64,000 bases of DNA from a virus. The stretch spans positions 1-64,000 of IMG/VR virus record IMGVR_UViG_3300025684_000014; one strand, 5' to 3'. The position numbers were made by a program, and so were the translations under genes. Below are positions 1 through 64,000 of this stretch, in pieces; within the stretch, counting starts at the first letter, position 1, and every line of letters starts with the position of its first letter. The notes below the pieces were generated by a model, which was not told where the DNA came from, made no database searches, and saw only the letters and a list, made by a program, of their open reading frames with translations.

Positions 1-1400
1 AACCCTGTTGTAAATTCAGTAGATCCTGGAAGTAAACCTTCTATTCCTCTTCTTACGAAAGATAGGCCAGTATATTTTCCAATATAAGATCTTCCTATAT
101 CTATATTGGCAGCTGTAGTAGCTAATCCTTCTATTATGCCTTTATCAAATCCAGGCATAATCATTTGTACTGCAAAAGCACCTATTCCTAATTTTGTACT
201 TAATCCTTTTATTGGGCTTTTTGCTAATTTGTCATAACCATAACCTATACCCATAGATACTGCAGAAGATGCAACTATATTACCTAAAACTCCAAATTTA
301 TCTCTATAGTGATCTACTGTAGCTACTCCTAAAGAAACCGCTCCTAATTTACTAGCTTTTAATCCTAAAGATAAAAATTGTTTATAAAATGCATCTGGAG
401 TTGTTTTTAAATCTAAGCCTGTTCTTTCTAAAAAATGTTCTGATATTTTTCCTAGAACAGGTATTTGATTGTATGTTGCGCTTAATAGTTTATTAAACCT
501 ATTGATACCCATTGAAAGAAAACTAGCAGGTACAGCAGTTCTTCTTTTTAAAGCCTCAAGAGAATTTATCTCTCCAGACATAGAAGGTACTGGCATTATT
601 CTAGCTTGAGTTCCATCTGAAGATCTAAAAACATTTTGATAATCTACTTCATCTCCTGATACTAGGTTCTGATAAACGCCTTGAATTGCAGGGTTTGTTC
701 TTTGATCAATATTTTCAGCTAATGCAATGTCGTAAACATCTGCTCCATACACACCATGTTGAGCTTTTACTTCATTACTTACCAGTACTGTACTGTTTGC
801 TTTTGGAGTTCTTATTTTTTCTTTACCAACAACATTTCCTGAAGAATCAGTTACGTCTTGATACGTTTCATCGTATCTTTGAAATATCAAATTCATATTA
901 GCGTTAGGATCATCTACAGAAGCTTCTAATCTTAATTCATAATCTTTTATGGTATCACTACCTAAAAAAACTCCTATATTCGAATCTTGAAAAGCTTGTT
1001 CTCCCACTACACTTCTTAATATTCTTACTGTATCTTCATTCATCATGTCAGGAGTATAAATTTGCGCTCTTACTTCTTTAGTAGGGTCTAAAAGAGAAGC
1101 CATTTTTTCCATACCTAAAGCTTCTCCACTCAAACCATAAGAACCCATTTCTGACAAACGTAAAGTATTACCAAAACCAAAAGGAGTTTTATTCATTAAA
1201 TTTCTTGTTCTACTGTGCAAGATATCGTAATGAGTAAGCTCTTGGCTATCTTTGTATTTTGTATTTTTTAATAAATACGCACCAGCATACAAACCAGCAT
1301 AAGGGGAAAGAGATGCTCCTAGTTCTATTAATGGATGCATCTCTGGCTCTTTTTCTATCGCAGAGTAATATAGTCCTCCTGGTCCATGGCTAGCGTACAT
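1..1400 (-). CDS. Probable tape-measure or tail-tip protein, N-terminal part (runs off window)
   Basis: The reading frame opens with ATG at 1400, three bases after the stop of the preceding gene, and stays open to the window edge, so at least 466 residues are visible and the C-terminus is missing. It contains Gly/Ala-rich hydrophobic stretches near residues 40-50 and 350-410, which would suit a membrane-inserting tape measure or tail-tip protein. Position supports this: sheath, tube and two chaperone-like genes lie directly upstream on the same strand, the usual order before a tape measure. No catalytic motif was recognised. A virion membrane-interacting protein is an alternative. Confidence 0.6.
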   Translation of the reverse strand, partial: MYASHGPGGLYYSAIEKEPEMHPLIELGASLSPYAGLYAGAYLLKNTKYKDSQELTHYDILHSRTRNLMNKTPFGFGNTLRLSEMGSYGLSGEALGMEKMASLLDPTKEVRAQIYTPDMMNEDTVRILRSVVGEQAFQDSNIGVFLGSDTIKDYELRLEASVDDPNANMNLIFQRYDETYQDVTDSSGNVVGKEKIRTPKANSTVLVSNEVKAQHGVYGADVYDIALAENIDQRTNPAIQGVYQNLVSGDEVDYQNVFRSSDGTQARIMPVPSMSGEINSLEALKRRTAVPASFLSMGINRFNKLLSATYNQIPVLGKISEHFLERTGLDLKTTPDAFYKQFLSLGLKASKLGAVSLGVATVDHYRDKFGVLGNIVASSAVSMGIGYGYDKLAKSPIKGLSTKLGIGAFAVQMIMPGFDKGIIEGLATTAANIDIGRSYIGKYTGLSFVRRGIEGLLPGSTEFTTG

Positions 1401-1403
1401 ATT

Positions 1404-2087
1404 TTACCCTTGTCTTTGATCTAGTTTTGCTAAATGTTCTCTTGTTAAACGAGCTTTCTCTTCAGCGATAAATCTTTCTTCTGCTTCTTTTACTTCCCAA
1501 TAACCTAATTCTTGTTCCATTCTATTTACATTATGAACTACTTCTGATTTTTGTTCTGCTTGCTTATCATTTTTCTTTTCATAAACTTCTTCATAAATAC
1601 TTTTGAGATCAATTCTTTGAAAACCATTTATAGTTTTTACTAATTTATTTTCTGCTTGAACAAAGTATTTTATAAATTGTTTTTCTGTAAGATTGTCTAT
1701 GTCTTTGGGACTGAGACTTGAAAAAGCTGTATATATTATACTTTTCATATGCTCTAAAATACTATCTGCAGGAGCAGCTTTTCTTTCATTTGCTACATCA
1801 AGTAAAAAATCTTTTAATTCTTTTCCTCCTGAAAGTTCGTATATTAAATTGCCTGTAGTTATTACATAACCATAAGCAACATCTTTTGGATAATACTCTA
1901 CAGCATTTATACTACATAACTTAAAAATTTCTTCATAAATAAAAATGGGCGGCATAACACCACCCTGAATTACTTTATTAAAATAATTATACTCTCTTAT
2001 AGAAAGTAATCTGTACTGAAATGTTATTTCATCATATGTTGTGCTGTAGAGCTCAGAATCATATTCTAAAGCTCTTAAAAAACTCAT
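1404..2087 (-). CDS. Putative tail assembly chaperone (second of a pair)
   Basis: A 227-aa soluble protein with no recognised domain. The C-terminal third is charged and helical, rich in Glu, Lys and Arg. Its start overlaps the stop of the 291-aa gene upstream by 4 bases (ATGA), indicating translational coupling. Two coupled proteins between tube and tape measure is the classic position of tail assembly chaperones, so the call is positional rather than homology-based. I saw no obvious slippery heptamer at the junction that would make a frameshift fusion. Confidence 0.4.
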   Translation of the reverse strand: MSFLRALEYDSELYSTTYDEITFQYRLLSIREYNYFNKVIQGGVMPPIFIYEEIFKLCSINAVEYYPKDVAYGYVITTGNLIYELSGGKELKDFLLDVANERKAAPADSILEHMKSIIYTAFSSLSPKDIDNLTEKQFIKYFVQAENKLVKTINGFQRIDLKSIYEEVYEKKNDKQAEQKSEVVHNVNRMEQELGYWEVKEAEERFIAEEKARLTREHLAKLDQRQG

Positions 2088-2959
2088 AGTTGTGTAGTCA
2101 ATAACATCGCTTGTTGAGGGGTTAAGAAACCACTGTTAAGAAGGATCATTTGATAAAGAGAATCTAATACACCCGCCTTACAAGTATCTAACCAGCGTTC
2201 GTTTAAAGAGGGGTAAAGCGTACAATAAAGGACTACTTTTTCTTTCAACTTCTCTTCTACTTCTTCACTGTCTTGAGTTTCTGAAAGCCTTGCCATGAGA
2301 TCTCTAATCTTACGCCATTCACTTCTTGTAAGGTGATGATAGATGTATACATCGCCTTCACCAAAAGCCATTACGTGAATACCATTCTTTCCATAACGCT
2401 CTTTCCAAGCATTTATCGTATCTAAACTTGGTGCATCTTCTTCGCCTGCTAAAAGCTCTAAAATTTGATCTTTCATTTGCGGAGGTCCTTGAGTTTCTTC
2501 TTCGTAAACTATTTTTGGCTCTTCTATAACTTGTTTTTTCTTTGCTGTTACTTCTGCTTCTAAGGCTGCTAATTCTGCTTCTAAGTCCATTGATTCCTCT
2601 TTTTCTTTTATAATATTTTCTATAAAAGTAGTTTTTTCTTCTACTTTTTCTTCAAGTATAACTTCTTTTGGTTTTTCTTCAACTTTTTTGCGCTTCTTTT
2701 TTCTTTCTCTTCTATAAGCAGCGCTTTTTAATGCTTCCTTTTCTGCTTCTTCTTTTGCTTTCTTTTCTTCCAATAACTTAATTTTTTCTTCTTCTTTTTC
2801 AATTTCATTTGATATTGGAATAAAAGCACTTGGAGGCAAAGAAGCTAAAATTGAGTCTGCAGTAGGAGAGTTTCGTTGTAAAACTTCTAAAGCTTTTCCA
2901 GTTGCAGGCTCTCCAAAAATAGCTAATCTATCATCTATTTTTCTTCCTTCAAATCCCAT
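2084..2959 (-). CDS. Putative tail assembly chaperone (first of a pair), coiled coil
   Basis: A 291-aa protein. Residues about 50-150 are a very charged Glu/Lys coiled coil containing the cluster RRERKKKRKKVEEK. Residues about 170-291 form a compact domain with Trp and aromatic residues. It lies between the tube-like genes and the 227-aa gene, which it overlaps by 4 bases. The placement suggests a chaperone of tape-measure assembly. An internal virion or scaffold role is possible because of the coiled coil. Confidence 0.4.
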   Translation of the reverse strand: MGFEGRKIDDRLAIFGEPATGKALEVLQRNSPTADSILASLPPSAFIPISNEIEKEEEKIKLLEEKKAKEEAEKEALKSAAYRRERKKKRKKVEEKPKEVILEEKVEEKTTFIENIIKEKEESMDLEAELAALEAEVTAKKKQVIEEPKIVYEEETQGPPQMKDQILELLAGEEDAPSLDTINAWKERYGKNGIHVMAFGEGDVYIYHHLTRSEWRKIRDLMARLSETQDSEEVEEKLKEKVVLYCTLYPSLNERWLDTCKAGVLDSLYQMILLNSGFLTPQQAMLLTTQL

Positions 2960-2968
2960 AAGAATCCT

Positions 2969-3394
2969 TTATCTAAATATTTCTATATTTCGAGCAATAA
3001 ACCCATACTCTTCTACAATAACTTGTTCTGTTATTTGTATTGATTTACCCATAGATACTATATGACAATCTTTTAATTTATAAGATTTACTCAAGGTATT
3101 ATTATATCTTATTTCAATATCAAACCCCGGAGTTGTCAATGCATTATAAGATATATTTTGGCTTTCTTTATTTAAAATTTTCATTAAATAATTTGGTTCA
3201 ATATAGTTGATTAAAAAATTACCTTGAATAATTTCTCTTCCAGGCAGCATCGCATCAAATAAGCTTGAATTGTATCCGTAAATAGGCTGTCTTGAATTTT
3301 GATAAGAGTAACTTATCCCTGCGCATTCAATCAATTCTTTTTCATTTAAATAAATATTTACATTTGCTCCTGAAAAGTATTCATAATTACTCAT
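2969..3394 (-). CDS. Tail-tube-like protein, short paralogue
   Basis: A 141-aa protein starting with a Tyr-Phe-Ser-Gly-Ala segment and an NGKEL-type beta hairpin, laid out like the two tube-like proteins upstream. All three open with a YxxYSGxD-like segment, then a short beta strand, a reference to a gene- or name-type loop (here QPIYGYN) and a G-x-x-x-G-x-F/M-I strand. It overlaps the next gene by 1 base. Probably a beta-sandwich tube or tube-initiator subunit. The assignment rests on shared pattern and position. Confidence 0.45.
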   Translation of the reverse strand: MSNYEYFSGANVNIYLNEKELIECAGISYSYQNSRQPIYGYNSSLFDAMLPGREIIQGNFLINYIEPNYLMKILNKESQNISYNALTTPGFDIEIRYNNTLSKSYKLKDCHIVSMGKSIQITEQVIVEEYGFIARNIEIFR

Positions 3395-4137
3395 TACTGT
3401 CCTCTACTTTTTATATTAATTCCATTTAATGGGATTATTCCTGGGATTCCTCCTCGAAATCCTCCTCCTCTAATTTCAAATTCTCCTGATTTCATAACAT
3501 TTCCGCCAACTCCTTCTACAACAGAAGCTGTTTCTATTTTTAAATTATTTTCTTTTTTAATATCTAATTGTCGTAGATCTTCTGCAACAAATTGTATTGA
3601 TACTTCTGTTACTAAATCGTTTACTGAACTTATTATACCTTCATTGACTATGTGGATGTTTTTTATTTCCAAAGAAGCTGATTTGTCAAAATAATCTTTA
3701 GTACTAATATTTTTTTTATATATTTCGCTTTTATAAAAAAGCCTTATATTGAATGGCAAAAGTAAAGTGCTTAATTTTCTTTTATTATTTAAACTTAACC
3801 CGTTTACTTCAGGGGCTCTAGTATCCCTAGACCATGTGTTTCTTTTTTCATTAATATTTTTTAATGGCTCTGTTATTTTTTCTTCATCGATTTCTAACAA
3901 CTTTGCTAATGGGTGATCCTCTATTACTAAAAATATCATTGATCCCGCAATAGTTCTTGTACTACTTGTGTAACCTACTGCATTTCTGTTTCCTAATCTT
4001 CTAACTGGAGATTTAGCTTCATGTAAAGATATAGAGATTGTCGCTAAAGAATTTAGATGAATTGTTTTATCTGGTTTGTTTTCAAAATAAGCATATGCAT
4101 CACAATCTGCGCCTGAATAAGAGTAAGTATAGTCCAT
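3394..4137 (-). CDS. Second tail-tube-like protein
   Basis: The start at 4137 is preferred because GGAG lies 8 bases upstream; an in-frame TTG at 4149 would consume that ribosome site. The 247-aa product begins MDYTYSYSGADCDAY and has the motif YTSSTRTIAGSMIF, closely matching the tube protein's YSRGKRGIAGTMIS at the same relative place. It is therefore a likely paralogue of the 295-aa tube. A role in the baseplate hub, tube initiator or tail terminator is plausible. The ribosome site follows directly on the T-run of a terminator hairpin. Confidence 0.5.
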   Translation of the reverse strand: MDYTYSYSGADCDAYAYFENKPDKTIHLNSLATISISLHEAKSPVRRLGNRNAVGYTSSTRTIAGSMIFLVIEDHPLAKLLEIDEEKITEPLKNINEKRNTWSRDTRAPEVNGLSLNNKRKLSTLLLPFNIRLFYKSEIYKKNISTKDYFDKSASLEIKNIHIVNEGIISSVNDLVTEVSIQFVAEDLRQLDIKKENNLKIETASVVEGVGGNVMKSGEFEIRGGGFRGGIPGIIPLNGINIKSRGQ

Positions 4138-4149
4138 AATTTTCTCCAA

Positions 4150-4175
4150 AAAAAAGGAGGCTAATGCCTCCTTTA
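4150..4175 (-). terminator. Rho-independent terminator after the tail tube gene
   Basis: On the minus strand a 9-bp stem AAAGGAGGC/GCCTCCTTT with a 4-base loop runs into eight T residues. It lies just downstream of the tube gene stop at 4207. The T-run abuts the GGAG ribosome site of the next gene, so readthrough or a separate transcript must supply the genes further left. It probably sets a high tube to minor-protein ratio. Confidence 0.85.
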
Positions 4176-4206
4176 TAACACTTATTTGACTACTAATTAA
4201 AGCTTT

Positions 4207-5094
4207 TTACTTTGTTGTGTATGTTCCACTAGTTGCGGTAGTGTAGTTAACTGCAGCAGAACCACCACTTGGTGTCTGTGCTCCACGATTATCTTTTGTA
4301 CCTTGTCTTTCGTAAAGTGCACTTCTTGCAGCTACAGTGTCTGTGCCGCCATCAGGTCCAATCGCTTTAATATCAAAGCTACGCCAAGGAAGAATTGTAC
4401 GACAAACATAAGTCATTTGGTTTTCAATGACAATATCATCAATTGAAAAACCAGAACCTTCATTTAAAATTTCGCAACCATATAAACGCATTTGAGCAGA
4501 TTGCCCGTACTCGTTTGCAGCAACAATTGCAATATCAAAAGGTAAAATTTGGTCCACATAATAAACTGGAGCAACGCGGTAGTTTTGTCCAATATCTGTA
4601 AGTGAATAAGAAGTTTCTCTAGTCAAACGTTGTGTCGCTGGAGATCCTATTGATGCAGAAGTTTGTCCAGGTCCTACAGTAGCCTGTGAACTGCCAAATC
4701 TTAAACTATTTACTGTTGCTAAGCTTAAATTATCATTAATTTCATTGTTTAGATTATTATAGTTAGGAGAACTATTTTTAGGGTTACCTAAATTTTCTTT
4801 ATCTTTCACAACAAGTTCATCACTATCTCCTAAATAATATTCTCCAGTAAATGAAGCACTATAAAGCAAGTGAGTATCCATCATAAGAGAAATCATTGTT
4901 CCAGCGATACCTCGTTTACCGCGAGAATAAGAAATAGGATCAACTGAACCCATCACGTAAATAGGAGCTTTTTCACGCTGAATAGCATAAGAAAGCGCTT
5001 GCATTGAACCAACTTGAGCTCCATTGATTACAACGCGAATATCAACACCTGAATAAGAGGTGTATGTTCTAGCTAAGTCTAATGATGTAGCCAT
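4207..5094 (-). CDS. Tail tube protein
   Basis: A 295-aa beta-rich protein. It begins MATSLDLARTYTSYSGVDI followed by NGAQVGSMQAL, and RGIAGTMI follows near residue 60, a layout typical of gp19/XkdM-like tube proteins. The middle (about residues 95-160) is Asn/Ser-rich, likely a surface insert. It lies directly downstream of the sheath gene and is followed by a strong terminator, consistent with high expression. The family assignment is from pattern and order. Confidence 0.65.
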   Translation of the reverse strand: MATSLDLARTYTSYSGVDIRVVINGAQVGSMQALSYAIQREKAPIYVMGSVDPISYSRGKRGIAGTMISLMMDTHLLYSASFTGEYYLGDSDELVVKDKENLGNPKNSSPNYNNLNNEINDNLSLATVNSLRFGSSQATVGPGQTSASIGSPATQRLTRETSYSLTDIGQNYRVAPVYYVDQILPFDIAIVAANEYGQSAQMRLYGCEILNEGSGFSIDDIVIENQMTYVCRTILPWRSFDIKAIGPDGGTDTVAARSALYERQGTKDNRGAQTPSGGSAAVNYTTATSGTYTTK

Positions 5095-5118
5095 TTTATT
5101 TTCCTTTCAAATTTTAAA

Positions 5119-7680
5119 TTAAGCGCTAGGAGCGTCAAGAGTAATGTCAATTGAGATTGCTTCAATTGACAAAGGTGGTACAAAACGTACATTTGCTCTC
5201 AAAACTCCATTAATCCTATCAAGACGTGAAGCATTCAAGCTTACGGTAAGTGTCCCGCTTTGAGCATATCCAGCTTTTTCCATAGCCAAAGACATGCCAT
5301 CAAGTCTTTGAGTAAGGCTTTGAATCTGTTGGTCAGTGTAAGCTGCTCCAATAACAGGCAAACAAGCTGCTCTTACATTAGCAAGAATAGCGTTAGCTGC
5401 CATAATAGAAGAAAGCTTAGAGTAATCAGAAGTGCGAAGAGCTGAAGTGTAAATGGAAGAGATAACTCCAGATTGATCAATCATGCAAACGCGCAGCGCA
5501 GCAAGGTTATCAAGCATCGCTTTTGGTGTGCGTTGTGCAGGAGTTATTCCATCTACAACACCGCGTACAGGACCAATAGGCTCTGTACCTGGTTGAAGGC
5601 TAGAAAGCTTTCCTGCGATAGCGCTAGCAGCTGAAACAAAAGCTGAGCTTCTTTGGTTTGTTCTGATTCTTGAACCCTTATTAACATTACTTGTGCTTGC
5701 AGGATCTGTCATGAAGCCCCAAGAACCTACAACAATTGCATGCTTTCCAAGGTCAATTGGGTTCCCAAATGTATCAAGAGCTTCGTCTTGGTCATCAATT
5801 CCGTAAGGAATTTCGTTTGGCAAATCGTTACCATTAGTAAGAATTACACCACCAAAAGCAACTCCACCACGATAATCAGGATGACCAGCAAGAAGTTTTG
5901 TTCCAAGAACACCGGTACCTGCTTTTGTAACTACAAGCTCTCCTGCAGAAGTAACTTGGTATTCTGCAGGATTTCCAGCCCACTCAGAAACTCCACTATG
6001 CGAAATAGCAGGCTTAGAGCAAGGAACAATAGCTACTGTTTGAGAGTAATTTGTTGACGCTGTATAAGCAGCTTGAGCAGCTTGATGGAGGAAAGAAACC
6101 TCTCTTACCTCAACATTTGCAGCTGCCAGAAGAACACTCTCTGCAGCACCTTCTTCAGGGAAAGTCATCAACCTGTTGCAAACAGCTTCAGCAACAAGGT
6201 CTCCAACTAACTTGAAGTGATTAATAACAAATGGATCTTGGCTTACAATACTATTTGTTTCGTTAGAAATAAGATAGTCTGAAAGCGCTCTACTTCCACC
6301 AATTACTGACGGACGAAGCTTGTGTGAAAGCTTTTGGCCATCAGCCAAATCAGCAGACAATGTAAGTGTTGCAAAAGGTGTAACAACACTTACTGAAGTT
6401 GTACCAGCTACAGTAAAGTCTGCAGTTACGTGACATTCAACTTCACCTCTATCATTCCAAAATGACTCTACAGAAGCAGCTGCACCTGAAACGCTATGTA
6501 GATGCATATTTACTAAGTTCAAAAGATCTCCAACAGATTTGTTATCGTCAGATAAAACAATTTGCAAATCTCCGGAAACATAACTTGCTACATTTTCTGC
6601 CAAAAATGGATTCTTTCTTGCGAAGAAAAACATATTTGGTTCACCATTAAAAATATATTTCCAAAAGTAACCAAGCTTTGTTTTGTGCCACTGTAGTTGT
6701 TCTGCAAGAGTGTCACTGCTAGACAGCTCTACAGGAGCTGTGTCTGCATAACACCCTTCGCAATAAAGCATATCAATATTTTCAAACTCAAGATTTTTGT
6801 AAGCAAGCTCTGCTCCAGCATAACGCTCAAGATTATCAATATAATCAGGAGCGCTTCCATCAATACGGTCAAGATGGAAACTTAGGTTTGTTAATGTATC
6901 TGTATTGCTCGAATCAAAAATATCAACAAAACGAATTTCCCCTAAAAGATTTGCACTTTCACCACTTAGTCTTTCTACATTTGTTGTAGAAGAAAGAAGG
7001 TCTCCAAGAAGTTTAATATCTTCTAATGTGTAGCTGCCATCATTTACAAATTTGTTAAGAAGAACTGAATCACTTACAGCGTCTGCGGTAAACAAAAACT
7101 CTCCTGCAGGAACGTTAATTTCTACGTCAAAAGCAAGATCACCATCAGCTCTAATAATTCCTTCTGAGTCATAAACAAGTACACTATCCCCTCTCAAAGG
7201 CTTTGCATACAAGAGAACTCTTTGGCGAACAAGATTTCCTTCTACATAAGGCTTCAACACCATCTGAAGGCCTTCTAGTGTAGATTGAATGTTGCGATCA
7301 GCTTCTCCTTCTTGCATAAAGATAGGCTTGATCATAATGAGTGTTTCAAGTTCATTAGAGTCAGGAATTTCGCGCTTGATCATTACATGGCTGGGCTTTG
7401 CTCCAATGCGACTAACAACCAAAGGAGTTGAAGCATTAGCGTTTTTAGCAGCTACTGCTGCTCTAACCAGTTCTGATCTTGGATCAAAAACTGTTTGTAA
7501 CTCTACTCTATTTTGATAACCAAAAGGCTGAGCAATAAAACCGCTTTTTGCAGTACCAAGAGAAAAAAGTACTGGTCCTGAAGCAGGCTCTGGGGGAAGT
7601 TGAGCGCGCATATTGTTGTCATTAAAAACAGCAGTTAGCTCGCCAGCGATGTTTCGCATAGTTAAGTTCTGGTATGCCAT
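5119..7680 (-). CDS. Contractile tail sheath protein
   Basis: An 853-aa protein, longer than T4 gp18 (about 660 aa). The C-terminal ~140 residues read as the conserved sheath C-domain: a helical segment (LTQRLDGMSLAMEKAGY) followed by beta strands ending in a PLSIEAISIDITLD-type strand. The N-terminal part is a large beta-rich surface domain. The ribosome site AAGGAGACGAA immediately before ATG is one of the strongest in the window. Position before the tube gene supports the call. It shows the phage has a contractile tail. Confidence 0.85.
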   Translation of the reverse strand: MAYQNLTMRNIAGELTAVFNDNNMRAQLPPEPASGPVLFSLGTAKSGFIAQPFGYQNRVELQTVFDPRSELVRAAVAAKNANASTPLVVSRIGAKPSHVMIKREIPDSNELETLIMIKPIFMQEGEADRNIQSTLEGLQMVLKPYVEGNLVRQRVLLYAKPLRGDSVLVYDSEGIIRADGDLAFDVEINVPAGEFLFTADAVSDSVLLNKFVNDGSYTLEDIKLLGDLLSSTTNVERLSGESANLLGEIRFVDIFDSSNTDTLTNLSFHLDRIDGSAPDYIDNLERYAGAELAYKNLEFENIDMLYCEGCYADTAPVELSSSDTLAEQLQWHKTKLGYFWKYIFNGEPNMFFFARKNPFLAENVASYVSGDLQIVLSDDNKSVGDLLNLVNMHLHSVSGAAASVESFWNDRGEVECHVTADFTVAGTTSVSVVTPFATLTLSADLADGQKLSHKLRPSVIGGSRALSDYLISNETNSIVSQDPFVINHFKLVGDLVAEAVCNRLMTFPEEGAAESVLLAAANVEVREVSFLHQAAQAAYTASTNYSQTVAIVPCSKPAISHSGVSEWAGNPAEYQVTSAGELVVTKAGTGVLGTKLLAGHPDYRGGVAFGGVILTNGNDLPNEIPYGIDDQDEALDTFGNPIDLGKHAIVVGSWGFMTDPASTSNVNKGSRIRTNQRSSAFVSAASAIAGKLSSLQPGTEPIGPVRGVVDGITPAQRTPKAMLDNLAALRVCMIDQSGVISSIYTSALRTSDYSKLSSIMAANAILANVRAACLPVIGAAYTDQQIQSLTQRLDGMSLAMEKAGYAQSGTLTVSLNASRLDRINGVLRANVRFVPPLSIEAISIDITLDAPSA

Positions 7681-7711
7681 TTCGTCTCCTTAAAGAGAAA
7701 AAGTAATTATG

Positions 7712-8428
7712 TTATTTAGGTAATATTCCAATATCAATCATGATATTACGAATCATTGTATCAGCTTTAGCATCAAATTCTCTAAATCTTAAGAAAAAAC
7801 GTAGAGGTCTGCTAAAAACTCTTTGGCCATTAATAGCCATATAGTTGTCAGAAAGTCTATCTTTAAAATAAAATCTTTCTGCGCCTTTTACTTCAAAAGC
7901 AAAAGCAGAATTTATTAAAAGTTTTTCTAACCAAATAGCTCTAGAATTAGCAAGTTTATTGCTTGTTGCCCAGCAATTCAATTCTACTACATGATCTACT
8001 GGTCTAGATTCCACTGTAATAACTTTGTTAGGCAAATCAGGTCGAATCTCTTGATGAGAATAAGTAGCTTTTCTATGAGGTCGACCTGTTCCTTTTGCAT
8101 TCATCATACCAGGCTTTCTTTCTACTACTTTAAAAGTAATAACTTCGTTACCATAACTAGCCATATCTTCTGGTGGGTATTCTTCTACTAGTTTTACTTT
8201 AAATTTTTCTTGAATACCTTCTCTATCTTGAGCATCAAGTATAAGTTTTTGACATGTATCAAAAAATATATCTAGTGTCATTGGTTCAGTATTTGGTAAA
8301 AATACTGAGGAAATATTTACATTGTAAGGATTGTCAATTACTAAATCATTTACATTCAATTGATTAACTATTTCTCCATTTGTATCTAATACATTTATAA
8401 TTACAGATTCTTCAGTATTACGAGCCAT
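7712..8428 (-). CDS. Putative tail terminator or neck protein
   Basis: A 238-aa protein between the head-completion genes and the sheath gene. It has a beta-rich N-terminal half and a basic C-terminal half with several Arg/Phe pairs (RPLRFFLRFREF). No family was recognised. In contractile phages this position usually holds the tail terminator or neck proteins, which cap the tube and sheath. It overlaps the upstream gene by 1 base. Confidence 0.4.
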   Translation of the reverse strand: MARNTEESVIINVLDTNGEIVNQLNVNDLVIDNPYNVNISSVFLPNTEPMTLDIFFDTCQKLILDAQDREGIQEKFKVKLVEEYPPEDMASYGNEVITFKVVERKPGMMNAKGTGRPHRKATYSHQEIRPDLPNKVITVESRPVDHVVELNCWATSNKLANSRAIWLEKLLINSAFAFEVKGAERFYFKDRLSDNYMAINGQRVFSRPLRFFLRFREFDAKADTMIRNIMIDIGILPK

Positions 8429-8979
8429 TATATATTTCCTCTAATAGAGCTTTCTTCACGAGCATAAACAGCTATGTACTCTACTCTTCCATAGTCAGCT
8501 CTATATATTTGAATAGTTTCTGGTTTGTATATTGTTTCTCTTTTGTAAGGTACAATTAAATTTCCTTCTAAATCAAGACTAAGTTCTATTATTTTATCTT
8601 TATATGATATTTTTTCATCATATCTTAAGTAAAAGACTTTATAATCAGTTCTTATCTCTCCAGGCATTATTCTTTTTGTGCGGTTTCCTTTTCCACCATC
8701 AGCACCTACTAAAGAAGAATATACTCTTACAAATCTTTCATCCCAAATGTAACCCTCTCCTAAACAATATCGACATGTATTTTCTGCGTCTGCTTCTCTT
8801 GTAAGCGGATCTCTACAAGAGCAATCAATTCTATTAAAACTAGAATCTAATCTAGCTTCTCTAATTAAAATTAAATGGTTGTGTGGTTTGCATCCGCCTT
8901 TTCCAAATACTATGTTATCAAACTCTTCTCTAAGATCAATCTCGCATTTTTTATTTCTAACTTTATTTAAGTTAATCAT
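8428..8979 (-). CDS. Putative head-completion protein with Cys cluster
   Basis: A 183-aa protein with a Cys motif around residues 55-80 (CSCRDP ... CRYCLGEG), a CxC...CxxC arrangement that could bind zinc. The CxxCxGxG element resembles those of small phage head-tail connector proteins. It is tightly packed between the 354-aa gene (start one base away) and the 238-aa gene. The role is inferred from position. Confidence 0.4.
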   Translation of the reverse strand: MINLNKVRNKKCEIDLREEFDNIVFGKGGCKPHNHLILIREARLDSSFNRIDCSCRDPLTREADAENTCRYCLGEGYIWDERFVRVYSSLVGADGGKGNRTKRIMPGEIRTDYKVFYLRYDEKISYKDKIIELSLDLEGNLIVPYKRETIYKPETIQIYRADYGRVEYIAVYAREESSIRGNI

Positions 8980-10044
8980 TTAAATGCCTCTTTTTCTTAT
9001 TCCGTACCCAGTATGATATTGCCCCCAACTAGAATACCCATGCTTGTATTTCTTTTCTCCAGGTTTTTTATACAGTGAGTTTTGCGTTGGTTGAATATAG
9101 TGTTCTTGCCAAGGATCATGCCATTCTCTAGATTTTCTTATTGTTTCACTATGATTTACACTCTTAGTAGCTGAAGTAGGACCAAGTCCTTGTCCAGGAA
9201 CAATACATCCTCCTGCGTTTACAACTCTCCACCACTCTTCTCTTTCTGCTTTTAATTCTTTTACAAGATCTTTTAAATTAAAATCTAAGCTGCTTCCTGA
9301 TTCAATTAACAAATCGCCTAATTGTTTTTGTTTTCCAGAACCCTCCCCACTTACTCCAGTAGGCATGCTAAATAATTTTATTGCAGCATCAAACATTACA
9401 AATCTTGTTCTAGCAAAATAATATCTTTCTGAAGTAGGCCTTACTCCTGTAATATTGTTTGCTTCTAAAGATGACCAGTGAATTGCTAGTGCAATCGTAT
9501 CATCAGATACCAAATCTACCCAAGACCCCATTTCCATTCTTAACATTTCTACTGAACAATAAAAAGGATTGTATTCACTACTAAAGCTAAGAATTGTTTC
9601 TTCTTCTAAAGAAAAACCTTCTATATCTTTCAATTCTTTAGAAAGTTTAATTACAATTAAAGAATTAAAATCTAATCCTTTTTGAATTTTAGTAATAATA
9701 TTTTTATTTTCTACTAAAATAGTTTCTGAATAATTTGTAATTACTCCATCTTTAGTTACTGACCAAATAATATTCCATTCCCCCAAAGCATCTAAAGTAA
9801 ATTCTTGATAATAAAAACCAGTGTCTGCTTTTGTAGGTATTTCAGGACCAATTAATTGTCCGCTTGGATAAATTGCATTTACCGTTATTACTTCTGGATC
9901 ATATGTTTCATTACAACTGTCTGTTAAAACTATTTTAAATTTATAGCTATTATTTAAATCATAACATTCTTTTACATAATTTCCTTTTCTAGAAATTTTT
10001 ATGGGCACACAATTTTCAAAGTTTCCTATTGTAGAACAACTCAT
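8980..10044 (-). CDS. Putative neck/head-tail connector protein
   Basis: A 354-aa protein. The N-terminal ~120 residues look like an Ig-like beta domain (alternating Tyr/Ile strands, a GEWNIIW strand). The C-terminal part is basic and Gly/Tyr-rich (KKYKHGYSSWGQYHTGYG). It lies in the neck cluster between capsid and sheath genes. No firm family match. An adaptor or whisker-type protein are both possible. Confidence 0.4.
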   Translation of the reverse strand: MSCSTIGNFENCVPIKISRKGNYVKECYDLNNSYKFKIVLTDSCNETYDPEVITVNAIYPSGQLIGPEIPTKADTGFYYQEFTLDALGEWNIIWSVTKDGVITNYSETILVENKNIITKIQKGLDFNSLIVIKLSKELKDIEGFSLEEETILSFSSEYNPFYCSVEMLRMEMGSWVDLVSDDTIALAIHWSSLEANNITGVRPTSERYYFARTRFVMFDAAIKLFSMPTGVSGEGSGKQKQLGDLLIESGSSLDFNLKDLVKELKAEREEWWRVVNAGGCIVPGQGLGPTSATKSVNHSETIRKSREWHDPWQEHYIQPTQNSLYKKPGEKKYKHGYSSWGQYHTGYGIRKRGI

Positions 10045-10054
10045 AATTTTCTCC

Positions 10055-11245
10055 TTATATTTCTAGAATAAGCTTATTTTGATTTACATTTATTATTTTA
10101 TATAATTTTCTTTCCCTGTCACTCCTTGTACCAGGTGGACCATCAAAACTTCCGCTCACTGGATAACTAAATAGTTCTATGTTTTCTTGAGTAAAAGTAC
10201 TTGCGTCTAATTCTTTATTAAATTCAATTACAATTCTTTTTGTATTTAAAGATACATTAACTGCACCATCATATGGTGACACAGAAATTACTTTTAAAGC
10301 GTCTTTGTTTACAGGGGTAGTCTCATCTACCCCTGGTAAGAAATCTTCTCCAAAAACACCTATAGGAGAGCTAGATACATTGCTTGGGTGAGTATAAACA
10401 GAATCACTTGTTGTTTTGAATTTTATTAAAAACGATTCTTGAAGATATTCTTTTTCATAACAATAAACTTTAAAACTTTCACCAACTTCGTAAAGTGATC
10501 CGTCAAAACGAAGAAGTACGCCTCTATCTGTAGCTCTCCATCTTTGAACACATCTACTTACTCTATTTTTGTAATTTGGGTTCGAGGGAGTTGGTTCTGA
10601 CTCGTCTGCAAACCACCAAATATATTTAGCTTGAGAACCTTCTCCAGCTTCTATAATTTTTATATTTAAATAAGTTTGCTGTTCATTGTTCTTAGGTTCA
10701 AACGAACCTTTACTTTTTATCCTGTCTTCAAAATCTGTTTCTTTTAAAACAGAATAAACACTTTTAATTGAGAGAGCTTTACTTTTAGCATACTCAGATA
10801 CAAAGTCAGGTAATTCTCCTGTTGCTGTATCTACGTTTTCTCCAATAATATAAAGATAATACTCTGCGTACTCTCCAAGTACTTGTTTTGGAGTCATACT
10901 TACTAATGTTGCTTGCTCTAAAACTTGTTTACTTATTCTTTGTTCTTCTAAAGCAACTTTAGTTTCTGGAGAATCTATTGCGATCTCTTCAAAATCACAT
11001 TCAACAAATCCAGGAAAATTTGGTGATCGTAAAAAAAATGGATTTGTTGCATCTGAAGTATTAAGCCATAAAGAATTATTTGGTCCGCTTGTCCTGTCGA
11101 AGTCTTTGCCAAATAGTACGCAGCTTTCTTTCAGCGTGTCCAAGTCTACCCTGTTTGAGAATATCAAATAAAAGCTCTGCCCTACTGGAAATCCTGTTTC
11201 CAGATTTTGGGGGTAGCTGTTCAGAGGAAGGAATGTTATTGCCAT
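10055..11245 (-). CDS. Virion protein with Ig-like (Big_5/SbsA-type) domain
   Basis: The start at 11245 (MAITFLPLNS) has AAAGG 8 bases upstream and is preferred over an in-frame TTG at 11281. The product is about 396 aa. Near the C-terminus it has the pattern VSPYDGAVNVSLNTK followed by IVIEFNKELD, which is characteristic of bacterial Ig-like domains (SbsA/Big_5). A second such motif is at the N-terminus (NLETGFPVGQSF ... FSNRVDLDTL). Probably a head or neck decoration that projects from the particle. Confidence 0.5.
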   Translation of the reverse strand: MAITFLPLNSYPQNLETGFPVGQSFYLIFSNRVDLDTLKESCVLFGKDFDRTSGPNNSLWLNTSDATNPFFLRSPNFPGFVECDFEEIAIDSPETKVALEEQRISKQVLEQATLVSMTPKQVLGEYAEYYLYIIGENVDTATGELPDFVSEYAKSKALSIKSVYSVLKETDFEDRIKSKGSFEPKNNEQQTYLNIKIIEAGEGSQAKYIWWFADESEPTPSNPNYKNRVSRCVQRWRATDRGVLLRFDGSLYEVGESFKVYCYEKEYLQESFLIKFKTTSDSVYTHPSNVSSSPIGVFGEDFLPGVDETTPVNKDALKVISVSPYDGAVNVSLNTKRIVIEFNKELDASTFTQENIELFSYPVSGSFDGPPGTRSDRERKLYKIINVNQNKLILEI

Positions 11246-11399
11246 TATCTTGCCTTTCTTCAGAGAGAGGTTTGATCTCAACCATCTCTCCTTCTTCTTC
11301 TATTTCTATTTCAAAATTATATGTAAAATCTTCTTCATATTTAAAGTTTTCTTCAATATATAGTTCTACTTCTGTTTTTTCTTCTTTAAAATATCCCAT
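11076..11399 (-). CDS. Small acidic protein overlapping the next gene
   Basis: A 107-aa frame starting at 11399 with GGAG 9 bases upstream, just after the capsid gene's terminator. The first ~45 residues are strongly acidic (Glu-rich) and not covered by any other gene. The rest overlaps the Ig-like protein gene in another frame for about 170 bases. The start is convincing, but the full length is less certain because the C-terminal half is Arg-rich and may be a shadow. No family recognised. Confidence 0.45.
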   Translation of the reverse strand: MGYFKEEKTEVELYIEENFKYEEDFTYNFEIEIEEEGEMVEIKPLSEERQDNGNNIPSSEQLPPKSGNRISSRAELLFDILKQGRLGHAERKLRTIWQRLRQDKRTK

Positions 11400-11414
11400 A
11401 ATAAAAACTCCAAT

Positions 11415-11445
11415 AAAAAAGGCTGGTATTTCTACCAGCCTTTTT
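11415..11445 (-). terminator. Rho-independent terminator after major capsid gene
   Basis: An 8-bp stem GGCTGGTA/TACCAGCC with a 4-base loop lies between an A-run and a T-run, so it could act in both directions. It sits 36 bases beyond the capsid gene stop and separates it from the next genes on the minus strand, matching the need for much more capsid mRNA. Confidence 0.85.
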
Positions 11446-11481
11446 ACTACATAAAAGTGACTCTAGTAAAGTTAAACTTTA

Positions 11482-12831
11482 TTAGATGTTACCCTTTACG
11501 TCTGCTTCGCTAACAGGGTCAATGTCTCCAGGACGAGCATCAACGCTACCGTCCCACATGTTCTCTGCACGCTTAACATTGCGGAATACACCAATTCCCT
11601 GACCCTCATGAGCAACAGCAAAACCGTAACGCTCACGAATCTTGATCTTTACAGTCTCAGTGTTCTCATCACGCCACTCAACAGTAGTAGCCTCCTCATC
11701 AACAAGGTGGAATCCAACATTTCCAGAAGAAAGAAGGAAGATGTCACCAGTCTCAGTCTCAGGGTCATAAGGACAAAGAGGAGAAACAATGATGTTGAAG
11801 CTGAATGGGAAGTAGCTAGGAAGCTTAGGCGCAGAGGTCATCTCTTGGCTACGCTCGAGAACTCCAGTTACTGCACCTGCAGGATCGCCACCAGCTGTAC
11901 CAGTTCCACGAGGATTCACAACCTTTGTGCCCATTGAAGGACCACGGCTACCCATTGCACCATTGCTATAAGGAGCAAGAGGACCAGGATTTCCTGTGTA
12001 AGGATTGAAGATTGAACCACCACCATGAGCAAGCATCATTGTACGCATGACAGGATCTTGAACAAATGTGTAGTAGAAAAGAGGGTGCATAAGCATTACG
12101 TTAGGAGTAAAGCCTTCTTCGCTCATATGAGCCATAGCACGCATGAGGTTCTCCATAGTCATAGAACCATTAGCAGAAAGCTTAGAGCCACCGTTTACTG
12201 CATCCTCTACAAGGCCGCGACCTGTGAGAACACCATAAATAGACTGAGCAGGATTAAGGTTATCAAAAAGAGTAGTTCCGAGTTGCTTAAGGAAAGCAAC
12301 TGCCTTTTGCTCTTTGTGACGAACCATAGCTGCGCCCATCAACTGAAGGTTCTTAGACATAATATCAAAAGTACTGTAACGAAGAGCCTCGTCAGTAAAG
12401 CTAGCAGCAATACCGCTCTTTCCAATGAATGCTGTGCTTACGGCACCACCCATTTGGAAGTTAACCTCAGGATAAGTACCTGACTCCTGAACGTCACCTG
12501 CATAAACAGCACCCATCGCTCCTGCAAGAATTTGAGTATTCAAACCCTTAGCAGCAACACGATCAAAGAGAGGGGTAATTGTCATCATGGGCTCTACAGG
12601 CTCACGAATAAGAATTTCCATAGACTCTTGAAGGAGGGGTGTGATTTCAGAAGAAGAGATAGCGTCGCGATTCTTAGGAGAAATTACCTCAGCAAAAGCC
12701 TCCCAACTAACTTTCTCATCACGATCAGGAAGCTCACCACGATTACGAATCATGTCAGCAAGATAACGAGCAGCGTTCTTGGTGCTCTTAGGAAGAGTTA
12801 GCTCTGTTCCGTCTGTAAATTTAATTGCCAT
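11482..12831 (-). CDS. Major capsid protein (HK97 fold)
   Basis: A 449-aa protein. The N-terminal ~90 residues are a charged helical segment, typical of a delta/scaffold region removed by the prohead protease. The remainder resembles an HK97-fold shell, with a segment (residues about 150-190) giving a long spine-like helix and a Gly/Pro/Asn-rich loop around residues 265-310. Codon choice is more uniform and GC-richer than in its neighbours, as expected for the most abundant protein. Order (protease, decoration protein, this gene, terminator) supports the call. Confidence 0.75.
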   Translation of the reverse strand: MAIKFTDGTELTLPKSTKNAARYLADMIRNRGELPDRDEKVSWEAFAEVISPKNRDAISSSEITPLLQESMEILIREPVEPMMTITPLFDRVAAKGLNTQILAGAMGAVYAGDVQESGTYPEVNFQMGGAVSTAFIGKSGIAASFTDEALRYSTFDIMSKNLQLMGAAMVRHKEQKAVAFLKQLGTTLFDNLNPAQSIYGVLTGRGLVEDAVNGGSKLSANGSMTMENLMRAMAHMSEEGFTPNVMLMHPLFYYTFVQDPVMRTMMLAHGGGSIFNPYTGNPGPLAPYSNGAMGSRGPSMGTKVVNPRGTGTAGGDPAGAVTGVLERSQEMTSAPKLPSYFPFSFNIIVSPLCPYDPETETGDIFLLSSGNVGFHLVDEEATTVEWRDENTETVKIKIRERYGFAVAHEGQGIGVFRNVKRAENMWDGSVDARPGDIDPVSEADVKGNI

Positions 12832-12861
12832 AATTTAAATATCCTTTTAAATAATTTTTTA

Positions 12862-14133
12862 TTATTGGAGCTTGACGTTAACGACAGCGATTTCGTCAGC
12901 GACTTCCTCACCGTGGTGAGAAGAAAGAGTAATAAGGTCAGAGAAGCCACGAGTAGCGCTACCAGGCATCTTAGCAGTAGCATCAAACTCATCTCCTTCA
13001 AAACCAGTACGAACACGCTCAAGAAGTCCGCGAGGCTCCTTGTATGTAGCAAGAAGGCGTCCTACAACAAGATGTGCTGTGTGATCAGCGTCACTCGCAA
13101 CAGTAAAGTTGCTCATTGCGTCAAAAGTAACAAAATCACCAGGACGAGCGTCGCCAGCAAACATCATCATGCGCTCTTGGCTTGAAGCAGCTGAACCGTA
13201 AGCATGAACAAGAATGTTTCCAGCAAGTCCAGCAGGAGCTGCATCTCCACCATCCTCATAGAACAAAATCATTCCTGCATCTGCATCAAGAGTCCAATCA
13301 CCAGCTTTTGAAAGCAAAGCAATATCTCCACGATGACGAGCAGCAGCAAATGCGCTGAAGCTAACAGGAGTTCTTGTTGTGTGAGAAGCGAGCTTTCCAA
13401 GTCCAAGGTCATAAGCTACTACGTTAGTAGTATCAAGGCCAGCAAAACGAGGCAATGCAGCAAGCTCAGCACCAGTAACAAGAGTAAGTCCTGCAACTGC
13501 AACTGCTTGAGCATCAGTGCAAACGTGAGCAACCTTCATCTGAATGTCAGTAAAGAACTGAATTAGATGTTGCTTCTGATAGTTTGTAAAGTGAAGGTTC
13601 GCAGGATCATCGCCAGCCCAAACGTAAACGTCATAAGCAAGAATACCTACAGGAGCTGAAATGAATCCAGCAACGATGTCTTGGAGATCAGCAACAAGCG
13701 TAGCTCCATCAGGCATTGCAACTGAAGGTGCCCAACCGTTTCCAACAATTGCTTGAGCAAACTCAAGAAGAGATACAGGACCTACATCAAGAGTCTCTAC
13801 AAAAGCCCCTGTGCGAATGTCGATTACACGAGCATCAACATCATTGCTTGTGTAAGCAAGGATTTCATCACCTGCTCCAGTTGCTTCAAGAGCACGACGA
13901 AGAAGCCCTGAAGGAACTACGCGTCCACTTGCATCAAGAGAAACAACTTTCCCAGATGACATTGTGAACCAGTCTTTAGACTTCTCATTCTGCCAAAGAG
14001 TAGGCAACCAAGAAGCAGGCTTCCACTCACCATGAGGAACAGAAGCATTCATCTGGACTGTGTTATTTGGTGTGATCTGATCCATAAGATCAGTACGAGT
14101 CTTGAAACGACTAGCAAAACGACTAATAGCCAT
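12862..14133 (-). CDS. Head decoration or minor capsid protein
   Basis: A 423-aa Ala-rich, beta-type soluble protein between the prohead protease and the capsid gene. It has the same optimised codon choice as the capsid gene, suggesting high expression. Segments such as GEWKPASWLPTLW, and GDFVTFDAMSNF near the C-terminus, recall phage head decoration or structural proteins encoded next to the capsid. The ribosome site TAGGAG precedes the ATG. A decoration role is inferred from place and expression signature. Confidence 0.55.
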   Translation of the reverse strand: MAISRFASRFKTRTDLMDQITPNNTVQMNASVPHGEWKPASWLPTLWQNEKSKDWFTMSSGKVVSLDASGRVVPSGLLRRALEATGAGDEILAYTSNDVDARVIDIRTGAFVETLDVGPVSLLEFAQAIVGNGWAPSVAMPDGATLVADLQDIVAGFISAPVGILAYDVYVWAGDDPANLHFTNYQKQHLIQFFTDIQMKVAHVCTDAQAVAVAGLTLVTGAELAALPRFAGLDTTNVVAYDLGLGKLASHTTRTPVSFSAFAAARHRGDIALLSKAGDWTLDADAGMILFYEDGGDAAPAGLAGNILVHAYGSAASSQERMMMFAGDARPGDFVTFDAMSNFTVASDADHTAHLVVGRLLATYKEPRGLLERVRTGFEGDEFDATAKMPGSATRGFSDLITLSSHHGEEVADEIAVVNVKLQ

Positions 14134-14162
14134 ATGTTATTCTCCTAGGATAAAATAGTCTT

Positions 14163-16877
14163 TTAAAAGTTTTCGGGATTAAATCCACGAGGTAAGTAAT
14201 GAGCTTGAGTCGAGAACCAGCTATCAGCAGCGTACTGGCCATTTGACTCTTTGATTTTTTTATAGTTGTCAACAATGCTTTGTTCAAAGCTATCAAGAAT
14301 GCTTTCTTGTTTCTTGTTAACAACATTATCATCTTCTATAGCATGCTCAGAAGGATTTTCAACTTTATTATCTGTTAATTCTACATTTTCTTCAAGTTTA
14401 TTATCAATATTTTTTTCTTCATCAATATTATTATCTTTTTCTTGCTTAAATACTAAAGCTTCTAGAGTTTCTTTGAACTTTGTTTCTAGATCATTATAGC
14501 TTGCTTGCAACTCTTCAAAACGCTTTTCAAGAGCTAAAAAATCATCCGATTTGTCACATTTAAAGCTTTCTGCTTTCTTATCTACACAAGACATAATTTT
14601 CTTTTTAACAGAGTCAGAATATTTAGATCTTTCAATCAATCTACGTGCAGCTGTTACATGCGCACAATCTGGTACTGGAAAAGATCTTTCAGGTCCACAA
14701 AATGCCGAGTCAGGCAAATTGTTTCTTGCTTCGGTTGAAAGCTGTGCATCATTTTGAATTAAAGCACCTTGTAATGCAAGATCTAAAAATTCCCAATCTA
14801 CATCAATTGAATCTTCAGCATCTAATGTTTCTTCTTCACTAAAAGATTCATCGTGCTCTTTTTGTTGACTTTCTGTAGGTTCTACAGCTTCAATTTCCAA
14901 ATCTAAATCTTTATCTGAATCTTCTTCAAGTTCAATTTCTAGATCTAAATCTTCTGTAATATTATTTTCAGACATATTTGAGTCCTTTTGTTTTGTCATT
15001 TTATTTGATGATTTTCTTGGGTGCCCGCTAGGCAACAAGTCATTATCTTGTTTGTATTTAGAATTTGAAGGCCTACCACTTCTTACTAACTTCAAGAATG
15101 CATTTACTCTTGCTACTCCCCAACCAGACCTAGACATTCCTGGACGGTGTGTGGTTGAGAAAGCACCTGCACCTCTACGATAAACAGCCTTTAGCATTCC
15201 AAGAGTAACTCTTTTACCTGCTTCTTTACCATATTTCTTATTGTGAGAAGAAACTTTTTCTTTTAAAGATTCTAATACTGATCCAACTTCAATTTTTGAA
15301 TTAGCTTTAGAAGCTGACCCTTCTGCATTCTTTTTTGAACCTTTAATTCTTTCTGAAGGCTTAGCGGGAGTTTTTGCTCCTTTGCCTTTTGGTGATGACC
15401 TTTCTGCATCTAGATCAAAATCACCAATCATCATTTCTTCTAATTCAGAATCATTAGCAGCACTAATTTTTACTGCCCAATCAATACCAGAAGTTCCTCC
15501 CCAACCAAGCCAAGCTACATATCCACGGTCTTTCCATGGCTCTGATTTATATTCAGGAGCAACAACTGCATTTTTTCTGTGTCGATTGAAAGCAGCCATT
15601 CTTTTGACTGTTGAGAGCCCAATTTCGCTCTTAGTGGCTAACTGTCTGGCTCTTGCCCAACCAACAGGTGTCATACCTTTTACTTCTGAACCCTTTTCTT
15701 TTTTCCAATTAAGAACTTTTTGAGCGTTACCTTTTGCACCTGCAGGAACTTTAAACATTTTTTCATCATTTAATTCTTCTGCAAATTCATCTAGCTCTGT
15801 TTCAAACATTTCAAAATCTAAAGAATCTTTACGCATACTACCTGAGTACTTAACTTTAATAACCATAGTCTCTCCATCGCCTCTTTGAGTGATATAAGTT
15901 TCACCCTGTTCATGGAGTTCCATCATTGCTTTTTCAGAAATACTCATTTCGTGATCGTATTTCTTTTCTACTTTTTCTTTGGGCTTTTCTTCTTTTTCAT
16001 TGGTTTCTTTACTGTAGGCATCGATTTGCTCGGTTGTTTGTAAGCCATCTTCTTTTCTCCATTCTTGAATTAATGAATCACTCATAATAAGCTCGTAAGG
16101 TATATCTTTCTTGTCTTGCTGTTCAATATTTAAAGAGTCTGAAATTTCCATGGAAACTACTTGAGAAAGATCATCTGCAGGCGTATTCACTACAGACCCC
16201 TCAAGTACAATAAAGTCCCCTGTAATAAAGACACAAGTCTCTCCATCATAATTTTGGCCGTGTCGGTGCTCACACATTCCATCCATAGCCCAGTCTGTTT
16301 CGCAAATAGAGCATACATGCCTATCTGTAGTTGACCCAGCAGAGAAAGTAATATAACGCCCATCCATAAACTTTCTAATAGCATCTTCATCTGTAATATT
16401 TGCTTGAACACGCATACGTCCAAGACCTGGCCATCTTTTATTTTGAATAAGGCCATTCTTTTTCATTACAGAATAAATTTCTCCTGGTTCATCTCTAATA
16501 AAAGCATTTCTAATATCTAGTACTTGATCTGCAGCTCCAAAAAAACCAATAGCATCTTCGTAAAGATCTTCCCATTGACCACCAATAAAGCGACCAATAG
16601 GCTCGCTGCTTTGATCATGGTTTTTTAAAATTGGCTTTGGATAAGGAGAAACCAAAGATTCAATTCCTCTTTGCTGACCCTTAGTAGAATAAATTCGGTT
16701 ATTAATCTTTCTTCCCGAATGAGAAAGATCATAAGTTACAATAAGACCTTTTCCCTTACTATAAGCAGAGTTCAAAAGATTGTCTGTCATGACAATCTTT
16801 TCTTGCTTATCAAGAGTTAAAATCTTTTTGTCTGGGTTTATTTGTATGAAATCATTGTATTTAATAATCTTAGACAT
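14163..16877 (-). CDS. Prohead protease fused to scaffold/accessory domains
   Basis: A 904-aa multidomain protein. Residues about 30-260 read as a prohead serine protease domain: an AYSKGKGLIVTYDLSH strand, NRIYSTKGQQRGIESL, KNHD with a candidate catalytic His, then GDFIVLEGSVVNTPAD. It contains a small Cys/His cluster (CSICETDW ... CEHRHG). Residues about 370-480 match a phage accessory domain (GWARARQLA ... WLGWGGTSGI). Residues about 540-630 match another (VTLGMLKAVYRRGAGAF ... QDNDLLPSGHPR). Residues about 725-790 carry a third (SAFCGPERSFPVPDCAHV). The acidic C-terminus suits an internal scaffold. The precise catalytic triad was not verified. Confidence 0.65.
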   Translation of the reverse strand: MSKIIKYNDFIQINPDKKILTLDKQEKIVMTDNLLNSAYSKGKGLIVTYDLSHSGRKINNRIYSTKGQQRGIESLVSPYPKPILKNHDQSSEPIGRFIGGQWEDLYEDAIGFFGAADQVLDIRNAFIRDEPGEIYSVMKKNGLIQNKRWPGLGRMRVQANITDEDAIRKFMDGRYITFSAGSTTDRHVCSICETDWAMDGMCEHRHGQNYDGETCVFITGDFIVLEGSVVNTPADDLSQVVSMEISDSLNIEQQDKKDIPYELIMSDSLIQEWRKEDGLQTTEQIDAYSKETNEKEEKPKEKVEKKYDHEMSISEKAMMELHEQGETYITQRGDGETMVIKVKYSGSMRKDSLDFEMFETELDEFAEELNDEKMFKVPAGAKGNAQKVLNWKKEKGSEVKGMTPVGWARARQLATKSEIGLSTVKRMAAFNRHRKNAVVAPEYKSEPWKDRGYVAWLGWGGTSGIDWAVKISAANDSELEEMMIGDFDLDAERSSPKGKGAKTPAKPSERIKGSKKNAEGSASKANSKIEVGSVLESLKEKVSSHNKKYGKEAGKRVTLGMLKAVYRRGAGAFSTTHRPGMSRSGWGVARVNAFLKLVRSGRPSNSKYKQDNDLLPSGHPRKSSNKMTKQKDSNMSENNITEDLDLEIELEEDSDKDLDLEIEAVEPTESQQKEHDESFSEEETLDAEDSIDVDWEFLDLALQGALIQNDAQLSTEARNNLPDSAFCGPERSFPVPDCAHVTAARRLIERSKYSDSVKKKIMSCVDKKAESFKCDKSDDFLALEKRFEELQASYNDLETKFKETLEALVFKQEKDNNIDEEKNIDNKLEENVELTDNKVENPSEHAIEDDNVVNKKQESILDSFEQSIVDNYKKIKESNGQYAADSWFSTQAHYLPRGFNPENF

Positions 16878-16915
16878 AAAAAGCCTTTTTATTGTAAGTT
16901 AAAGTATTAATTAAT

Positions 16916-18568
16916 TTAATTAGCTTTTTCAAGCGTTTCTAATAAGTCTAAGATTTTTTTACCTTCTTTTATTTCAAAAAACAATCTTTCTGTATCATTA
17001 GAAAATTTAGGACTTGTTCTTACTCCTGTTTGATTTTCTGGCCTTGCTATATTGTTTGAAGTGTTTTTAGGACCACTAGGCATTGACAATTCCCTGCCAG
17101 GAAGGTTCTTTTTTTCGTTATTATTGTTTTTTTCAATTTCTTCTTTTTTAATATTAGAAGAAGGAGATTCTGCTAAAGCTGCAGAGGCAGGAGCAAAAGC
17201 AGACATACTTTTAATCAACGCCAAAGGTTCAGTATAAAGTTTATAATTAGTTTTATCTTGAAAACTTTCGTCTGTTGGCTGCTCACCAAGTCGTTTTCTT
17301 GCTTCTTGCTCAGAGATAAGATTATTAAGCCAAAGTTGAATTGTTTGGTTTTCTTCTTTTGATTTCTCTTCTTTATCTACTGATCCAAATTTAATGTAAA
17401 CCATTTTGTCTGTATCAAATAAAGAATCCTTATATCCGCCTTCCAAAAGAAGCTCTCCTATTACATAAGTTTCAATAAATACTTTTACTCTTTCTTGAAG
17501 TGCTTCAACGCTTTGGATAGCTATTTTAGATAATGTATTTGCAGTACTTCTATTTGCTGAATCAGCTTCTCCCATATCCATAGGAGATACACCCAATCCA
17601 GCAAATACTCTCTTCTTAAAATACTCTAAATAATCATCTATTTTTAACGCTTTTCCTTCACTTCCAATAGCTTCTATGTTGTGCCTATGGTCTGAAACAA
17701 AAATGCCACCAGAAGGCATATACTCTATTGTTTGGCGTACAAGATCAGATTCTTTAATACCATCAGGGCCATATCTTTCAGGCATTACATCGTTACCTAC
17801 TTTATAATGAAATAATGGATGTAAATTTGCATCAATCATATTTTCGATTGATTCTTCTAAACGTCGTAAAAGAGATAAGTCTTCTAGTACTGGAAGTATC
17901 TCTGGAGTTCCCATTGTAAATCCAGGTTTTTTATTATTATAAAAATGAATTACATCTTTAGGATCGAATTCTCTCCAACCGCCAGTGTTAGGTTGCTCTT
18001 GCATTATTTTTTTAAGCTCGCCGTTCTTTTTTACTTTAAACCATAAGGTCTCAAAAGGAAGTACATAATATCCAGCAATAGGATCTACTTGCTTTCCATT
18101 TAGCATTCTTACTTTTCCAGTAGAAGCATCTTTATTTCTTACTTTTACCCAAGCGTGGTTAGAATACCTAACAAGATCATGAGCAAGGTCTGCCATTAAT
18201 AAATCAAATGGCTGTCCAGACGTATATTCGATTTCTTTAATTCTTCGTTTAACATAATTTACTCGTTCTTTATCATTTCCTACAAATTCCCACCCTGCTA
18301 AAACAAAACGTTCTACTTTTTTTTGAATTGCTTTATATAAAAAAGAATCAGTATCTTGAGCTATTTGAATTTCAGTAAGATCATATTCTGGTTTAAACCA
18401 ATTTCCTCTATGTCTATCTGCGTAAGACATAGAGCGGCTGCTTACTTTTTTTACTCTTGCTCCAGAAACAGCTTCTCCCAACAAGGCTACATTTCTGTTA
18501 TCTGATAAACTAATTTCTTTTTTATCTGCTAAGGCTTTTAATGCTTTGTTTATCGTATCTAATCTCAT
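16916..18568 (-). CDS. Portal protein
   Basis: A 550-aa protein with typical portal features: an N-terminal region with IQIAQDTDSFLYKAIQKKVERFVLAGW-type core strands, a wing/stem motif around VIHFYNNKKPGFTMGTPEI near residue 210, and a long helix region with GLGVSPMDMGEADSANRSTAN near residue 335, common to SPP1/HK97-type portals. The C-terminal ~100 residues are low-complexity Asn/Lys/Glu. It forms the dodecameric DNA channel at one capsid vertex. Position between protease and other virion genes supports it. Confidence 0.8.
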   Translation of the reverse strand: MRLDTINKALKALADKKEISLSDNRNVALLGEAVSGARVKKVSSRSMSYADRHRGNWFKPEYDLTEIQIAQDTDSFLYKAIQKKVERFVLAGWEFVGNDKERVNYVKRRIKEIEYTSGQPFDLLMADLAHDLVRYSNHAWVKVRNKDASTGKVRMLNGKQVDPIAGYYVLPFETLWFKVKKNGELKKIMQEQPNTGGWREFDPKDVIHFYNNKKPGFTMGTPEILPVLEDLSLLRRLEESIENMIDANLHPLFHYKVGNDVMPERYGPDGIKESDLVRQTIEYMPSGGIFVSDHRHNIEAIGSEGKALKIDDYLEYFKKRVFAGLGVSPMDMGEADSANRSTANTLSKIAIQSVEALQERVKVFIETYVIGELLLEGGYKDSLFDTDKMVYIKFGSVDKEEKSKEENQTIQLWLNNLISEQEARKRLGEQPTDESFQDKTNYKLYTEPLALIKSMSAFAPASAALAESPSSNIKKEEIEKNNNNEKKNLPGRELSMPSGPKNTSNNIARPENQTGVRTSPKFSNDTERLFFEIKEGKKILDLLETLEKAN

Positions 18569-18571
18569 TGC

Positions 18572-20785
18572 TTAACCTTTTGGAATATATCTGATTTCTG
18601 GATTTAATATTTTCTCTGCTTTTTTTTCTATAATTTTACTATCAATAAAATCTTCTTCTATAAATCTATATGTATTATATAATCCATTTTTTAGAATATC
18701 ATACTCTTCTAATTTAAATGTTGTTGACCATTCAATATCACCATCAAAAGGTTCTGATGGTGAGTAAGAACTTTTATAATCTACTGTATCACCTTCATAA
18801 GCTTTTATACTTATTTTTAAATCTTCTTCTATGAGAAAATCAAAACTGTCTTCATTTACGTAATTCTCTGGATAAAAGAAAATTTCGTTGCTTTCTGCAA
18901 GCATCATATGCCCCCCAATTTTACGTCTAGAAATATTTACTAATAAAATGTTTCCTTTTTTAATATATTTTTGTAATATATTTTTTGTTGTTTCTTTTAG
19001 CTCACTATATTTTCTTTCTTTTTCTTCTTCTTTAAAAGAATTTATTTTTTTATATTCTTTTTTATAGTTCTCAAAAAAACTATTATTAATATTTATAGAA
19101 TTAAATTTTAAATCTCTTTTTGTATTTTTAAAATGATTTACAAATTTTATAATGCTCGAAAAATATTTTTTCCTTATATTCTCTTTCAAAATATTTTTAA
19201 ATGTTTCAGCAACCGCTACACCACACCATAAAAATGGTTCTAGTACAATTACTCCAACACCACTTTCTTCTGATTCAAATATTTTTATATTATTGCTATA
19301 GTTTTTTAACGAACTATTTTCCCTAATTATATTTTCTAAAATTTCTTTAGATTCCATTATTTTATTATAACTTTCTTGACTTGATCCAAAGAAGAGATAA
19401 TTTTTACTTCCAATTATTTTTTGGGTTTCTCCTTCTCCAAATTTGTTTCCAAAACCATCCCAATACAACTTTTTTGTCAAATGATAATAAAACCCAAATT
19501 CATCTTTTTTTACACTAATATATCTTGAGATATAGTTTTCGTATTTTTTTTCATTTTTTAAATAAAAGAGAGTTGTTGCGATATTTTTTTTAGCTAAAAT
19601 GTCAGCTTCTTTTATTGCTTCTTCAAAAAGAAGATCTACGGCTGTTTTTTCTTCAACTTGCCTTTTTTCGCTTATAAATATTTCTTTTATTGTTGATGAA
19701 TCAAAATCTAAATTTTCTTTTAAAAATAGATCTATTGTTATTTCTACTTCTTCACCGAATTCATTAAAAACATCAATTGTTGCTTGTATTTTTGCAGCTA
19801 AATCTATTTCTTTTTTTATATTTAAGTATAGTTTTTTTGTACTTATTATAAAACGTTTCAATATTCCGTCTACATTTAAAAATAAAAGACTACCTTTTTT
19901 AAATAAATTTTTAAAATATTCTGCTTGTTGAATTTTAATTTCTTTGTTTAACTCTCCTGCTGCCCATTCTGCACTTTCATAAAAACTATATAAAAGTTTA
20001 TTTATACTAGATATAGCTTTTGAAAGTTCTTCCGTAGAGTTTTCTTCTACTTCTGAAGCAGGAATATTTTCTTCAACTTTTTTTAAAAGTTCTAAAATTC
20101 TATCATCTATTTCAAAATAATCGTATATGTCTTTTATGCTTTGCAATGAAAAAAAGGGTTCTGGTTTTTTAAGAAGAGATAATAATTTTTCCGCTTCTGA
20201 TTGTTTTTCTAATCCCTCTTCTGTTTCTTTTATTTCGATAGTTCTTTTTATTTCATTTAAAAATTCATCAAGATAATCGTCATCTACATCTTCGGTTTCT
20301 TCAATTACTTCAACTTTTTCTTCTGGCTCTGCAATTATAGTTTCTTTTTTATCAATCAGCTTTACCTCTAAAACAGTTCCTTTTACTACAGGAACTTTAT
20401 ATCTTACATCTAAAATTTTTCCTGACGTTCTAGGTACAAGTTTGCTTTCTTCTTTTTCAGGCATTTTAATTTCAGAAGAGATTACAGGAGAAAGCATTTT
20501 TTCTATTTCAGATTCTAAATCAAATATTTCATTTAATTGATCTGTTTTTCTTTCACTTTCTTTTGCTTTTTCTTCAAATTCGTATTCTTCAAACAAAGCG
20601 ATTGTTTTATCTTGATTCTTTGTTATTTCAAGATTTCTTGCAGGATTTAATCTGGCATCACCCAAATATAAATTATATGAGTCTTTAACAAAATCAATAA
20701 TAAATTTTTCTTCTTTGGCTACTTGAGCTGCTGCTTCAGTTTCTATTTTTTCTGGAGCTAATTTTTTAAATTCCGAAGTAGCCAT
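18572..20785 (-). CDS. Large charged virion-type protein of unknown function
   Basis: A 737-aa protein, extremely rich in Glu, Lys and Ile with predicted coiled coils (about residues 20-120 and 230-330) and no recognised domain. The base composition is among the most AT-rich of the window. It starts inside the end of the upstream gene (20-base overlap) and ends three bases before the portal gene, so it belongs to the same transcription unit. Internal head protein or baseplate component are both possible. Confidence 0.5.
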   Translation of the reverse strand: MATSEFKKLAPEKIETEAAAQVAKEEKFIIDFVKDSYNLYLGDARLNPARNLEITKNQDKTIALFEEYEFEEKAKESERKTDQLNEIFDLESEIEKMLSPVISSEIKMPEKEESKLVPRTSGKILDVRYKVPVVKGTVLEVKLIDKKETIIAEPEEKVEVIEETEDVDDDYLDEFLNEIKRTIEIKETEEGLEKQSEAEKLLSLLKKPEPFFSLQSIKDIYDYFEIDDRILELLKKVEENIPASEVEENSTEELSKAISSINKLLYSFYESAEWAAGELNKEIKIQQAEYFKNLFKKGSLLFLNVDGILKRFIISTKKLYLNIKKEIDLAAKIQATIDVFNEFGEEVEITIDLFLKENLDFDSSTIKEIFISEKRQVEEKTAVDLLFEEAIKEADILAKKNIATTLFYLKNEKKYENYISRYISVKKDEFGFYYHLTKKLYWDGFGNKFGEGETQKIIGSKNYLFFGSSQESYNKIMESKEILENIIRENSSLKNYSNNIKIFESEESGVGVIVLEPFLWCGVAVAETFKNILKENIRKKYFSSIIKFVNHFKNTKRDLKFNSININNSFFENYKKEYKKINSFKEEEKERKYSELKETTKNILQKYIKKGNILLVNISRRKIGGHMMLAESNEIFFYPENYVNEDSFDFLIEEDLKISIKAYEGDTVDYKSSYSPSEPFDGDIEWSTTFKLEEYDILKNGLYNTYRFIEEDFIDSKIIEKKAEKILNPEIRYIPKG

Positions 20786-23108
20786 CTTCTAATGCCTCAT
20801 AAATTTCATCTAGATTGTTATTGTTATTTATATTACTAATAATATCGCTACAGTCATTTAAATTTAAAGAAGAGATATATATCCCATTTTTACTTTTGAG
20901 TTCTATTAAATCTTTATCCCTTTTATTTAAAGAAACTCCTTCGCCGACTACCCCTTCAGCAGTTGGGGTTTCTTCTTCTATTACTTCTAAAAGTTTATCT
21001 TTTTCTTTTTTATAATCTTCGCAACCAGTCAGTCCTTTAGATAACAATTTATAAATAACTCTAAATAGCCTAATTAAATGAATTAGCTCTTTTATTTCTC
21101 CAAGAATTTTAAATTCACCTTGAACTAATTCTCCAAGAAAAGCATCTAAATTTTTAAAACTTAAAACAATATTTCTTGTTATTTTTAAAATAAAATTTCT
21201 TGCTTCATCTATCTTTGATACCATCATTTTTTGTATAGAATCAAAAGTATCTGTTAAATCTTTAGAAGTATTATTTGTAGTTTTTCTTAGATTCTTTATG
21301 AATTCGTATTCATGTTCTACGTAAGGGCTTTGAATATCAATTCCATACTTAAACATCATTAAAGACGAAAGTGAAAACTTATCTCTTTCACCTGCTCTTT
21401 GAATTGGTTTTCCTGAAATAGCTTCCCACGTAAAAGGTTTCTTACCTCCAGTACCTTTATTTATTTTAGGAAAGAAACCCTCATTTTGACTAGCGTAACG
21501 AGCTCTTTCAGCAACTAATTCTGCGCTCATTCTTTGGGTAGCCATTTTGTTTTCTAAAGATTCTATTTTGTTTTCTTCAATTTGCTGTGCTCTTTTTACA
21601 GCGTCTATTTGATTCTCTAAATCTTGATTTAGTTTTTTACTTAATTGATCTTCTTTAATTTTTAATCTTTCTAGTTCTTTCATTAGATCTTTTACTTGAG
21701 CAAGCTTGTAAATCGATTCTCCCATAAGCGGATTTTCACTTACAAATTCAAGAAATAAATCTAAAAATTCTTGATAACTAAATATTTTAATTTCTGTTCT
21801 TTTTTCAAAAACGTAATCTACAAAATATGTTTGCAACAAAAGGTAATCATAAAAATTATTTATCTGTTCTTGTTGATTTTGACGGATTTGGTTTTTTGTA
21901 TTATCAACATCTATAAATCTTTGTCTTATTTCATAAGATAATTTATCTAGATCCTCTTTAATCTCTTTCCGTTTTCTTTCTTTTTCTTCTTCAAAAGTTT
22001 CTAAATCTCCGCCTAAAAAGTCATAAAGACTTAGCATTGTTTTATGAATTGCACTTATTGTTTTATTTACTAGGTCTAAAGAATCGTTAGCTATTTTTTC
22101 TATTGATTTTACAATTGTCTTCAAATAACTAAAAACGCTAATGGTTGCATTTTTTACACAATCTAAAAATGGCAATATTAGTCTTGGTATGTTTTCAACT
22201 AGTGAAACAACACCATTAATTGCACCGCTTATAATCTTTCCTATAGTAGCCATTGGATCTATTCTTATAGAAGCAAGATCCATTGAATACTTAATAAACA
22301 AAGCAGGTAATGTTAAGTTTAATCCGACAAGGTTGGATGGGCATATAATATTTTTTCCAAACCCTAAAGAAAACTTACATATCATTTCATATATTTTAGT
22401 AGGGTCTAAATCTTTTTTAAGATCAGCTAAAAGCTTTTTAGTCATGTTTAAGAATTTTGTAAAATCTACAACAAATTCTAAAGCAGGCATTGCAAATTCT
22501 AAATCTATTTTAATCATGCAATTAAAACATTTTTCGATACCAAAGTTTAATTCTTTATCACTCTTGCCAACGTTTATTTTTCCGTCACCTAAACCTAATA
22601 CTCTATCTATTGCTCTAGTAAGATTCACTCCTGCTTTTCTATTTATATCGTTGGTTAATCTATTTTTATAATAATAACCATCTCCTTCTCCAGGCTCTGT
22701 AGACCAAGAGCTAGAATTTTCAAAAGCAAAAAAGTCATTTGTCTTTTCACCTTTTGAATCTGTAATAGAACATTCTTTATAACTTTCTTCTACAAATATA
22801 TCTTTTACATCTTTGTATTCTTCAGATATTTTATCAATTAAAACTCCAAACCCTGCTTTGATTTCTTCTGTTTCTTTTACATTTTGCTCTACAATAGAAA
22901 GCATTTGTTGATTGCTGACAGTACCGCCTATTTTTGCTTCTAAACCTGTTTCTAATCTTACTAGTGGTGAGAAATACATTATTGATGAATTAGTATCTAA
23001 TTCTTCCATATCAAAAGAATTTTTTATTCTTTCTTCTATTAAGTTTTGCTCATAAGCTTTTATCAATTCTTCGATATCTGGAAGCAGAATAGATATATCC
23101 ATTATCAA
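20766..23108 (-). CDS. Large coiled-coil virion-type protein of unknown function
   Basis: A 780-aa protein. Residues about 200-360 contain hydrophobic stretches and a few Cys (CMIK, CPSN, CVKN). Residues about 375-540 are a long coiled coil (KRKEIKEDLDKLSYEIRQ). A second helical domain closes the protein. It overlaps its neighbours by 4 and 20 bases, indicating translational coupling. A structural role is inferred from the operon. Membrane-contacting or baseplate hub functions cannot be excluded. Confidence 0.5.
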   Translation of the reverse strand: MIMDISILLPDIEELIKAYEQNLIEERIKNSFDMEELDTNSSIMYFSPLVRLETGLEAKIGGTVSNQQMLSIVEQNVKETEEIKAGFGVLIDKISEEYKDVKDIFVEESYKECSITDSKGEKTNDFFAFENSSSWSTEPGEGDGYYYKNRLTNDINRKAGVNLTRAIDRVLGLGDGKINVGKSDKELNFGIEKCFNCMIKIDLEFAMPALEFVVDFTKFLNMTKKLLADLKKDLDPTKIYEMICKFSLGFGKNIICPSNLVGLNLTLPALFIKYSMDLASIRIDPMATIGKIISGAINGVVSLVENIPRLILPFLDCVKNATISVFSYLKTIVKSIEKIANDSLDLVNKTISAIHKTMLSLYDFLGGDLETFEEEKERKRKEIKEDLDKLSYEIRQRFIDVDNTKNQIRQNQQEQINNFYDYLLLQTYFVDYVFEKRTEIKIFSYQEFLDLFLEFVSENPLMGESIYKLAQVKDLMKELERLKIKEDQLSKKLNQDLENQIDAVKRAQQIEENKIESLENKMATQRMSAELVAERARYASQNEGFFPKINKGTGGKKPFTWEAISGKPIQRAGERDKFSLSSLMMFKYGIDIQSPYVEHEYEFIKNLRKTTNNTSKDLTDTFDSIQKMMVSKIDEARNFILKITRNIVLSFKNLDAFLGELVQGEFKILGEIKELIHLIRLFRVIYKLLSKGLTGCEDYKKEKDKLLEVIEEETPTAEGVVGEGVSLNKRDKDLIELKSKNGIYISSLNLNDCSDIISNINNNNNLDEIYEALEDGYFGI

Positions 23109-23413
23109 TCCTCTATTACATCTTTATATTTTTTACGTTTATGTTTTGGTCTTTTTAAATTTTCTTTATATTCTAAAGCTTTGTTTACAGCAGAATCTCT
23201 TTTATTTTCAAATGTATTATCTTGTAAGGATTCTTCTAGCCCTGGAATAATTGTAAATAAATATTCAGTGTATTCATTCATTATTGAGGCAAGATCATCT
23301 TTGTGTACAAAATCTCTAGCAATTTTTTTAAACATTCTTTGATACTGCTCTTCTAATTCGTCATGTTCTGTAGCACCTTCAACATCTTTTTTTTCATTTA
23401 AAGCTTTAAACAT
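23105..23413 (-). CDS. Small helical protein
   Basis: A 102-aa charged helical protein, with a Lys/Arg-rich C-terminus. It overlaps both neighbours by 4-8 bases. Perhaps a small chaperone or accessory virion protein. Not recognised. Confidence 0.45.
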   Translation of the reverse strand: MFKALNEKKDVEGATEHDELEEQYQRMFKKIARDFVHKDDLASIMNEYTEYLFTIIPGLEESLQDNTFENKRDSAVNKALEYKENLKRPKHKRKKYKDVIED

Positions 23414-23885
23414 TGTCTTCTATTATTCCTGAAATTAAATCTTTTATTTCATCAGTTTCTATTTGTTTTCTTAATTCTAATAAAGTTAAGTAATCTTCAT
23501 AAGTAATTTCTTTTTTATTTCCACCAAAAACATTTGTAGCTGATCTTTTTAAAGGCGATGATTTAGATATATCTAATGTATGCGTATTGTTACTTCTTTG
23601 AATATCTTCGTAAAGTCCATCTTTAATTACTTTTATTTCTTTTAAAAGATGATTTGCTTCTTTTAGATTATCTTCTAACTTTTTATTAATTAATTCTGCT
23701 TCTTCTTTACTAAAAGCTCTTTGAGGATTGTTTCTTGCTTTTGATAATAGGTTTGTAATTTCATCATTTGTTACTGGCTCTGTTCTTTCTTTAGATGCTA
23801 TTTGAGCTTTCTTTACACTTCTTTTTAAATCTTTAAATTGCTTGTTAAATTTACCTTCGTAAATATCATCAAAAATAGTGCTCAT
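23406..23885 (-). CDS. Small helical, highly charged protein
   Basis: A 159-aa protein, charged and helical throughout with a coiled-coil pattern around residues 60-100. Start and stop overlap the neighbouring genes, so it is part of the coupled virion operon. No family recognised. Confidence 0.45.
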   Translation of the reverse strand: MSTIFDDIYEGKFNKQFKDLKRSVKKAQIASKERTEPVTNDEITNLLSKARNNPQRAFSKEEAELINKKLEDNLKEANHLLKEIKVIKDGLYEDIQRSNNTHTLDISKSSPLKRSATNVFGGNKKEITYEDYLTLLELRKQIETDEIKDLISGIIEDNV

Positions 23886-24307
23886 TAGTTTACTAGTTTC
23901 TCCGTAAATCTTATCTTTAAAGAAAGATCTTTTTTGATCTGAGGCTTACTGTGTCCTGGGCAAAAGATTCTTACCCAAATAGGAAAAATTGATTCTATGT
24001 TTCCTACAGAGCTATTACCAATATTTGGTACGCTTACTGGCGTATTTGGTAATATATCTCCCCACTCCTCTTCTGTAGGTTGTTCTGACCCAAATGATAA
24101 TTTAATTGACCAACCTGACTCTGAAAACAACGCACCTTCTTCTAAATCAATCATACTTGGAACTACAGTAATCCCAGTGTAATAAAATTGAGGATCATTA
24201 TTTCTTATATAAATAAGTTTAACATCTTCTTCGCCAGTAAATGAATTATGACTGGTTGTTAAAGATGTAAGTGTTTCTAAGTTTTCATCTAAAAATATAA
24301 GACTCAT
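23885..24307 (-). CDS. Beta-rich virion or baseplate-type protein
   Basis: A 140-aa protein with alternating hydrophobic strands and many Pro/Gly turns, suggesting a beta-sandwich. The stretch PQFYYTGITVVPS resembles conserved phage structural proteins that follow TerL-linked genes. It overlaps the upstream Gly-rich protein gene by 4 bases. Function unknown. Confidence 0.4.
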   Translation of the reverse strand: MSLIFLDENLETLTSLTTSHNSFTGEEDVKLIYIRNNDPQFYYTGITVVPSMIDLEEGALFSESGWSIKLSFGSEQPTEEEWGDILPNTPVSVPNIGNSSVGNIESIFPIWVRIFCPGHSKPQIKKDLSLKIRFTEKLVN

Positions 24308-25209
24308 ACTCTATTTCCTCTATTTCTGTTAAAACCTCTTCTATGATCTCTATTAGAAGAAGACAATCCCATTCCCATCAAAGCAGATCCAGCCATTGTT
24401 GATACTCTACCAACTCTTCCAACATTAAGAGTAGACTTACCTAAAAGCAAATCTCTTTTATATTTATCTACAGTGCCCATATTGGCTGTGTCCATATTTT
24501 GTAGCTTATTTAAGTTTTGACTTCTCATTTCAGAACTAGTTAGATTTATTTCAATATCTGAAGATGTTTTTGTATCACCCCTTTTTATATTTTTAAAAAC
24601 TCTTTCGTTTATAATATCTTTTAAAGGTTTTTCTTCGTTACTTAATCCTAATTCTTTCATAGTTAAATTTTGATTTTTTATATTTTTTAATTCGGTTCCG
24701 GCTTCTATAATTCCTTTTTCTGCGTAATCACTTTTAAGAATACCTTTCATAAAAGTTTCTTCCATATTTACCATGTTTTTAGCTAATACTTTACTTGCTC
24801 CTCCGATAGACAATCCTGCTAAAGCTCCGTACATTGCGCCTTCTGCTTTATCTCCTCCTGCAATACCAGCTCCCATAACGCCAAGAAGACCAGCCCCTGC
24901 AGCTGTTTGAAGTATATTACCTCCCCCTCCAAAAGCATTAGTTAAACCAGTACCTCTTCCTGATTGCGCAGCCAAACCAATTCCCGCTTCTTGACCAGCT
25001 TCTACGTTTCTAACTGCTGCTCCAATAGCATCATCAGACATTACTACTGAATCGTCATCAAATCTTCCTTGAAAAAAATCTGTTACTTTCTTTTTACCTG
25101 CATCATCTAAAGATGATCCACTCAAAACACCATCAAGACTTCTTCTTCCTGCATCAAACATTTCTTGATACACATCTTTGCTTCCAAATAATTTTGTTAA
25201 AAAACTCAT
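24304..25209 (-). CDS. Gly-rich hydrophobic virion-type protein
   Basis: The start at 25209 (MSFLTKLFGS) is preferred: AAAAGGAG lies upstream and the ATG overlaps the terminase stop as TAATG; the in-frame TTG at 25218 would be inside that site. The 301-aa product has Gly/Ala-rich hydrophobic stretches around residues 100-150 (GLLGVMGAGIAGG) that look like glycine-zipper membrane segments. It resembles the 381-aa and N-terminal tape-measure-type proteins of the same window in composition. A membrane-penetrating virion protein is a reasonable guess. Confidence 0.5.
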   Translation of the reverse strand: MSFLTKLFGSKDVYQEMFDAGRRSLDGVLSGSSLDDAGKKKVTDFFQGRFDDDSVVMSDDAIGAAVRNVEAGQEAGIGLAAQSGRGTGLTNAFGGGGNILQTAAGAGLLGVMGAGIAGGDKAEGAMYGALAGLSIGGASKVLAKNMVNMEETFMKGILKSDYAEKGIIEAGTELKNIKNQNLTMKELGLSNEEKPLKDIINERVFKNIKRGDTKTSSDIEINLTSSEMRSQNLNKLQNMDTANMGTVDKYKRDLLLGKSTLNVGRVGRVSTMAGSALMGMGLSSSNRDHRRGFNRNRGNRV

Positions 25210-27323
25210 TATTTCCAACTCCTTTTAGATGGTTTATTTAAAAAACCTCTCCTGTTAGCATGTTTTAATTCACTAATAGGAGTCATTCCACTAGAAGTAC
25301 CTTTATATTTACTAATTCCTTCAAGTATAGAAAAATTCTCTTCTTTTTTTCTAGTGGCTTTTCTTTCTTCTCTATTTATTTCTAAAAGATGCAAAGCTCC
25401 TGGTATACCTCTTTCTTTTGCGTAATCAAACACTGCACTTGTAGAATCCGACGCTTCTTTTTTTATATCTTTAACTTTATGATAAGAAGGAGTACTAGGC
25501 ATCATTTGCCTACCCGAATAAACTGATTCTTCTAATACCAAAGCTGCTAAAGCTAACATAAAAGCATCAAGTCTGTGATCTCCTATTTGCTCGTTAGCTT
25601 TTCCATAAACAGGCTTATTATTTTGTTTATTATATTTTTCTACTACGTAATTGAAAAATTGATCTTTTAATACTTCATCTTCTGTAGGAAATTTAAATAA
25701 TCTTTCTTGTAAAATGCGTACTGCATTTTCTACCAAGAAATGCTTACCCATCTTTTTAATATCTTTATTAGTAATTGGGTCTTTTAAAGTAATATTGCTA
25801 GAGAAATTAAAAGCCTTAAGCCTATCAGGTATTTTTGCTGTTTCTTTTTCAATAGGGCTTTTGTCTGCTTTGCCTCTTAAAGAATACGCTTCGTAAATTA
25901 CGTCTTCAATAATTGTATGCCCATATCCTTCGTCAGCATAAATATAATCTGGCTTCCATTTGTAATTTAAATTAATAAGTTCTTTTATCCATCTCCTAGC
26001 AGAAAACTCACTACTGCTTACATTAATAGCATCAAGGCCAAGCCAAACTTTATCTTGTGGAAAATATCCTACTACATAAAATTCTGTACCTGCATTTTTA
26101 TTCCAGTCTATCCCAATAGAGATGATTGCATCATTTACAGATTTAAGATTGAGACGTCTTTGTAATGTGCCTAAGTTTTCACAATCAGAGTATTTATAAT
26201 CTAAACGAGCAGAATTTACCCAATTCTTCTTAAATACACCTTTTTCATCTTCAATAAATACACCCATGTACTCTGCTAAAAATGAATCTGGCGTAGAATC
26301 TCTTATAATATCTTCTTTTATCTGATCCCAAAATGGAAGTATTGAAGTAGGTAAATGGTCTGATTTAAAGTCGCTACGCTTGTGACACCATTCATAAAAC
26401 TTACCTTTTTCACCAATTGGTGTAGAAGTAGCATACATAACTGTATCCGGGGTAGTAGCAAGAATAGGATTGATTACTTTAGTAAGTACTTCTTCTGGAA
26501 TCATATCCATCTCGTCTAGATAAATAATATTCGCAGAGAAACCACGCATAGTACCACCACCAGAACCATCTTGACGCATACCAATACCTGATACGAAACC
26601 TTGTATTAAAGCGCCATTTTTAAACTCCATTTTAAAAGTAGGAGTTTTTACATATAATGAATCCCCTGTACCAGTTGTTATTTCTTGCCTTAGCTCTACG
26701 TTTCTTTTTATTAACTTTTCTATTTCTTCAAAGATGTTTGTTAACTGAGCTTGGTAGGGAGTAACAATCATTATAGTAGGTCCCATATAAACAGGGTTGC
26801 CTTGTGAATCTCTACCTCTTTCTAGTTTACTATTATAAGCGTGATAAATAAGCTTTAAAGCCATTGCAAAGGTTTTACCTGAGCGACGACCTTCAAGAAT
26901 AGATACACGTTGAGAAGTACATCTTATTTGTTCTTTCTGGTAAGAGCGGATAAACCATTTATCGTCTTCATCAGAAAATCCAAACATTAATTCACACCAA
27001 GTAACAGGATCAATAGAGGCTTTTAATAATTTGGTAGCATGTTCTCTACTAAAGCCTGTTTCTTTAGACAAGTTCTCTATTTTGTTTGCTGCTCCATCAG
27101 GAAGTTTTCTTGGAGTTAGTTTACATTTTATTTTATTCTCTCCATACTTATAATATTGTCTTATTTGACAATTTATACAAGCTCTACTTGTGTCGGTATT
27201 AATTGCGCCGCCCATTTCTTTAATTAAGGCTTCTGATGCTTTTGCTTCAGGATTCTGGTGCTCAATACCATATTCGTTTATTACAAAAAGTTCTTCTCTT
27301 ATTTTTTCTTTAATATTTTTCAT
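25209..27323 (-). CDS. Terminase large subunit (packaging ATPase-nuclease)
   Basis: A 704-aa protein. An N-terminal Cys cluster (CINCQIRQYY ... KC) is followed by the ATPase: Walker A EGRRSGKT near residue 145, MIVTPYQAQL, Walker B IIYLDEMDM near residue 265 and the coupling motif YATSTP. The RNase H-like nuclease follows, with acidic residues in SIGIDWNKN (near residue 395), YADEGYG, and the final D of GDHRLDAF. Together these cut and translocate DNA into the prohead at the portal. The gene lies in the packaging part of the operon and overlaps both neighbours. Confidence 0.92.
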   Translation of the reverse strand: MKNIKEKIREELFVINEYGIEHQNPEAKASEALIKEMGGAINTDTSRACINCQIRQYYKYGENKIKCKLTPRKLPDGAANKIENLSKETGFSREHATKLLKASIDPVTWCELMFGFSDEDDKWFIRSYQKEQIRCTSQRVSILEGRRSGKTFAMALKLIYHAYNSKLERGRDSQGNPVYMGPTIMIVTPYQAQLTNIFEEIEKLIKRNVELRQEITTGTGDSLYVKTPTFKMEFKNGALIQGFVSGIGMRQDGSGGGTMRGFSANIIYLDEMDMIPEEVLTKVINPILATTPDTVMYATSTPIGEKGKFYEWCHKRSDFKSDHLPTSILPFWDQIKEDIIRDSTPDSFLAEYMGVFIEDEKGVFKKNWVNSARLDYKYSDCENLGTLQRRLNLKSVNDAIISIGIDWNKNAGTEFYVVGYFPQDKVWLGLDAINVSSSEFSARRWIKELINLNYKWKPDYIYADEGYGHTIIEDVIYEAYSLRGKADKSPIEKETAKIPDRLKAFNFSSNITLKDPITNKDIKKMGKHFLVENAVRILQERLFKFPTEDEVLKDQFFNYVVEKYNKQNNKPVYGKANEQIGDHRLDAFMLALAALVLEESVYSGRQMMPSTPSYHKVKDIKKEASDSTSAVFDYAKERGIPGALHLLEINREERKATRKKEENFSILEGISKYKGTSSGMTPISELKHANRRGFLNKPSKRSWK

Positions 27324-28468
27324 TAGTATCTCTTGTATTGGCTAAACATGTCTCGGTTCATATGCATAATAGTTGCTTCTTGTCCAAAAGCGCTTCTACC
27401 ATTTAAATGGGATTTGTTAATTGCTTGTACTGCACGCTCTCGCATCGTAACAGCATTTCTTGTAAAGTAAGAAGCAGTATCTCCAGCATACCCCAAACCT
27501 TTGTTTTTTCCAATATTTTCAAAACCAGCTTCTAATATTGATTGGCTTGCTTTAACTGTAGCTGTTGTAGCTAAAAGACCAATTCCTCCTCCAATTAACC
27601 CAGGCAAACTAGTCATCATATACGCGCCCATAGCAGCACCTCCAATAGCTCCTGCACCACCACCTAATACTCCTGCAATAGTTTCATTCATTCCCATTAC
27701 ATTACCTGCAAAAGCACCTATAGAACTACCTACTTCCATACCAATAGTTGACATTACTATAGAGCCCATTACAGGAAGCATTCTTCCTAGCATACCAGAA
27801 CCCATTATGGGGCTAATTCTTGCTAATTCTTGACCTTCCGTCAAAGCTGTATATCCTGATCTTAATGCGCCACTAGAATCTGTGATTCCCAGGGTTGACA
27901 TAGCCCTTGCAGCATCTGCCACTTTATAACCTTCTAAAGCCATTTGGGTTCCATAATAGTTGCCCAATATGTCAGATACCATATACTTTCCAGCTTCTGA
28001 AACACCACCATCAGCATAAGAAGAAATAATACCGTAAGCTGACATACCTAATGGCATTGCTCTACTTAACCAGTTTTGAACTTGCACTCCTTTTCCAGCA
28101 GCACTAGAATAAATACTTCGCGTATTATACCTATTTACCATATCAGTGCGTGTTGCGCCTAAATTTGCATTTAGCTGTCCATTTGACGTTCTTATCCTAC
28201 CATTTATTCCGCCTTCTCCTGACAAAGCAGAATTCTGTATATACTTAAATCCTCCACTATCAGAAACAGTATAACCAAAACCTAATTCCCCAACCAATGG
28301 CTCAGCACCTATTGAATAAGCTGCACCATACATTATTTGATTCGCGCTTCCAGCAAGCAACTTTCCTGCTCCAACTATACCAAATAAGTTTAGTCCTATT
28401 TCTGTTGCACTACTGGGACTATCTATATCTGGAAGCATCCCTGTTATTAATGAAGATATTGATCCCAT
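27323..28468 (-). CDS. Gly/Ala-rich membrane-type virion protein
   Basis: A 381-aa protein with repeated Gly-rich hydrophobic segments around residues 210-310 (GSIVMSTIGMEVGSSIG, GAIGGAAMGAYMM). These are typical of glycine-zipper proteins that insert into membranes. It sits between TerL and the 1276-aa nuclease protein, overlapping TerL by 1 base. Possibly an ejected protein assisting DNA entry. This is inference from composition only. Confidence 0.5.
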   Translation of the reverse strand: MGSISSLITGMLPDIDSPSSATEIGLNLFGIVGAGKLLAGSANQIMYGAAYSIGAEPLVGELGFGYTVSDSGGFKYIQNSALSGEGGINGRIRTSNGQLNANLGATRTDMVNRYNTRSIYSSAAGKGVQVQNWLSRAMPLGMSAYGIISSYADGGVSEAGKYMVSDILGNYYGTQMALEGYKVADAARAMSTLGITDSSGALRSGYTALTEGQELARISPIMGSGMLGRMLPVMGSIVMSTIGMEVGSSIGAFAGNVMGMNETIAGVLGGGAGAIGGAAMGAYMMTSLPGLIGGGIGLLATTATVKASQSILEAGFENIGKNKGLGYAGDTASYFTRNAVTMRERAVQAINKSHLNGRSAFGQEATIMHMNRDMFSQYKRY

Positions 28469-28470
28469 AA

Positions 28471-31400
28471 TTACATCCTATGGTGGGCTATTGGAGAGTT
28501 AAAATAATTTCTGTTTGCTAGCTGTTGCATTTCTTCCATACGTTTTAATCGTATTTGGGCTTGCATGCTTCTTTTTTGTTTTGCTAAATTATTTATTACG
28601 GCTTCTTCTTGATAAACATCTTTTGCTAAAGTACTACTAGTTAATTCTAAATTGTTTTTGTTAAATTTAGAGCTTTTAAATTGATCTTTTTGATGTTTAC
28701 TATTTCTGGTTCTCATTAAGGAACCTATTTCGTATTTTTGTTGATCTAGAACAGTCAATATGCTGTTATTAGTACCTCCAAAAGTCTGGAGATCTGTTTC
28801 TGTCCAGCCACCATTTCTTGTATCTGGTTCAAAAGGTTTATCAGAACTATTAATTACTTTTCCTATAGAAGCGATTTCTTCTTTTAATACTGAGGATATA
28901 CCACCTTCTCTTTCCGCTTTTTCCATTATTCCAAGCATAGACATATAATTAGAATTTTGTGCTACTTTTTTGGGATTTGCCAAAGTGTTAAAAGTTACTG
29001 TTTGTCCGCTTGCTACAGAAAGCTCTTTATATGCTTTGAAATAATTTTCTGACCACATACCTCTATTAGATTTATAAGCCATTTCTTCGGCTTGTTTAAA
29101 AGCTTTTGTATCGTATAATGGTTCTTTGCCTTTCCCTCTGTAAGGCAGGTGCGCAGCAAAACCTCTTTTTACTAATTCTAAGTTAAGATTTTTTCCATCT
29201 GCATATACAACACCTACTTGTCGACCATATGTAGTATCTGTATTATCTGTTACAATTCTAACATCTTTAGCATTTGCTAACATTTCGCTTACCAATGCTT
29301 TAGCTTGCTCAGCAAATGGTTGAGCAGATCTGCCTCCGTGTGCTGTCTCCGGTGCGTCAATTCCTGCTAAACGAATTGAAACATCTCTGCCACCTTTTTT
29401 AATTGTTAATGTATCTGCGTCTTCTACAGTTACGCTTCTTCCTTCCAAAATATGTTCTGATAGTTCAGGTCTATTAGCTAAATGTTTTGAAGGATATCTT
29501 CTAGGATCTAATGGTGACCCTGCTGGAGAATATCCTTGTTTAAGAGAAACACCTAATTGTTCTCTAAAAGACGAGTCAATAAAACTTTTTAAGAAAAAAC
29601 CAATATCACCTTTTTCGCTGAAATATCTTTCAGCAAATTTAGCTGACATGTATCTTTCTCTTTCACGCCTCACTTGATGGTTTTCTAATACAGACATTGA
29701 GTAACCTGGATTCCTGTAAGGAGATCCAAAATCTGTAGTAGCTTTTCTTAATAAAGCAGCTAATCCGTTTTCTTGCATACCTTCAATTTCATTATATCTA
29801 CCAAAATTAGGATCAATTTGCTGTTTTCTTTCTAACCACTTTTCATAAGTAGGCATTAAAAGGCTTTTTGCTTGTCCTTGATCTAAAGGCGCTTTTCCTA
29901 CAGATGCTAAACTGCTTGCTCCAAACAAAGCAATTGCACCTAAAACTCCTTTTCCTACTTTAGAAAAAACAGCATCTTTAAAAGAAAAACTTTTAGATAT
30001 TTTTTGCTCTACCGATTCTTTAAAAGAAGAAACTATATTTCTTTCTGGGGAACTATCTAATACTGGATCTATTCTTTTTAAATTTTCTGCACTGGTGCCA
30101 ATTCTTTCCGAAGCGCTTAAAGTACTTTGTGTTACAGTTGCCTTTGTCTTTCTTCCTCTATTTGAAACTACCATTTTCTCTATAGAAGCTTTTAAATCAT
30201 TTTGAAAACCTTGTGCACTAAAATGCCTTTCCATAGATTCTATTTGTGCGCCTGCTGACTCAGAATAGCTCAAAGCTTTAGATCTGAATAAATCTAAATC
30301 TTTTATTTCCATAGTAGATTCATCATAAGTACCTTTAAAATGAGTCAATATTTCTTGTTTAACAACATCTTTCCTAGCCATTTTGTATTCTGGAAGATCC
30401 ATAATATCTTCTAGCATTTCTCCAAAAGAAGTTTTCTTAGTAGCTTTCGTAGGAGAAATAAAATTATGGCTTTGTTTTTCTAACCCACCCACTTCACTTG
30501 TTACTCTTACTGGCTTTAATCCAGGCGCACTTTCTCTAGTTTCGTAATATCCTTGCTCTGCTATATCCAAAGCATAACGACCTGCACGAGCTTTTAAGTG
30601 TACGTCATGCAACGATTCTATAACTGTGCCAGAAGCATCCCTTAGTGGTTGATTTAAAAAGTCCATTAACTGTCCGTATTGAACAGCTCTATAATAAGCA
30701 CCTTCACCTTTCATAGCTTGTTTTAATAAATCTTCACTACCATCTTTTTTATTCATTACTATATCTAAAGCATTTATTTGATCTAAAGCTTCTCTAAGTA
30801 TAGGTGTTTCTGATAATGCAGTATCTCCTAAACCTGAGTGAAGTTCTTTTTGAAACAATCTGTAAGCTGATTCTTCAACTGATTTACCTTTTCTTTGTTG
30901 CTCTAAGAAGCCATATAAACGTGCCTGTACTTCAACACCAAAAGAAGTTGGTACTTCTGAGCTAGTCATCAATCCACTTTTAATAAGCATTGATTGTTGC
31001 ATTTTAGGCAAATCTAAAATGTCTCTTACTGAACCTTCAGTTGTAGTCTCAAGAAAAGTTTTCCATAACTTAGACCAGTCTCCTGTTTTTTGAGCCATTG
31101 CCCTAGCTCTAGTAAAATCTTCTCCAGTAACAAAGAATGGTTTTCCAGACATAGTAGAGATACTTTCTACTGTTCCGAAAAACGGGTTTTTAGTAATTAA
31201 TTGTTTATCCGCAGCTCTTGTTAAATTTAAATCTATTAATTCTTGTTCGTATCTTCCTGAACCAAATCCTTTAATAAAAGTAGATTCTTTTATTGGGTCT
31301 AGTCCTTTAGCAACCCTATCTGTATTTAAAGCTTCAAAAGCTTCTTTTGCATAAGCATCTATCTGTCCACCAAATTGAGTAGACTCGAATGCTGCGTTAG

Positions 31401-32301
31401 CAATCCATGTTACTTTGTTTTGTAATTTTGGAGCGAGTTCTTCTCTTAAAATATTTCTCATAGACATCGGCTGAAATACTTCTAGCCCACCTGAAAATAT
31501 TTTATTGAACGCAGCTCTCCCACCTGTGCCTTGTTCAAAATGTTGCTTAATTACGCTCTCATCAACCCTGCCTTCATTTATAGCAGAGTAAAACTCTCTT
31601 TTATTCTGTATATCTGCATATATTTCACCTGTACTTGGATCTATTGCTCTACTACCTGCATATTTTCTCAAAGATTCTTCTGAAACCATTTGTTCTGCTT
31701 GAAAGAAATCTTCTTTAATAAGTCTTTCTTCTATTTCGTCTAATAAGATTTTGCTTGCGTTTTTAACTTCTTGCGCAGCTGCGTCAGGCGTTAAACTAGG
31801 ATTTATACGCATTAAAGTTTCTGTATATTTTAACTCTTTAAAGGATAAATCAGTTAAAGAGGATAATTCAGATTGAATACTTTTATATGCGGACTCACCT
31901 TTTGCAGGATTAATTAATGCATTTGCAGTAGGAAAATATGCATAACCTTTTTTACTTGCAGGCTCATAAATACCGATCTGAGTAATACTATCTGAACCTA
32001 ATTTTCCTGAAGTTTCAATATCAAGCACTACGGACTTTTTAAGTATTGCATCTGCAGTACCAAGTGCCTTAGGTTCTGTAAGCGAAATTACTGAGCCATC
32101 TTTTCCACTTACAGATACATCCACAATAGCATTTTTAGAATTTACCATATTAATTCTAGCAGTGCTATCAGTCATTACTTCTTTGGGATTCAAAGCTACA
32201 TAAGTTACATGTGTATCACCTTTTTTATCTAGATAAGTGATAATTACTTTTTGTACTTCTTTAGTATTATTTATATATGCAAAATGTTTATTCCTCATCA
32301 A
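28471..32301 (-). CDS. Giant virion-type protein with DEDD exonuclease-like and thermonuclease domains
   Basis: A 1276-aa protein. Near residue 90 VLDIETSG followed by ITQIGIY is the first motif of DEDD-type 3'-5' exonucleases (RNase T/DnaQ fold); later motifs are plausible but not all pinned down. Residues about 950-1090 form a micrococcal-nuclease (SNase) domain: VEDADTLTI, IRLAGIDAPE, a central AEQAKALV helix, YGRQVGVVY and LVKRGFA. The catalytic Arg and Glu positions appear present. The middle is a long helical region. It overlaps the upstream gene by 14 bases and lies in the virion operon. It could degrade host nucleic acids after injection or be processed in the head. Confidence 0.7.
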   Translation of the reverse strand: MMRNKHFAYINNTKEVQKVIITYLDKKGDTHVTYVALNPKEVMTDSTARINMVNSKNAIVDVSVSGKDGSVISLTEPKALGTADAILKKSVVLDIETSGKLGSDSITQIGIYEPASKKGYAYFPTANALINPAKGESAYKSIQSELSSLTDLSFKELKYTETLMRINPSLTPDAAAQEVKNASKILLDEIEERLIKEDFFQAEQMVSEESLRKYAGSRAIDPSTGEIYADIQNKREFYSAINEGRVDESVIKQHFEQGTGGRAAFNKIFSGGLEVFQPMSMRNILREELAPKLQNKVTWIANAAFESTQFGGQIDAYAKEAFEALNTDRVAKGLDPIKESTFIKGFGSGRYEQELIDLNLTRAADKQLITKNPFFGTVESISTMSGKPFFVTGEDFTRARAMAQKTGDWSKLWKTFLETTTEGSVRDILDLPKMQQSMLIKSGLMTSSEVPTSFGVEVQARLYGFLEQQRKGKSVEESAYRLFQKELHSGLGDTALSETPILREALDQINALDIVMNKKDGSEDLLKQAMKGEGAYYRAVQYGQLMDFLNQPLRDASGTVIESLHDVHLKARAGRYALDIAEQGYYETRESAPGLKPVRVTSEVGGLEKQSHNFISPTKATKKTSFGEMLEDIMDLPEYKMARKDVVKQEILTHFKGTYDESTMEIKDLDLFRSKALSYSESAGAQIESMERHFSAQGFQNDLKASIEKMVVSNRGRKTKATVTQSTLSASERIGTSAENLKRIDPVLDSSPERNIVSSFKESVEQKISKSFSFKDAVFSKVGKGVLGAIALFGASSLASVGKAPLDQGQAKSLLMPTYEKWLERKQQIDPNFGRYNEIEGMQENGLAALLRKATTDFGSPYRNPGYSMSVLENHQVRRERERYMSAKFAERYFSEKGDIGFFLKSFIDSSFREQLGVSLKQGYSPAGSPLDPRRYPSKHLANRPELSEHILEGRSVTVEDADTLTIKKGGRDVSIRLAGIDAPETAHGGRSAQPFAEQAKALVSEMLANAKDVRIVTDNTDTTYGRQVGVVYADGKNLNLELVKRGFAAHLPYRGKGKEPLYDTKAFKQAEEMAYKSNRGMWSENYFKAYKELSVASGQTVTFNTLANPKKVAQNSNYMSMLGIMEKAEREGGISSVLKEEIASIGKVINSSDKPFEPDTRNGGWTETDLQTFGGTNNSILTVLDQQKYEIGSLMRTRNSKHQKDQFKSSKFNKNNLELTSSTLAKDVYQEEAVINNLAKQKRSMQAQIRLKRMEEMQQLANRNYFNSPIAHHRM

Positions 32302-33016
32302 TTAAAATCTCATGTTTGGAACCTCCAGCATCTACAGAATATAATGCTTCTCTAAGCATAGAGATTTCTTCTAATACTCTAGACTGGGTTTTGTTATCTT
32401 GCATCTTAGCCAACATTTTTGCTTTAGAGTCTCTTGTCTCTACTAAACGTTCAAGCCAACGCTCTCTACGCTTTTCAAGACGATCGATCATATCAATTAC
32501 AGGGTGAAGCTTAGTGTTTTCAGCTCGATCGCCGTTTTCATTAAATGCTACTACATCTCGTATTAAAAAATCTCTACCTTCTCCATTTTTATCGCCTTGA
32601 GAGAGTACTAATAAGCATCTGTTTTTATATAGATCGATAAGTGCTAACTCGTTCACAATAGACATTTCTACAGGGTTGGTTGGATCTACATCTAAGTATT
32701 GAACATAGTCTATTGTTTTCTGTTCAACTAAAGAGCGTTCCATAAGACATTCAAACCCAATAGGATAATCAGAATCATCGCCTGCAATTAACTTACCTTG
32801 ATCATCTCTTTCAACGAGTGGACATTTATCAAGAAAAGGGCATTTCTTTGGACCGAAACATAAAATAGGTGCCGAGGCATAGACTCCTGTTTTATAAGCT
32901 GTTATACGGCCTTGTACACGTCTTAATTTTTCAGGACTAAGTTTAGCTAAATATTTGTCATAAGCAGTGTCATTTGAAAGCTCTTGAAATAAAGCTAATT
33001 GTTTCTCTTCAGACAT
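32288..33016 (-). CDS. Four-Cys protein at head of the packaging operon
   Basis: A 242-aa soluble protein. A cluster CFGPKKCPFLDKCPL with a later FECLME gives four Cys suited to a zinc or iron-sulphur site near residues 65-110. The C-terminal half is charged and helical. It is the first gene of the leftward operon, where a terminase small subunit or DNA-binding regulator is often found. I cannot assign it by homology. Confidence 0.45.
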   Translation of the reverse strand: MSEEKQLALFQELSNDTAYDKYLAKLSPEKLRRVQGRITAYKTGVYASAPILCFGPKKCPFLDKCPLVERDDQGKLIAGDDSDYPIGFECLMERSLVEQKTIDYVQYLDVDPTNPVEMSIVNELALIDLYKNRCLLVLSQGDKNGEGRDFLIRDVVAFNENGDRAENTKLHPVIDMIDRLEKRRERWLERLVETRDSKAKMLAKMQDNKTQSRVLEEISMLREALYSVDAGGSKHEILIDEE

Positions 33017-33349
33017 ATTAAAAATCCTTTTATATATTTAAATATATTATATTAATAAATTTCTATTATATCAATTTAAAAAATTTCAGTAAAAAATTTA
33101 GATTTAAGGATTGGGTAAGAATCTAAAAAGTTTTTTAAACAAGGGGGTAGGGTAAAAAATCCAATAGTGGGAAATGAAAATATAGACTGTTTTTGGGGGT
33201 ATTATATTTTAATGTGGTTTTCAACCCTTAAAGTTGGGAGGCCACCCGGGGTAAAGACTTCCCGGTCCGCGTCGGAGAATTAGTCAATCGGGCGATATGC
33301 CCACATTCTTGTTGTCAGGTTCAAGACGTTAAAACCAAAGGAAGTCGTC
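33017..33349. other. Divergent intergenic region between leftward operon and rightward island
   Basis: No gene seen. The left part (33,017-33,140) is very AT-rich with TATAAT-like strings on the minus strand and probably holds promoters for the leftward operon. The sequence changes abruptly to GC-rich near 33,220. There a hairpin CCGGG/CCCGG (33,246-33,265) and a GGGC/GCCC hairpin (33,289-33,302) precede the first island gene. Confidence 0.5.
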
Positions 33350-33964
33350 ATGACTACTATCATCAACACCCTCAATATCCTCTTCGCCCTCATCATCAGC
33401 ACTTCTGTCTTGGCTTGCCCTCCATCACAACAACACCAAAACCTCCCCTCAAACGAGGTAGTAGAAAGTGCAATCATCGACTTCCAAGAAGAGGTCAAAG
33501 CCTTCGAAGTCCTTGGTGATGAATGGGGTCGTTACATGGGGATGATAGAGGAGTTGAACCAACTCCCCATAGTAGACAAAAGAAGAGATAAAGTAACAGA
33601 TCTTTTCATAAAGGTGAATAAGTACACTCTTTTTGGCTACCCAACCCATATCCGCTCCGATAGGAATAGTGCCTTTTATAACGATTTGGTAGCCAAAAAG
33701 TACGGCAGCCAAGTGTCTTTCGGCATTGGTCCGGATGGTTTCATGGGCAAGATTGTACTTGCTCACGAAATCGGTCATAGCTTTGGTTATGGCGAGGCGG
33801 ATGCAGATTATTTTGCCGCGTCTACCGATTACGATATGTGGGATCTAGCAGAGTATTACCTGACTAAAAAAGACCCAACTGATTGGGATTCCTTGGAGAA
33901 GGGCTCCAAGGACTATTTGCCCAATGGCATTAGACTCAGGTTGATGGCGATACCCTTCATGTAG
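33350..33964 (+). CDS. Secreted or lipid-anchored zinc metallopeptidase (HEIGH zincin)
   Basis: A 204-aa protein with an N-terminal export signal (residues 1-22) ending in VLAC, close to a lipobox. The motif HEIGH near residue 140 is followed after a few residues by EADAD and FAA, the HExxH...E arrangement of gluzincins such as ImmA/IrrE-like M78 peptidases. Two His and the downstream Glu would bind zinc and the Glu of HEIGH would be catalytic. It probably acts outside the cytoplasmic membrane. It opens the GC-rich island and its initiation region (GTCGTCATGACT) is nearly repeated at 44,905. Confidence 0.7.
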   Translation: MTTIINTLNILFALIISTSVLACPPSQQHQNLPSNEVVESAIIDFQEEVKAFEVLGDEWGRYMGMIEELNQLPIVDKRRDKVTDLFIKVNKYTLFGYPTHIRSDRNSAFYNDLVAKKYGSQVSFGIGPDGFMGKIVLAHEIGHSFGYGEADADYFAASTDYDMWDLAEYYLTKKDPTDWDSLEKGSKDYLPNGIRLRLMAIPFM

Positions 33965-33968
33965 TAGT

Positions 33969-34099
33969 AACTCTGGCTCCGGCCCTCTTCGGAGGTGTCT
34001 GGAGCCGAAACTAGACTGACAAGCCCTTAGGGGCTGTCAGGTCAGGTCTTGACAAGCCTGTTTACTAGTCGCGCGGAACGCGCCTGATGAGTCAGAGTT
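33969..34099 (+). ncRNA. Hammerhead ribozyme 1 (stem II split, GAAA-first layout)
   Basis: Core GAAA at 34007-34010 and CUGAUGA at 34084-34090. Stem III is ACUAG (34010-34014) with CUAGU (34065-34069); the predicted cut is after C34070. Stem I is GCGCG-GAA-CGCGC (34071-34083). The outer stem II helix is AACUCUG (33969-33975) with CAGAGUU (34093-34099), with a side hairpin GCUCC/GGAGC holding a UUCG tetraloop. Stem III encloses two more hairpins. It lies between the zincin gene and the next gene and would free the latter's mRNA. Confidence 0.8.
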
Positions 34100-34159
34100 G
34101 TTTCTACTATCAGCAACCTCGTGTCAGCACAGACATTAAAAGCAGAAAAGGAGCGGCGT

Positions 34160-34669
34160 ATGGCTGCTTTCATCATCAATCTTTTCCAGTTCGCACTGGT
34201 TGTTCTTTTTTCTCTGCCTGTCTTTGGGCAGATGACCGTCTCTGTTGAGACTTCTTACGATGGTATGGCCAATACCACTACAGTTTCTCTCAAGGATGTC
34301 GTCTTGCTCAACATCACAGAGAACCGTGATACTACAGGCATTTGCACTGTCATCTACGCAGAGGGGGATATCCCACCGCATAAGATGGAGGCAATCATGA
34401 GCTTGGAGAACCTGTGCGCAAAATATAACCGCGCGCAAAAGTTGGCTGACGAACTCGCCAAAGAGTTTGGTACGTCTCGTTATCAAGCCCTGAAGGTCGT
34501 CTTAGAGAGCGCCTTTGGGTGGAATGAGCGCTATCAGATCTATCCCACCAAGGGCATTATCTTCGAGGCTAAGAAAATCGCGCGTAAATATCTGCGCTTA
34601 AAGAAGAAGGTTGAGAAAAAGAAAATGAGCAAGCGTCTCATTAGAGATGCACTCGGATCTCGCCGATAA
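34160..34669 (+). CDS. Secreted protein with FIINLFQFAL-type signal, function unknown
   Basis: The ATG at 34160 has AAAAGGAG 8 bases upstream and is preferred over a GTG at 34121. The 169-aa product starts with an export signal MAAFIINLFQFALVVLF, which is nearly the same as that of the transglycosylase gene downstream. The mature part has a beta-rich N-half and a very basic C-terminal tail (KARKYLRLKKKVEKKKMS-like, many Lys). No domain recognised. It may act with the neighbouring secreted enzymes on the cell envelope. Confidence 0.65.
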   Translation: MAAFIINLFQFALVVLFSLPVFGQMTVSVETSYDGMANTTTVSLKDVVLLNITENRDTTGICTVIYAEGDIPPHKMEAIMSLENLCAKYNRAQKLADELAKEFGTSRYQALKVVLESAFGWNERYQIYPTKGIIFEAKKIARKYLRLKKKVEKKKMSKRLIRDALGSRR

Positions 34670-34689
34670 CCCTTTGCCTTGAAGAAGGC

Positions 34690-34812
34690 GTTATAAATAC
34701 TAGCCTCGGGGTCGCACTTACCCAAGCGAAACTGGAACTAGTTTAACTAGGTAGAGAATTAGCACACTCTTTTATCCAGTCTAAGGAAGCCTTACTGACG
34801 AGCTTTCATAAC
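34690..34812 (+). ncRNA. Hammerhead ribozyme 2 (stem II split, GAAA-first layout)
   Basis: Core GAAA at 34728-34731 and CUGACGA (allowed variation at position 7) at 34795-34801. Stem III ACUGG (34731-34735) with CCAGU (34776-34780); predicted cut after C34781. Stem I UAAGG-AAG-CCUUA (34782-34794). Stem II is AAGC (34724-34727) with GCUU (34802-34805), extended by GUUAU (34690-34694) with AUAAC (34808-34812). All helices are perfect. It sits 48 bases before the transglycosylase start. Confidence 0.85.
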
Positions 34813-34860
34813 CCTTTACTCTTAGCCTCGAGAGTTAAAATATTGCAGGCGGAGATAGCT

Positions 34861-35658
34861 ATGTCTTTCATCATCAACCTCTTCCAGTTCGCCCTCATCA
34901 TCCTTTTCGCACTCTCCGCCTTCGGAGAGGTGGTATGTACCGCCGCTAAGGTGCAGGCCAATGAAGTCTCAATTACTCATGGGTACTACTTGTACCCTGA
35001 GTGCGTTAAGGCGCCAGAACCACCGAAACCTCAACCTAAGGAGGCGAAGCAGGTCATCGACCTCGAAGCCTCAATTAAAGCTTTCCTCAAAGAGGAGTGG
35101 AGGAAGGAGGTTAATTCCACTACCTGGTGGAAAGACCGCGTGGAGGAAAACCCCAAGCGCTTCAAGGAGGTTGAAAAAGCCTTCTTTGCTGTTTGGGGGA
35201 AGTCTCCCCTCGAGCAGCAGAAACTGGCACTCGCACTCTGTCTCGTTGAGACTGGGTGCGGGTTCGGAGAGATGCGCAATTGGCGAGTTCGCGGTAAAAA
35301 GTGGACCCGTCACAAGCGTTTCTTTGAGACGCACAAATTCCTTTCTCGGGCGGGGGCTTGCGGTATCACCCAGGTGGTACCGCAGGTCCTCGGCCTGCGA
35401 TGTGCCGACGCGAACGCCTCTTATCTCGCGGCTTTCAAGCTGCAGAAGAGGTGGCTGGAGGAAAAATGGAATGATGGTATTAAGGGCGGGGCTCGAATCC
35501 ACCTCAAAGACCACAAGGTCTGGCTCACCCCCATCCAGCGTGGCGGCAAGACCACCTACTACCCTTACCGTTACAACGGTGGGGGAAAAAGCGCCTGGAA
35601 TTACGGGCGCAAGTGGAAAGTCGCTTATGATGGGATTGTTCTTATTAAAAAAGAGTGA
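34861..35658 (+). CDS. Exported lytic transglycosylase (lysozyme-like fold)
   Basis: The start at 34861 has GCGGAG upstream. The 265-aa product has an export signal (MSFIINLFQFALIILF). The enzymatic region shows LVETGCGFGEM near residue 129 with the candidate catalytic Glu, AGACGITQVVP near residue 165 (the GAxGxxQ motif of SLT/goose-type enzymes) and YRYNGGG near residue 240. It should cleave peptidoglycan glycan strands in the periplasm. It sits with a secreted zincin and another exported protein, so the three may form a lysis or envelope-attack set. Confidence 0.8.
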   Translation: MSFIINLFQFALIILFALSAFGEVVCTAAKVQANEVSITHGYYLYPECVKAPEPPKPQPKEAKQVIDLEASIKAFLKEEWRKEVNSTTWWKDRVEENPKRFKEVEKAFFAVWGKSPLEQQKLALALCLVETGCGFGEMRNWRVRGKKWTRHKRFFETHKFLSRAGACGITQVVPQVLGLRCADANASYLAAFKLQKRWLEEKWNDGIKGGARIHLKDHKVWLTPIQRGGKTTYYPYRYNGGGKSAWNYGRKWKVAYDGIVLIKKE

Positions 35659-35665
35659 CCCCCAT

Positions 35666-35708
35666 TTTCCCTCGCATACTTTTACCTGAAAGGTAAGGGA
35701 GCGTGAGG
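35666..35708 (+). other. Hairpin after transglycosylase gene
   Basis: A long imperfect stem formed by CCCTCGC and GCGTGAGGG encloses an inner TTACC/GGTAA hairpin. It directly follows the stop codon and could stabilise the 3' end of the mRNA. There is no T-run, so it is not a typical terminator. Confidence 0.5.
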
Positions 35709-35715
35709 GACGACC

Positions 35716-35812
35716 TAAATAAGTCGTTAAACTGTTTGAAAAATCCTAGGGTCTCTTTACCTAGGTCGAAACGCTTTTTTGCGTCGCGGGAAGCCCGCCT
35801 GATGAGTATTTA
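35716..35812 (+). ncRNA. Hammerhead ribozyme 3 (stem II split, GAAA-first layout)
   Basis: Core GAAA at 35768-35771 and CUGAUGA at 35799-35805. Stem III ACGC (35771-35774) with GCGU (35781-35784) and a U6 loop; predicted cut after C35785. Stem I GCGGG-AAG-CCCGC (35786-35798). Outer stem II is UAAAUA (35716-35721) with UAUUUA (35807-35812), enclosing a CCUAGG/CCUAGG side hairpin. Stems I and III are very convincing; the outer helix is weaker because an ACGAC/GUCGU hairpin competes with it. Confidence 0.75.
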
Positions 35813-36325
35813 CTATCAGAACTCTTACCATGGTTTTTCTTTATAAGAACTTATCATGGCTAGTTACTAGTACAGAAGTTAATAACAGACGAGGTCTGGC
35901 TTCTTGTGACTGGTACAATTCACACATTCTCTTAGCTAAAACATGCTACAGCTTAGAGTCTTATTGATTGTATGTAAATATTCGTCAACACCCTCCCTCT
36001 GCCAAAAGATTAAATTAACACTGGTTCTGTAACAGAACGAAGCATAGGCAGCGTCACTCGCTAGCCATCCGGGTTTCACGATAAAACAACCCAGGCTCTA
36101 CATACGAGCAAAAAAAAATCGTGGGGTACGCTTCTCCCGTTACATGTAATGGTCCTTAGCCTCCTCTCTGCGCAAGGCAAGACGGCTCCCCAGAACCTAT
36201 TTAATCAGCTTGGACTGTAGTCAGCAGTAATTGACCCGATGGAATGCCTTCCAGGAGGCGCACACAATTTTTTAGAGGACCTGGAATTCCTCTTCTCACT
36301 CACTGGTAAAAGGAGAAATCTTACC
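35813..36325 (+). other. Long untranslated leader before the polymerase-like gene
   Basis: About 510 bases without a convincing gene. A 45-codon frame at 35830-35967 lacks a good ribosome site. It holds palindromic elements, e.g. GTTCTGT/ACAGAAC (36025-36039), TTACATGTAA (near 36142) and a GCCT/AGGC hairpin close to 36246. If ribozyme 3 cuts, this becomes a ~540-base structured 5' leader. Confidence 0.5.
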
Positions 36326-39300
36326 ATGAGTAATCTTAACAAACCCCGCAAGACGGCGTTTGATCGACTGTCCGCTGAGCAGCAGCTCAACTGGCAGAAG
36401 ATCAGCGTCGCTTGCGAGAACGACGAGGGGTGCACTGCCCCTCTTGCTCGCAAGAGCAAAAAAGTCGTCAAAGTGCCCCGCCCTAAGCGTCGTCAGGCGC
36501 AAAGGGCGGCCAAGCGCGTTGAGCGCCAGAACCGCCTTGAGAGCACCATCAACAACCTCAGCACAACCTCTGAGGGCCCTAGCGCCCTCAAGGCTCTCTT
36601 TGAGGGCCTAATGGTTAGTGTGTTGGTGATCGGAATGGTGATGGGCTTCTTTGCCCTCACCAACGACACCAACACGCAGTCTATCGGCTTCGATAATGGT
36701 GGTGTGTACGCCGTGAACTCTGGGAGCTCCGTGAAGAACGCGGACATCACCAGCCGCCAAGGCGCTGTGAACGCGATTGACACCATCGATCTCGCCCTTG
36801 ACCTCGCTATCAAGCACGCCCCTTCACAGAGCGCTGACCTCGGCGCTTTGGGGCTTCCTCCTCGCAGGAGGAATGACTTTGAGGGTGACGCACCCTTAAA
36901 TCCCATGAAGGGTGATCACCTCCAGAAGTTCTGGAAAAATTATCTGCACGAGCGCGCCATTTTTGAGAGCAAGCAGACCTATGCACGTCGTAAGCGTGCT
37001 TTGATCGCTCGCCTCAAGAGGGCGCAAAAGCAGGCGGCGGCAGCCCACGCCAAGAAGATGAACGCTCACGCGAACATCCTCACCGGCCAGCTCTGCTACC
37101 TCTCGAAGCGCGCCCAAGAGCACAGCGACGAGGATTTGTTGATTCAGGTCAACAAGGCCTTTGAGCTTGCTCAGGCCGCGAAGAGCGAGGAAGAGATCAT
37201 CGACCTGGTCCGTGCTCTCGAGCGTGAGATCAATGGCGACCTCTGGCGCTTTGACAACACCATTTACTTCCAGTACGAGTGTGACGCCCGTCGCTCTGCT
37301 GGTACTTCTGATCAGACGGGCAAAAAGGAGAAAAAGACATTGCGTAAAGCATTTGTCTTTGCAATTAAGCTCATTGCCGCGATGATCATCTTTAAGCTTC
37401 TTCAAGGGTTCTTCCCTGAGGATAGCTTTGGGTTGATCTTCGTTGCTGTGGTCGGCGGGACTGATGTTCCTACCGATTTTGTGGGCGACGATCTTGAGAC
37501 GGTTGCTGAGAAGCTTCAGCCTCACAGCAACCTTGGGCAGGCCCTTGCGTCCATCGAGCGTCGTATGGGGCACTTGCCGATGAGCACCATGACCCTCCTC
37601 CCTGGAGGTGATGGCGCACCAAAGGTCATCTTTAAGACCAACGGGCGCGACAACATCGGCCTTGTGCCCTTCGCTCAGGCGTTTGGTCTCGAGGCTTTGG
37701 GCGAGGACGACGTGCTTCTTATCGAGGCTAATGGCGTTCAGCAGGACGCCATCAACGAGGCTTGCCAGGCGTTCGTCCAAAAGGGCTATCGTCCAGTCGG
37801 TACGCGAATGCTCATTAAGGCGTTCAACGACGATGGGACTAGGGCTCTTGGCGCTGATTATATCGAGGCTATCGACGTCTTCCTTGGCAAAATGGTTGAC
37901 GTCAGGTCTTACTTCAGCCTGGGCAGTGCTCCTGCGCTTAAGACCTTCACCCTCGATGACGACATCTACACCGAGCGCGAGGGCGAGGACGAGGGCCGTA
38001 AGGTCTTGTGGTTCACGGGTAAGGCCAAGCACATTTTTGCCGATCTCGACGGCGTTGAGGGTGGCCTTCCCATCTCCGAGAAGGCAATGGAGGCGATCTT
38101 CGGCTCCAAGAACCCCGGTCAGCCACGCTTGATCGTCAAGCTGTGTGACGGCGTGGCTGCGATGGTCAAGGGTAACTTTGCCCCTATGGCTGTCCGCGCC
38201 TTCTTGCAGGCTGACGGCTCCTGGAAGTTCCTCACCCGTGCTCATTTCGAGAACACCGATGAGGGTAAGGCTGAGTGGCGCAAGGGCTATGACTTCGTCT
38301 TCATCGAGGACGACACGCCCAAGGGCCGTGGGAAAGACCAGCTCAAGACCGAGGATATCAAGCTCTTCGACGCGAATGGTAAGATCTCGGGCTGGCTCAT
38401 CGCTCAGGCCAAGAATGAGCAAGGCAAAAGCTTGGTTTCGTACCAGGTGCTCGCTCTCGTAGCCAAGAGTGCCGGCCTTGATGCAATCGCTGCGCACATG
38501 GAGAGCTTGATCTCTAACAGTGTGCAGAAGAGCGTTGATCAGGTCGAGCGCGATCTTGACAAGCTCGACATCCCTGGTGCTACCGTGAGCGACTTGGAGA
38601 AATTCAAGGAGCTCTTGAGCGCCATCGCACCCGGGTCTGCCCGCCAGACTCGTAAGAACCACCTTGGCTTCGGTGCTGAGGTGTTCACTGGCTACATCCA
38701 CATGAACGTGCTCATTAAGAAGGGCACAATCGTCGTGGGTGATGGCTTCGGCCTCAACAACCGTGCGATGGTCAAGCGCCGCGGCAAGTTTGGTGCAGAG
38801 GATGCTTGCGGCGGTAAGAACCCCATTCTCGACCACCAGCAAACGTGGGTCGGCAAGCTGATCCGCATTGGTGACGTCCAAAAGCTCAGGGAGAGCTTGG
38901 ACAACGGCAAGCCTCTCAGCGACGAAGAGAAGGCTTTTGCTGCTGACTTGTTTGGTGCTGACAAGCTCGATAAGGTCATTTGGATGACCGAGCAGATCAA
39001 GTGGGTTTTGAGCTTCGCTCCTGCGCTCACCCGTGGCTCGATCCTCATGAACGCAGAGGACGTCGCTGACCTTGCGGGTGATGATGACGGGGACCAGCTC
39101 TGGTTCTCGTTCGGAGATGAGCGCATCCTCGAGGTGTTCCGCCTCATCAAAGACCAGGCACAGGGCAATACGCTCTATGCCATTGAGAACAATAAGGGTG
39201 CTCAGCTCCCCTCCGAGACGGGGGCTAGAGACTTTAAAGATCTCTTGACCGCAGAAGGTGACGAGCTTACCGCGCTCTGCCGGTTCATCATGGCTCCTAA

Positions 39301-42300
39301 CAAGGGTCAGGGTCCAGTCGGCTACATGGCCAACATCTGTACCATTCTGATGGCGACCTTCCAAAAGGTTGACAATGGGAATGGCGGGATGGCTTATGAA
39401 AACGATTGGGTTGAGCGCCTTCAAGCCACACTCAACCTCATGCAACAGACGTCAATCGATCTCCAAAAGAGGATCTACTTGACGATCTGCCTCATGAGGT
39501 GGACCAAGGGTGACCTCCGCAAGGAGAAGCTGGACGGTCGTGGTCTTGTGCCTGGGTACGACTTCCCTGGCCTCGCACACGACTTCAACCCGAACGGCTT
39601 CCACCCTGAGAGCTTCAGCTCAGACGAGTACAAGGCAGCCTTGACTCAGGTTGAGATGCCCCACGTCCCAAGCCACTGGGTCTCAGGTGAGAGTTTCCCT
39701 GTTTGCACTGACAACGACAGTCAGTATGCAATCAGGGCGATTGGCTCTTGGTTGATCTGGGAGGTTTTGAGCCTCATTGTCACAGGTAAGCCTGCTGACT
39801 GGGGCGATGTTGCTGATGACGCGAAGGGCGGCCTTGATCCCTGGAGCGTGAGCAGCGAGTTTATCGGTGAGGATGGTCCTGACTTTGAGGCTTTTGCCAA
39901 GAAGTACGCCCTTACCGACGAGCAACATGCTCAGGTTCTCAACGCCTGGCGCAAGAGCCCTTCCGAGCTGTACAGCTGGAAGACGCAAGGCAAGGACGAG
40001 CCATTCGTCCAGAGAGCGCCTGCGGCTCTTGAGCTCAACCATGAGATCGCTATGCGCCTCAAGGAGAGCTACAAGCCCTCTGGCGAGGTGAAGGTTCACT
40101 TCCGCGAGGTTGAGGCCGAGATCAAGCGTCTCTTCTCCACTGACTTTGCTGGACAGGAGTGGCGTGCGCGCAAGTTTGTAGATACCCTCATCGACGGTTT
40201 CTATCTCGAGGCTGCGCTCGCTAACAACAATAAGGCAACCTCAGAGCGATTCCAAAACTCTGAGGAGCGCTCAGGGGTCGAGGCTCTTGGCTATATCCTT
40301 GAGTCGCTTGAGAACAGCTTTACGGCTTCTACAGGGGCTACAAAGGCTGACATCAAGCTGGCTCGTGCTTTTGCGGCTGCTCTCAACCCCCGTGAGCGTC
40401 GCGACAACAAGGCTCGCGAGATCGGTGTCTTCGTGATGCTCATTTCTTGGTGGACGTTAGAGTACGCAAACCAGGAGTGGATCGACCTTATCCAGCGGAA
40501 CATCACTCCTGAGGAGGGGGACAAGACTCCTAAGTACAAGGTCGCGATGGCTAAGTACGGGGTCGACGAGGCAACCGCCAAGAAGATGGTGAATGCCAAG
40601 CACTCAAAGACGATTGCGCCTGAGCTCCTCAAGTTCATCAAGGGACTCGTCAATGAGCACTTCTCGGTTAACGCTGAGAAGATGGAGGCTAAGGCCACCT
40701 GGCTCGTCGATGATGCTCTGAGCGCAGCCGTCAAGGCGATCGAGAACACAGAGATCGTGATGGCTAAGCGTGACGTCCTCAAGGAGGTCAAAGAGGCGAC
40801 CATCCGCTGGACCGACATGCGTGACAGTTGGGACCAGCGTCGTGTTGCTGTTGAGATCCTCCTCGCGGCTACAGGCTGGTTTGAGGCTTCGTGGTTTGAG
40901 GCTATGAAGGACGAGCTCAAGATGATGGCTTCCCAGACTACCAAGACTGTGGGTCAAATCCGTAAAGAGCTCAAAAACGCTGCTCCCGACGCTGACGTCG
41001 CGGCTCTCAAGACTGAGCTCAAGGTTGCATCAAAGGCTTCTTCTGCAAAGAAGTTGCTTGCGATGCTGGCTGATGATAGCCTCGGCTATGTCACTATCCT
41101 CAACGCGCTCTGTAACCCAAAGCAGAATCCTCTTGCGCGTGAGTTTGTCACCACAATGCTCGACAACAGCGGTCCTATCGTGAACGTTGAGCGTGCGTGG
41201 CAACGTGCGGATGATCTCGGCTGTGACAAGTCTGACGTCCGCGACTGGACCTGGGAGCTCGGTGACTGGGTGACTCACAAGGGCAAAGGCACCGACCCCA
41301 ACACGGGGATGCCACGTCAGAACAAGACAGTACTCTACGCGCACTCACGCGTCGAGTGGTCTTTGACTGACACGGCCACTGCACGCTTTACGCGTATTCT
41401 TCTCGAGGGTGGTGTGAGCATTTACAAGCTCACCAAGGTGCCTGCTCAGAGCTTCAAGACCTGGCGTTACTTTGACGCTTTCGTCTATGAGGCAGAGCGT
41501 ACGCCCGATTACTCCCTGGTCCATGGTGTCGGTCACCTCGTCAGCCTTGCTATCCCTACCCAAAAGCAGGCCGACGAAGAGCGTTACCGCCGCATGGCTC
41601 ACCTCGGTCACCTCGAGTGGGCTTGCCAAGCGTGGACTGATGTCGACCCCACGCTTAGCCAGGCAGACGTGCGCTATCACGTTGAGGGTCTCCGTGAGGA
41701 GATTGATCGCGTCGAGGCTCTCAAGGACAACGCCCTCATGGTGAGCTGGGGTCACCTGCTTAGTCCTATTACTTGGGGCATGCAGATCCATAGCTGGGCT
41801 GGCAAGCTGACCAAGAAGGCCATTAACGGTCGTGCTTGGGCTGCACTTGCACAGCTTGGCAAACGCGACCCCGCCTACCACGACCAGCCCAAGGTCAACA
41901 ACCTCGGGGCTGAGATCGTGACCACCGAGCTCAAGGCCCTTAACTCCAATGGCAACCACATGCCATTCAAGCGCAACTTTGGTCCTCGTAACCAAAGCCA
42001 GGCTCTTCAAAGGGCTAAGCGCATGGCGGGCAAGAACGAGGGTGAGCTTGACGACACCACCGACCTTGTGCCCTTCACCTTCGGTGATGACGAGAACACC
42101 CAGCACACTTACGCTGAGTGGCTCGACTTTATCGAGGGTGTAGCCGCCAACGGCACTGGTCCTGCTAGCGCTATGGTCCTGGCAGGCCTCTGGTACGGTG
42201 CTCATGGTGGGCGTATTGCCGCTCTGGATCCCAACGGCTCAATCTTCTCCAAGGAGATTGCTGAGAAGATCCAAAAGCGTCTCTTGCGCTGCCCCGCCTA

Positions 42301-42427
42301 CGAGGTTCGCCTCCACATTGAGGACCTCCTCAAGGGCGAGTACGTCGCTCCTGTTAGCAAGCCAACTGACAAAGAGAGCGCGGAGGCCTTCTTCGCCGTG
42401 CTTCGCCGTAAGGCTGGCCTCGCTTAA
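36326..42427 (+). CDS. 2033-aa membrane-anchored protein, candidate double-psi-barrel RNA polymerase
   Basis: The start at 36326 has AAAGGAG upstream; an in-frame ATG at 36239 has no such site. Residues about 95-115 and 340-362 are hydrophobic membrane-type segments. Residues 919-923 read DDDGD within LAGDDDGDQLWF, the DxDGD metal-binding signature of the second double-psi barrel of cellular RNA polymerases and QDE-1/YonO-type single-chain enzymes. About 305 residues earlier KLCDGVAAMVKGN supplies two Lys in a K...KG setting like the first barrel. RAPTL-like FAPALTRG precedes DxDGD. The rest is mostly helical and unassigned. Codons are GC-rich and strongly biased. Polymerase function is inferred from motif and spacing; membrane anchoring would be unusual. 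Confidence 0.55.
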   Translation: MSNLNKPRKTAFDRLSAEQQLNWQKISVACENDEGCTAPLARKSKKVVKVPRPKRRQAQRAAKRVERQNRLESTINNLSTTSEGPSALKALFEGLMVSVLVIGMVMGFFALTNDTNTQSIGFDNGGVYAVNSGSSVKNADITSRQGAVNAIDTIDLALDLAIKHAPSQSADLGALGLPPRRRNDFEGDAPLNPMKGDHLQKFWKNYLHERAIFESKQTYARRKRALIARLKRAQKQAAAAHAKKMNAHANILTGQLCYLSKRAQEHSDEDLLIQVNKAFELAQAAKSEEEIIDLVRALEREINGDLWRFDNTIYFQYECDARRSAGTSDQTGKKEKKTLRKAFVFAIKLIAAMIIFKLLQGFFPEDSFGLIFVAVVGGTDVPTDFVGDDLETVAEKLQPHSNLGQALASIERRMGHLPMSTMTLLPGGDGAPKVIFKTNGRDNIGLVPFAQAFGLEALGEDDVLLIEANGVQQDAINEACQAFVQKGYRPVGTRMLIKAFNDDGTRALGADYIEAIDVFLGKMVDVRSYFSLGSAPALKTFTLDDDIYTEREGEDEGRKVLWFTGKAKHIFADLDGVEGGLPISEKAMEAIFGSKNPGQPRLIVKLCDGVAAMVKGNFAPMAVRAFLQADGSWKFLTRAHFENTDEGKAEWRKGYDFVFIEDDTPKGRGKDQLKTEDIKLFDANGKISGWLIAQAKNEQGKSLVSYQVLALVAKSAGLDAIAAHMESLISNSVQKSVDQVERDLDKLDIPGATVSDLEKFKELLSAIAPGSARQTRKNHLGFGAEVFTGYIHMNVLIKKGTIVVGDGFGLNNRAMVKRRGKFGAEDACGGKNPILDHQQTWVGKLIRIGDVQKLRESLDNGKPLSDEEKAFAADLFGADKLDKVIWMTEQIKWVLSFAPALTRGSILMNAEDVADLAGDDDGDQLWFSFGDERILEVFRLIKDQAQGNTLYAIENNKGAQLPSETGARDFKDLLTAEGDELTALCRFIMAPNKGQGPVGYMANICTILMATFQKVDNGNGGMAYENDWVERLQATLNLMQQTSIDLQKRIYLTICLMRWTKGDLRKEKLDGRGLVPGYDFPGLAHDFNPNGFHPESFSSDEYKAALTQVEMPHVPSHWVSGESFPVCTDNDSQYAIRAIGSWLIWEVLSLIVTGKPADWGDVADDAKGGLDPWSVSSEFIGEDGPDFEAFAKKYALTDEQHAQVLNAWRKSPSELYSWKTQGKDEPFVQRAPAALELNHEIAMRLKESYKPSGEVKVHFREVEAEIKRLFSTDFAGQEWRARKFVDTLIDGFYLEAALANNNKATSERFQNSEERSGVEALGYILESLENSFTASTGATKADIKLARAFAAALNPRERRDNKAREIGVFVMLISWWTLEYANQEWIDLIQRNITPEEGDKTPKYKVAMAKYGVDEATAKKMVNAKHSKTIAPELLKFIKGLVNEHFSVNAEKMEAKATWLVDDALSAAVKAIENTEIVMAKRDVLKEVKEATIRWTDMRDSWDQRRVAVEILLAATGWFEASWFEAMKDELKMMASQTTKTVGQIRKELKNAAPDADVAALKTELKVASKASSAKKLLAMLADDSLGYVTILNALCNPKQNPLAREFVTTMLDNSGPIVNVERAWQRADDLGCDKSDVRDWTWELGDWVTHKGKGTDPNTGMPRQNKTVLYAHSRVEWSLTDTATARFTRILLEGGVSIYKLTKVPAQSFKTWRYFDAFVYEAERTPDYSLVHGVGHLVSLAIPTQKQADEERYRRMAHLGHLEWACQAWTDVDPTLSQADVRYHVEGLREEIDRVEALKDNALMVSWGHLLSPITWGMQIHSWAGKLTKKAINGRAWAALAQLGKRDPAYHDQPKVNNLGAEIVTTELKALNSNGNHMPFKRNFGPRNQSQALQRAKRMAGKNEGELDDTTDLVPFTFGDDENTQHTYAEWLDFIEGVAANGTGPASAMVLAGLWYGAHGGRIAALDPNGSIFSKEIAEKIQKRLLRCPAYEVRLHIEDLLKGEYVAPVSKPTDKESAEAFFAVLRRKAGLA

Positions 42428-42502
42428 TTAATAATCCTGGCGTGATGCACTATCCAAATATCTAGCCGTCTTTTTCGGTGAGATAAGTGTGTTGCGTCAG
42501 GG

Positions 42503-42566
42503 CGTGTCAGGTCGGAGCAATTCTGCCGAGATCTCTGATGAGTATGTCTCAGGACAACGAAACACG
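42503..42566 (+). ncRNA. Hammerhead ribozyme 4 (complete type III)
   Basis: A contiguous hammerhead in the standard order. Stem III is CGUGU (42503-42507) with ACACG (42562-42566). The predicted cut follows C42508. Stem I begins AGGUC and ends GAUCU, with internal bulges and an inner GG/CC pair. The core is CUGAUGA (42535-42541). Stem II is GU(A)UGUC-UCAG-GACAAC with one bulged A, and GAAA is at 42559-42562. All conserved core bases are present. It lies between the polymerase-like gene and the 163-aa gene. Confidence 0.9.
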
Positions 42567-42604
42567 AATCAGCAGCTCAAAATACATTCATAAGGAGAAT
42601 AAAA

Positions 42605-43096
42605 TTGAGCGATTTCGATAAGCTCCTTGCCGCCCTCATGGCGGGGGGTTCGACTGTCAACGTGACCGTAATCAACGCGGTACACCCTGGCGGTGTAGTC
42701 AACATCAAGAACGGGTGCGTTGATGTTGAAAAGTCTAATGCACCCACCCCTAAGAAGGCTCAGGGGGAGAAGAAGAGCCAGGAGGAGCCACTCCACGATG
42801 ACCACACCTCTGCAGCTGAGGATGCTGTTGGTGGGGGTGACGAGGCTCCAATCGACACCACCCCCGCTGAGCGGAATCGCGGTGGTGGTACTCCAGAGGG
42901 GTCACCGCTCCTCGCTCAGGTGAAGGGCAAGCTCCTCGCCTTGAGTGAGGAATTGACGAACAGGGTTGTCAGCCATATCGATCGCATCAGCTCGCTGAGC
43001 AAGGACGATCTCGAGAAGATCGCTGCGATTGAGGACAGTGACCTCGACAACCTCGACGAGATCCTCGACAACCTCTTTCCTGACCTTGCTTCTTAA
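42605..43096 (+). CDS. Small protein with acidic low-complexity middle
   Basis: Starts with TTG at 42605, 6 bases after AAGGAG. The 163-aa product has a short beta-type N-terminus (STVNVTVINAVHPGG), a Pro/Glu/Gly-rich linker (residues about 45-105) and an acidic helical C-terminus with Asp-Leu repeats (DLDNLDEILDNLF). No family recognised. The acidic tail suggests a protein-protein contact. It is the first gene downstream of ribozyme 4. Confidence 0.55.
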   Translation: MSDFDKLLAALMAGGSTVNVTVINAVHPGGVVNIKNGCVDVEKSNAPTPKKAQGEKKSQEEPLHDDHTSAAEDAVGGGDEAPIDTTPAERNRGGGTPEGSPLLAQVKGKLLALSEELTNRVVSHIDRISSLSKDDLEKIAAIEDSDLDNLDEILDNLFPDLAS

Positions 43097-43158
43097 ACAA
43101 GGTTAACTTTAAACTCATCATACACTATCACTCCTAAATCATTATAATATGGTGATAA

Positions 43159-43245
43159 CGACTCCGCCAAACTCCGCCAAGCGGAGCTTGGCACCCCTGT
43201 CGGGGTGAGGAAATGGAGGGCTCTGCCCCCCAAACCCCCCGTGTT
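43159..43245 (+). repeat. Cluster of GC-rich palindromes
   Basis: A direct repeat ACTCCGCCAA x2 (43161-43180) is followed by CTCCGC/GCGGAG, then CACCCC-TGTC-GGGGTG (43192-43207), then a GGGC/GCCC hairpin. The CCCC(TGTC)GGGG core is the reverse complement of two hairpins at 51,658-51,702, so it may be a dispersed palindromic element of the genome. Confidence 0.6.
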
Positions 43246-43251
43246 GTAGGG

Positions 43252-43714
43252 GTGAGGTGATGTATGGTGAAAGGAAATCAGTATGTCTGACACAACTTTC
43301 GACCCAAAGTTGCTCTGTTTTATTTCCCCCTCGGGGGAGTTTCAAGCACTAGCTCCTCTGATCGCACTTGTGCGTGATGAGCAGCTCGTTTTCCAGGCAA
43401 ACCGGCCTCTTTTGGAGGGGTTCGGGTGCCAAAGCGATGAGCAGACCAAGCAGGGATTCGACTTTCTCAAGTCAATCTCTCTCTCGTCCACTTTTAATTC
43501 ATGGGCGAATGAGGAAGAGGGGTCCTCCGGGATTTCGTCTAAGTCACTGGTCGCGTCGGCAACGACGCCCGGTGCAATCCTGACCCTCGTGGGCCTTCTA
43601 AGGAGTCATCCTGACGCTTCGGCGTCAGGAACCTTGACCGTCAACTACGCCAACCCCGCGCGCCGCGCAGGGGTGGGGCGTCCCCGCTAACTAAACCCCC
43701 ATACATCACCTCAC
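43252..43714. repeat. 16-bp perfect inverted repeat flanking a gene
   Basis: GTGAGGTGATGTATGG at 43252-43267 is the exact reverse complement of 43699-43714. The two arms lie immediately before the ribosome site and just after the stop of the 135-aa gene. In RNA they would pair the 5' and 3' ends of that message. Confidence 0.75.
43283..43690 (+). CDS. Small protein enclosed by inverted repeats
   Basis: A 135-aa protein starting ATG at 43283 with AAAGGA upstream. It has mixed hydrophobic and Ser/Gly-rich composition (GSSGISSKSLVAS) and a basic C-terminal end (NPARRAGVGRPR). No family recognised and no membrane span is obvious. The inverted repeat around it is the main clue to its biology. Confidence 0.55.
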   Translation: MSDTTFDPKLLCFISPSGEFQALAPLIALVRDEQLVFQANRPLLEGFGCQSDEQTKQGFDFLKSISLSSTFNSWANEEEGSSGISSKSLVASATTPGAILTLVGLLRSHPDASASGTLTVNYANPARRAGVGRPR

Positions 43715-43978
43715 ACCGCTTAGCGCGTTCTTTTCCGTAAGGAGACGAGACGCTGAGTGGCACCTCTTTGAGTAGAGGGGCGTAGGATAAGCGTTAAAAG
43801 CGTAATCCTTGGTCGCCTAGACCTAAACTCGTCCCCCTAAAGCAGAGTAAAATCTGTGGATGGGGCTGATGTGGCTCTTTCGGGAGCCGAAACGCATCAG
43901 TAGTCACCGTTGATGACTTTAAACTCAACCCCTGTGAGTTAGGGCAAAATACTTGCTACCTTTAGGGGTAGCGCCTCA
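43715..43978 (+). ncRNA. Structured RNA segment leading into the giant RNA
   Basis: No protein gene seen. Hairpins include CCTCT/AGAGG (near 43763), CAGA-GTAAAA-TCTG (43844-43857), and a nested stem CTGATG...CATCAG (43866-43900) around GGCTC/GAGCC. A GGAGACGAGAC string at 43741 recurs at 46,107. It may be the 5' part of the same transcript as the downstream RNA. Confidence 0.5.
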
Positions 43979-44895
43979 GTGTGTGTGGGTGAACCACCAT
44001 CGCACATAGAAGGAAGCAGTGTAGGTACTGTGACCTGATGAGGTAAAAACGGTTGGCAACCATGTTGCTGGGCACCTATGCCTCACACTAGCTATCCTAC
44101 AATAGCTAAGAGAAAAATAGGGAGGTTAAATCACCTCGGTCTTTTTTAAAGGTTGAAGAATGGGGTTAGCGATTATAGACATGATCGTGAAGCTCAATGC
44201 GCTATGAAGGGAACATAGTAGCGCGACTCGTTGTGAGTATAAAAACCGAAAGCGGAAATCCTAGGTATCCGTAAGTAGAAGAAGAATGTCTCAGGTTGTT
44301 GAAACTGACCTGGATTACTTTGGATTGATCCCCAAAGAATTAAATAGTCAGCGGCTAGCATAGTATGCCGCGATCTTGGATTGGAACCCCAAGATCAAGG
44401 AGTTGCTTGTAACTTCATCACTACCTTATAAGGGGCAATTCTGGAAGCTTTTCCAGAGCTGATAGATTGTCTTTTATAGGGTAGGCATCACAAGATCGAC
44501 ATTGTTGGGCACGGCAATGTTTAAAGATTAGCAACTATTAGTTGTTATAGTGTCCTGCCGTAGACCGATTACTGTAGAGTAATCATCATAGGCGGGGTAG
44601 GGACGGTATCTGTGGATACTATAACCCTTCAATTTTATGCCCCTTCAGACTGGCTACTTCTTCGTAGTTAGGGGACAGGCAATGCACTTTAGTGTAGCAG
44701 AGGCCAGTCAGCCGGTGATAGGTATGCCGGTGGTGATTTTGAGGTTAATCGTACTCAAACTCAAGAACCAAGACACCTGCGGGGACATAACTCCCTTTGA
44801 TCGTTGACCAGGCGATCAGCTATCTACGGATAGGCACATTGGGCGACTGCAGGCATGTAGTCTAGAAGTGAATGCTAAGTACATCCCTCACACAC
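43979..44895 (+). ncRNA. Giant structured non-coding RNA (~0.9 kb, GOLLD/ROOL-like in size and context)
   Basis: No protein gene. The ends pair over ~900 bases: GUGUGUG-U-GGG (43979-43989) with CCC-U-CACACAC (44885-44895). Between them are more than a dozen simple hairpins, e.g. GCUACC/GGGUAGC, UAGCUAU/AUAGCUA, CAGGU/ACCUG, CUUUGG/CCCAAAG, GAUCUUGG/CCCAAGAUC, CUGGAA/UUCCAG, GAUUAC/GUAAUC, GACUGGC/GCCAGUC and GAUCG/CGAUC. Large ornate RNAs such as GOLLD and ROOL are found in phages near tRNAs and are 600-900 bases long. I see the architecture but cannot test whether this is one of those families. Confidence 0.6.
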
Positions 44896-44909
44896 GAAAG
44901 AAGGTCGTC

Positions 44910-45026
44910 ATGACTGGTATCGTGGAGTGTACATCAGGCTTCCGCGTCTTTTGGCGCGGTTGCCTGATCGGTGCGTTTGCCTCTTTTGAGGTGGCGCACC
45001 GTGAGCTCCTCTCTATCTCAGAGTAA
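44910..45026 (+). CDS. 38-aa microprotein at the end of the giant RNA
   Basis: ATG at 44910, 6 bases after AAGGTC, in an initiation region (GTCGTCATGACT) nearly the same as that of the zincin gene at 33350. The product is Cys/Phe/Arg-rich with a central hydrophobic stretch. Its stop lies in the stem of a CAGA-GTAAAA-TCTG hairpin. The shared start context favours a real gene, but it is too short to be sure. Confidence 0.4.
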   Translation: MTGIVECTSGFRVFWRGCLIGAFASFEVAHRELLSISE

Positions 45027-45274
45027 AATCTGAGTAGGGAGTGAGCTTCTCCTGAGCATGACGTTAAAAGGCTCAACATGCTTTGGCTGACAGTATCGAC
45101 TGTTGACTCGAGCAAAATAGTGTCTCTTTTAGAGAGGAGATGCTATTTAGTCTTACGGCTCTTTATTTAAGGAGACGTTAAGGCAAGCCCTTTTATCAGG
45201 GTATAGGTTATAGGTGAGACACCGAGCCTAGTAGAATATATATTCTATGAAGTTACGTTTAGTAACAAAAAAGT
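45027..45274 (+). ncRNA. Structured RNA segment upstream of tRNA-like element B
   Basis: No gene seen. It contains TCTCT/AGAGA near 45123, an AAGGAGACG string at 45169, a 16-base palindrome TAGAATATATATTCTA near 45231 and GTTAC/GTAAC followed by six A near 45252. Likely part of one RNA with the element downstream. Confidence 0.4.
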
Positions 45275-45466
45275 TCACCATGGCAGGGTAAGTAAAAGCC
45301 CGGTGAGGAAGGTAAGCTTCTTAATATGTCATTTATGGCCACCAAGGTTGGTGCCAGAGGGTTCTAGAGTCCACTACGTGCGAAGTTACAGCTAGTACGC
45401 AGTGAACTCATTCAAAGAGACTGTAATCTCTTTGCTCTGGTAGCCGGTTCAATCCCGGCATGGTTA
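45275..45466 (+). ncRNA. tRNA-like element B with extended anticodon limb
   Basis: A clear T-arm GCCGG-UUCAAUC-CCGGC (45443-45459) and a D-like hairpin CACC-AAGGUU-GGUG (45340-45353) lie around a 6-bp helix CCAGAG/CUCUGG (45354-45359, 45435-45440). That helix encloses two hairpins, one of them CAAAGAGA/UCUCUUUG with a CUGUAA loop. A weak acceptor pairing UCACCAU/AUGGUUA (45275-45281, 45460-45466) has one mismatch. It resembles element A at 46,275 in layout. Its 3' strand is shared with stem II of ribozyme 5. Confidence 0.5.
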
Positions 45467-45589
45467 TTTAACGCACCCCGTAGCTGGGGTCGAAACACAG
45501 TCTTTCTCGGATGTAGGAGAGAGTTAATAGGAGTCGCGTACCTATTGTTAAAACTGTGTCGGGCTAGCTTAGGCCCCTGAAGAGAACCA
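45461..45589 (+). ncRNA. Hammerhead ribozyme 5 (stem II split, GAAA-first layout)
   Basis: Core GAAA at 45492-45495 and CUGAAGA at 45577-45583 (position 7 is A). Stem III ACACAG (45495-45500) with CUGUGU (45554-45559); predicted cut after C45560. Stem I GGGC/GCCC (45561-45576). Outer stem II UGGUU (45461-45465) with AACCA (45585-45589), enclosing a CCCC/GGGG side hairpin. It precedes the 122-aa gene by 47 bases. Confidence 0.8.
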
Positions 45590-45636
45590 GACATCCCGCC
45601 TTACTTCAGCCTCGTTGCATATAAAGGAGAAATACT

Positions 45637-46005
45637 ATGCAATTCCTTAACATCTCTAACCACCCCGTAGAGGGTTGGTCAGCGTCACAGCGCGAGGCGG
45701 CCCTCGCGCTCGCTCCTGAGGCTGACTTGCTCGATGTTGATTTTCCAACCCTCGACCCTCAGTGGTCGAGGGTAAAGGTCAAGGTGAAAGCGATCGAGTT
45801 TATAGACGATCTCGACCCTCGGCCTGGCGCGAGGGCAATGGTAGCGGGTGAGGAGCCTATAATGTGTTTCTACCTCGTGCGTGAACTCCAGGCACTCGGG
45901 GTGGCCTGCTACAGCGCGACCACTGAGCGCGTGGTCGAGGAGCGCGACGGTGTAAAAACCTCGCGCTTCTCATTTGTGCGCTTTCGTGAGTGGCCTGCTC
46001 TCTAA
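45637..46005 (+). CDS. Small conserved protein of a family often labelled CRISPR-associated
   Basis: A 122-aa protein starting ATG at 45637 with AAAGGAG upstream. It opens FLNISNHP ... GWSASQREAAL and contains CFYLVRELQALGVACYSATTER, followed by a charged TxRF-FVRFREW C-terminus. This pattern (LNxSNHP, ATTER, FVxFR) matches, from memory, a widespread small bacterial protein that annotators often call CRISPR-associated because of occasional linkage. The biochemical role is unknown. No CRISPR array or cas gene is in the window. Confidence 0.6.
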   Translation: MQFLNISNHPVEGWSASQREAALALAPEADLLDVDFPTLDPQWSRVKVKVKAIEFIDDLDPRPGARAMVAGEEPIMCFYLVRELQALGVACYSATTERVVEERDGVKTSRFSFVRFREWPAL

Positions 46006-46274
46006 GAGTTAGGTCGCTCCGGGCAGAGTAAACTGCCATAAAAAATCCAGGTAATGTTATTCACCTGCTCTTACAATAAGAGAAAAGAAATAACAAACTT
46101 CTTTGAGGAGACGAGACTCGAAGAGACCGCTAAGGTAATGTAGCGGTATATAAATAACGAGGCGTCACCCCCAATAAGTCTAATAGGCAGGGGGAACTAC
46201 ATCCACGCCTACATCGGAACAACATAAGAAGCTTAGGAATTTCTTATGCCGTGAGCATTATCTGGGATGATTAG
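46006..46274 (+). ncRNA. Structured RNA segment upstream of tRNA gene with insert
   Basis: No gene seen. It starts with GGCAGAGTAAACTGCC (46021-46036), a GTAAA-loop hairpin similar to those at 43,844 and 45,018. Further hairpins are CTCTTA/TAAGAG (near 46068), CCGCTA/TAGCGG (near 46128) and CATAAGAA/TTCTTATG (near 46223). The GGAGACGAGAC string at 46107 repeats that at 43741. Confidence 0.45.
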
Positions 46275-46439
46275 GCAGGGTTAGCTCAGTGATAGAGCGC
46301 TAGCAGCCAACCGTCTGTTGTAAAGAAAGTCAAGCCTAGGAAACTTGATAAGTAATTACAATGGGTTAAGGTAAACATACGAGCTTCCTATCGTATGGGC
46401 AACATGCTAGAAGCGTTGGTTTGATTCCAGCACCCTGCA
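46275..46439 (+). tRNA. tRNA gene with ~94-nt structured insert in the anticodon loop
   Basis: Acceptor GCAGGGU (46275-46281) with ACCCUGC (46432-46438), discriminator A. D-arm GCUC/GAGC. Anticodon stem CUAGC(A)/(U)GCUAG (46300-46305, 46405-46410). Variable AAGC. T-arm GUUGG-UUUGAUU-CCAGC (46415-46431). Everything is tRNA-like except that the anticodon loop is replaced by about 100 bases folding as UUGUAA/UUACAA, UCAAG/CUUGA and CAUACGA/UCGUAUG hairpins. The insert is too short for a typical group I intron. The anticodon identity cannot be read. Confidence 0.7.
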
Positions 46440-46443
46440 GCAG

Positions 46444-46549
46444 CCAAGAATGTATGAAGCCTCCACGTGGCTCTTGGCGGAAATGGCAATCATTGAAGTG
46501 ATTGCGTCAGCTAATATCATACACAAACCATTAAAAAGGAGAAAAAGAC
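46444..46549 (+). other. Structured leader of the 42-aa gene
   Basis: Hairpins GCCAAGA/TCTTGGC (46443-46478, with an inner GCC/GGC) and GCAATCA/TGATTGC (46486-46506) precede AAAAAGGAG and the ATG at 46550. Confidence 0.5.
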
Positions 46550-46678
46550 ATGTGTATCTGTTGTCATCAGTACACTGTCAGATGGTGGAAAATCCGCCGT
46601 CTGACAGCAAGCACTGTGCTTTACGGAGCACAGTGCGATACTTGTGGCGCTGACTGGGAAGAAACAGTCAAAGAGTAA
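46550..46678 (+). CDS. 42-aa Cys-rich zinc-finger-type microprotein
   Basis: ATG at 46550 with AAAAAGGAG upstream. The product begins MCICCHQY and later has CDTCGADW, so CxCCH and CxxC could form one zinc site; the middle is basic (RWWKIRRL). Treble-clef-like microproteins of this kind are common in phages as nucleic-acid or protein binders. The ribosome site and motif pairing support a real gene. Confidence 0.6.
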   Translation: MCICCHQYTVRWWKIRRLTASTVLYGAQCDTCGADWEETVKE

Positions 46679-46867
46679 TAGCGCCGCAACCCCTAGAGAA
46701 TCCAAAAAGCTTGATTCCAGAGCGTATGAATTGGGTACTCTAGGGGGTAAACACTTTTCTTACACCAAACTCAAATTTGAGAAAACCTCGATTCCAAAGC
46801 GTAAAGAGACATTTTAGTCAAAAGTCGCGGCGGAAGAAAAATTCTCAGGATTAAAAGGATCAAAAAA
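46679..46867 (+). other. Intergenic region with stem and direct repeat
   Basis: CCCCTAGAG (near 46690) pairs with CTCTAGGGG (near 46738). A direct repeat GATTCCA-x-AGCGTA occurs near 46712 and 46792. No gene seen. Confidence 0.4.
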
Positions 46868-47152
46868 ATGAGAAAGCCTAAGAAAATAATAAGCTTTTGT
46901 GAGTATCACGAAAAGTTCAATTGTGAGGAGTGTGAGGGGCTCCTCTTTGCTACCTTCGAGGAGGTGGCGAAAAGGTACGGTGACTTTGATGTCACCTACC
47001 GTAATGGAGTATTGGAGGGGGTGTGGATTAAGAGCTGGAGCGAGTTTACTTGCTCCAGCTTTAAGAACCACTACAAAGGAGGGTGGGTCATTATAGAGCC
47101 CGGGGCATGGGCTTGGGAGGTTAGGAAAGTGCGCGTGGAGGCGCACGACTGA
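46868..47152 (+). CDS. Small soluble protein with N-terminal Cys/His cluster
   Basis: A 94-aa protein starting ATG at 46868, 10 bases after AAAAGG. It begins with CEYHEKFNCEECEG near residue 12, a Cys/His cluster that may bind a metal. Aromatic residues (Trp, Phe, Tyr) follow. It overlaps the next gene as TGATG. Function unknown. Confidence 0.55.
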   Translation: MRKPKKIISFCEYHEKFNCEECEGLLFATFEEVAKRYGDFDVTYRNGVLEGVWIKSWSEFTCSSFKNHYKGGWVIIEPGAWAWEVRKVRVEAHD

Positions 47153-47463
47153 TGGGTGGCGCCATGTGCTTAGCAATCTCAGTCATCTCCCTCGTGTGGG
47201 GAGGGATGCACTTGGGATGGGGTGATTGGTATGTGGCGCCGTTTCTTCTTGTCTTTTTAACTCCTTCTCTTTACGAAGAGACACTGTTGAAAGGATACGA
47301 GGAGACGGCAAGGATACACGTAGACAACGCATGGTACATCTTCACGTATCGTGCAGTACTGTTTTGTATTCTATGTGTATTCTACATCCCATGGATCTTA
47401 GTAAGTGACATTGCAAAAGACTCATGGGAATATCTCGAGGAGACTTTTTCTCCTAATCTTTAA
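47152..47463 (+). CDS. Small integral membrane protein, last gene of the island
   Basis: A 103-aa protein with two hydrophobic spans (about residues 5-45 and 65-90), many Trp, and an acidic C-terminus. Translationally coupled to the upstream gene (TGATG). Composition returns to AT-rich right after its stop. No family recognised. Confidence 0.5.
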   Translation: MGGAMCLAISVISLVWGGMHLGWGDWYVAPFLLVFLTPSLYEETLLKGYEETARIHVDNAWYIFTYRAVLFCILCVFYIPWILVSDIAKDSWEYLEETFSPNL

Positions 47464-47491
47464 ACTTTTTTTAACTTTTTTTGTTTCAGAC

Positions 47492-47520
47492 TTGAAACAT
47501 CAGCAAGTAATCTGTAAATA
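47492..47520 (+). promoter_or_regulatory. Putative sigma70-type promoter
   Basis: TTGAAA (47492-47497), a 17-base spacer and TAAATA (47515-47520) precede the operon starting at 47536. The start would be very close to the gene, so the leader would be short. A GTTTCA/TGAAAC inverted repeat overlaps the -35 box and may be an operator. Confidence 0.4.
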
Positions 47521-47535
47521 ATAAGGAAAAATATA

Positions 47536-47961
47536 ATGAGTAACGAGACTACATCTTCAACCCTTTCTCAAACCCTTTCTTCAAACCCTTCTCAGACCCT
47601 TTCACACAAGACAGTTCAGCAAGCACATCAAGCTCTGTTTGACAGCCTTCCTGAGAGTCTTCGCAAGTACTTGCAGATTCATGCGTTTACTTCAAAGGTC
47701 TCTTGCATTAAGCTTCAGAAGGGAGCGTTCCGCAGTTTCATGGCGGAAGGCGGCCGTATTCTCAAGACAGATAACTTCGAGATTATTTGTCAAGATGCAG
47801 TTAATACGATCTTGAATCACGTTGTTTCACAAGATGCAACAATGCGTGTTGATGCACGACACCTTTACAACGATTACCTGGGTATTCACGTATACCTTGG
47901 TACTAACAACGTAGATGATCTCATTAAGTGGATCGCCGCTCAGAATGGTGGTAATCAATGA
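47536..47961 (+). CDS. Soluble protein of unknown function
   Basis: A 141-aa protein with a Ser/Thr-rich N-terminal tail (about 30 residues) and a compact helical domain after it. ATAAGGAAAAATATA precedes the ATG. It overlaps the next gene by 4 bases and opens a coupled operon of four genes. Codon use is intermediate between island and flank. Function unknown. Confidence 0.55.
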   Translation: MSNETTSSTLSQTLSSNPSQTLSHKTVQQAHQALFDSLPESLRKYLQIHAFTSKVSCIKLQKGAFRSFMAEGGRILKTDNFEIICQDAVNTILNHVVSQDATMRVDARHLYNDYLGIHVYLGTNNVDDLIKWIAAQNGGNQ

Positions 47962-48287
47962 GTAGCGAATCTTTAAGAGAGAATGTTTACAAGACAGCAC
48001 TTAGAGACTTACAAGATCTACCTTCTTGGGGTAGAATCGTACTGGCTTTTCTAGTGTTGTTTGTTATTGTGAAATGGACGCCTATTTTTGATTTGTTATA
48101 CCTGGCGTTCATGATTGTTTTAGTACCAACAGCATTTCTTATTTGTTTAGCATTATTTTCTATGGATACTTTTAATATGTTTCTCAGTACAGTTAATATG
48201 ATTGCTGAGAGTATTAAGCAAGGTATCAGGGAGAATAATCAGGATGCGCCGGCTGATCAGCAAGTTGATCAAGAGGAGCAGGCTTAA
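47958..48287 (+). CDS. Small membrane protein
   Basis: A 109-aa protein with two adjacent hydrophobic spans (about residues 25-75) and a Gln/Asp-rich C-terminal tail. Its ATG overlaps the preceding stop. Not recognised. Confidence 0.5.
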   Translation: MSSESLRENVYKTALRDLQDLPSWGRIVLAFLVLFVIVKWTPIFDLLYLAFMIVLVPTAFLICLALFSMDTFNMFLSTVNMIAESIKQGIRENNQDAPADQQVDQEEQA

Positions 48288-48289
48288 TC

Positions 48290-48532
48290 TTGAATTATTT
48301 ATTATGCGGCTTCATCATTAGTATTATTATTGTCGCTTATATGGATTATCTGATTAGAGGTATTCTAGGAAAAGATAATAAATATGGCGCGGGGTATTAC
48401 GTACCTCACTTAACTGTAATCACATTAGTAACTTTTTGTTGGCCTCTTGTATTGTTCAAGATGGCCTTTCTTGACGGTTCAGTACAAAAGCTAGCCTCTC
48501 AAATGGCTAAAAACATAAAGGAATTCGCATAA
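48290..48532 (+). CDS. Small membrane protein
   Basis: An 80-aa protein starting TTG at 48290. Two hydrophobic spans (residues about 5-25 and 40-60). It overlaps the next gene by 1 base and is likely expressed with the preceding membrane protein. Function unknown. Confidence 0.45.
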   Translation: MNYLLCGFIISIIIVAYMDYLIRGILGKDNKYGAGYYVPHLTVITLVTFCWPLVLFKMAFLDGSVQKLASQMAKNIKEFA

Positions 48533-49011
48533 TGGCTTCATTCAACGAGATCGTAAATTTTCTTAGCGACAAAAACAACATCCGCGTGGTCAAGACAATC
48601 GTCGGAGCTAACTACAAGCTATCAAATCTCATTGTAGACCGCGCACATACTGGTGCGAAGTTTCTAAAAGAGATGCAAAACGGTGACCGTCAAAATACTG
48701 TTGACATGCTAATCGAGCTTGCTCTTCCTGGTGCAAGGGAAATCATGAATAAGCTGCAAGAAGATGTCTCCAGGATCCATGAAGAGGCTGAGTCAAGAAA
48801 TGCAAAGCTGAACAAGCATGCAATCCGTATTGCAATGGAAGGACGTGTGCATCTTAGTGGACTGTTTACAGAGGTAGAGAGGCAAAATATTAGTAACGCA
48901 TCATATATCGAGCGCTACACAAACTTCTCAGCAAACTTGATTGATGGAAAGACTTATATTGTCTACTTCCATGAGGATAGTCCAAAGACTTACCTCTATC
49001 ACGGTGCATAA
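48532..49011 (+). CDS. Soluble helical protein
   Basis: A 159-aa protein, mostly helical (about residues 45-115 with heptad-like spacing) with a beta-type C-terminus. Last gene before the first tRNA group. No family recognised. Confidence 0.5.
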   Translation: MASFNEIVNFLSDKNNIRVVKTIVGANYKLSNLIVDRAHTGAKFLKEMQNGDRQNTVDMLIELALPGAREIMNKLQEDVSRIHEEAESRNAKLNKHAIRIAMEGRVHLSGLFTEVERQNISNASYIERYTNFSANLIDGKTYIVYFHEDSPKTYLYHGA

Positions 49012-49014
49012 TAC

Positions 49015-49047
49015 TTGACATAAAAAAAATCGTCGTTATCTTATAAT
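49015..49047 (+). promoter_or_regulatory. Putative promoter of the first tRNA group
   Basis: TTGACA (49015-49020) and TATAAT (49042-49047) are both consensus but 21 bases apart. A TATCTT at 49037 would give 16 bases. Either would start transcription just before tRNA-Arg. Confidence 0.45.
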
Positions 49048-49072
49048 CAAAGAGGCTATATAGCCTCATAAC

Positions 49073-49146
<74 letters not shown>

Positions 49147-49231
49147 CTCCCCGCACCCTATTTTTCAAAGAAAGTTAAATAGGCAAAAGTCAAAAAAGCT
49201 CCTCAAAACTTTTTAACTCGTGCGGGATTTT

Positions 49232-49304
49232 GGGCAGTTAGCCAAGAGGTTAAGGCACCGGTCTCATAAACCGGCGATCCTGGGTTCAACCCCCAGACTG
49301 CCCA
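49232..49304 (+). tRNA. tRNA-Met (CAU)
   Basis: Acceptor GGGCAGU/ACUGCCC, anticodon stem CCGGU/ACCGG with loop CUCAUAA, T-arm CUGGG-UUCAACC-CCCAG. CAU could also serve Ile if lysidine-modified. CCA not encoded. Elongator rather than initiator is likely. Confidence 0.93.
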
Positions 49305-49310
49305 CTTCAT

Positions 49311-49392
49311 GCCATCATGGTGGAATAGGTAGACACAGGGGACTTAAAATCCCCCGACTTATGTCGTGCGGGTTCGATCCCCGCTGATGGTA
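49311..49392 (+). tRNA. tRNA-Leu (UAA)
   Basis: Acceptor GCCAUCA/UGAUGGU, anticodon loop CUUAAAA, an extra variable arm (GACUUAUGUC) as in class II tRNAs, T-arm GCGGG-UUCGAUC-CCCGC. It reads UUA, very frequent in this genome. Confidence 0.93.
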
Positions 49393-49419
49393 TTTCTTAA
49401 ACTGTAAAAAAGAGGTAAA

Positions 49420-49680
49420 ATGCTTAACAAATATAGCAACATGAATGTGTATATTGATGAGAAAACCTTCAATAAATACTTCGAAAACCCAGTAATAATG
49501 CAAGAAGTAACAACCTGGTCAAGTTTATCATGTTGTTACCTAATTGTGCAAAACGAAACAAGTGCGCAAAACCTCAAGTTCAACAAAAAAGTAATCAGTA
49601 CCGACTTAAGGGTTAGAGCTGTTATTGCTAAAAACCTTAAAAATATGACTTACTACACCCCTGTAATCTTAACAAAGTAA
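49420..49680 (+). CDS. Small soluble protein
   Basis: An 86-aa protein preceded by AGAGGTAAA. Mixed alpha/beta composition, no family recognised. The same AAAGAGGTAAA leader precedes the next gene, suggesting the two are related in regulation. Confidence 0.5.
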   Translation: MLNKYSNMNVYIDEKTFNKYFENPVIMQEVTTWSSLSCCYLIVQNETSAQNLKFNKKVISTDLRVRAVIAKNLKNMTYYTPVILTK

Positions 49681-49693
49681 AAAAGAGGTAAAA

Positions 49694-50020
49694 ATGGACT
49701 TCAAAGATTTCTTGCAACATTATATTGATAACAAATTCGAGAGTTCCTTTGAGGAGCAAGTCTTTTCAATAGAAGAGAAGTATGAGTGTGACCCATTCTC
49801 ATTCTTCCCAAACTGCCCAGAAGATGCAAAGACAAGCGTAGAAAGGTTGATCAAGTTAAGATCAACTGATACACAATTCTTTGGTATCGGTGGATGGGAA
49901 ACCATCAAGGGCATTGACAACTCAACGCCCAAGCACCATTACAAAGGTTTAGTAGAGTCACAAATCCGAAGAGAGGATCGTGCTTATATTTCCTATATGG
50001 TCCATGAGTTAAGACGATGA
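49694..50020 (+). CDS. Small acidic soluble protein
   Basis: A 108-aa acidic protein with Pro/Cys motifs (CDPFSFFPNCPE). AGAGGTAAAA precedes ATG. The gene overlaps the next by 4 bases (ATGA). Function unknown. Confidence 0.5.
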   Translation: MDFKDFLQHYIDNKFESSFEEQVFSIEEKYECDPFSFFPNCPEDAKTSVERLIKLRSTDTQFFGIGGWETIKGIDNSTPKHHYKGLVESQIRREDRAYISYMVHELRR

Positions 50021-50199
50021 CAACATTACAATTATGTTTTGCTGTAATCATGATAGGCGCACTATTTGGTCTAACAAACTACGACGAAAACATCAAAGAT
50101 AAAAATCCAATCAGAATGGCAAAAGCTATAGGCGTAGCTGTTTTATTTGGCTCAGTATTCTTATCTTGGTTTTTCATCATTCATGCAATGGAGTTGTAA
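50017..50199 (+). CDS. Small membrane protein
   Basis: A 60-aa protein with two hydrophobic spans (residues 1-20 and 35-58). Coupled to the gene upstream by ATGA. A 17-codon frame (50199-50252) follows directly and may be a spacer peptide. Confidence 0.45.
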   Translation: MTTLQLCFAVIMIGALFGLTNYDENIKDKNPIRMAKAIGVAVLFGSVFLSWFFIIHAMEL

Positions 50200-50229
50200 T
50201 GTTCACAATCTTGCCAAAAAAGAAAAAGA

Positions 50230-50391
50230 ATGGCGGCTCTAAAACTAGCTAGTATCTTCTTTTACTTTTCATTTGTGTGGGGCTTAGAAACAATTCTAAA
50301 CCTCATAGAAAAAACACCAGCAAATAAAGTAATCGCTCACTCAGCAATTATATACTTGTACGTAGAAAACATTAGGAGTTTGTTATGGTAA
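50230..50391 (+). CDS. Small membrane-associated protein
   Basis: A 53-aa frame with a hydrophobic first half (LASIFFYFSFVWG). It overlaps the next gene by 7 bases and sits in a run of overlapping frames. No clear ribosome site, so moderate confidence. Confidence 0.35.
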   Translation: MAALKLASIFFYFSFVWGLETILNLIEKTPANKVIAHSAIIYLYVENIRSLLW

Positions 50392-50672
50392 GGCAAATTT
50401 GTATGGTATATTCTTCAAATGTCACTAGGTACGACTGGGTTACAAACGAGTACCTAATGAGTAGAATTATGACAAACGAAGAGATAGAAATTCATTCAGA
50501 GATCGAGATAGATGTAACAGACAAGTACCAAATGAAATACTTTGGTCCTGCAATCACTATCAACGATGATGGCGAGCAACCAGACGCCTACATCTTCTTC
50601 AGTGATGACCCTAACCTTGACAATTTCATCTCTCTGCTAGATCTAACAGACCATGATTATTATCTGTTCTAA
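50385..50672 (+). CDS. Small acidic protein
   Basis: A 95-aa protein starting ATG at 50385 after TTAGGAG. The C-terminus is very acidic (FFSDDPNLDN). No family recognised. Confidence 0.5.
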   Translation: MVRQICMVYSSNVTRYDWVTNEYLMSRIMTNEEIEIHSEIEIDVTDKYQMKYFGPAITINDDGEQPDAYIFFSDDPNLDNFISLLDLTDHDYYLF

Positions 50673-50675
50673 TAT

Positions 50676-50837
50676 ATGTTAATGATCTTTAGCTGCATAA
50701 CAATTATATTCTCAGCTATTGGTTACGCTATCGAATACAATTCATTCAGTATTATTCGGTGGTCAGCTATGGCAGTGGTGTTGTTACTTTGCAACACTTA
50801 TGAAAAATCAAATAGCGAATGCGTTGTTTATAAATAA
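50676..50837 (+). CDS. Small membrane protein
   Basis: A 53-aa frame with two hydrophobic stretches and three Cys. It starts three bases after the preceding stop, suggesting coupling. No family recognised. Confidence 0.35.
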   Translation: MLMIFSCITIIFSAIGYAIEYNSFSIIRWSAMAVVLLLCNTYEKSNSECVVYK

Positions 50838-50842
50838 AATCT

Positions 50843-50882
50843 TAAGCAATAGAGGTTTTCTTCTCCTTTGCTCTATTGCTTA
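50843..50882 (+). terminator. Strong hairpin upstream of tRNA-Ile
   Basis: A perfect 12-bp stem TAAGCAATAGAG/CTCTATTGCTTA with a 16-base T-rich loop. There is no T-run after it, so it may be a transcript end, an RNase target or a processing signal. Confidence 0.5.
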
Positions 50883-50903
50883 TGAGTGTCGTCAACTGCT
50901 CTT

Positions 50904-50930
50904 GTTCCGTAGCAGTATAATATACGGAAC
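50904..50930 (+). promoter_or_regulatory. Palindrome just upstream of tRNA-Ile
   Basis: GTTCCGTA/TACGGAAC around a TATAAT-like core (50917-50922). It could be an operator over a promoter or a 5' processing hairpin for the tRNA, which starts 7 bases later. Confidence 0.4.
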
Positions 50931-50936
50931 ACCTAT

Positions 50937-51009
50937 GCACCTGTAGCTCAGTGGTAAGAGCAGGCGTCTTATAAGCGTCAGGTCACGAGTTCAATCCTCG
51001 TCAGGTGCA
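50937..51009 (+). tRNA. tRNA-Ile (UAU)
   Basis: Acceptor GCACCUG/CAGGUGC, anticodon loop CUUAUAA, T-arm ACGAG-UUCAAUC-CUCGU, discriminator A. UAU reads AUA, a codon rare in many hosts but common in AT-rich phages. Confidence 0.92.
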
Positions 51010-51041
51010 CTCCCATTAACTAGTAAAAGAAAGAGTAGAAA

Positions 51042-51377
51042 ATGGATATCTTAACCGTTATCAACAAATACAGAATCGAAGAGTGGATAACACATGCTGG
51101 TATGCACCGATGCAAAATAAACGTAAATGATAAGTTTTACGTTTCTATTATTGCAGGAGAGGGTGCTTACTCAAATCCAAGAAAAAAACTACATGATTTC
51201 AGTCACTATTCTGAATATGAAGTGGCATTTTTTGACATGGAAAACAATTGGCTCAGAATTGTAGACGAAGAAGAATTCTTTTACGAGCGCTTCGAGTTTA
51301 CAGACGTAATGGGCAATCTCGCACCATTCGAAATCGATGAATTAATCACAAAACTTGATAAAAACTGGAAGGGTTAA
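51042..51377 (+). CDS. Small acidic soluble protein
   Basis: A 111-aa protein, acidic in its C-terminal half. It shares an opening pattern (DxxxVINKYRIEEWI ... INVNDKF-V-I) with the 124-aa protein at 52153 (DMINKYALSNML ... LDIENKFEVSIA), so the two look like paralogues. AAAGAG-type ribosome site. Function unknown. Confidence 0.5.
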   Translation: MDILTVINKYRIEEWITHAGMHRCKINVNDKFYVSIIAGEGAYSNPRKKLHDFSHYSEYEVAFFDMENNWLRIVDEEEFFYERFEFTDVMGNLAPFEIDELITKLDKNWKG

Positions 51378-51378
51378 G

Positions 51379-51657
51379 ATGAAAAGTTACTACTTAAAAG
51401 CTACAAAGTTAATGGGCAAGCCTTCTTTTAGTGATGTTCTTGATGAAGTAAAAGAGCTAATTCAAGATCGATCATTAGAAGAAGTTTCTGATGTAATGCA
51501 TTCTCTTTGCAGGTACTTAAATGTGCCTGATTCAATTACATGGTATGTTGCTAATAAAACAGCAATGAAACATGCTATGAGAATGGAAGAAAGAGGATGC
51601 CCGCGTTCAGAGCGCAATTGCTTAGCATCAGCAGAAAACTGTTGTTGTCGTAAGTGA
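51379..51657 (+). CDS. Small Cys-rich-tailed protein
   Basis: Start at 51379 with GGAAGGG 9 bases upstream, directly after the preceding stop; an upstream in-frame ATG lies within the previous gene. The 92-aa product is helical with a Cys-rich C-terminus (CPRSERNCL, NCCCRK), likely metal-binding. Not recognised. Confidence 0.5.
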   Translation: MKSYYLKATKLMGKPSFSDVLDEVKELIQDRSLEEVSDVMHSLCRYLNVPDSITWYVANKTAMKHAMRMEERGCPRSERNCLASAENCCCRK

Positions 51658-51702
51658 TTAGCCTGCCCCCGACAGGGGGCTAATGCCCCGACAGGGGCAT
51701 TA
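51658..51702 (+). repeat. Double GC-rich hairpin CCCC-GACA-GGGG
   Basis: GCCCCC-GACA-GGGGGC (51665-51680) is followed by a perfect 9-bp TAATGCCCC-GACA-GGGGCATTA (51681-51702). It begins right after a stop codon. The core is the reverse complement of the hairpin at 43,192. GC content is striking in this AT-rich block. Confidence 0.7.
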
Positions 51703-51788
51703 CTACAATATTATCCAATATTTCACCAACCTTAACCCAAAAAAGGTGGGCTACGTAAGGAGACCTACCCTTGGCTCAAGGAGCGTTT

Positions 51789-51974
51789 ATGTCTTTTAAC
51801 ACATGGTTATCAACTTTTAACGCAACAAAATCAATGCAAGCAAAGATTGTACTACTGTCATACCTAGACAAAGGTAAAGTTACGTCAGTACACTTTGTAA
51901 ATAAATCAAACCCATATCACGATAATATAAATAGTATTTTAAAGAGAGTATATGCTTTACGAGTACAACACTAA
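51789..51974 (+). CDS. Small protein
   Basis: Start chosen at ATG 51789 with AAGGAG 7 bases upstream; a TTG at 51771 preceded by GTAAGGAGAC is the alternative. About 61 aa, overlapping the next gene. Basic and Ser/Asn-rich. Not recognised. Confidence 0.45.
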   Translation: MSFNTWLSTFNATKSMQAKIVLLSYLDKGKVTSVHFVNKSNPYHDNINSILKRVYALRVQH

Positions 51975-52143
51975 AGAGCAAATAGATATTCTACAAAGAA
52001 TGTCTAATTTGTCTACAATACTGTCTCAATTTGAATTAACAGGAAAACAAGATTCAAAAGATTATGAAGAATACTTAAAGATGCTTGATAATCTAGAAGA
52101 AATACTTGTCGAATTAAGAGAAAATCAAAACAAGAATACGTAA
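51952..52143 (+). CDS. Small helical protein
   Basis: A 63-aa charged helical protein with coiled-coil-like spacing. AAAGAGAGT lies upstream of ATG. Overlaps the preceding gene by 23 bases. Not recognised. Confidence 0.45.
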   Translation: MLYEYNTKEQIDILQRMSNLSTILSQFELTGKQDSKDYEEYLKMLDNLEEILVELRENQNKNT

Positions 52144-52152
52144 GGAGACGAA

Positions 52153-52527
52153 ATGGCTCAAACAAACGTAATTGATATGATTAATAAATACGCGCTTTCC
52201 AATATGCTCTGTAATAATCACGAAGGGCATATTATTCGCTTAGATATCGAAAATAAATTTGAAGTATCTATTGCTTTAGGTTGCAATAATCAATCACTGC
52301 CAACCACACCAATGTCTAGAATTGACCTTTATACTCATGCACAAATTGTATTTGCAGATTATAACAACAATCCACTAAATGTATCTTTTGAAGATATGTA
52401 CAAAGTGGATTCAATTGAAGTATCTGATTTTCTTAAAACTTACGATAAAGTTTGTTTTGATGAATTAGATTATATGATTATCGCAATTCTAAATTACATG
52501 GAAGAAAACGATGTCTGTATTCTTTGA
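52153..52527 (+). CDS. Soluble acidic protein, paralogue of the 51042 gene
   Basis: A 124-aa protein with the strong site TAAGGAGACGAA before ATG, the same as the tail sheath gene. N-terminal pattern DMINKYALSNML and later FEVSIALG match the 111-aa protein at 51042. Overlaps the next gene by 17 bases. Function unknown. Confidence 0.5.
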   Translation: MAQTNVIDMINKYALSNMLCNNHEGHIIRLDIENKFEVSIALGCNNQSLPTTPMSRIDLYTHAQIVFADYNNNPLNVSFEDMYKVDSIEVSDFLKTYDKVCFDELDYMIIAILNYMEENDVCIL

Positions 52528-52753
52528 TTTAGATGCCTGTAATAACTTTCAACAAGTTTATGAGTACTTTTTAAAAAATAAACTTTTTGATGAGGCTTAC
52601 CTACCTATGCTTCGCTCTGTTTTTGATAAAGAAGGTGGTGTAAATATTTTAATAAATGAAAATGAACTCATTAGATTTACAGGTCTGATGCAAGAAAAAG
52701 ATATTGATTTTTGGGTTCAAACAGGTTGGACCGTTTACACATTTACTGAATAA
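52511..52753 (+). CDS. Small acidic protein
   Basis: An 80-aa protein rich in Phe, Tyr, Asp and Glu. It starts within the preceding gene. The acidic, aromatic composition resembles phage host-takeover proteins, but there is no family match. Confidence 0.45.
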   Translation: MSVFFDLDACNNFQQVYEYFLKNKLFDEAYLPMLRSVFDKEGGVNILINENELIRFTGLMQEKDIDFWVQTGWTVYTFTE

Positions 52754-52766
52754 GATTTTATATATA

Positions 52767-53042
52767 ATGAATAACAGTTTTACTAATATTGCCAATGAGA
52801 TTGGCAAGCTATTAGATGACAAAAACACTCAATATGGTTCTGCTTTCGAAACAGTTCCTCAAATACTTTCTATTTTGTATCCTAATGGTATCGCTCCAAA
52901 GGATTATCAAAACCTATTAACACTTACACGTATCTTAGATAAGGTACAAAGGATTGCTACAAATAATGGTAATGACCCAGAAGATCCGTGGCGCGATATC
53001 GCAGGTTACGCAATTTTGCAACTTTCAAAACAAGATAATTGA
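52767..53042 (+). CDS. Nmad1-like (DUF1599) nucleotide-modification-associated protein
   Basis: The start at 52767 (MNNSFTNIANEI) follows the preceding stop. The 91-aa product has LLDDKNTQYGSAF, ILYPNGIAPKDYQNLL, TRILDKVQRIA and WRDIAGYAIL, which is the conserved pattern of DUF1599/Nmad1, a domain linked in phages to nucleotide modification. It precedes purine and pyrimidine nucleotide genes, so a role in nucleotide handling fits. Catalysis is not established. Confidence 0.7.
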   Translation: MNNSFTNIANEIGKLLDDKNTQYGSAFETVPQILSILYPNGIAPKDYQNLLTLTRILDKVQRIATNNGNDPEDPWRDIAGYAILQLSKQDN

Positions 53043-53403
53043 AATCTCTCAAAATAAACTAAATGCATTTAAAATTTTTATTTCTACTTATGAGCCAAGT
53101 TCTTATTTTGAGCAAAATAAAGCTAATTTTTTATTTGAACCAATGCAATTTATTGGAAATTATCAAGAAAAGCTTTTTGAAATAAAAGATACTTATTATC
53201 TTGCTCTTTTAGAAGAAATTTCTACTAAGCAATTTATGATTTATGGATTGCTTGATAACGATGCTTTTATTTTTGATCAACAAAACGCTTTAATTGAATT
53301 TGATACTTTATCTACTGAAGTTATCGATATATTTCAGTCTGAACTTTTTAAGATTTGTCAAAAGAATAGTTACTTACTTAAGAGTGATTTAGAAGGACAC
53401 TAG
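52966..53403 (+). CDS. Soluble acidic protein, start uncertain
   Basis: The frame is open to 53403. ATG codons at 52954 and 52966 lie inside the preceding gene; the true start may be a non-standard ATT near 53038. The unique part (about 120 residues) is Phe/Ile-rich and acidic. No family recognised. Confidence 0.4.
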   Translation: MVMTQKIRGAISQVTQFCNFQNKIIEISQNKLNAFKIFISTYEPSSYFEQNKANFLFEPMQFIGNYQEKLFEIKDTYYLALLEEISTKQFMIYGLLDNDAFIFDQQNALIEFDTLSTEVIDIFQSELFKICQKNSYLLKSDLEGH

Positions 53404-53404
53404 T

Positions 53405-53686
53405 ATGCCGTTTTTAGATTATATGATTTATGTTTTTGGTATTTATGGTTTATCTTGGTTGCTTACTCAATCAGCAATCTTTTTTGAGCCTCGAGACTGG
53501 CTTATGACTAAGTTTGATTTCATGGATGGTTTGCTCGGATGTATTGTTTGTACATCTGTGTGGCTCTCAAGTTTGTTTGTAATGTTTTATTTTCCAAATG
53601 AACTTTGGTTTACGAAAATAATTGTTGTTGGAAGTACAGTAACAACAACTTGGGCTTTAGCACAAATACTCGGAGACGCAGAGTGA
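53405..53686 (+). CDS. DUF1360-like small membrane protein
   Basis: A 93-aa protein with three hydrophobic spans (about residues 5-25, 45-65 and 68-88). LLGCIVCTSVWLS between the first two matches the conserved CxxC-x-W element of DUF1360 proteins found in phages and bacteria. It overlaps the purA-like start by 4 bases, so the two are coupled. Confidence 0.6.
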   Translation: MPFLDYMIYVFGIYGLSWLLTQSAIFFEPRDWLMTKFDFMDGLLGCIVCTSVWLSSLFVMFYFPNELWFTKIIVVGSTVTTTWALAQILGDAE

Positions 53687-54768
53687 TAGTAACAAATAAA
53701 GTAGACGTTATTTTTGGATTACAATATGGAGACGAAGGTAAAGGTAAGATTGCCGCCGCTATTGCTCAGTTAAAAGCGCATAACCTCACCGCTCGTTACA
53801 ATGGTGGACCTAATGCAGGGCATACTATTGTTAGAGAAGATGGTAAGCGTTTTGAACTACACCAACTCCCAAGCTCTGTAGTTTATGGAGGCGATGCTTA
53901 TATTGGCCCAGGTACCGTTTTAGATATTGATAAGCTAGATCAAGAAATCGAAACCGTTTTATCTAAAGACCCAACTCTTAATTTTAATTTATATATTGAC
54001 CCAAGAGTACCAGTTATTGATACATCTCATATAATTGAAGATACTGACTATCAACATCGATTTCAGGGAAGTACAAATAGTGGTATCGCTCCTGCTTATG
54101 CTTCTTTTTATAATAGACGCGCGCGGACTGTAGTTGATGAAATTGAAGACAATCCTCCTAAACCAACAAGAAGCTATACAGTTAAGAAGATTGATTGCGT
54201 AAACTCTTTATTGCTTGAGGGAGCTCAAGGTTTTTATTTAGATATTAATCAAGGCGTATATCCTTATACAACTAGCTCACATTGTTTGCCTGCTGCAGCT
54301 GCAGCGACTTTTGGTTTTGATCCACGTACATTTAGAAACATTATAGGTGTTGCAAAGTGTTACGAAACTAGAAGTGGCACTGATCCGTATTTTTATGAGC
54401 ATGAATGTCGTGACCAAATGCCTCTTTTTGATCAAATTCGTAGGGCAGGTAGAGAGGTTGGCGTTACTACTGGTCGCGATCGCAAAGTAAATTACTTAGA
54501 TCTAGATAAACTTGTGAACGCTATAATTTCTTCAGGTACAAATATTGTAGTTATCAACAAGTGGGATATTCTCGAGGAGCTTCAAGTTTTTAAACTTTGG
54601 TATAATAAAAATCTTATAAACTTTAAAACTTTAGAACTTATGCAAACCTTTGTAGAAGAAACTATTAATTTTAAATGTTTAAATGCTTTCGAAAATGATT
54701 CTCAAACCCCTATTGTTATTCATTCTTCTTCTCCCCAAAACGATATAGATTGGTCTAAGTTTTTTTAA
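53683..54768 (+). CDS. purA: Adenylosuccinate synthetase-like enzyme (PurA/PurZ family)
   Basis: GTG start at 53683 overlapping the previous stop, with GGAG 7 bases upstream. The 361-aa product has GLQYGDEGKGK near residue 15 (P-loop-like GTP site with the catalytic Asp), RYNGGPNAGHT near residue 42, TNSGIAPAYASF, LLEGAQGFYLDINQG, YPYTTSSH, and TTGRDRKVN. It should ligate aspartate to a purine nucleotide using GTP. It is shorter than bacterial PurA (~430) and close to phage PurZ. Phage PurZ that makes 2-aminoadenine usually has Ser at the first Asp; here Asp is retained. Substrate (IMP or dGMP) is therefore open. Confidence 0.88.
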   Translation: MIVTNKVDVIFGLQYGDEGKGKIAAAIAQLKAHNLTARYNGGPNAGHTIVREDGKRFELHQLPSSVVYGGDAYIGPGTVLDIDKLDQEIETVLSKDPTLNFNLYIDPRVPVIDTSHIIEDTDYQHRFQGSTNSGIAPAYASFYNRRARTVVDEIEDNPPKPTRSYTVKKIDCVNSLLLEGAQGFYLDINQGVYPYTTSSHCLPAAAAATFGFDPRTFRNIIGVAKCYETRSGTDPYFYEHECRDQMPLFDQIRRAGREVGVTTGRDRKVNYLDLDKLVNAIISSGTNIVVINKWDILEELQVFKLWYNKNLINFKTLELMQTFVEETINFKCLNAFENDSQTPIVIHSSSPQNDIDWSKFF

Positions 54769-55890
54769 ATGATTGAAAGATACTCTACACAAGAAATTTC
54801 TAGTATTTGGTCTCAAGATACTTATTTTAACAGCTTGTTTTATTTTATCACTGCTTATTTAAATTCTATTCTTGGTAGAGATATTAAATTGAAGTCTTAT
54901 CCTTCAATACCAAGAATTAAAGAAATTGAGAAGAAAACAAAGCATGAATTCGCTGCTGTGCTTTTGCATTATGAAAACCTACTAGATGATGAAGAAGCAA
55001 AAGCTTATCTAAATCATAAACTTACTTCTTCTGATGCCCTAGATACCGTTTTTACTTTTCAAATACAGTCAAGTGTTAACATTTTATTGCAACAGCTAAT
55101 ATCTTTGTATGATACTTTAGATGGTATAAATGCTGCTTATTTTACAAAACTTACAGTAGGTAGAACTCATGGTCGCCATGCTGAAGTAATTCCTTATACT
55201 CAACGTTTTGAGCATCTTATTTTTGAAATACAAGATTTTGAAGATAAACTTTTAGATATACAGAAATCTCTTTATCCAAAACTTTCTGGTCCTACTGGTA
55301 ATACTAATATTAGTTTAGAGATTTATGAAAAAATGACTTCAAAATATCCTTCTTTAAATTTCAATGAAGCCGCTTTTACTACTCAAGTAGTACCTAGACA
55401 TTTGCACGCTGATGTTATTTGGGCTTGTGCTTCTTTTGCAGCTTCTGTAGAAAGATTTTCTACTAATATGAGAATTCTTTCTATTGATGAAATTGCAGAG
55501 GTTTCTGAGTCGTTTACTCCAGGGCAAATTGGATCTTCTTCAATGCCTCACAAGAAGAATCCTGTTGGATTTGAAAATCTTTGCGGCATTTCAAGACTTA
55601 TTAGAAGTAATGTTACGCCTGCTTTGGAGAATATTGTTTTATGGTTTGAAAGAGATATGTCTCATAGCTCTGTTGAACGAGTTATTTTTCCTGATACATT
55701 TCAATTAACACATTATATGATTCGTAGATTAGATAATATTCTTAAAACTATGAATTTTAATACCAAGCAATCTAATAAAAATATCAAGCAATCAAATGTT
55801 TTAACTGCAACCAAAGAGTTTAATGATCTTCTTAAAACTATGCCTAGAAGTGAAGCTTACTCTATTATTCAAAAGAAGTATTTAGGATAA
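54769..55890 (+). CDS. purB: Adenylosuccinate lyase-like enzyme (PurB)
   Basis: A 373-aa protein starting immediately after the purA-like stop. It has TSSDALDT, GRTHGRHAEVIP near residue 128, the fumarase-superfamily signature GSSSMPHKKNPVGFE near residue 255 with the catalytic Ser, and ERDMSHSSVERV. It should split fumarate from the succinylated purine made by the preceding enzyme. Usual family length is ~430-460, so the C-terminus is trimmed. The two genes form a complete two-step amination pathway. Confidence 0.9.
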   Translation: MIERYSTQEISSIWSQDTYFNSLFYFITAYLNSILGRDIKLKSYPSIPRIKEIEKKTKHEFAAVLLHYENLLDDEEAKAYLNHKLTSSDALDTVFTFQIQSSVNILLQQLISLYDTLDGINAAYFTKLTVGRTHGRHAEVIPYTQRFEHLIFEIQDFEDKLLDIQKSLYPKLSGPTGNTNISLEIYEKMTSKYPSLNFNEAAFTTQVVPRHLHADVIWACASFAASVERFSTNMRILSIDEIAEVSESFTPGQIGSSSMPHKKNPVGFENLCGISRLIRSNVTPALENIVLWFERDMSHSSVERVIFPDTFQLTHYMIRRLDNILKTMNFNTKQSNKNIKQSNVLTATKEFNDLLKTMPRSEAYSIIQKKYLG

Positions 55891-55895
55891 TAACT

Positions 55896-56126
55896 ATGTC
55901 TAAAGATATTGATCTGCAAGCTTTCGCCAACGACCTATATGATTTGTTAGATACTTATGATGTAGCGCTGACTAGCGCTCACTTTGCTAGACGATTACCT
56001 CAACGCAAAACAGGTGTAATGAGAATGCAACCTCTATTCTCTGCATTTTATGATGAGAATGGTCAAGTTTGGCTTATAGATGTTAATACTCGAGAAACTT
56101 ATTCTCCTAAAGATTTTGAACCATGA
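55896..56126 (+). CDS. Small protein
   Basis: A 76-aa protein with a central basic part (RRLPQRKTGVMRMQP) and Asp/Tyr-rich ends. Overlaps the next gene by 4 bases. No family recognised. Confidence 0.5.
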   Translation: MSKDIDLQAFANDLYDLLDTYDVALTSAHFARRLPQRKTGVMRMQPLFSAFYDENGQVWLIDVNTRETYSPKDFEP

Positions 56127-56290
56127 GCATTTTAACTCCTAAACAAAATTATAAAGACAGACTCAAAACTTGTTTTGATTGCCCAAGTTACAATCCTACC
56201 CTTAAGCAATGTAAAGAATGCGGCTGTTTTCTTATTCTAAAAGCAGCTTTTGAATCAACTAAATGTCCCTTAGGTAGATGGAATGAATAA
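56123..56290 (+). CDS. 55-aa zinc-finger-type phage protein
   Basis: ATG at 56123 overlapping the preceding stop. The product has CFDCPSYN, QCKECGCFL and KCPLGRW, i.e. CxxC, CxxCxC and a final CP-x-G-x-W. This four-to-five Cys pattern is common to a small phage zinc-binding protein family. It overlaps the next gene by 8 bases. Confidence 0.7.
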   Translation: MSILTPKQNYKDRLKTCFDCPSYNPTLKQCKECGCFLILKAAFESTKCPLGRWNE

Positions 56291-56678
56291 TTTCTTTTTT
56301 TTTGTTTTAACTAATCCAGCAATTGTTTTACTCTTTCTTTCTCTTTTTACTATTATTTTTTTCCATATTTTTGTTTCAATTACAAAAGAAAAACAAGTTA
56401 ATTCATATATAAACTCTTCTAAATCTAAATATCTTGTAGTAGATGATGAAGGGTGGGAACTTTTTTGGGGATTTTCTTTAAGTTCAAGAAATTCTCATCA
56501 AGAAATTTTAGATACTTATTACTCTCGAGGTTATCAACTTCATAGTTTTACATTAAGAAACAATATGATTCCAAATGTTCCTTTAATAAAAAGCCTTTGT
56601 ATTTTTTTTATATATCTCTTAACTTTTGGTTATGTTAGTTATTATACAGGAAGTACTTTTATTTTTTACAAGGTTTAA
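56283..56678 (+). CDS. Membrane protein of unknown function
   Basis: A 131-aa protein with an N-terminal hydrophobic span (residues 1-35), a soluble middle and a C-terminal hydrophobic span (about residues 105-128). Not recognised. Confidence 0.5.
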   Translation: MNNFFFFVLTNPAIVLLFLSLFTIIFFHIFVSITKEKQVNSYINSSKSKYLVVDDEGWELFWGFSLSSRNSHQEILDTYYSRGYQLHSFTLRNNMIPNVPLIKSLCIFFIYLLTFGYVSYYTGSTFIFYKV

Positions 56679-56681
56679 GAA

Positions 56682-57140
56682 ATGAAGTTAAAACATATCC
56701 AGATGAGGATGCGTCAAGTTAAAGAGCTTACTAATATTTCTTCTTGTGAACGTCGTGGTGTAGCAGCTATTGCAGTCACAGAAAATAATATAGTGCTTTC
56801 TGAAGCTTATAATGGGTGGATTAGAGGAACAGAATCTTCTACCTGTAATCCTGAAGGACCTTGCCTTAGAGAAGGTTTAACTTCAGGGTCTAATATGGAA
56901 GTCGGCTGTATTCATGCAGAGCAAAATCTTATTATTAACGCCGCTAGAACGCAAACTAGCCTTGTTGAGTCTTGGGTTTTTCTTAGCACGTACCCTTGTA
57001 TGATGTGTGCTAAGCTTTTAGCGCAAGCAGGCATTTCTAGATTATTTGTATTAAAAAATTCTTACCCAATAGATGAAGGAATTACTTTCCTTCGAGACCA
57101 CGGAGTTATTTGTGTCGTCACAGATGTTACAAGTACTTGA
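56682..57140 (+). CDS. Deoxycytidylate deaminase-like protein
   Basis: A 152-aa zinc-dependent deaminase. HAEQN near residue 85 holds the zinc-binding His and catalytic Glu; PCMMCAK near residue 107 holds the two zinc-binding Cys. An N-terminal ERRGVAAIAV strand and the STCNPEGPC insertion match dCMP deaminases, which often bind an extra zinc. It should convert dCMP to dUMP for dTTP synthesis. A second deaminase-fold gene is at 58564. Confidence 0.85.
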   Translation: MKLKHIQMRMRQVKELTNISSCERRGVAAIAVTENNIVLSEAYNGWIRGTESSTCNPEGPCLREGLTSGSNMEVGCIHAEQNLIINAARTQTSLVESWVFLSTYPCMMCAKLLAQAGISRLFVLKNSYPIDEGITFLRDHGVICVVTDVTST

Positions 57141-57363
57141 AGATTATTATTTTGATCCTAAACAAAACTATTATGTTCAAGCGTTTAAGCCAATTGGAGA
57201 TCAACCTGCCTATTATCATGCAGTAGGTTATCACTATGCAGTTAGACCTGAATCATATTTTATATTACCCCATAGGGATCTAACTAAGTTTGTTCTTTAT
57301 AAAGAGCGCACTGTACATCCAGATCAGCTTGAACTTTTTACTAAGGAACAACTCCATGTCTGA
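57124..57363 (+). CDS. Small protein
   Basis: Start chosen at ATG 57124, overlapping the deaminase end by 17 bases; an ATG at 57073 would lie further inside it. About 79 aa, Tyr/His/Pro-rich. No family recognised. Confidence 0.4.
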   Translation: MLQVLEDYYFDPKQNYYVQAFKPIGDQPAYYHAVGYHYAVRPESYFILPHRDLTKFVLYKERTVHPDQLELFTKEQLHV

Positions 57364-57658
57364 TATTTTTTACGACATGATTGGTAAGCCAATTCATGTT
57401 GGCGATTTATTTATTATCCCTGGAGGTAATCCTAGATTTGGCGGTCTCAAACTTCACCTTGGTCTTGTTGTCTCTAAGACTGACAAGACTATGACATGTG
57501 ATTATTTTGAGCTGCCTGAAGGAAAGCCTAAGGGTTCTGGAAGGAAAACACCTTCTAAAGTATTAAAAATTGACCCGCACTATTATTTAAACTATTGTAA
57601 GTTATTCGATGAGCTTCGCGAACGCGGTAATGCTCTTAAGATTAATACCAGGGATTAA
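57356..57658 (+). CDS. Small soluble protein
   Basis: The start at 57356 (MSDIFYDMIGKPIHVGD) overlaps the preceding gene by 8 bases. The 100-aa product has a beta-type N-terminus (GDLFIIPGGNPRFGGLKLHLGLVV) like a small barrel and a charged tail. No family recognised. Confidence 0.5.
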   Translation: MSDIFYDMIGKPIHVGDLFIIPGGNPRFGGLKLHLGLVVSKTDKTMTCDYFELPEGKPKGSGRKTPSKVLKIDPHYYLNYCKLFDELRERGNALKINTRD

Positions 57659-57661
57659 CAA

Positions 57662-58174
57662 ATGAAATGGTTTACACCCTTCAATAAATATATTAACTGG
57701 CAGGAAATTGCCAATAACATCTCTTATATCGTTTCTCAAGGATACGAACATAAAGTAGTAATTGGCACTGACTCTCAACCTTTTAAAGAAGGTACAGTGT
57801 TTATTGTTGCGGTGTGTATCTTTTCTGAACATCCTGATTTTAAACAAACTTATTATTATGGTAAAGAACGCCAAGAAGCGTTCTTGCCTTTTTATCAACG
57901 ACTTCATCATGAAGTTCAATTGAGTTTAGATGTAGCAAATTCTCTTAGAGAATATACAGCTACTACCCAAAGAAAATTAAATATAGCTATTCATTTAGAT
58001 TTATCTGCTCAAGAAGCAAAGACAAAGTCTGGTAAGTATGCTTCTGGATTAATAAATCTTGTGAAAGCTTACGATTATCCTGACGTTGAAGTTAAGCCAA
58101 ACAGTTGGGCAGCTAGTTGTATAGCTGATAAGTACACTAAGAAACGTGAATTAGCACGTTTAGAAAGTAACTAG
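57662..58174 (+). CDS. YkuK-like (DUF458) RNase H-fold protein
   Basis: A 170-aa protein with VVIGTDSQ near residue 38, the first Asp strand of an RNase H fold; HLDLSAQ near residue 115; and KPNSWAASCIADKYTK near residue 145. These match the DUF458/YkuK family of predicted RNase H-related nucleases. It may process RNA or act in DNA repair. Family membership is firmer than function. Confidence 0.75.
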   Translation: MKWFTPFNKYINWQEIANNISYIVSQGYEHKVVIGTDSQPFKEGTVFIVAVCIFSEHPDFKQTYYYGKERQEAFLPFYQRLHHEVQLSLDVANSLREYTATTQRKLNIAIHLDLSAQEAKTKSGKYASGLINLVKAYDYPDVEVKPNSWAASCIADKYTKKRELARLESN

Positions 58175-58175
58175 T

Positions 58176-58310
58176 ATGAATTTAGAACTGTTAAAAGAAA
58201 TATTAGCAGCCCTGTATTGGATTCTTATTTTTGTTGGTTTTGTTTATTTACTAATAACATATCCATTTCATGTTTTCTTTTTCCTTTTTATTCTTTGGAT
58301 TGTAAATTAA
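58176..58310 (+). CDS. 44-aa membrane peptide
   Basis: A short frame with two hydrophobic spans almost end to end. It starts two bases after the preceding stop and overlaps the next ATG by one base. No ribosome site beyond coupling. Confidence 0.4.
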   Translation: MNLELLKEILAALYWILIFVGFVYLLITYPFHVFFFLFILWIVN

Positions 58311-58603
58311 TGATAGATATTCAATTACTTGTATTTAAGAACAGCATTGAGCATCTTAACCATACTTTTACTATGGGTAATAAAGCTTCTGCTTTAGCTT
58401 TTATTCAAAGAATGATTTCTGAATATATGCCAAAATCAAATTACACTCATAGGTATGACAACAGAAACGGTTCAGCCTTAGTTTCTGTAAAGTCATCTGA
58501 TTATTATGCTGAAATTTCAGTTCCCAGTGTTTATGTAAGTATAGAGGAGATAATTCAAACACAATGGCAAAGCTACCCCAAGGGGCGATCGAACTCGCTA
58601 TAA
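58310..58603 (+). CDS. Small soluble protein
   Basis: Start at ATG 58310 overlapping the preceding stop. A 97-aa protein, helical first half and beta-type second half. It overlaps the deaminase-like gene by 40 bases. Not recognised. Confidence 0.5.
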   Translation: MIDIQLLVFKNSIEHLNHTFTMGNKASALAFIQRMISEYMPKSNYTHRYDNRNGSALVSVKSSDYYAEISVPSVYVSIEEIIQTQWQSYPKGRSNSL

Positions 58604-58935
58604 GTCAGGCTAAGAAGAGTCCAATGTTACATCAACACGGAGCTGTTATTTGGAAAAATAACACTATCTTAGGCGCTGGATATAATTATCATAAAGCACC
58701 TCCAACTACAAGTTCTAGGAGGTACTCAATTCATAGTGAAAAAGATGCTCTTAATGGACTCCGACAAGACCAGATTTATGGCGCTTCAATGCTTGCCATA
58801 AGAGTAAGAAATGATGGAACTATAAGTTCTGGTGCACCATGTAAAGGGTGTACTAAATTGCTTACTAGAAAAGGTATTAAAAAAGTTTATTGGTACGATG
58901 ATAATGACAATCTTAATTGCACTTATTTAAACTAA
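58564..58935 (+). CDS. Second deaminase-fold protein
   Basis: A 123-aa protein with HSEKDAL near residue 56 (His and catalytic Glu) and PCKGCTKLL near residue 92 (two zinc Cys), the cytidine/deoxycytidylate deaminase signature. It is shorter than the protein at 56682 and lacks the insertion. The substrate is uncertain: dCMP, cytidine or another base. RBS GAGGAG precedes the ATG. Confidence 0.8.
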   Translation: MAKLPQGAIELAISQAKKSPMLHQHGAVIWKNNTILGAGYNYHKAPPTTSSRRYSIHSEKDALNGLRQDQIYGASMLAIRVRNDGTISSGAPCKGCTKLLTRKGIKKVYWYDDNDNLNCTYLN

Positions 58936-59204
58936 TCATCTATCTCTGATTTTAAAAAAGTAAATTTAAATTTTAATTCATCTATTTTTGCAGATGATAA
59001 CTCTGATTTATTTTTTACTTCTTCAAAACTATTTTCTAAAGTTTCTAATCTTTCTAAGAAGTCTTCATTTACTTTATTTAATTCAAGTTTTTTTAAATAA
59101 ATCTTATAAACAAAATAAGCTATTACCATTAAAAATAAAATATAAATATTTTCTTCTGCTATTTTAATTAAAACCGGAGCTAATTCTTTGGTTTCTGTTT
59201 CCAT
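58932..59204 (-). CDS. Membrane-anchored coiled-coil protein on the opposite strand
   Basis: A 90-aa protein with a membrane span (about residues 20-38) and a long charged coiled coil after it. The minus-strand site AAGGAG lies 7 bases before the ATG. It is the only minus-strand gene in this half and converges on the deaminase gene with a 4-base overlap. The layout (anchor plus coiled coil) resembles spanin-like or membrane-scaffold proteins, but no family is certain. Confidence 0.55.
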   Translation of the reverse strand: METETKELAPVLIKIAEENIYILFLMVIAYFVYKIYLKKLELNKVNEDFLERLETLENSFEEVKNKSELSSAKIDELKFKFTFLKSEIDD

Positions 59205-59252
59205 AACAACTCCTTTTTTATTTATTATACTCTTTTCACATTAGGAAAAACA

Positions 59253-59522
59253 ATGAACTTAGATTGGTTAATTTTAATTTTATTTATTATGACTGGCATA
59301 GTTTTTGGTATTTTTATAGAACATCACCATGAAAAAACTTATTACAATTGCACAGTTGTAGAAACAAATAAAAAATTACCTCTTCTTAGTAGGTACGATT
59401 TAATTCAATTAGAAAAACTTTATGCTCAAGAATTTAACCAATCTCTTGTTTGCGAAGATACTAAACTAACTGCACACCAAAAAAGAATTTATAACTCAAC
59501 CTTAACAATCGAGGCTAAATAA
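59253..59522 (+). CDS. Membrane-anchored small protein
   Basis: An 89-aa protein with one N-terminal membrane span (residues about 4-24) and a soluble domain with two Cys. It overlaps the next gene by 1 base. Likely exported or periplasm-facing. Function unknown. Confidence 0.5.
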   Translation: MNLDWLILILFIMTGIVFGIFIEHHHEKTYYNCTVVETNKKLPLLSRYDLIQLEKLYAQEFNQSLVCEDTKLTAHQKRIYNSTLTIEAK

Positions 59523-60070
59523 TGAACATTTTTACAAAAACACTTATTTCTTTTTCCTTTATGACATCTTTTGCTTTTGCAAACCCAACCGACACTTGTC
59601 AAAACAGTCCTCATCTTCAAGTAAGCCCCTTACATAAGAAGATTTCTTATGGAATGTCAAAGTCTCAAGTAAAGTCAAAGCTTGGTGTTTCTTTTGGCCC
59701 TATTTCTAATTTTGAAAGTGGCTTGGTTATTAGAAGTCCAAAAGCTCCTTACGATATGATTATTATGGCTTTTAGAGATGATCATCTTGTTGGCGTATTT
59801 TACAGCTATTCAAACGCTTTTCAAGATAGCGTAGGCGGACCTTTCAAAGCTGTTGTTCTTGTCCGCGATAAGTTCAAGGAAAAGTTTGGTCTTCCTGACG
59901 ATGCTACTAAGACAGACAAAGGTGTAAAGCTTACTTGGAAGCTAAACAAGGGCGCTGCTCTTGAGCTTACAGGTGAAGATCCTTATAAGGTTACTTACAC
60001 AGTTAAGTGCGAGCAACTTATTGATTCTCTTGACGCAAAAGCTCGAAGGGGAGCAAATCTTGGATTCTGA
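59522..60070 (+). CDS. Exported soluble protein
   Basis: A 182-aa protein with a signal peptide ending in FAFA-NP near residue 20. The mature part is beta-rich (SYGMSKSQVKSKLG recalls small outer-envelope SmpA/OmlA-type folds). GC content is a little above its neighbours. It is coupled to the membrane protein upstream. Envelope modification or superinfection exclusion are possible. Confidence 0.55.
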   Translation: MNIFTKTLISFSFMTSFAFANPTDTCQNSPHLQVSPLHKKISYGMSKSQVKSKLGVSFGPISNFESGLVIRSPKAPYDMIIMAFRDDHLVGVFYSYSNAFQDSVGGPFKAVVLVRDKFKEKFGLPDDATKTDKGVKLTWKLNKGAALELTGEDPYKVTYTVKCEQLIDSLDAKARRGANLGF

Positions 60071-60383
60071 TCCTCGCTTTTCTGTTTCTTTACTTAAAAA
60101 TATTTTTGTTACTGCTTTACAAGATGGTAGTAATTATTGGCTTATTATAAATAATTGGTGCTTAGAAGAACATATTGCTAATATTACTGATATAGAAGCA
60201 AATCCATTTACACAATATGAAGTAGATTTAAATGTTATTAAAAAAGGGTTTGAAATACTTTATGCACAAAAATCTGAATGGAGCAGTAAAAAGCTTTCTA
60301 ATATTTTAAATAAAAATTATGATGCAGAAGATGCAGATGTAATTTTACAGTACGGTTTATTCGGGGAGCTTCTTTATGGATAG
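60060..60383 (+). CDS. Small soluble protein
   Basis: A TTG at 60060 with AAGGGGAG upstream is the best start (it overlaps the preceding stop); an ATG at 59961 would lie inside the preceding gene. The 107-aa product is acidic and helical. Not recognised. Confidence 0.5.
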   Translation: MDSDPRFSVSLLKNIFVTALQDGSNYWLIINNWCLEEHIANITDIEANPFTQYEVDLNVIKKGFEILYAQKSEWSSKKLSNILNKNYDAEDADVILQYGLFGELLYG

Positions 60384-60579
60384 TAAACATCCTCTTGTTG
60401 GTAAATCTGTAAAACTTTTTCCTAACGACACTTTTGCAAAGTATGGAGTAATAAATAAAATCGATGATCTTGGTTATTATATAGAGATTTATAGGTGCGA
60501 CAATAAGCAAGAATATAAGGTTGGTGATATAGCTTTTTTTAATCACGCTAACCAGTTGCATTTTATTATTTTAAATTGA
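60376..60579 (+). CDS. Small beta-rich protein
   Basis: A 67-aa protein resembling a small SH3-like barrel (VGKSVKLFPNDTFAKYGVINKIDDLG). It overlaps both neighbours by 4-8 bases. The function is unknown. Confidence 0.45.
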   Translation: MDSKHPLVGKSVKLFPNDTFAKYGVINKIDDLGYYIEIYRCDNKQEYKVGDIAFFNHANQLHFIILN

Positions 60580-60905
60580 ATACTAATTATATAATACCTT
60601 GCCTTGCTCTTTCTTTTGCTAATATTATTTTCTGGTATAAAGGTAATTCAAAAGCTATTTATGGTTTAGATTGGTCTCCATTCAAGTGGTGGCTTTATAC
60701 TAGTTTAATAACAAACTATATTACACTTCATGCTTGGTGGAAATTAATTGAATTAAGCAATGTTTGGAAAGCTGGTGTTACATGGGGGCTTTGCAGTCTT
60801 TTTGTTGACTTAATTTTAAATACCATTTATTTTGGTTTTAATTTAAACGGCATTATTGCTTTAGCATTCTGTGCTTGCTCTGCTTTTTTTGCACATAAAA
60901 CTTGA
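60576..60905 (+). CDS. Small polytopic membrane protein
   Basis: A 109-aa protein starting TTG at 60576, overlapping the previous stop. Three to four hydrophobic spans with many Trp. Not recognised. Confidence 0.5.
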   Translation: MNTNYIIPCLALSFANIIFWYKGNSKAIYGLDWSPFKWWLYTSLITNYITLHAWWKLIELSNVWKAGVTWGLCSLFVDLILNTIYFGFNLNGIIALAFCACSAFFAHKT

Positions 60906-60929
60906 CAAACATTTTTTAATGATTATAAA
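60902..60929 (+). promoter_or_regulatory. Promoter of second tRNA group
   Basis: TTGACA (60902-60907), 16-base spacer, TATAAA (60924-60929). A good sigma70 match, about 45 bases before tRNA-Thr. The first tRNA group also begins with a TTGACA. Confidence 0.6.
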
Positions 60930-60974
60930 TCATATCATAAGCAACAGCAGTTGCTTTCTTAGCTCTTTAACCTT

Positions 60975-61047
60975 GCTGGTGTAGCTCAGTTGGTAGAGCC
61001 CCTGTCTTGTAAACAGGTTGTCGGGAGTTCAAGTCTCTCCTCCAGCA
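60975..61047 (+). tRNA. tRNA-Thr (UGU)
   Basis: Acceptor GCUGGUG/CUCCAGC with one U-U mismatch, anticodon stem CCUGU/ACAGG with loop CUUGUAA, a D-arm GCUC/GAGC and a T-loop UUCAAGU. Discriminator A. Reads ACA. Confidence 0.9.
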
Positions 61048-61050
61048 CAT

Positions 61051-61123
61051 GCAAGAATAACTCAATTGGTAGAGTATCTGCCTTCCAAGCAGAATGTTGC
61101 GGGTTCGAGTCCCGTTTCTTGCT
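61051..61123 (+). tRNA. tRNA-Gly (UCC)
   Basis: Acceptor GCAAGAA/UUCUUGC, anticodon loop CUUCCAA, T-arm GCGGG-UUCGAGU-CCCGU, discriminator U typical of tRNA-Gly. Reads GGA. Confidence 0.92.
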
Positions 61124-61124
61124 C

Positions 61125-61217
61125 TAATAGCTTAAACAACATTCATACTACTTTTAACCTTTTAGAAAGATTAATCAGTGGTTATGTGTGTCGTGGGTTC
61201 AAACGTTTAAGCTATTA
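61125..61217 (+). repeat. 13-bp inverted repeat between tRNA-Gly and tRNA-Asn
   Basis: TAATAGCTTAAAC (61125-61137) is the exact reverse complement of 61205-61217. The arms are 93 bases apart end to end, about tRNA size, and a GGGTTCAAAC lies near the 3' arm like a T-loop, but no D- or anticodon arm is found. Possibly a degraded tRNA or a processing element. Confidence 0.55.
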
Positions 61218-61327
61218 ATTGATGCAGCTTAGCGCCTCTTTTTTCCTACTTTCTTTTAACACTAATAATATAGATTAAGAGTTTGCAGGGTTGAGTGTGT
61301 AAAAGTGAACTGTTAAGTTGCATCTAT

Positions 61328-61400
61328 GCTCTCTTAGCTCAATGGTTAGAGCAATCGGCTGTTAACCGATAGGTTCTAGGTTCAAGTCCTAGAGAGAGCG
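61328..61400 (+). tRNA. tRNA-Asn (GUU)
   Basis: Acceptor GCUCUCU/AGAGAGC, anticodon loop CUGUUAA, T-arm CUAGG-UUCAAGU-CCUAG, discriminator G. Reads AAC/AAU, common here. Confidence 0.93.
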
Positions 61401-61431
61401 TTCTTTTATTTTAATTGTAGAAAGGTCAAAC

Positions 61432-61659
61432 ATGTCTGATTACCCTTATCATTTTTCTGATTACGTAGATATTAAAGCAACTAATGGTTACACAATAAGA
61501 TTAAAAAGCAGATCAATGTCTAAAGACGCTTTAACATTGGTTGCTAAAAAATCTGGAGTTAATATGGTTATGTGGGAATGGATGTGGCGCACAGGTAATA
61601 TTTCCTCTATTACTAGACTTCTTAATACTGAAGTTAATGAAAATGGTTATTCAAGATAA
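61432..61659 (+). CDS. Small basic protein
   Basis: A 75-aa protein with AGAAAGG before the ATG. Mixed composition (IRLKSRSMSKDAL). Not recognised. Confidence 0.5.
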   Translation: MSDYPYHFSDYVDIKATNGYTIRLKSRSMSKDALTLVAKKSGVNMVMWEWMWRTGNISSITRLLNTEVNENGYSR

Positions 61660-61672
61660 CTGAGGCTTTATT

Positions 61673-62017
61673 ATGAATTTAGATTTTTATCCTTCTTCTA
61701 CTCTCGAGTGGAATCAGGTTACTAAAGATATTGCTAATAAATTAAAAACAATTATTCCTGATTTAAAAATTAACTTTACTTTTTTTGAGTATGAAGAAAC
61801 TTCTATAACTTTATCATTAGAATCTTTTGATAATCTTTGTAAACTTTCTAAAGATCTTTTTTATAATTCTGAAGATAAGTTAGTAATAAAAAATTTATTT
61901 TTGACTAATTATCAAAAGCATTTTTTAGTTTACTGTGATGTAGAATTTCATGATTATAATAATGGTATTCCGCAAAACGTAAAAATATTTTTCGATATAG
62001 AGGAAAGTATTGATTAA
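61673..62017 (+). CDS. Small acidic protein
   Basis: A 114-aa acidic alpha/beta protein. Overlaps the next gene by 8 bases. Function unknown. Confidence 0.5.
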   Translation: MNLDFYPSSTLEWNQVTKDIANKLKTIIPDLKINFTFFEYEETSITLSLESFDNLCKLSKDLFYNSEDKLVIKNLFLTNYQKHFLVYCDVEFHDYNNGIPQNVKIFFDIEESID

Positions 62018-62252
62018 TTATATAATTATTATATTAGTAACTATTTTTATTTTCTTTTCAAATTACAATAATAAAATTACTTCTAAATATAATTGTACCT
62101 CTAATATAAACAATAAAACTTTACAAGTTTCTTTTTCTCAATACCAAAAACTTATTAATTCTCATTTAAAAAATAAAATAAAATGTAGGCTTATTTTTAA
62201 TGAAAATACTTCTTCAAACAAAAGACAAACTTCTTTTTCCCAACTCAATTAA
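62010..62252 (+). CDS. Small membrane-anchored protein
   Basis: An 80-aa protein with an N-terminal membrane span (about residues 2-18) and a polar Asn/Lys-rich domain with two Cys. Composition resembles the protein at 59253 (one span, then a CNT/CTS pattern and LSRYDLIQLEKL versus FSQYQKLINSHL), suggesting a shared family. Function unknown. Confidence 0.45.
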   Translation: MINYIIIILVTIFIFFSNYNNKITSKYNCTSNINNKTLQVSFSQYQKLINSHLKNKIKCRLIFNENTSSNKRQTSFSQLN

Positions 62253-62445
62253 TCAAATAACATTAGAAACTTTTGATAATCAAATTGTTGTTTACGGATC
62301 TGATATAAAAAGTTCTCTTTATATTAAAAAATATTCTTCTTCTTCTGAATTGATACATGATTTAAAAAAAATACAAACTAACAAAAATTTAACTAAAAAT
62401 TATTTTTGTTCTATCTTGAAATTTTATTCTTCTCTAAGTAAATAA
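62200..62445 (+). CDS. Small soluble protein
   Basis: An 81-aa protein starting inside the preceding gene (53-base overlap). Ser/Lys/Asn-rich. Not recognised. The size of the overlap lowers confidence. Confidence 0.4.
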   Translation: MKILLQTKDKLLFPNSINQITLETFDNQIVVYGSDIKSSLYIKKYSSSSELIHDLKKIQTNKNLTKNYFCSILKFYSSLSK

Positions 62446-62467
62446 CGCTAATCTTCAAGGAGTACAT

Positions 62468-62671
62468 ATGAAGAATACAATACTTTTTACACTAATTTTA
62501 TTTTTAATACTTACTTCTTCTTGTCTAGAAAGCACTAAGATCGAAGAATTACCTGATCTTAATTTTAGAGACCAAGAATTAGATGATCAAATAAATTATA
62601 TTTTAGATGATCAAGGTAATCTTTTAGAATTTCACGACTTTGAATTTTCAGAAATCCCTGACCAAGGTTAA
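62468..62671 (+). CDS. Small lipoprotein
   Basis: A 67-aa protein with AAGGAG before the ATG and an export signal ending in LTSSC, a typical lipobox with Cys at residue 19. The mature part is very acidic (about 48 residues). Probably anchored to the membrane surface. Candidate for superinfection exclusion or lysis control. No family match. Confidence 0.6.
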   Translation: MKNTILFTLILFLILTSSCLESTKIEELPDLNFRDQELDDQINYILDDQGNLLEFHDFEFSEIPDQG

Positions 62672-62674
62672 AAA

Positions 62675-62965
62675 ATGAAATGTTCTGTAACATATTTTGT
62701 AGATGAAAAAACAAACAAATTGATGTGGCAATGCCCTAACAGAATGGGTATTCCCACTAAACATGATGCTAAAACAACTACCCGTTGTTGGAGACATAAT
62801 TGTAAAGGAATTAAACCTCCGAATCCAATCATGTTTTGTAACGCTCAAAATTGTAATAAAATAAAAAAGAATCATCCTGATTCTTTGTATTGTAGTGACC
62901 GCTGCAGTAAACGCGAAAGAGATCGTAGGTATCGGTTAAAGAAGAAAACAAATGTCTCATTTTGA
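62675..62965 (+). CDS. Zinc-binding protein with several Cys pairs
   Basis: A 96-aa protein with Cys at CPNR, CWRHNCKG, FCNAQNCNK and YCSDRCSKRERDRRYRLKKK. The last unit (YCSDRCsKR..RYR) is typical of phage/bacterial zinc-ribbon proteins with a basic helix and likely binds nucleic acid. Overlaps the AlkB-like gene by 14 bases. Confidence 0.65.
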   Translation: MKCSVTYFVDEKTNKLMWQCPNRMGIPTKHDAKTTTRCWRHNCKGIKPPNPIMFCNAQNCNKIKKNHPDSLYCSDRCSKRERDRRYRLKKKTNVSF

Positions 62966-63566
62966 ATATGTTAAAGATTTTCTTTACAAGAAAGAAGCCG
63001 ATTATTTACAGTGTTTTCTTGAGGAAGAGATACCTTGGCGCCAAGTAAAATATTTTAAACCTGAAAGAGGTTATGTAATTACACCTCGTTTAACTTGGTG
63101 CGCAGGGTTTCACAACAATCTTTATTATAACATAAACAATATAACTCCTAATCCAATTCCAAAAACAATATTACCTCTTAAAGAAATAATTGAAGATTAT
63201 ACTGGTACTACTTATAACTTCGTTCTTTTTGCTAAATATAGAAATGGTCAAGATTCGATAACTTATCATTCTGACGATGAATTATTTTTAGGAAAAAACC
63301 CAACTATACCTTTATTAACTATTGGCTCTGCAAGACCTTTTAATTTGAAAAATAAGATTGATAGATCTGTACAAAGTTTTGATTTAAATCATGGTGATTT
63401 ATTAATCATGAAAAATGATTGTCAAAGAAACTTTCAACATGCAGTACCTAAAGTTGACAACTTTAACGAAGTTAGGTATTCAATTACTTTTAGAAAAGCT
63501 ATAAATGAATACGGTACTAAAAACTATTATACTTATAATGTAGGTAATCAACTTGATTTTAAATAA
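62952..63566 (+). CDS. AlkB-like 2-oxoglutarate/Fe(II) dioxygenase
   Basis: A 204-aa protein with YRNGQDSITYHSDDE near residue 95 (HxD iron ligands), TIGSARPFNLKNK, GDLLIMKNDCQRNFQHAVPK with the second iron His, and RYSITFRK with the 2-oxoglutarate Arg. This matches AlkB-type enzymes that remove alkyl groups from bases by oxidation. In phages such genes repair or hypermodify nucleic acids. Confidence 0.85.
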   Translation: MSHFEYVKDFLYKKEADYLQCFLEEEIPWRQVKYFKPERGYVITPRLTWCAGFHNNLYYNINNITPNPIPKTILPLKEIIEDYTGTTYNFVLFAKYRNGQDSITYHSDDELFLGKNPTIPLLTIGSARPFNLKNKIDRSVQSFDLNHGDLLIMKNDCQRNFQHAVPKVDNFNEVRYSITFRKAINEYGTKNYYTYNVGNQLDFK

Positions 63567-63581
63567 CTTTTTTTGTATTAC

Positions 63582-63601
63582 CCCCTTTTTATAAAAAGGG
63601 G
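63582..63601 (+). promoter_or_regulatory. 20-base palindrome covering a ribosome site
   Basis: CCCCTTTTTATAAAAAGGGG is a perfect palindrome. Its 3' arm contains AAAAGGGG, the ribosome site of the gene at 63610, so folding would hide it. It may also act as a terminator for the gene upstream, although no T-run follows on this strand. Confidence 0.55.
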
Positions 63602-63609
63602 AAAACATT

Positions 63610-63693
63610 ATGTCTCAAGAATTTTTAGCTTTTTCTTATATACTTTTTTCATATTCAATTATAATCATTCAAGGAATTAATAAATTAAAATGA
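63610..63693 (+). CDS. 27-aa membrane peptide
   Basis: ATG at 63610, 9 bases after AAGGGG. Mostly hydrophobic (AFSYILFSYSIIII). It overlaps the next gene as ATGA, which favours a real gene. Confidence 0.45.
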   Translation: MSQEFLAFSYILFSYSIIIIQGINKLK

Positions 63694-63911
63694 GCTGTTT
63701 TTATACAAGCGAAGAAAAAAAGCGTAATGTCATTGATTTTTTAAGTCAATTTAACAGTCTTATGAGAGACTGTAATGTAGATATAAACTTTTTAGATGGT
63801 ACTTTATATATTGAAGGTCAGTATGCTGGCAATTTAGAAGACACTTGTAATTCAGTGCGTCTAGAAGACGCTGAAGGTATTGAACTTTATGAAACTGATT
63901 TTATTGATTAA
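63690..63911 (+). CDS. Small acidic protein
   Basis: A 73-aa acidic protein coupled to the preceding peptide. Not recognised. Confidence 0.5.
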   Translation: MSCFYTSEEKKRNVIDFLSQFNSLMRDCNVDINFLDGTLYIEGQYAGNLEDTCNSVRLEDAEGIELYETDFID

Positions 63912-64000
63912 AGTCATTCCTGCTTTTCTTTGTTTAACTTTTGCAAAACTTAAAGAAAAAAACGAAATAGATATAACAGCTCAAGGTGTTTTTAATAGTT
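63889..64000 (+). CDS. Start of a gene running off the window
   Basis: ATG at 63889, inside the preceding frame, stays open to the window edge (37 codons). It starts with a hydrophobic segment (KLILLIKVIPAFLCL) like an export signal. The product is unknown. Confidence 0.4.
   Translation, partial: MKLILLIKVIPAFLCLTFAKLKEKNEIDITAQGVFNS

Follow-up and report, generated by a model that had tools for sequence, protein, structure and literature searches.

The window, a stretch of 64,000 nucleotides from the record IMGVR_UViG_3300025684_000014 of an uncultured bacterial virus, contains a gene island of about 33.3-47 kb. Its G+C content is 41-57%, compared with 34.5% for the genome. RNA folding z-scores on the + strand have a mean of -2.74 in the island, -2.28 inside its giant, putative polymerase ORF and -0.95 elsewhere; the islands of the related phages G023, G004, G005 and G028 behave like that of the window in this respect. 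The protein-coding genes of the island are:

33350..33964, + strand: island gene 1, metallopeptidase-like (Pfam Reprolysin_3, E 0.0015, below cut-off)
34160..34669, + strand: island gene 2, function unknown, Shine-Dalgarno AAGGAG
34861..35658, + strand: island gene 3, function unknown
36326..42427, + strand: giant ORF with GDDDGD, start at 36326 (with Shine-Dalgarno) or 36239
42605..43096, + strand: island gene 5, TTG start, Shine-Dalgarno AAGGAG
43283..43690, + strand: island gene 6, preceding gap without a hammerhead
45637..46005, + strand: island gene 7

Both strands of the whole 123,667-base record were scanned with a hammerhead descriptor (CUGANGA and GAAA, a cut site of the form UH, a minimum of 4 bp in stems I and III, and any of the three circular permutations). 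Exactly five sites were found. All are on the + strand, all are intergenic and all lie inside 34.0-45.6 kb of the island. They are the same five sites in five gaps that a preliminary description of this DNA had picked out by reading, and its proposed 5' ends (34071, 34782, 35786, 42509 and 45561) match the cuts predicted by the descriptor exactly. R1 in the following lines is a covariance model introduced below.

33968..34099, + strand: site 1, type II hammerhead (descriptor; R1 E 2.7e-4, outside the training set); outer helix 33968-33974/34093-34099, 5' hairpin 33975-34006, GAAA 34007-34010, stem III 34010-34014/34065-34069, predicted cut after C34070, stem I 34071-34075/34079-34083 with loop GAA, CUGAUGA 34084-34090
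34704..34805, + strand: site 2, type II hammerhead (descriptor; R1 E 3.8e-6, outside the training set); hairpin 34709-34712/34720-34723, GAAA 34728-34731, stem III 34731-34736/34775-34780, predicted cut after C34781, stem I 34782-34786/34790-34794 with loop AAG, CUGACGA 34795-34801, stem II 4 bp
35744..35807, + strand: site 3, type II hammerhead (descriptor; founder member of R1); hairpin CCUAGG 35745-35750/35760-35765, GAAA 35768-35771, stem III 35771-35774/35781-35784, predicted cut after C35785, stem I 35786-35790/35794-35798 with loop AAG, CUGAUGA 35799-35805, stem II 1 bp (35767-35806)
42503..42566, + strand: site 4, type III hammerhead (descriptor; Rfam Hammerhead_3 below gathering score); stem III 42503-42507/42562-42566, predicted cut after C42508, stem I 42509-42513/42530-42534, CUGAUGA 42535-42541, stem II 42542-42558, GAAA 42559-42562
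45475..45585, + strand: site 5, type II hammerhead (descriptor; R1 E 0.11, weak); hairpin 45476-45479/45486-45489, GAAA 45492-45495, stem III 45495-45501/45553-45559, predicted cut after C45560, stem I from 45561, CUGAAGA 45577-45583

Dinucleotide-preserving shuffles of the island (n = 400) yielded a mean of 0.0325 matches and at most 1; first-order Markov shuffles of the genome gave about 0.5 matches per strand per 124 kb. The core letters are intact at all five sites (CUGANGA, GAAA, the NUH cut site and the A15.1-U16.1 pair). Sites 1, 2, 3 and 5 are circularly permuted type II hammerheads, i.e. stem II is the open one, and its length is 1, 4, 1 and 2 bp, respectively. This shortness is absent from the preliminary description. 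Shine-Dalgarno-like starts follow the five sites at 34160, 34861, 36326, 42605 and 45637. The earlier statement had placed each site just upstream of a gene with its own ribosome site; for site 3, which precedes its start by 541 nt, 'just upstream' is loose. The descriptor found no hammerhead in the inter-gene gaps 43097-43282 and 46006-46867, the latter containing an HDV-like candidate instead.

The preliminary description had also proposed a search with Rfam covariance models. At gathering thresholds none of the five window sites was found and only tRNAs were reported. With lax settings Hammerhead_3 matched site 4 at 24.8 bits (E 3e-4 for this genome, below gathering) and, again below threshold, site 3 in a shifted frame. 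The gathering score is a curation threshold, not a biochemical definition. Hammerhead_II (RF02276), a model built independently of the present analysis, had no match in the window's own genome at E 1; it matched two sites of G023 at E 3e-4 (best 26.0 bits, below gathering).

Two proteins encoded next to the island, the terminase and the SNase-domain protein, led to relatives; the giant ORF and island gene 3, used as queries against viral contigs, led to none. Phages with about 40% identity in a neighbouring protein have the same island, again arranged around a giant ORF with a DxDGD motif, and in many related contigs the same GC-rich block surrounds the giant ORF and is divergent from the terminase/SNase operon. 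An assembly chimera was rejected because independent contigs have the same GC-rich island beside the same operon. The descriptor was applied to 13 island stretches of 12 records, including that of the window (147 kb). It identified 16 distinct sites, every one of them on the island strand; the opposite strand had none. One site was flagged as intra-ORF because the longest start had been used; a Shine-Dalgarno-bearing start lies downstream of its cut. Seven of the 12 records had no hammerhead by this descriptor. Together with the gaps that lack a ribozyme this means that the layout does not depend on hammerheads.

Six type II hammerheads are present in G023, and each pair of successive genes upstream of its polymerase region is separated by one of them; two of the G023 sites are near-identical copies. 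G004, G028 and G029 have two, two and one hammerheads, type III included; in G028 and G029 type III stands in place of type II in the same region. This interchange suggests that cleavage is conserved rather than one sequence. The genes served by the hammerheads differ between phages. The fragment L007, from a nearly identical strain, carries one additional gene ahead of gene 1 together with a hammerhead that is a near-copy of site 1 with a compensatory hairpin change. Because the extra gene is followed by its own hammerhead, gene and ribozyme behave as one unit.

The type II sites share a form in which the order is hairpin, GAAA, stem III hairpin, UC cut, stem I hairpin and CUGANGA. The first hairpin stands directly 5' of the GAAA block and stem II has only 1-4 bp. 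At site 3 this upstream hairpin is CCUAGG-GUCUCUUUA-CCUAGG, and the form of the site is identical to that of four G023 sites. In G023 the hairpin is CCUAGG-GUCACCAUA-CCUAGG or, with a compensating change, has the strands CCUGGG/CCCAGG. The covariance model R1 was built from site 3 and four G023 sites. It recovered sites 1, 2 and 5 from outside its training set with the E-values listed above, and also the L007 copy of site 1 (E 0.0028) and the sixth G023 site (E 0.28). No match at E 1 was obtained outside the islands in 0.89 Mb of related loci.

Among 11 distinct sequences, 13 of 17 base pairs changed on both sides, and 97.2% of cells were paired. The covariation score was 0.683 compared with 0.198 for shuffled and at most 0.127 for slid alignments; the alignment was fitted to the tested structure, which favours that structure, yet both controls were still far lower. 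Stems I and III of the type II sites had 100% and 98.2% of cells paired, respectively, and in these two stems both partners had changed in 9 of 10 pairs. Stem II in R1 is a single base pair without covariation at the type II sites. An AAG (or AAAG) stem I loop goes, by inspection, with the upstream loop pattern GUC..C..UA, and other stem I loops are accompanied by different upstream loops. This pairing of patterns hints at contact between the two loops. A loose DNA pattern written for the form with the AAG loop matched 23 stretches, of which only two, from the G023/G024 records, had the stems; the remaining 21 had none and were set aside as chance matches. A stricter pattern had no match among 84,980 bacterial and archaeal genomes.

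A second class of candidate ribozymes and a tRNA-like gene are located in the right part of the island:

44639..44708, + strand: HDV-like ribozyme candidate 1 (29.4 bits, below gathering 44)
46275..46439, + strand: tRNA-like gene with an insert in the anticodon arm (ARAGORN, introns allowed)
46443..46521, + strand: HDV-like (theta-like) ribozyme candidate 2 (24.1 bits, below gathering 44)

Candidate 1 has no recognised tRNA ahead of it and has an apparent homologue in the relative G004 (L031:8522-8594, - strand). The predicted cut of candidate 2 lies 3 nt beyond the 3' end of the tRNA-like gene, and CUAA is present by inspection. L031 shows the same order as this locus, a tRNA-like end followed by GCA and then the ribozyme. 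Theta ribozymes have an HDV-like fold with a catalytic C and cut within 5 nt of a tRNA 3' end (Kienbeck et al. 2024, PMC10879173). The likeness would lie in a putative HDV-like fold, the predicted cut no more than 5 nt from a tRNA-like 3' end (46443; L031:8594) and the tailed-phage genome. Unlike theta ribozymes, the tRNA-like genes here have inserts and a GCA spacer, and the scores are below gathering.

The giant ORF probably encodes a two-barrel (DxDGD) RNA polymerase, as judged from its sequence. The motif, which is shared with the eukaryotic RdRP (PF05183) and YonO-like enzymes, is found at the same place in giant ORFs of related phages, many with GD[DN]DGD and G023 with RDSDGD. Unlike the known two-barrel polymerases the window's own protein has no detectable sequence similarity to known families; Pfam RdRP PF05183 was matched only in the homologue of G014 (E 2.1e-5). 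An AlphaFold model of the polymerase-like core, with a pLDDT of 34.5, yielded no reliable fold; a double-psi beta-barrel would be expected of such enzymes besides the DxDGD loop.

We consider it probable that one long transcript is divided by the ribozymes into mRNAs that mostly carry a single gene. The island would be transcribed left to right as long RNAs, a single island-wide transcript being an assumption, and the hammerheads in most intergenic gaps would self-cleave during or after transcription. The upstream mRNA would then end with the closed stem III hairpin and a 2',3'-cyclic phosphate, and the downstream mRNA would start with the closed stem I hairpin and a 5'-OH. Hairpins at the ends should protect the RNA from 3' exonucleases and from decay that depends on the 5' end, so that messages of one transcript could differ in stability and dose. 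At four of the five sites the hairpin 5' of GAAA probably stacks as a substitute for stem II and probably docks the stem I loop, a presumed tertiary contact. At the 3' end of the island's tRNA-like RNAs the HDV-like ribozymes probably do an analogous job. What the sequences show in favour of this reading are undamaged cores, stems that covary, a common strand, the placement of the sites and their recurrence in relatives. Against it stand the scores below Rfam gathering at every site, the weak R1 match of site 5, the preference of thermodynamic folding for other structures, and the gaps and records that lack a hammerhead. The preliminary description had already envisaged a polycistronic transcript that is cut; the sequence evidence and the six-site set of G023 speak for it, with the transcript itself assumed and the cleavage predicted. 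Its stem I hairpin at the new 5' ends follows from the type II order.

How else might the sites be understood? With a rather low probability the hammerheads are regulatory switches: ribosomes trailing the polymerase, a protein or some small molecule would prevent or allow cleavage and so tune the neighbouring gene. Thermodynamic folding favours other structures over the hammerhead by 4-13 kcal/mol, and such alternative folds would compete with the core; neither the hammerhead core nor tertiary contacts enter the energies of such folding models. The long leader after site 3 would also fit a switch. Against it, the conserved part consists of core, helices and upstream hairpin, with no sign of an additional aptamer-like domain, and the genes served are not the same from phage to phage. 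Somewhat less probable still is that the ribozymes mark mobile gene cassettes, or serve RNA joining or circularisation, mRNA maturation being secondary. Cassettes would explain why L007 differs from the window by one gene-plus-hammerhead unit, which is flanked by repeated leader and hammerhead sequence, and the near-identical pair in G023. Against this reading, neither RNA_ligase (PF09414) nor RtcB (PF01139) was matched in G000, G004 and G023, and the opposite strand of the island stretches had no ribozymes, unlike in symmetric rolling-circle elements. A viroid-like element was judged unlikely for the same lack of opposite-strand ribozymes. That the motifs are decayed or inactive remnants, as sub-threshold Rfam scores and the very short stem II of most sites might suggest, is improbable in view of core letters intact at all sites and strong covariation.

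Separation of mRNAs by phage hammerheads has been proposed before. Perreault et al. 2011 (PMC3088659) described multiple hammerheads flanking single genes in prophages and suggested that long phage transcripts are processed into single-gene mRNAs; tandem sets cleaved in vitro and an Agrobacterium set self-cleaved after cloning in E. coli. The preliminary description had known of no operon punctuated by hammerheads. As clustered sets and the processing idea were published in 2011, that claim of novelty fails. The present sites resemble those sets in that several hammerheads, type II permutation included, flank single genes or short blocks in phage DNA. They differ in that successive genes of a single island are set apart by five to six sites, with the same location in diverged phages, and in the interchange of types II and III. 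The type II consensus of 2011 has a pseudoknot between loop I and the 3' tail. Here none was seen by inspection and an upstream hairpin is present instead; loop I of sites 1-3 and of G023 sites 1, 3, 4 and 5 has 3-4 nt (AAG, AAAG, GAA), and the 3' tails differ. With RF02276 the sites share the short stem II and the order GAAA, stem III, UC cut, stem I, CUGAUGA; unlike it they have the upstream hairpin, which the matched part of the model lacks, and they score below gathering. No later report of such an operon was found in the open-access literature, most subscription journals being outside this coverage. The covarying upstream-hairpin form below the Rfam cut-off and the conserved punctuation of one GC-rich structured island, in which the two HDV-like candidates also lie, appear to be new.

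A broader proposal is tentative: possibly, though we rate it as unlikely, the lineage runs a largely host-independent, ribozyme-based RNA maturation with a GC-rich structured island, its own divergent polymerase, hammerheads that replace stem II by a hairpin and cut mRNAs, and HDV-like trimming of tRNA-like RNAs. Its extreme version, replication of the island RNA at the RNA level by the phage's own polymerase, is very improbable.

Because a covarying form scored below the Rfam cut-offs, more such ribozymes may be hidden in phage metagenomes. What bacterial and phage hammerheads are for is still said to be unclear. In the present case their position and strand, their recurrence in diverged genomes and the exchange of one permutation for another all point towards separation of mRNAs, with each cut site predicted at single-base precision.

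The entire island (window 33300-47400) is GC-rich and its + strand RNA is strongly structured, coding sequence included; the islands of relatives share both properties. At the start of the island a gene-plus-hammerhead cassette was gained or lost between strains, as seen in L007, a fragment of a nearly identical strain (1-700, reverse strand). Further features of the island are:

36239-42427, giant ORF of 2062 aa with a GDDDGD motif
46275-46442, tRNA-like gene whose anticodon arm carries an insert; the gene ends in A-GCA, and an HDV-like ribozyme candidate follows it

The 2062-aa ORF is probably a divergent DxDGD RNA polymerase. Related phages carry giant ORFs with a DxDGD-type motif in the equivalent place.

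Long, very structured non-coding RNA stretches are located at 43690-45600 and 46005-46870 (z -8.5, -6.5 and -13.4), for which no Rfam family was found. They contain tRNA-like 3' halves, e.g. near 45436-45468. An element similar to the tRNA-like gene is present in the related virus record G004.

Beyond the island, the window carries genes for a purA/PurZ-like adenylosuccinate synthetase and a purB-like adenylosuccinate lyase (53605-55890); an IMPDH-like gene is present farther along. In G000, apparently the full contig of the window, the DNA polymerase III alpha domains are split among three separate ORFs (87433-88752, 90094-91071 and 105164-106426). The G000 ORFs at 75228 and 76001 have identical first 12 residues, MSTITLVVIPGP, and this shared start is a local duplication.
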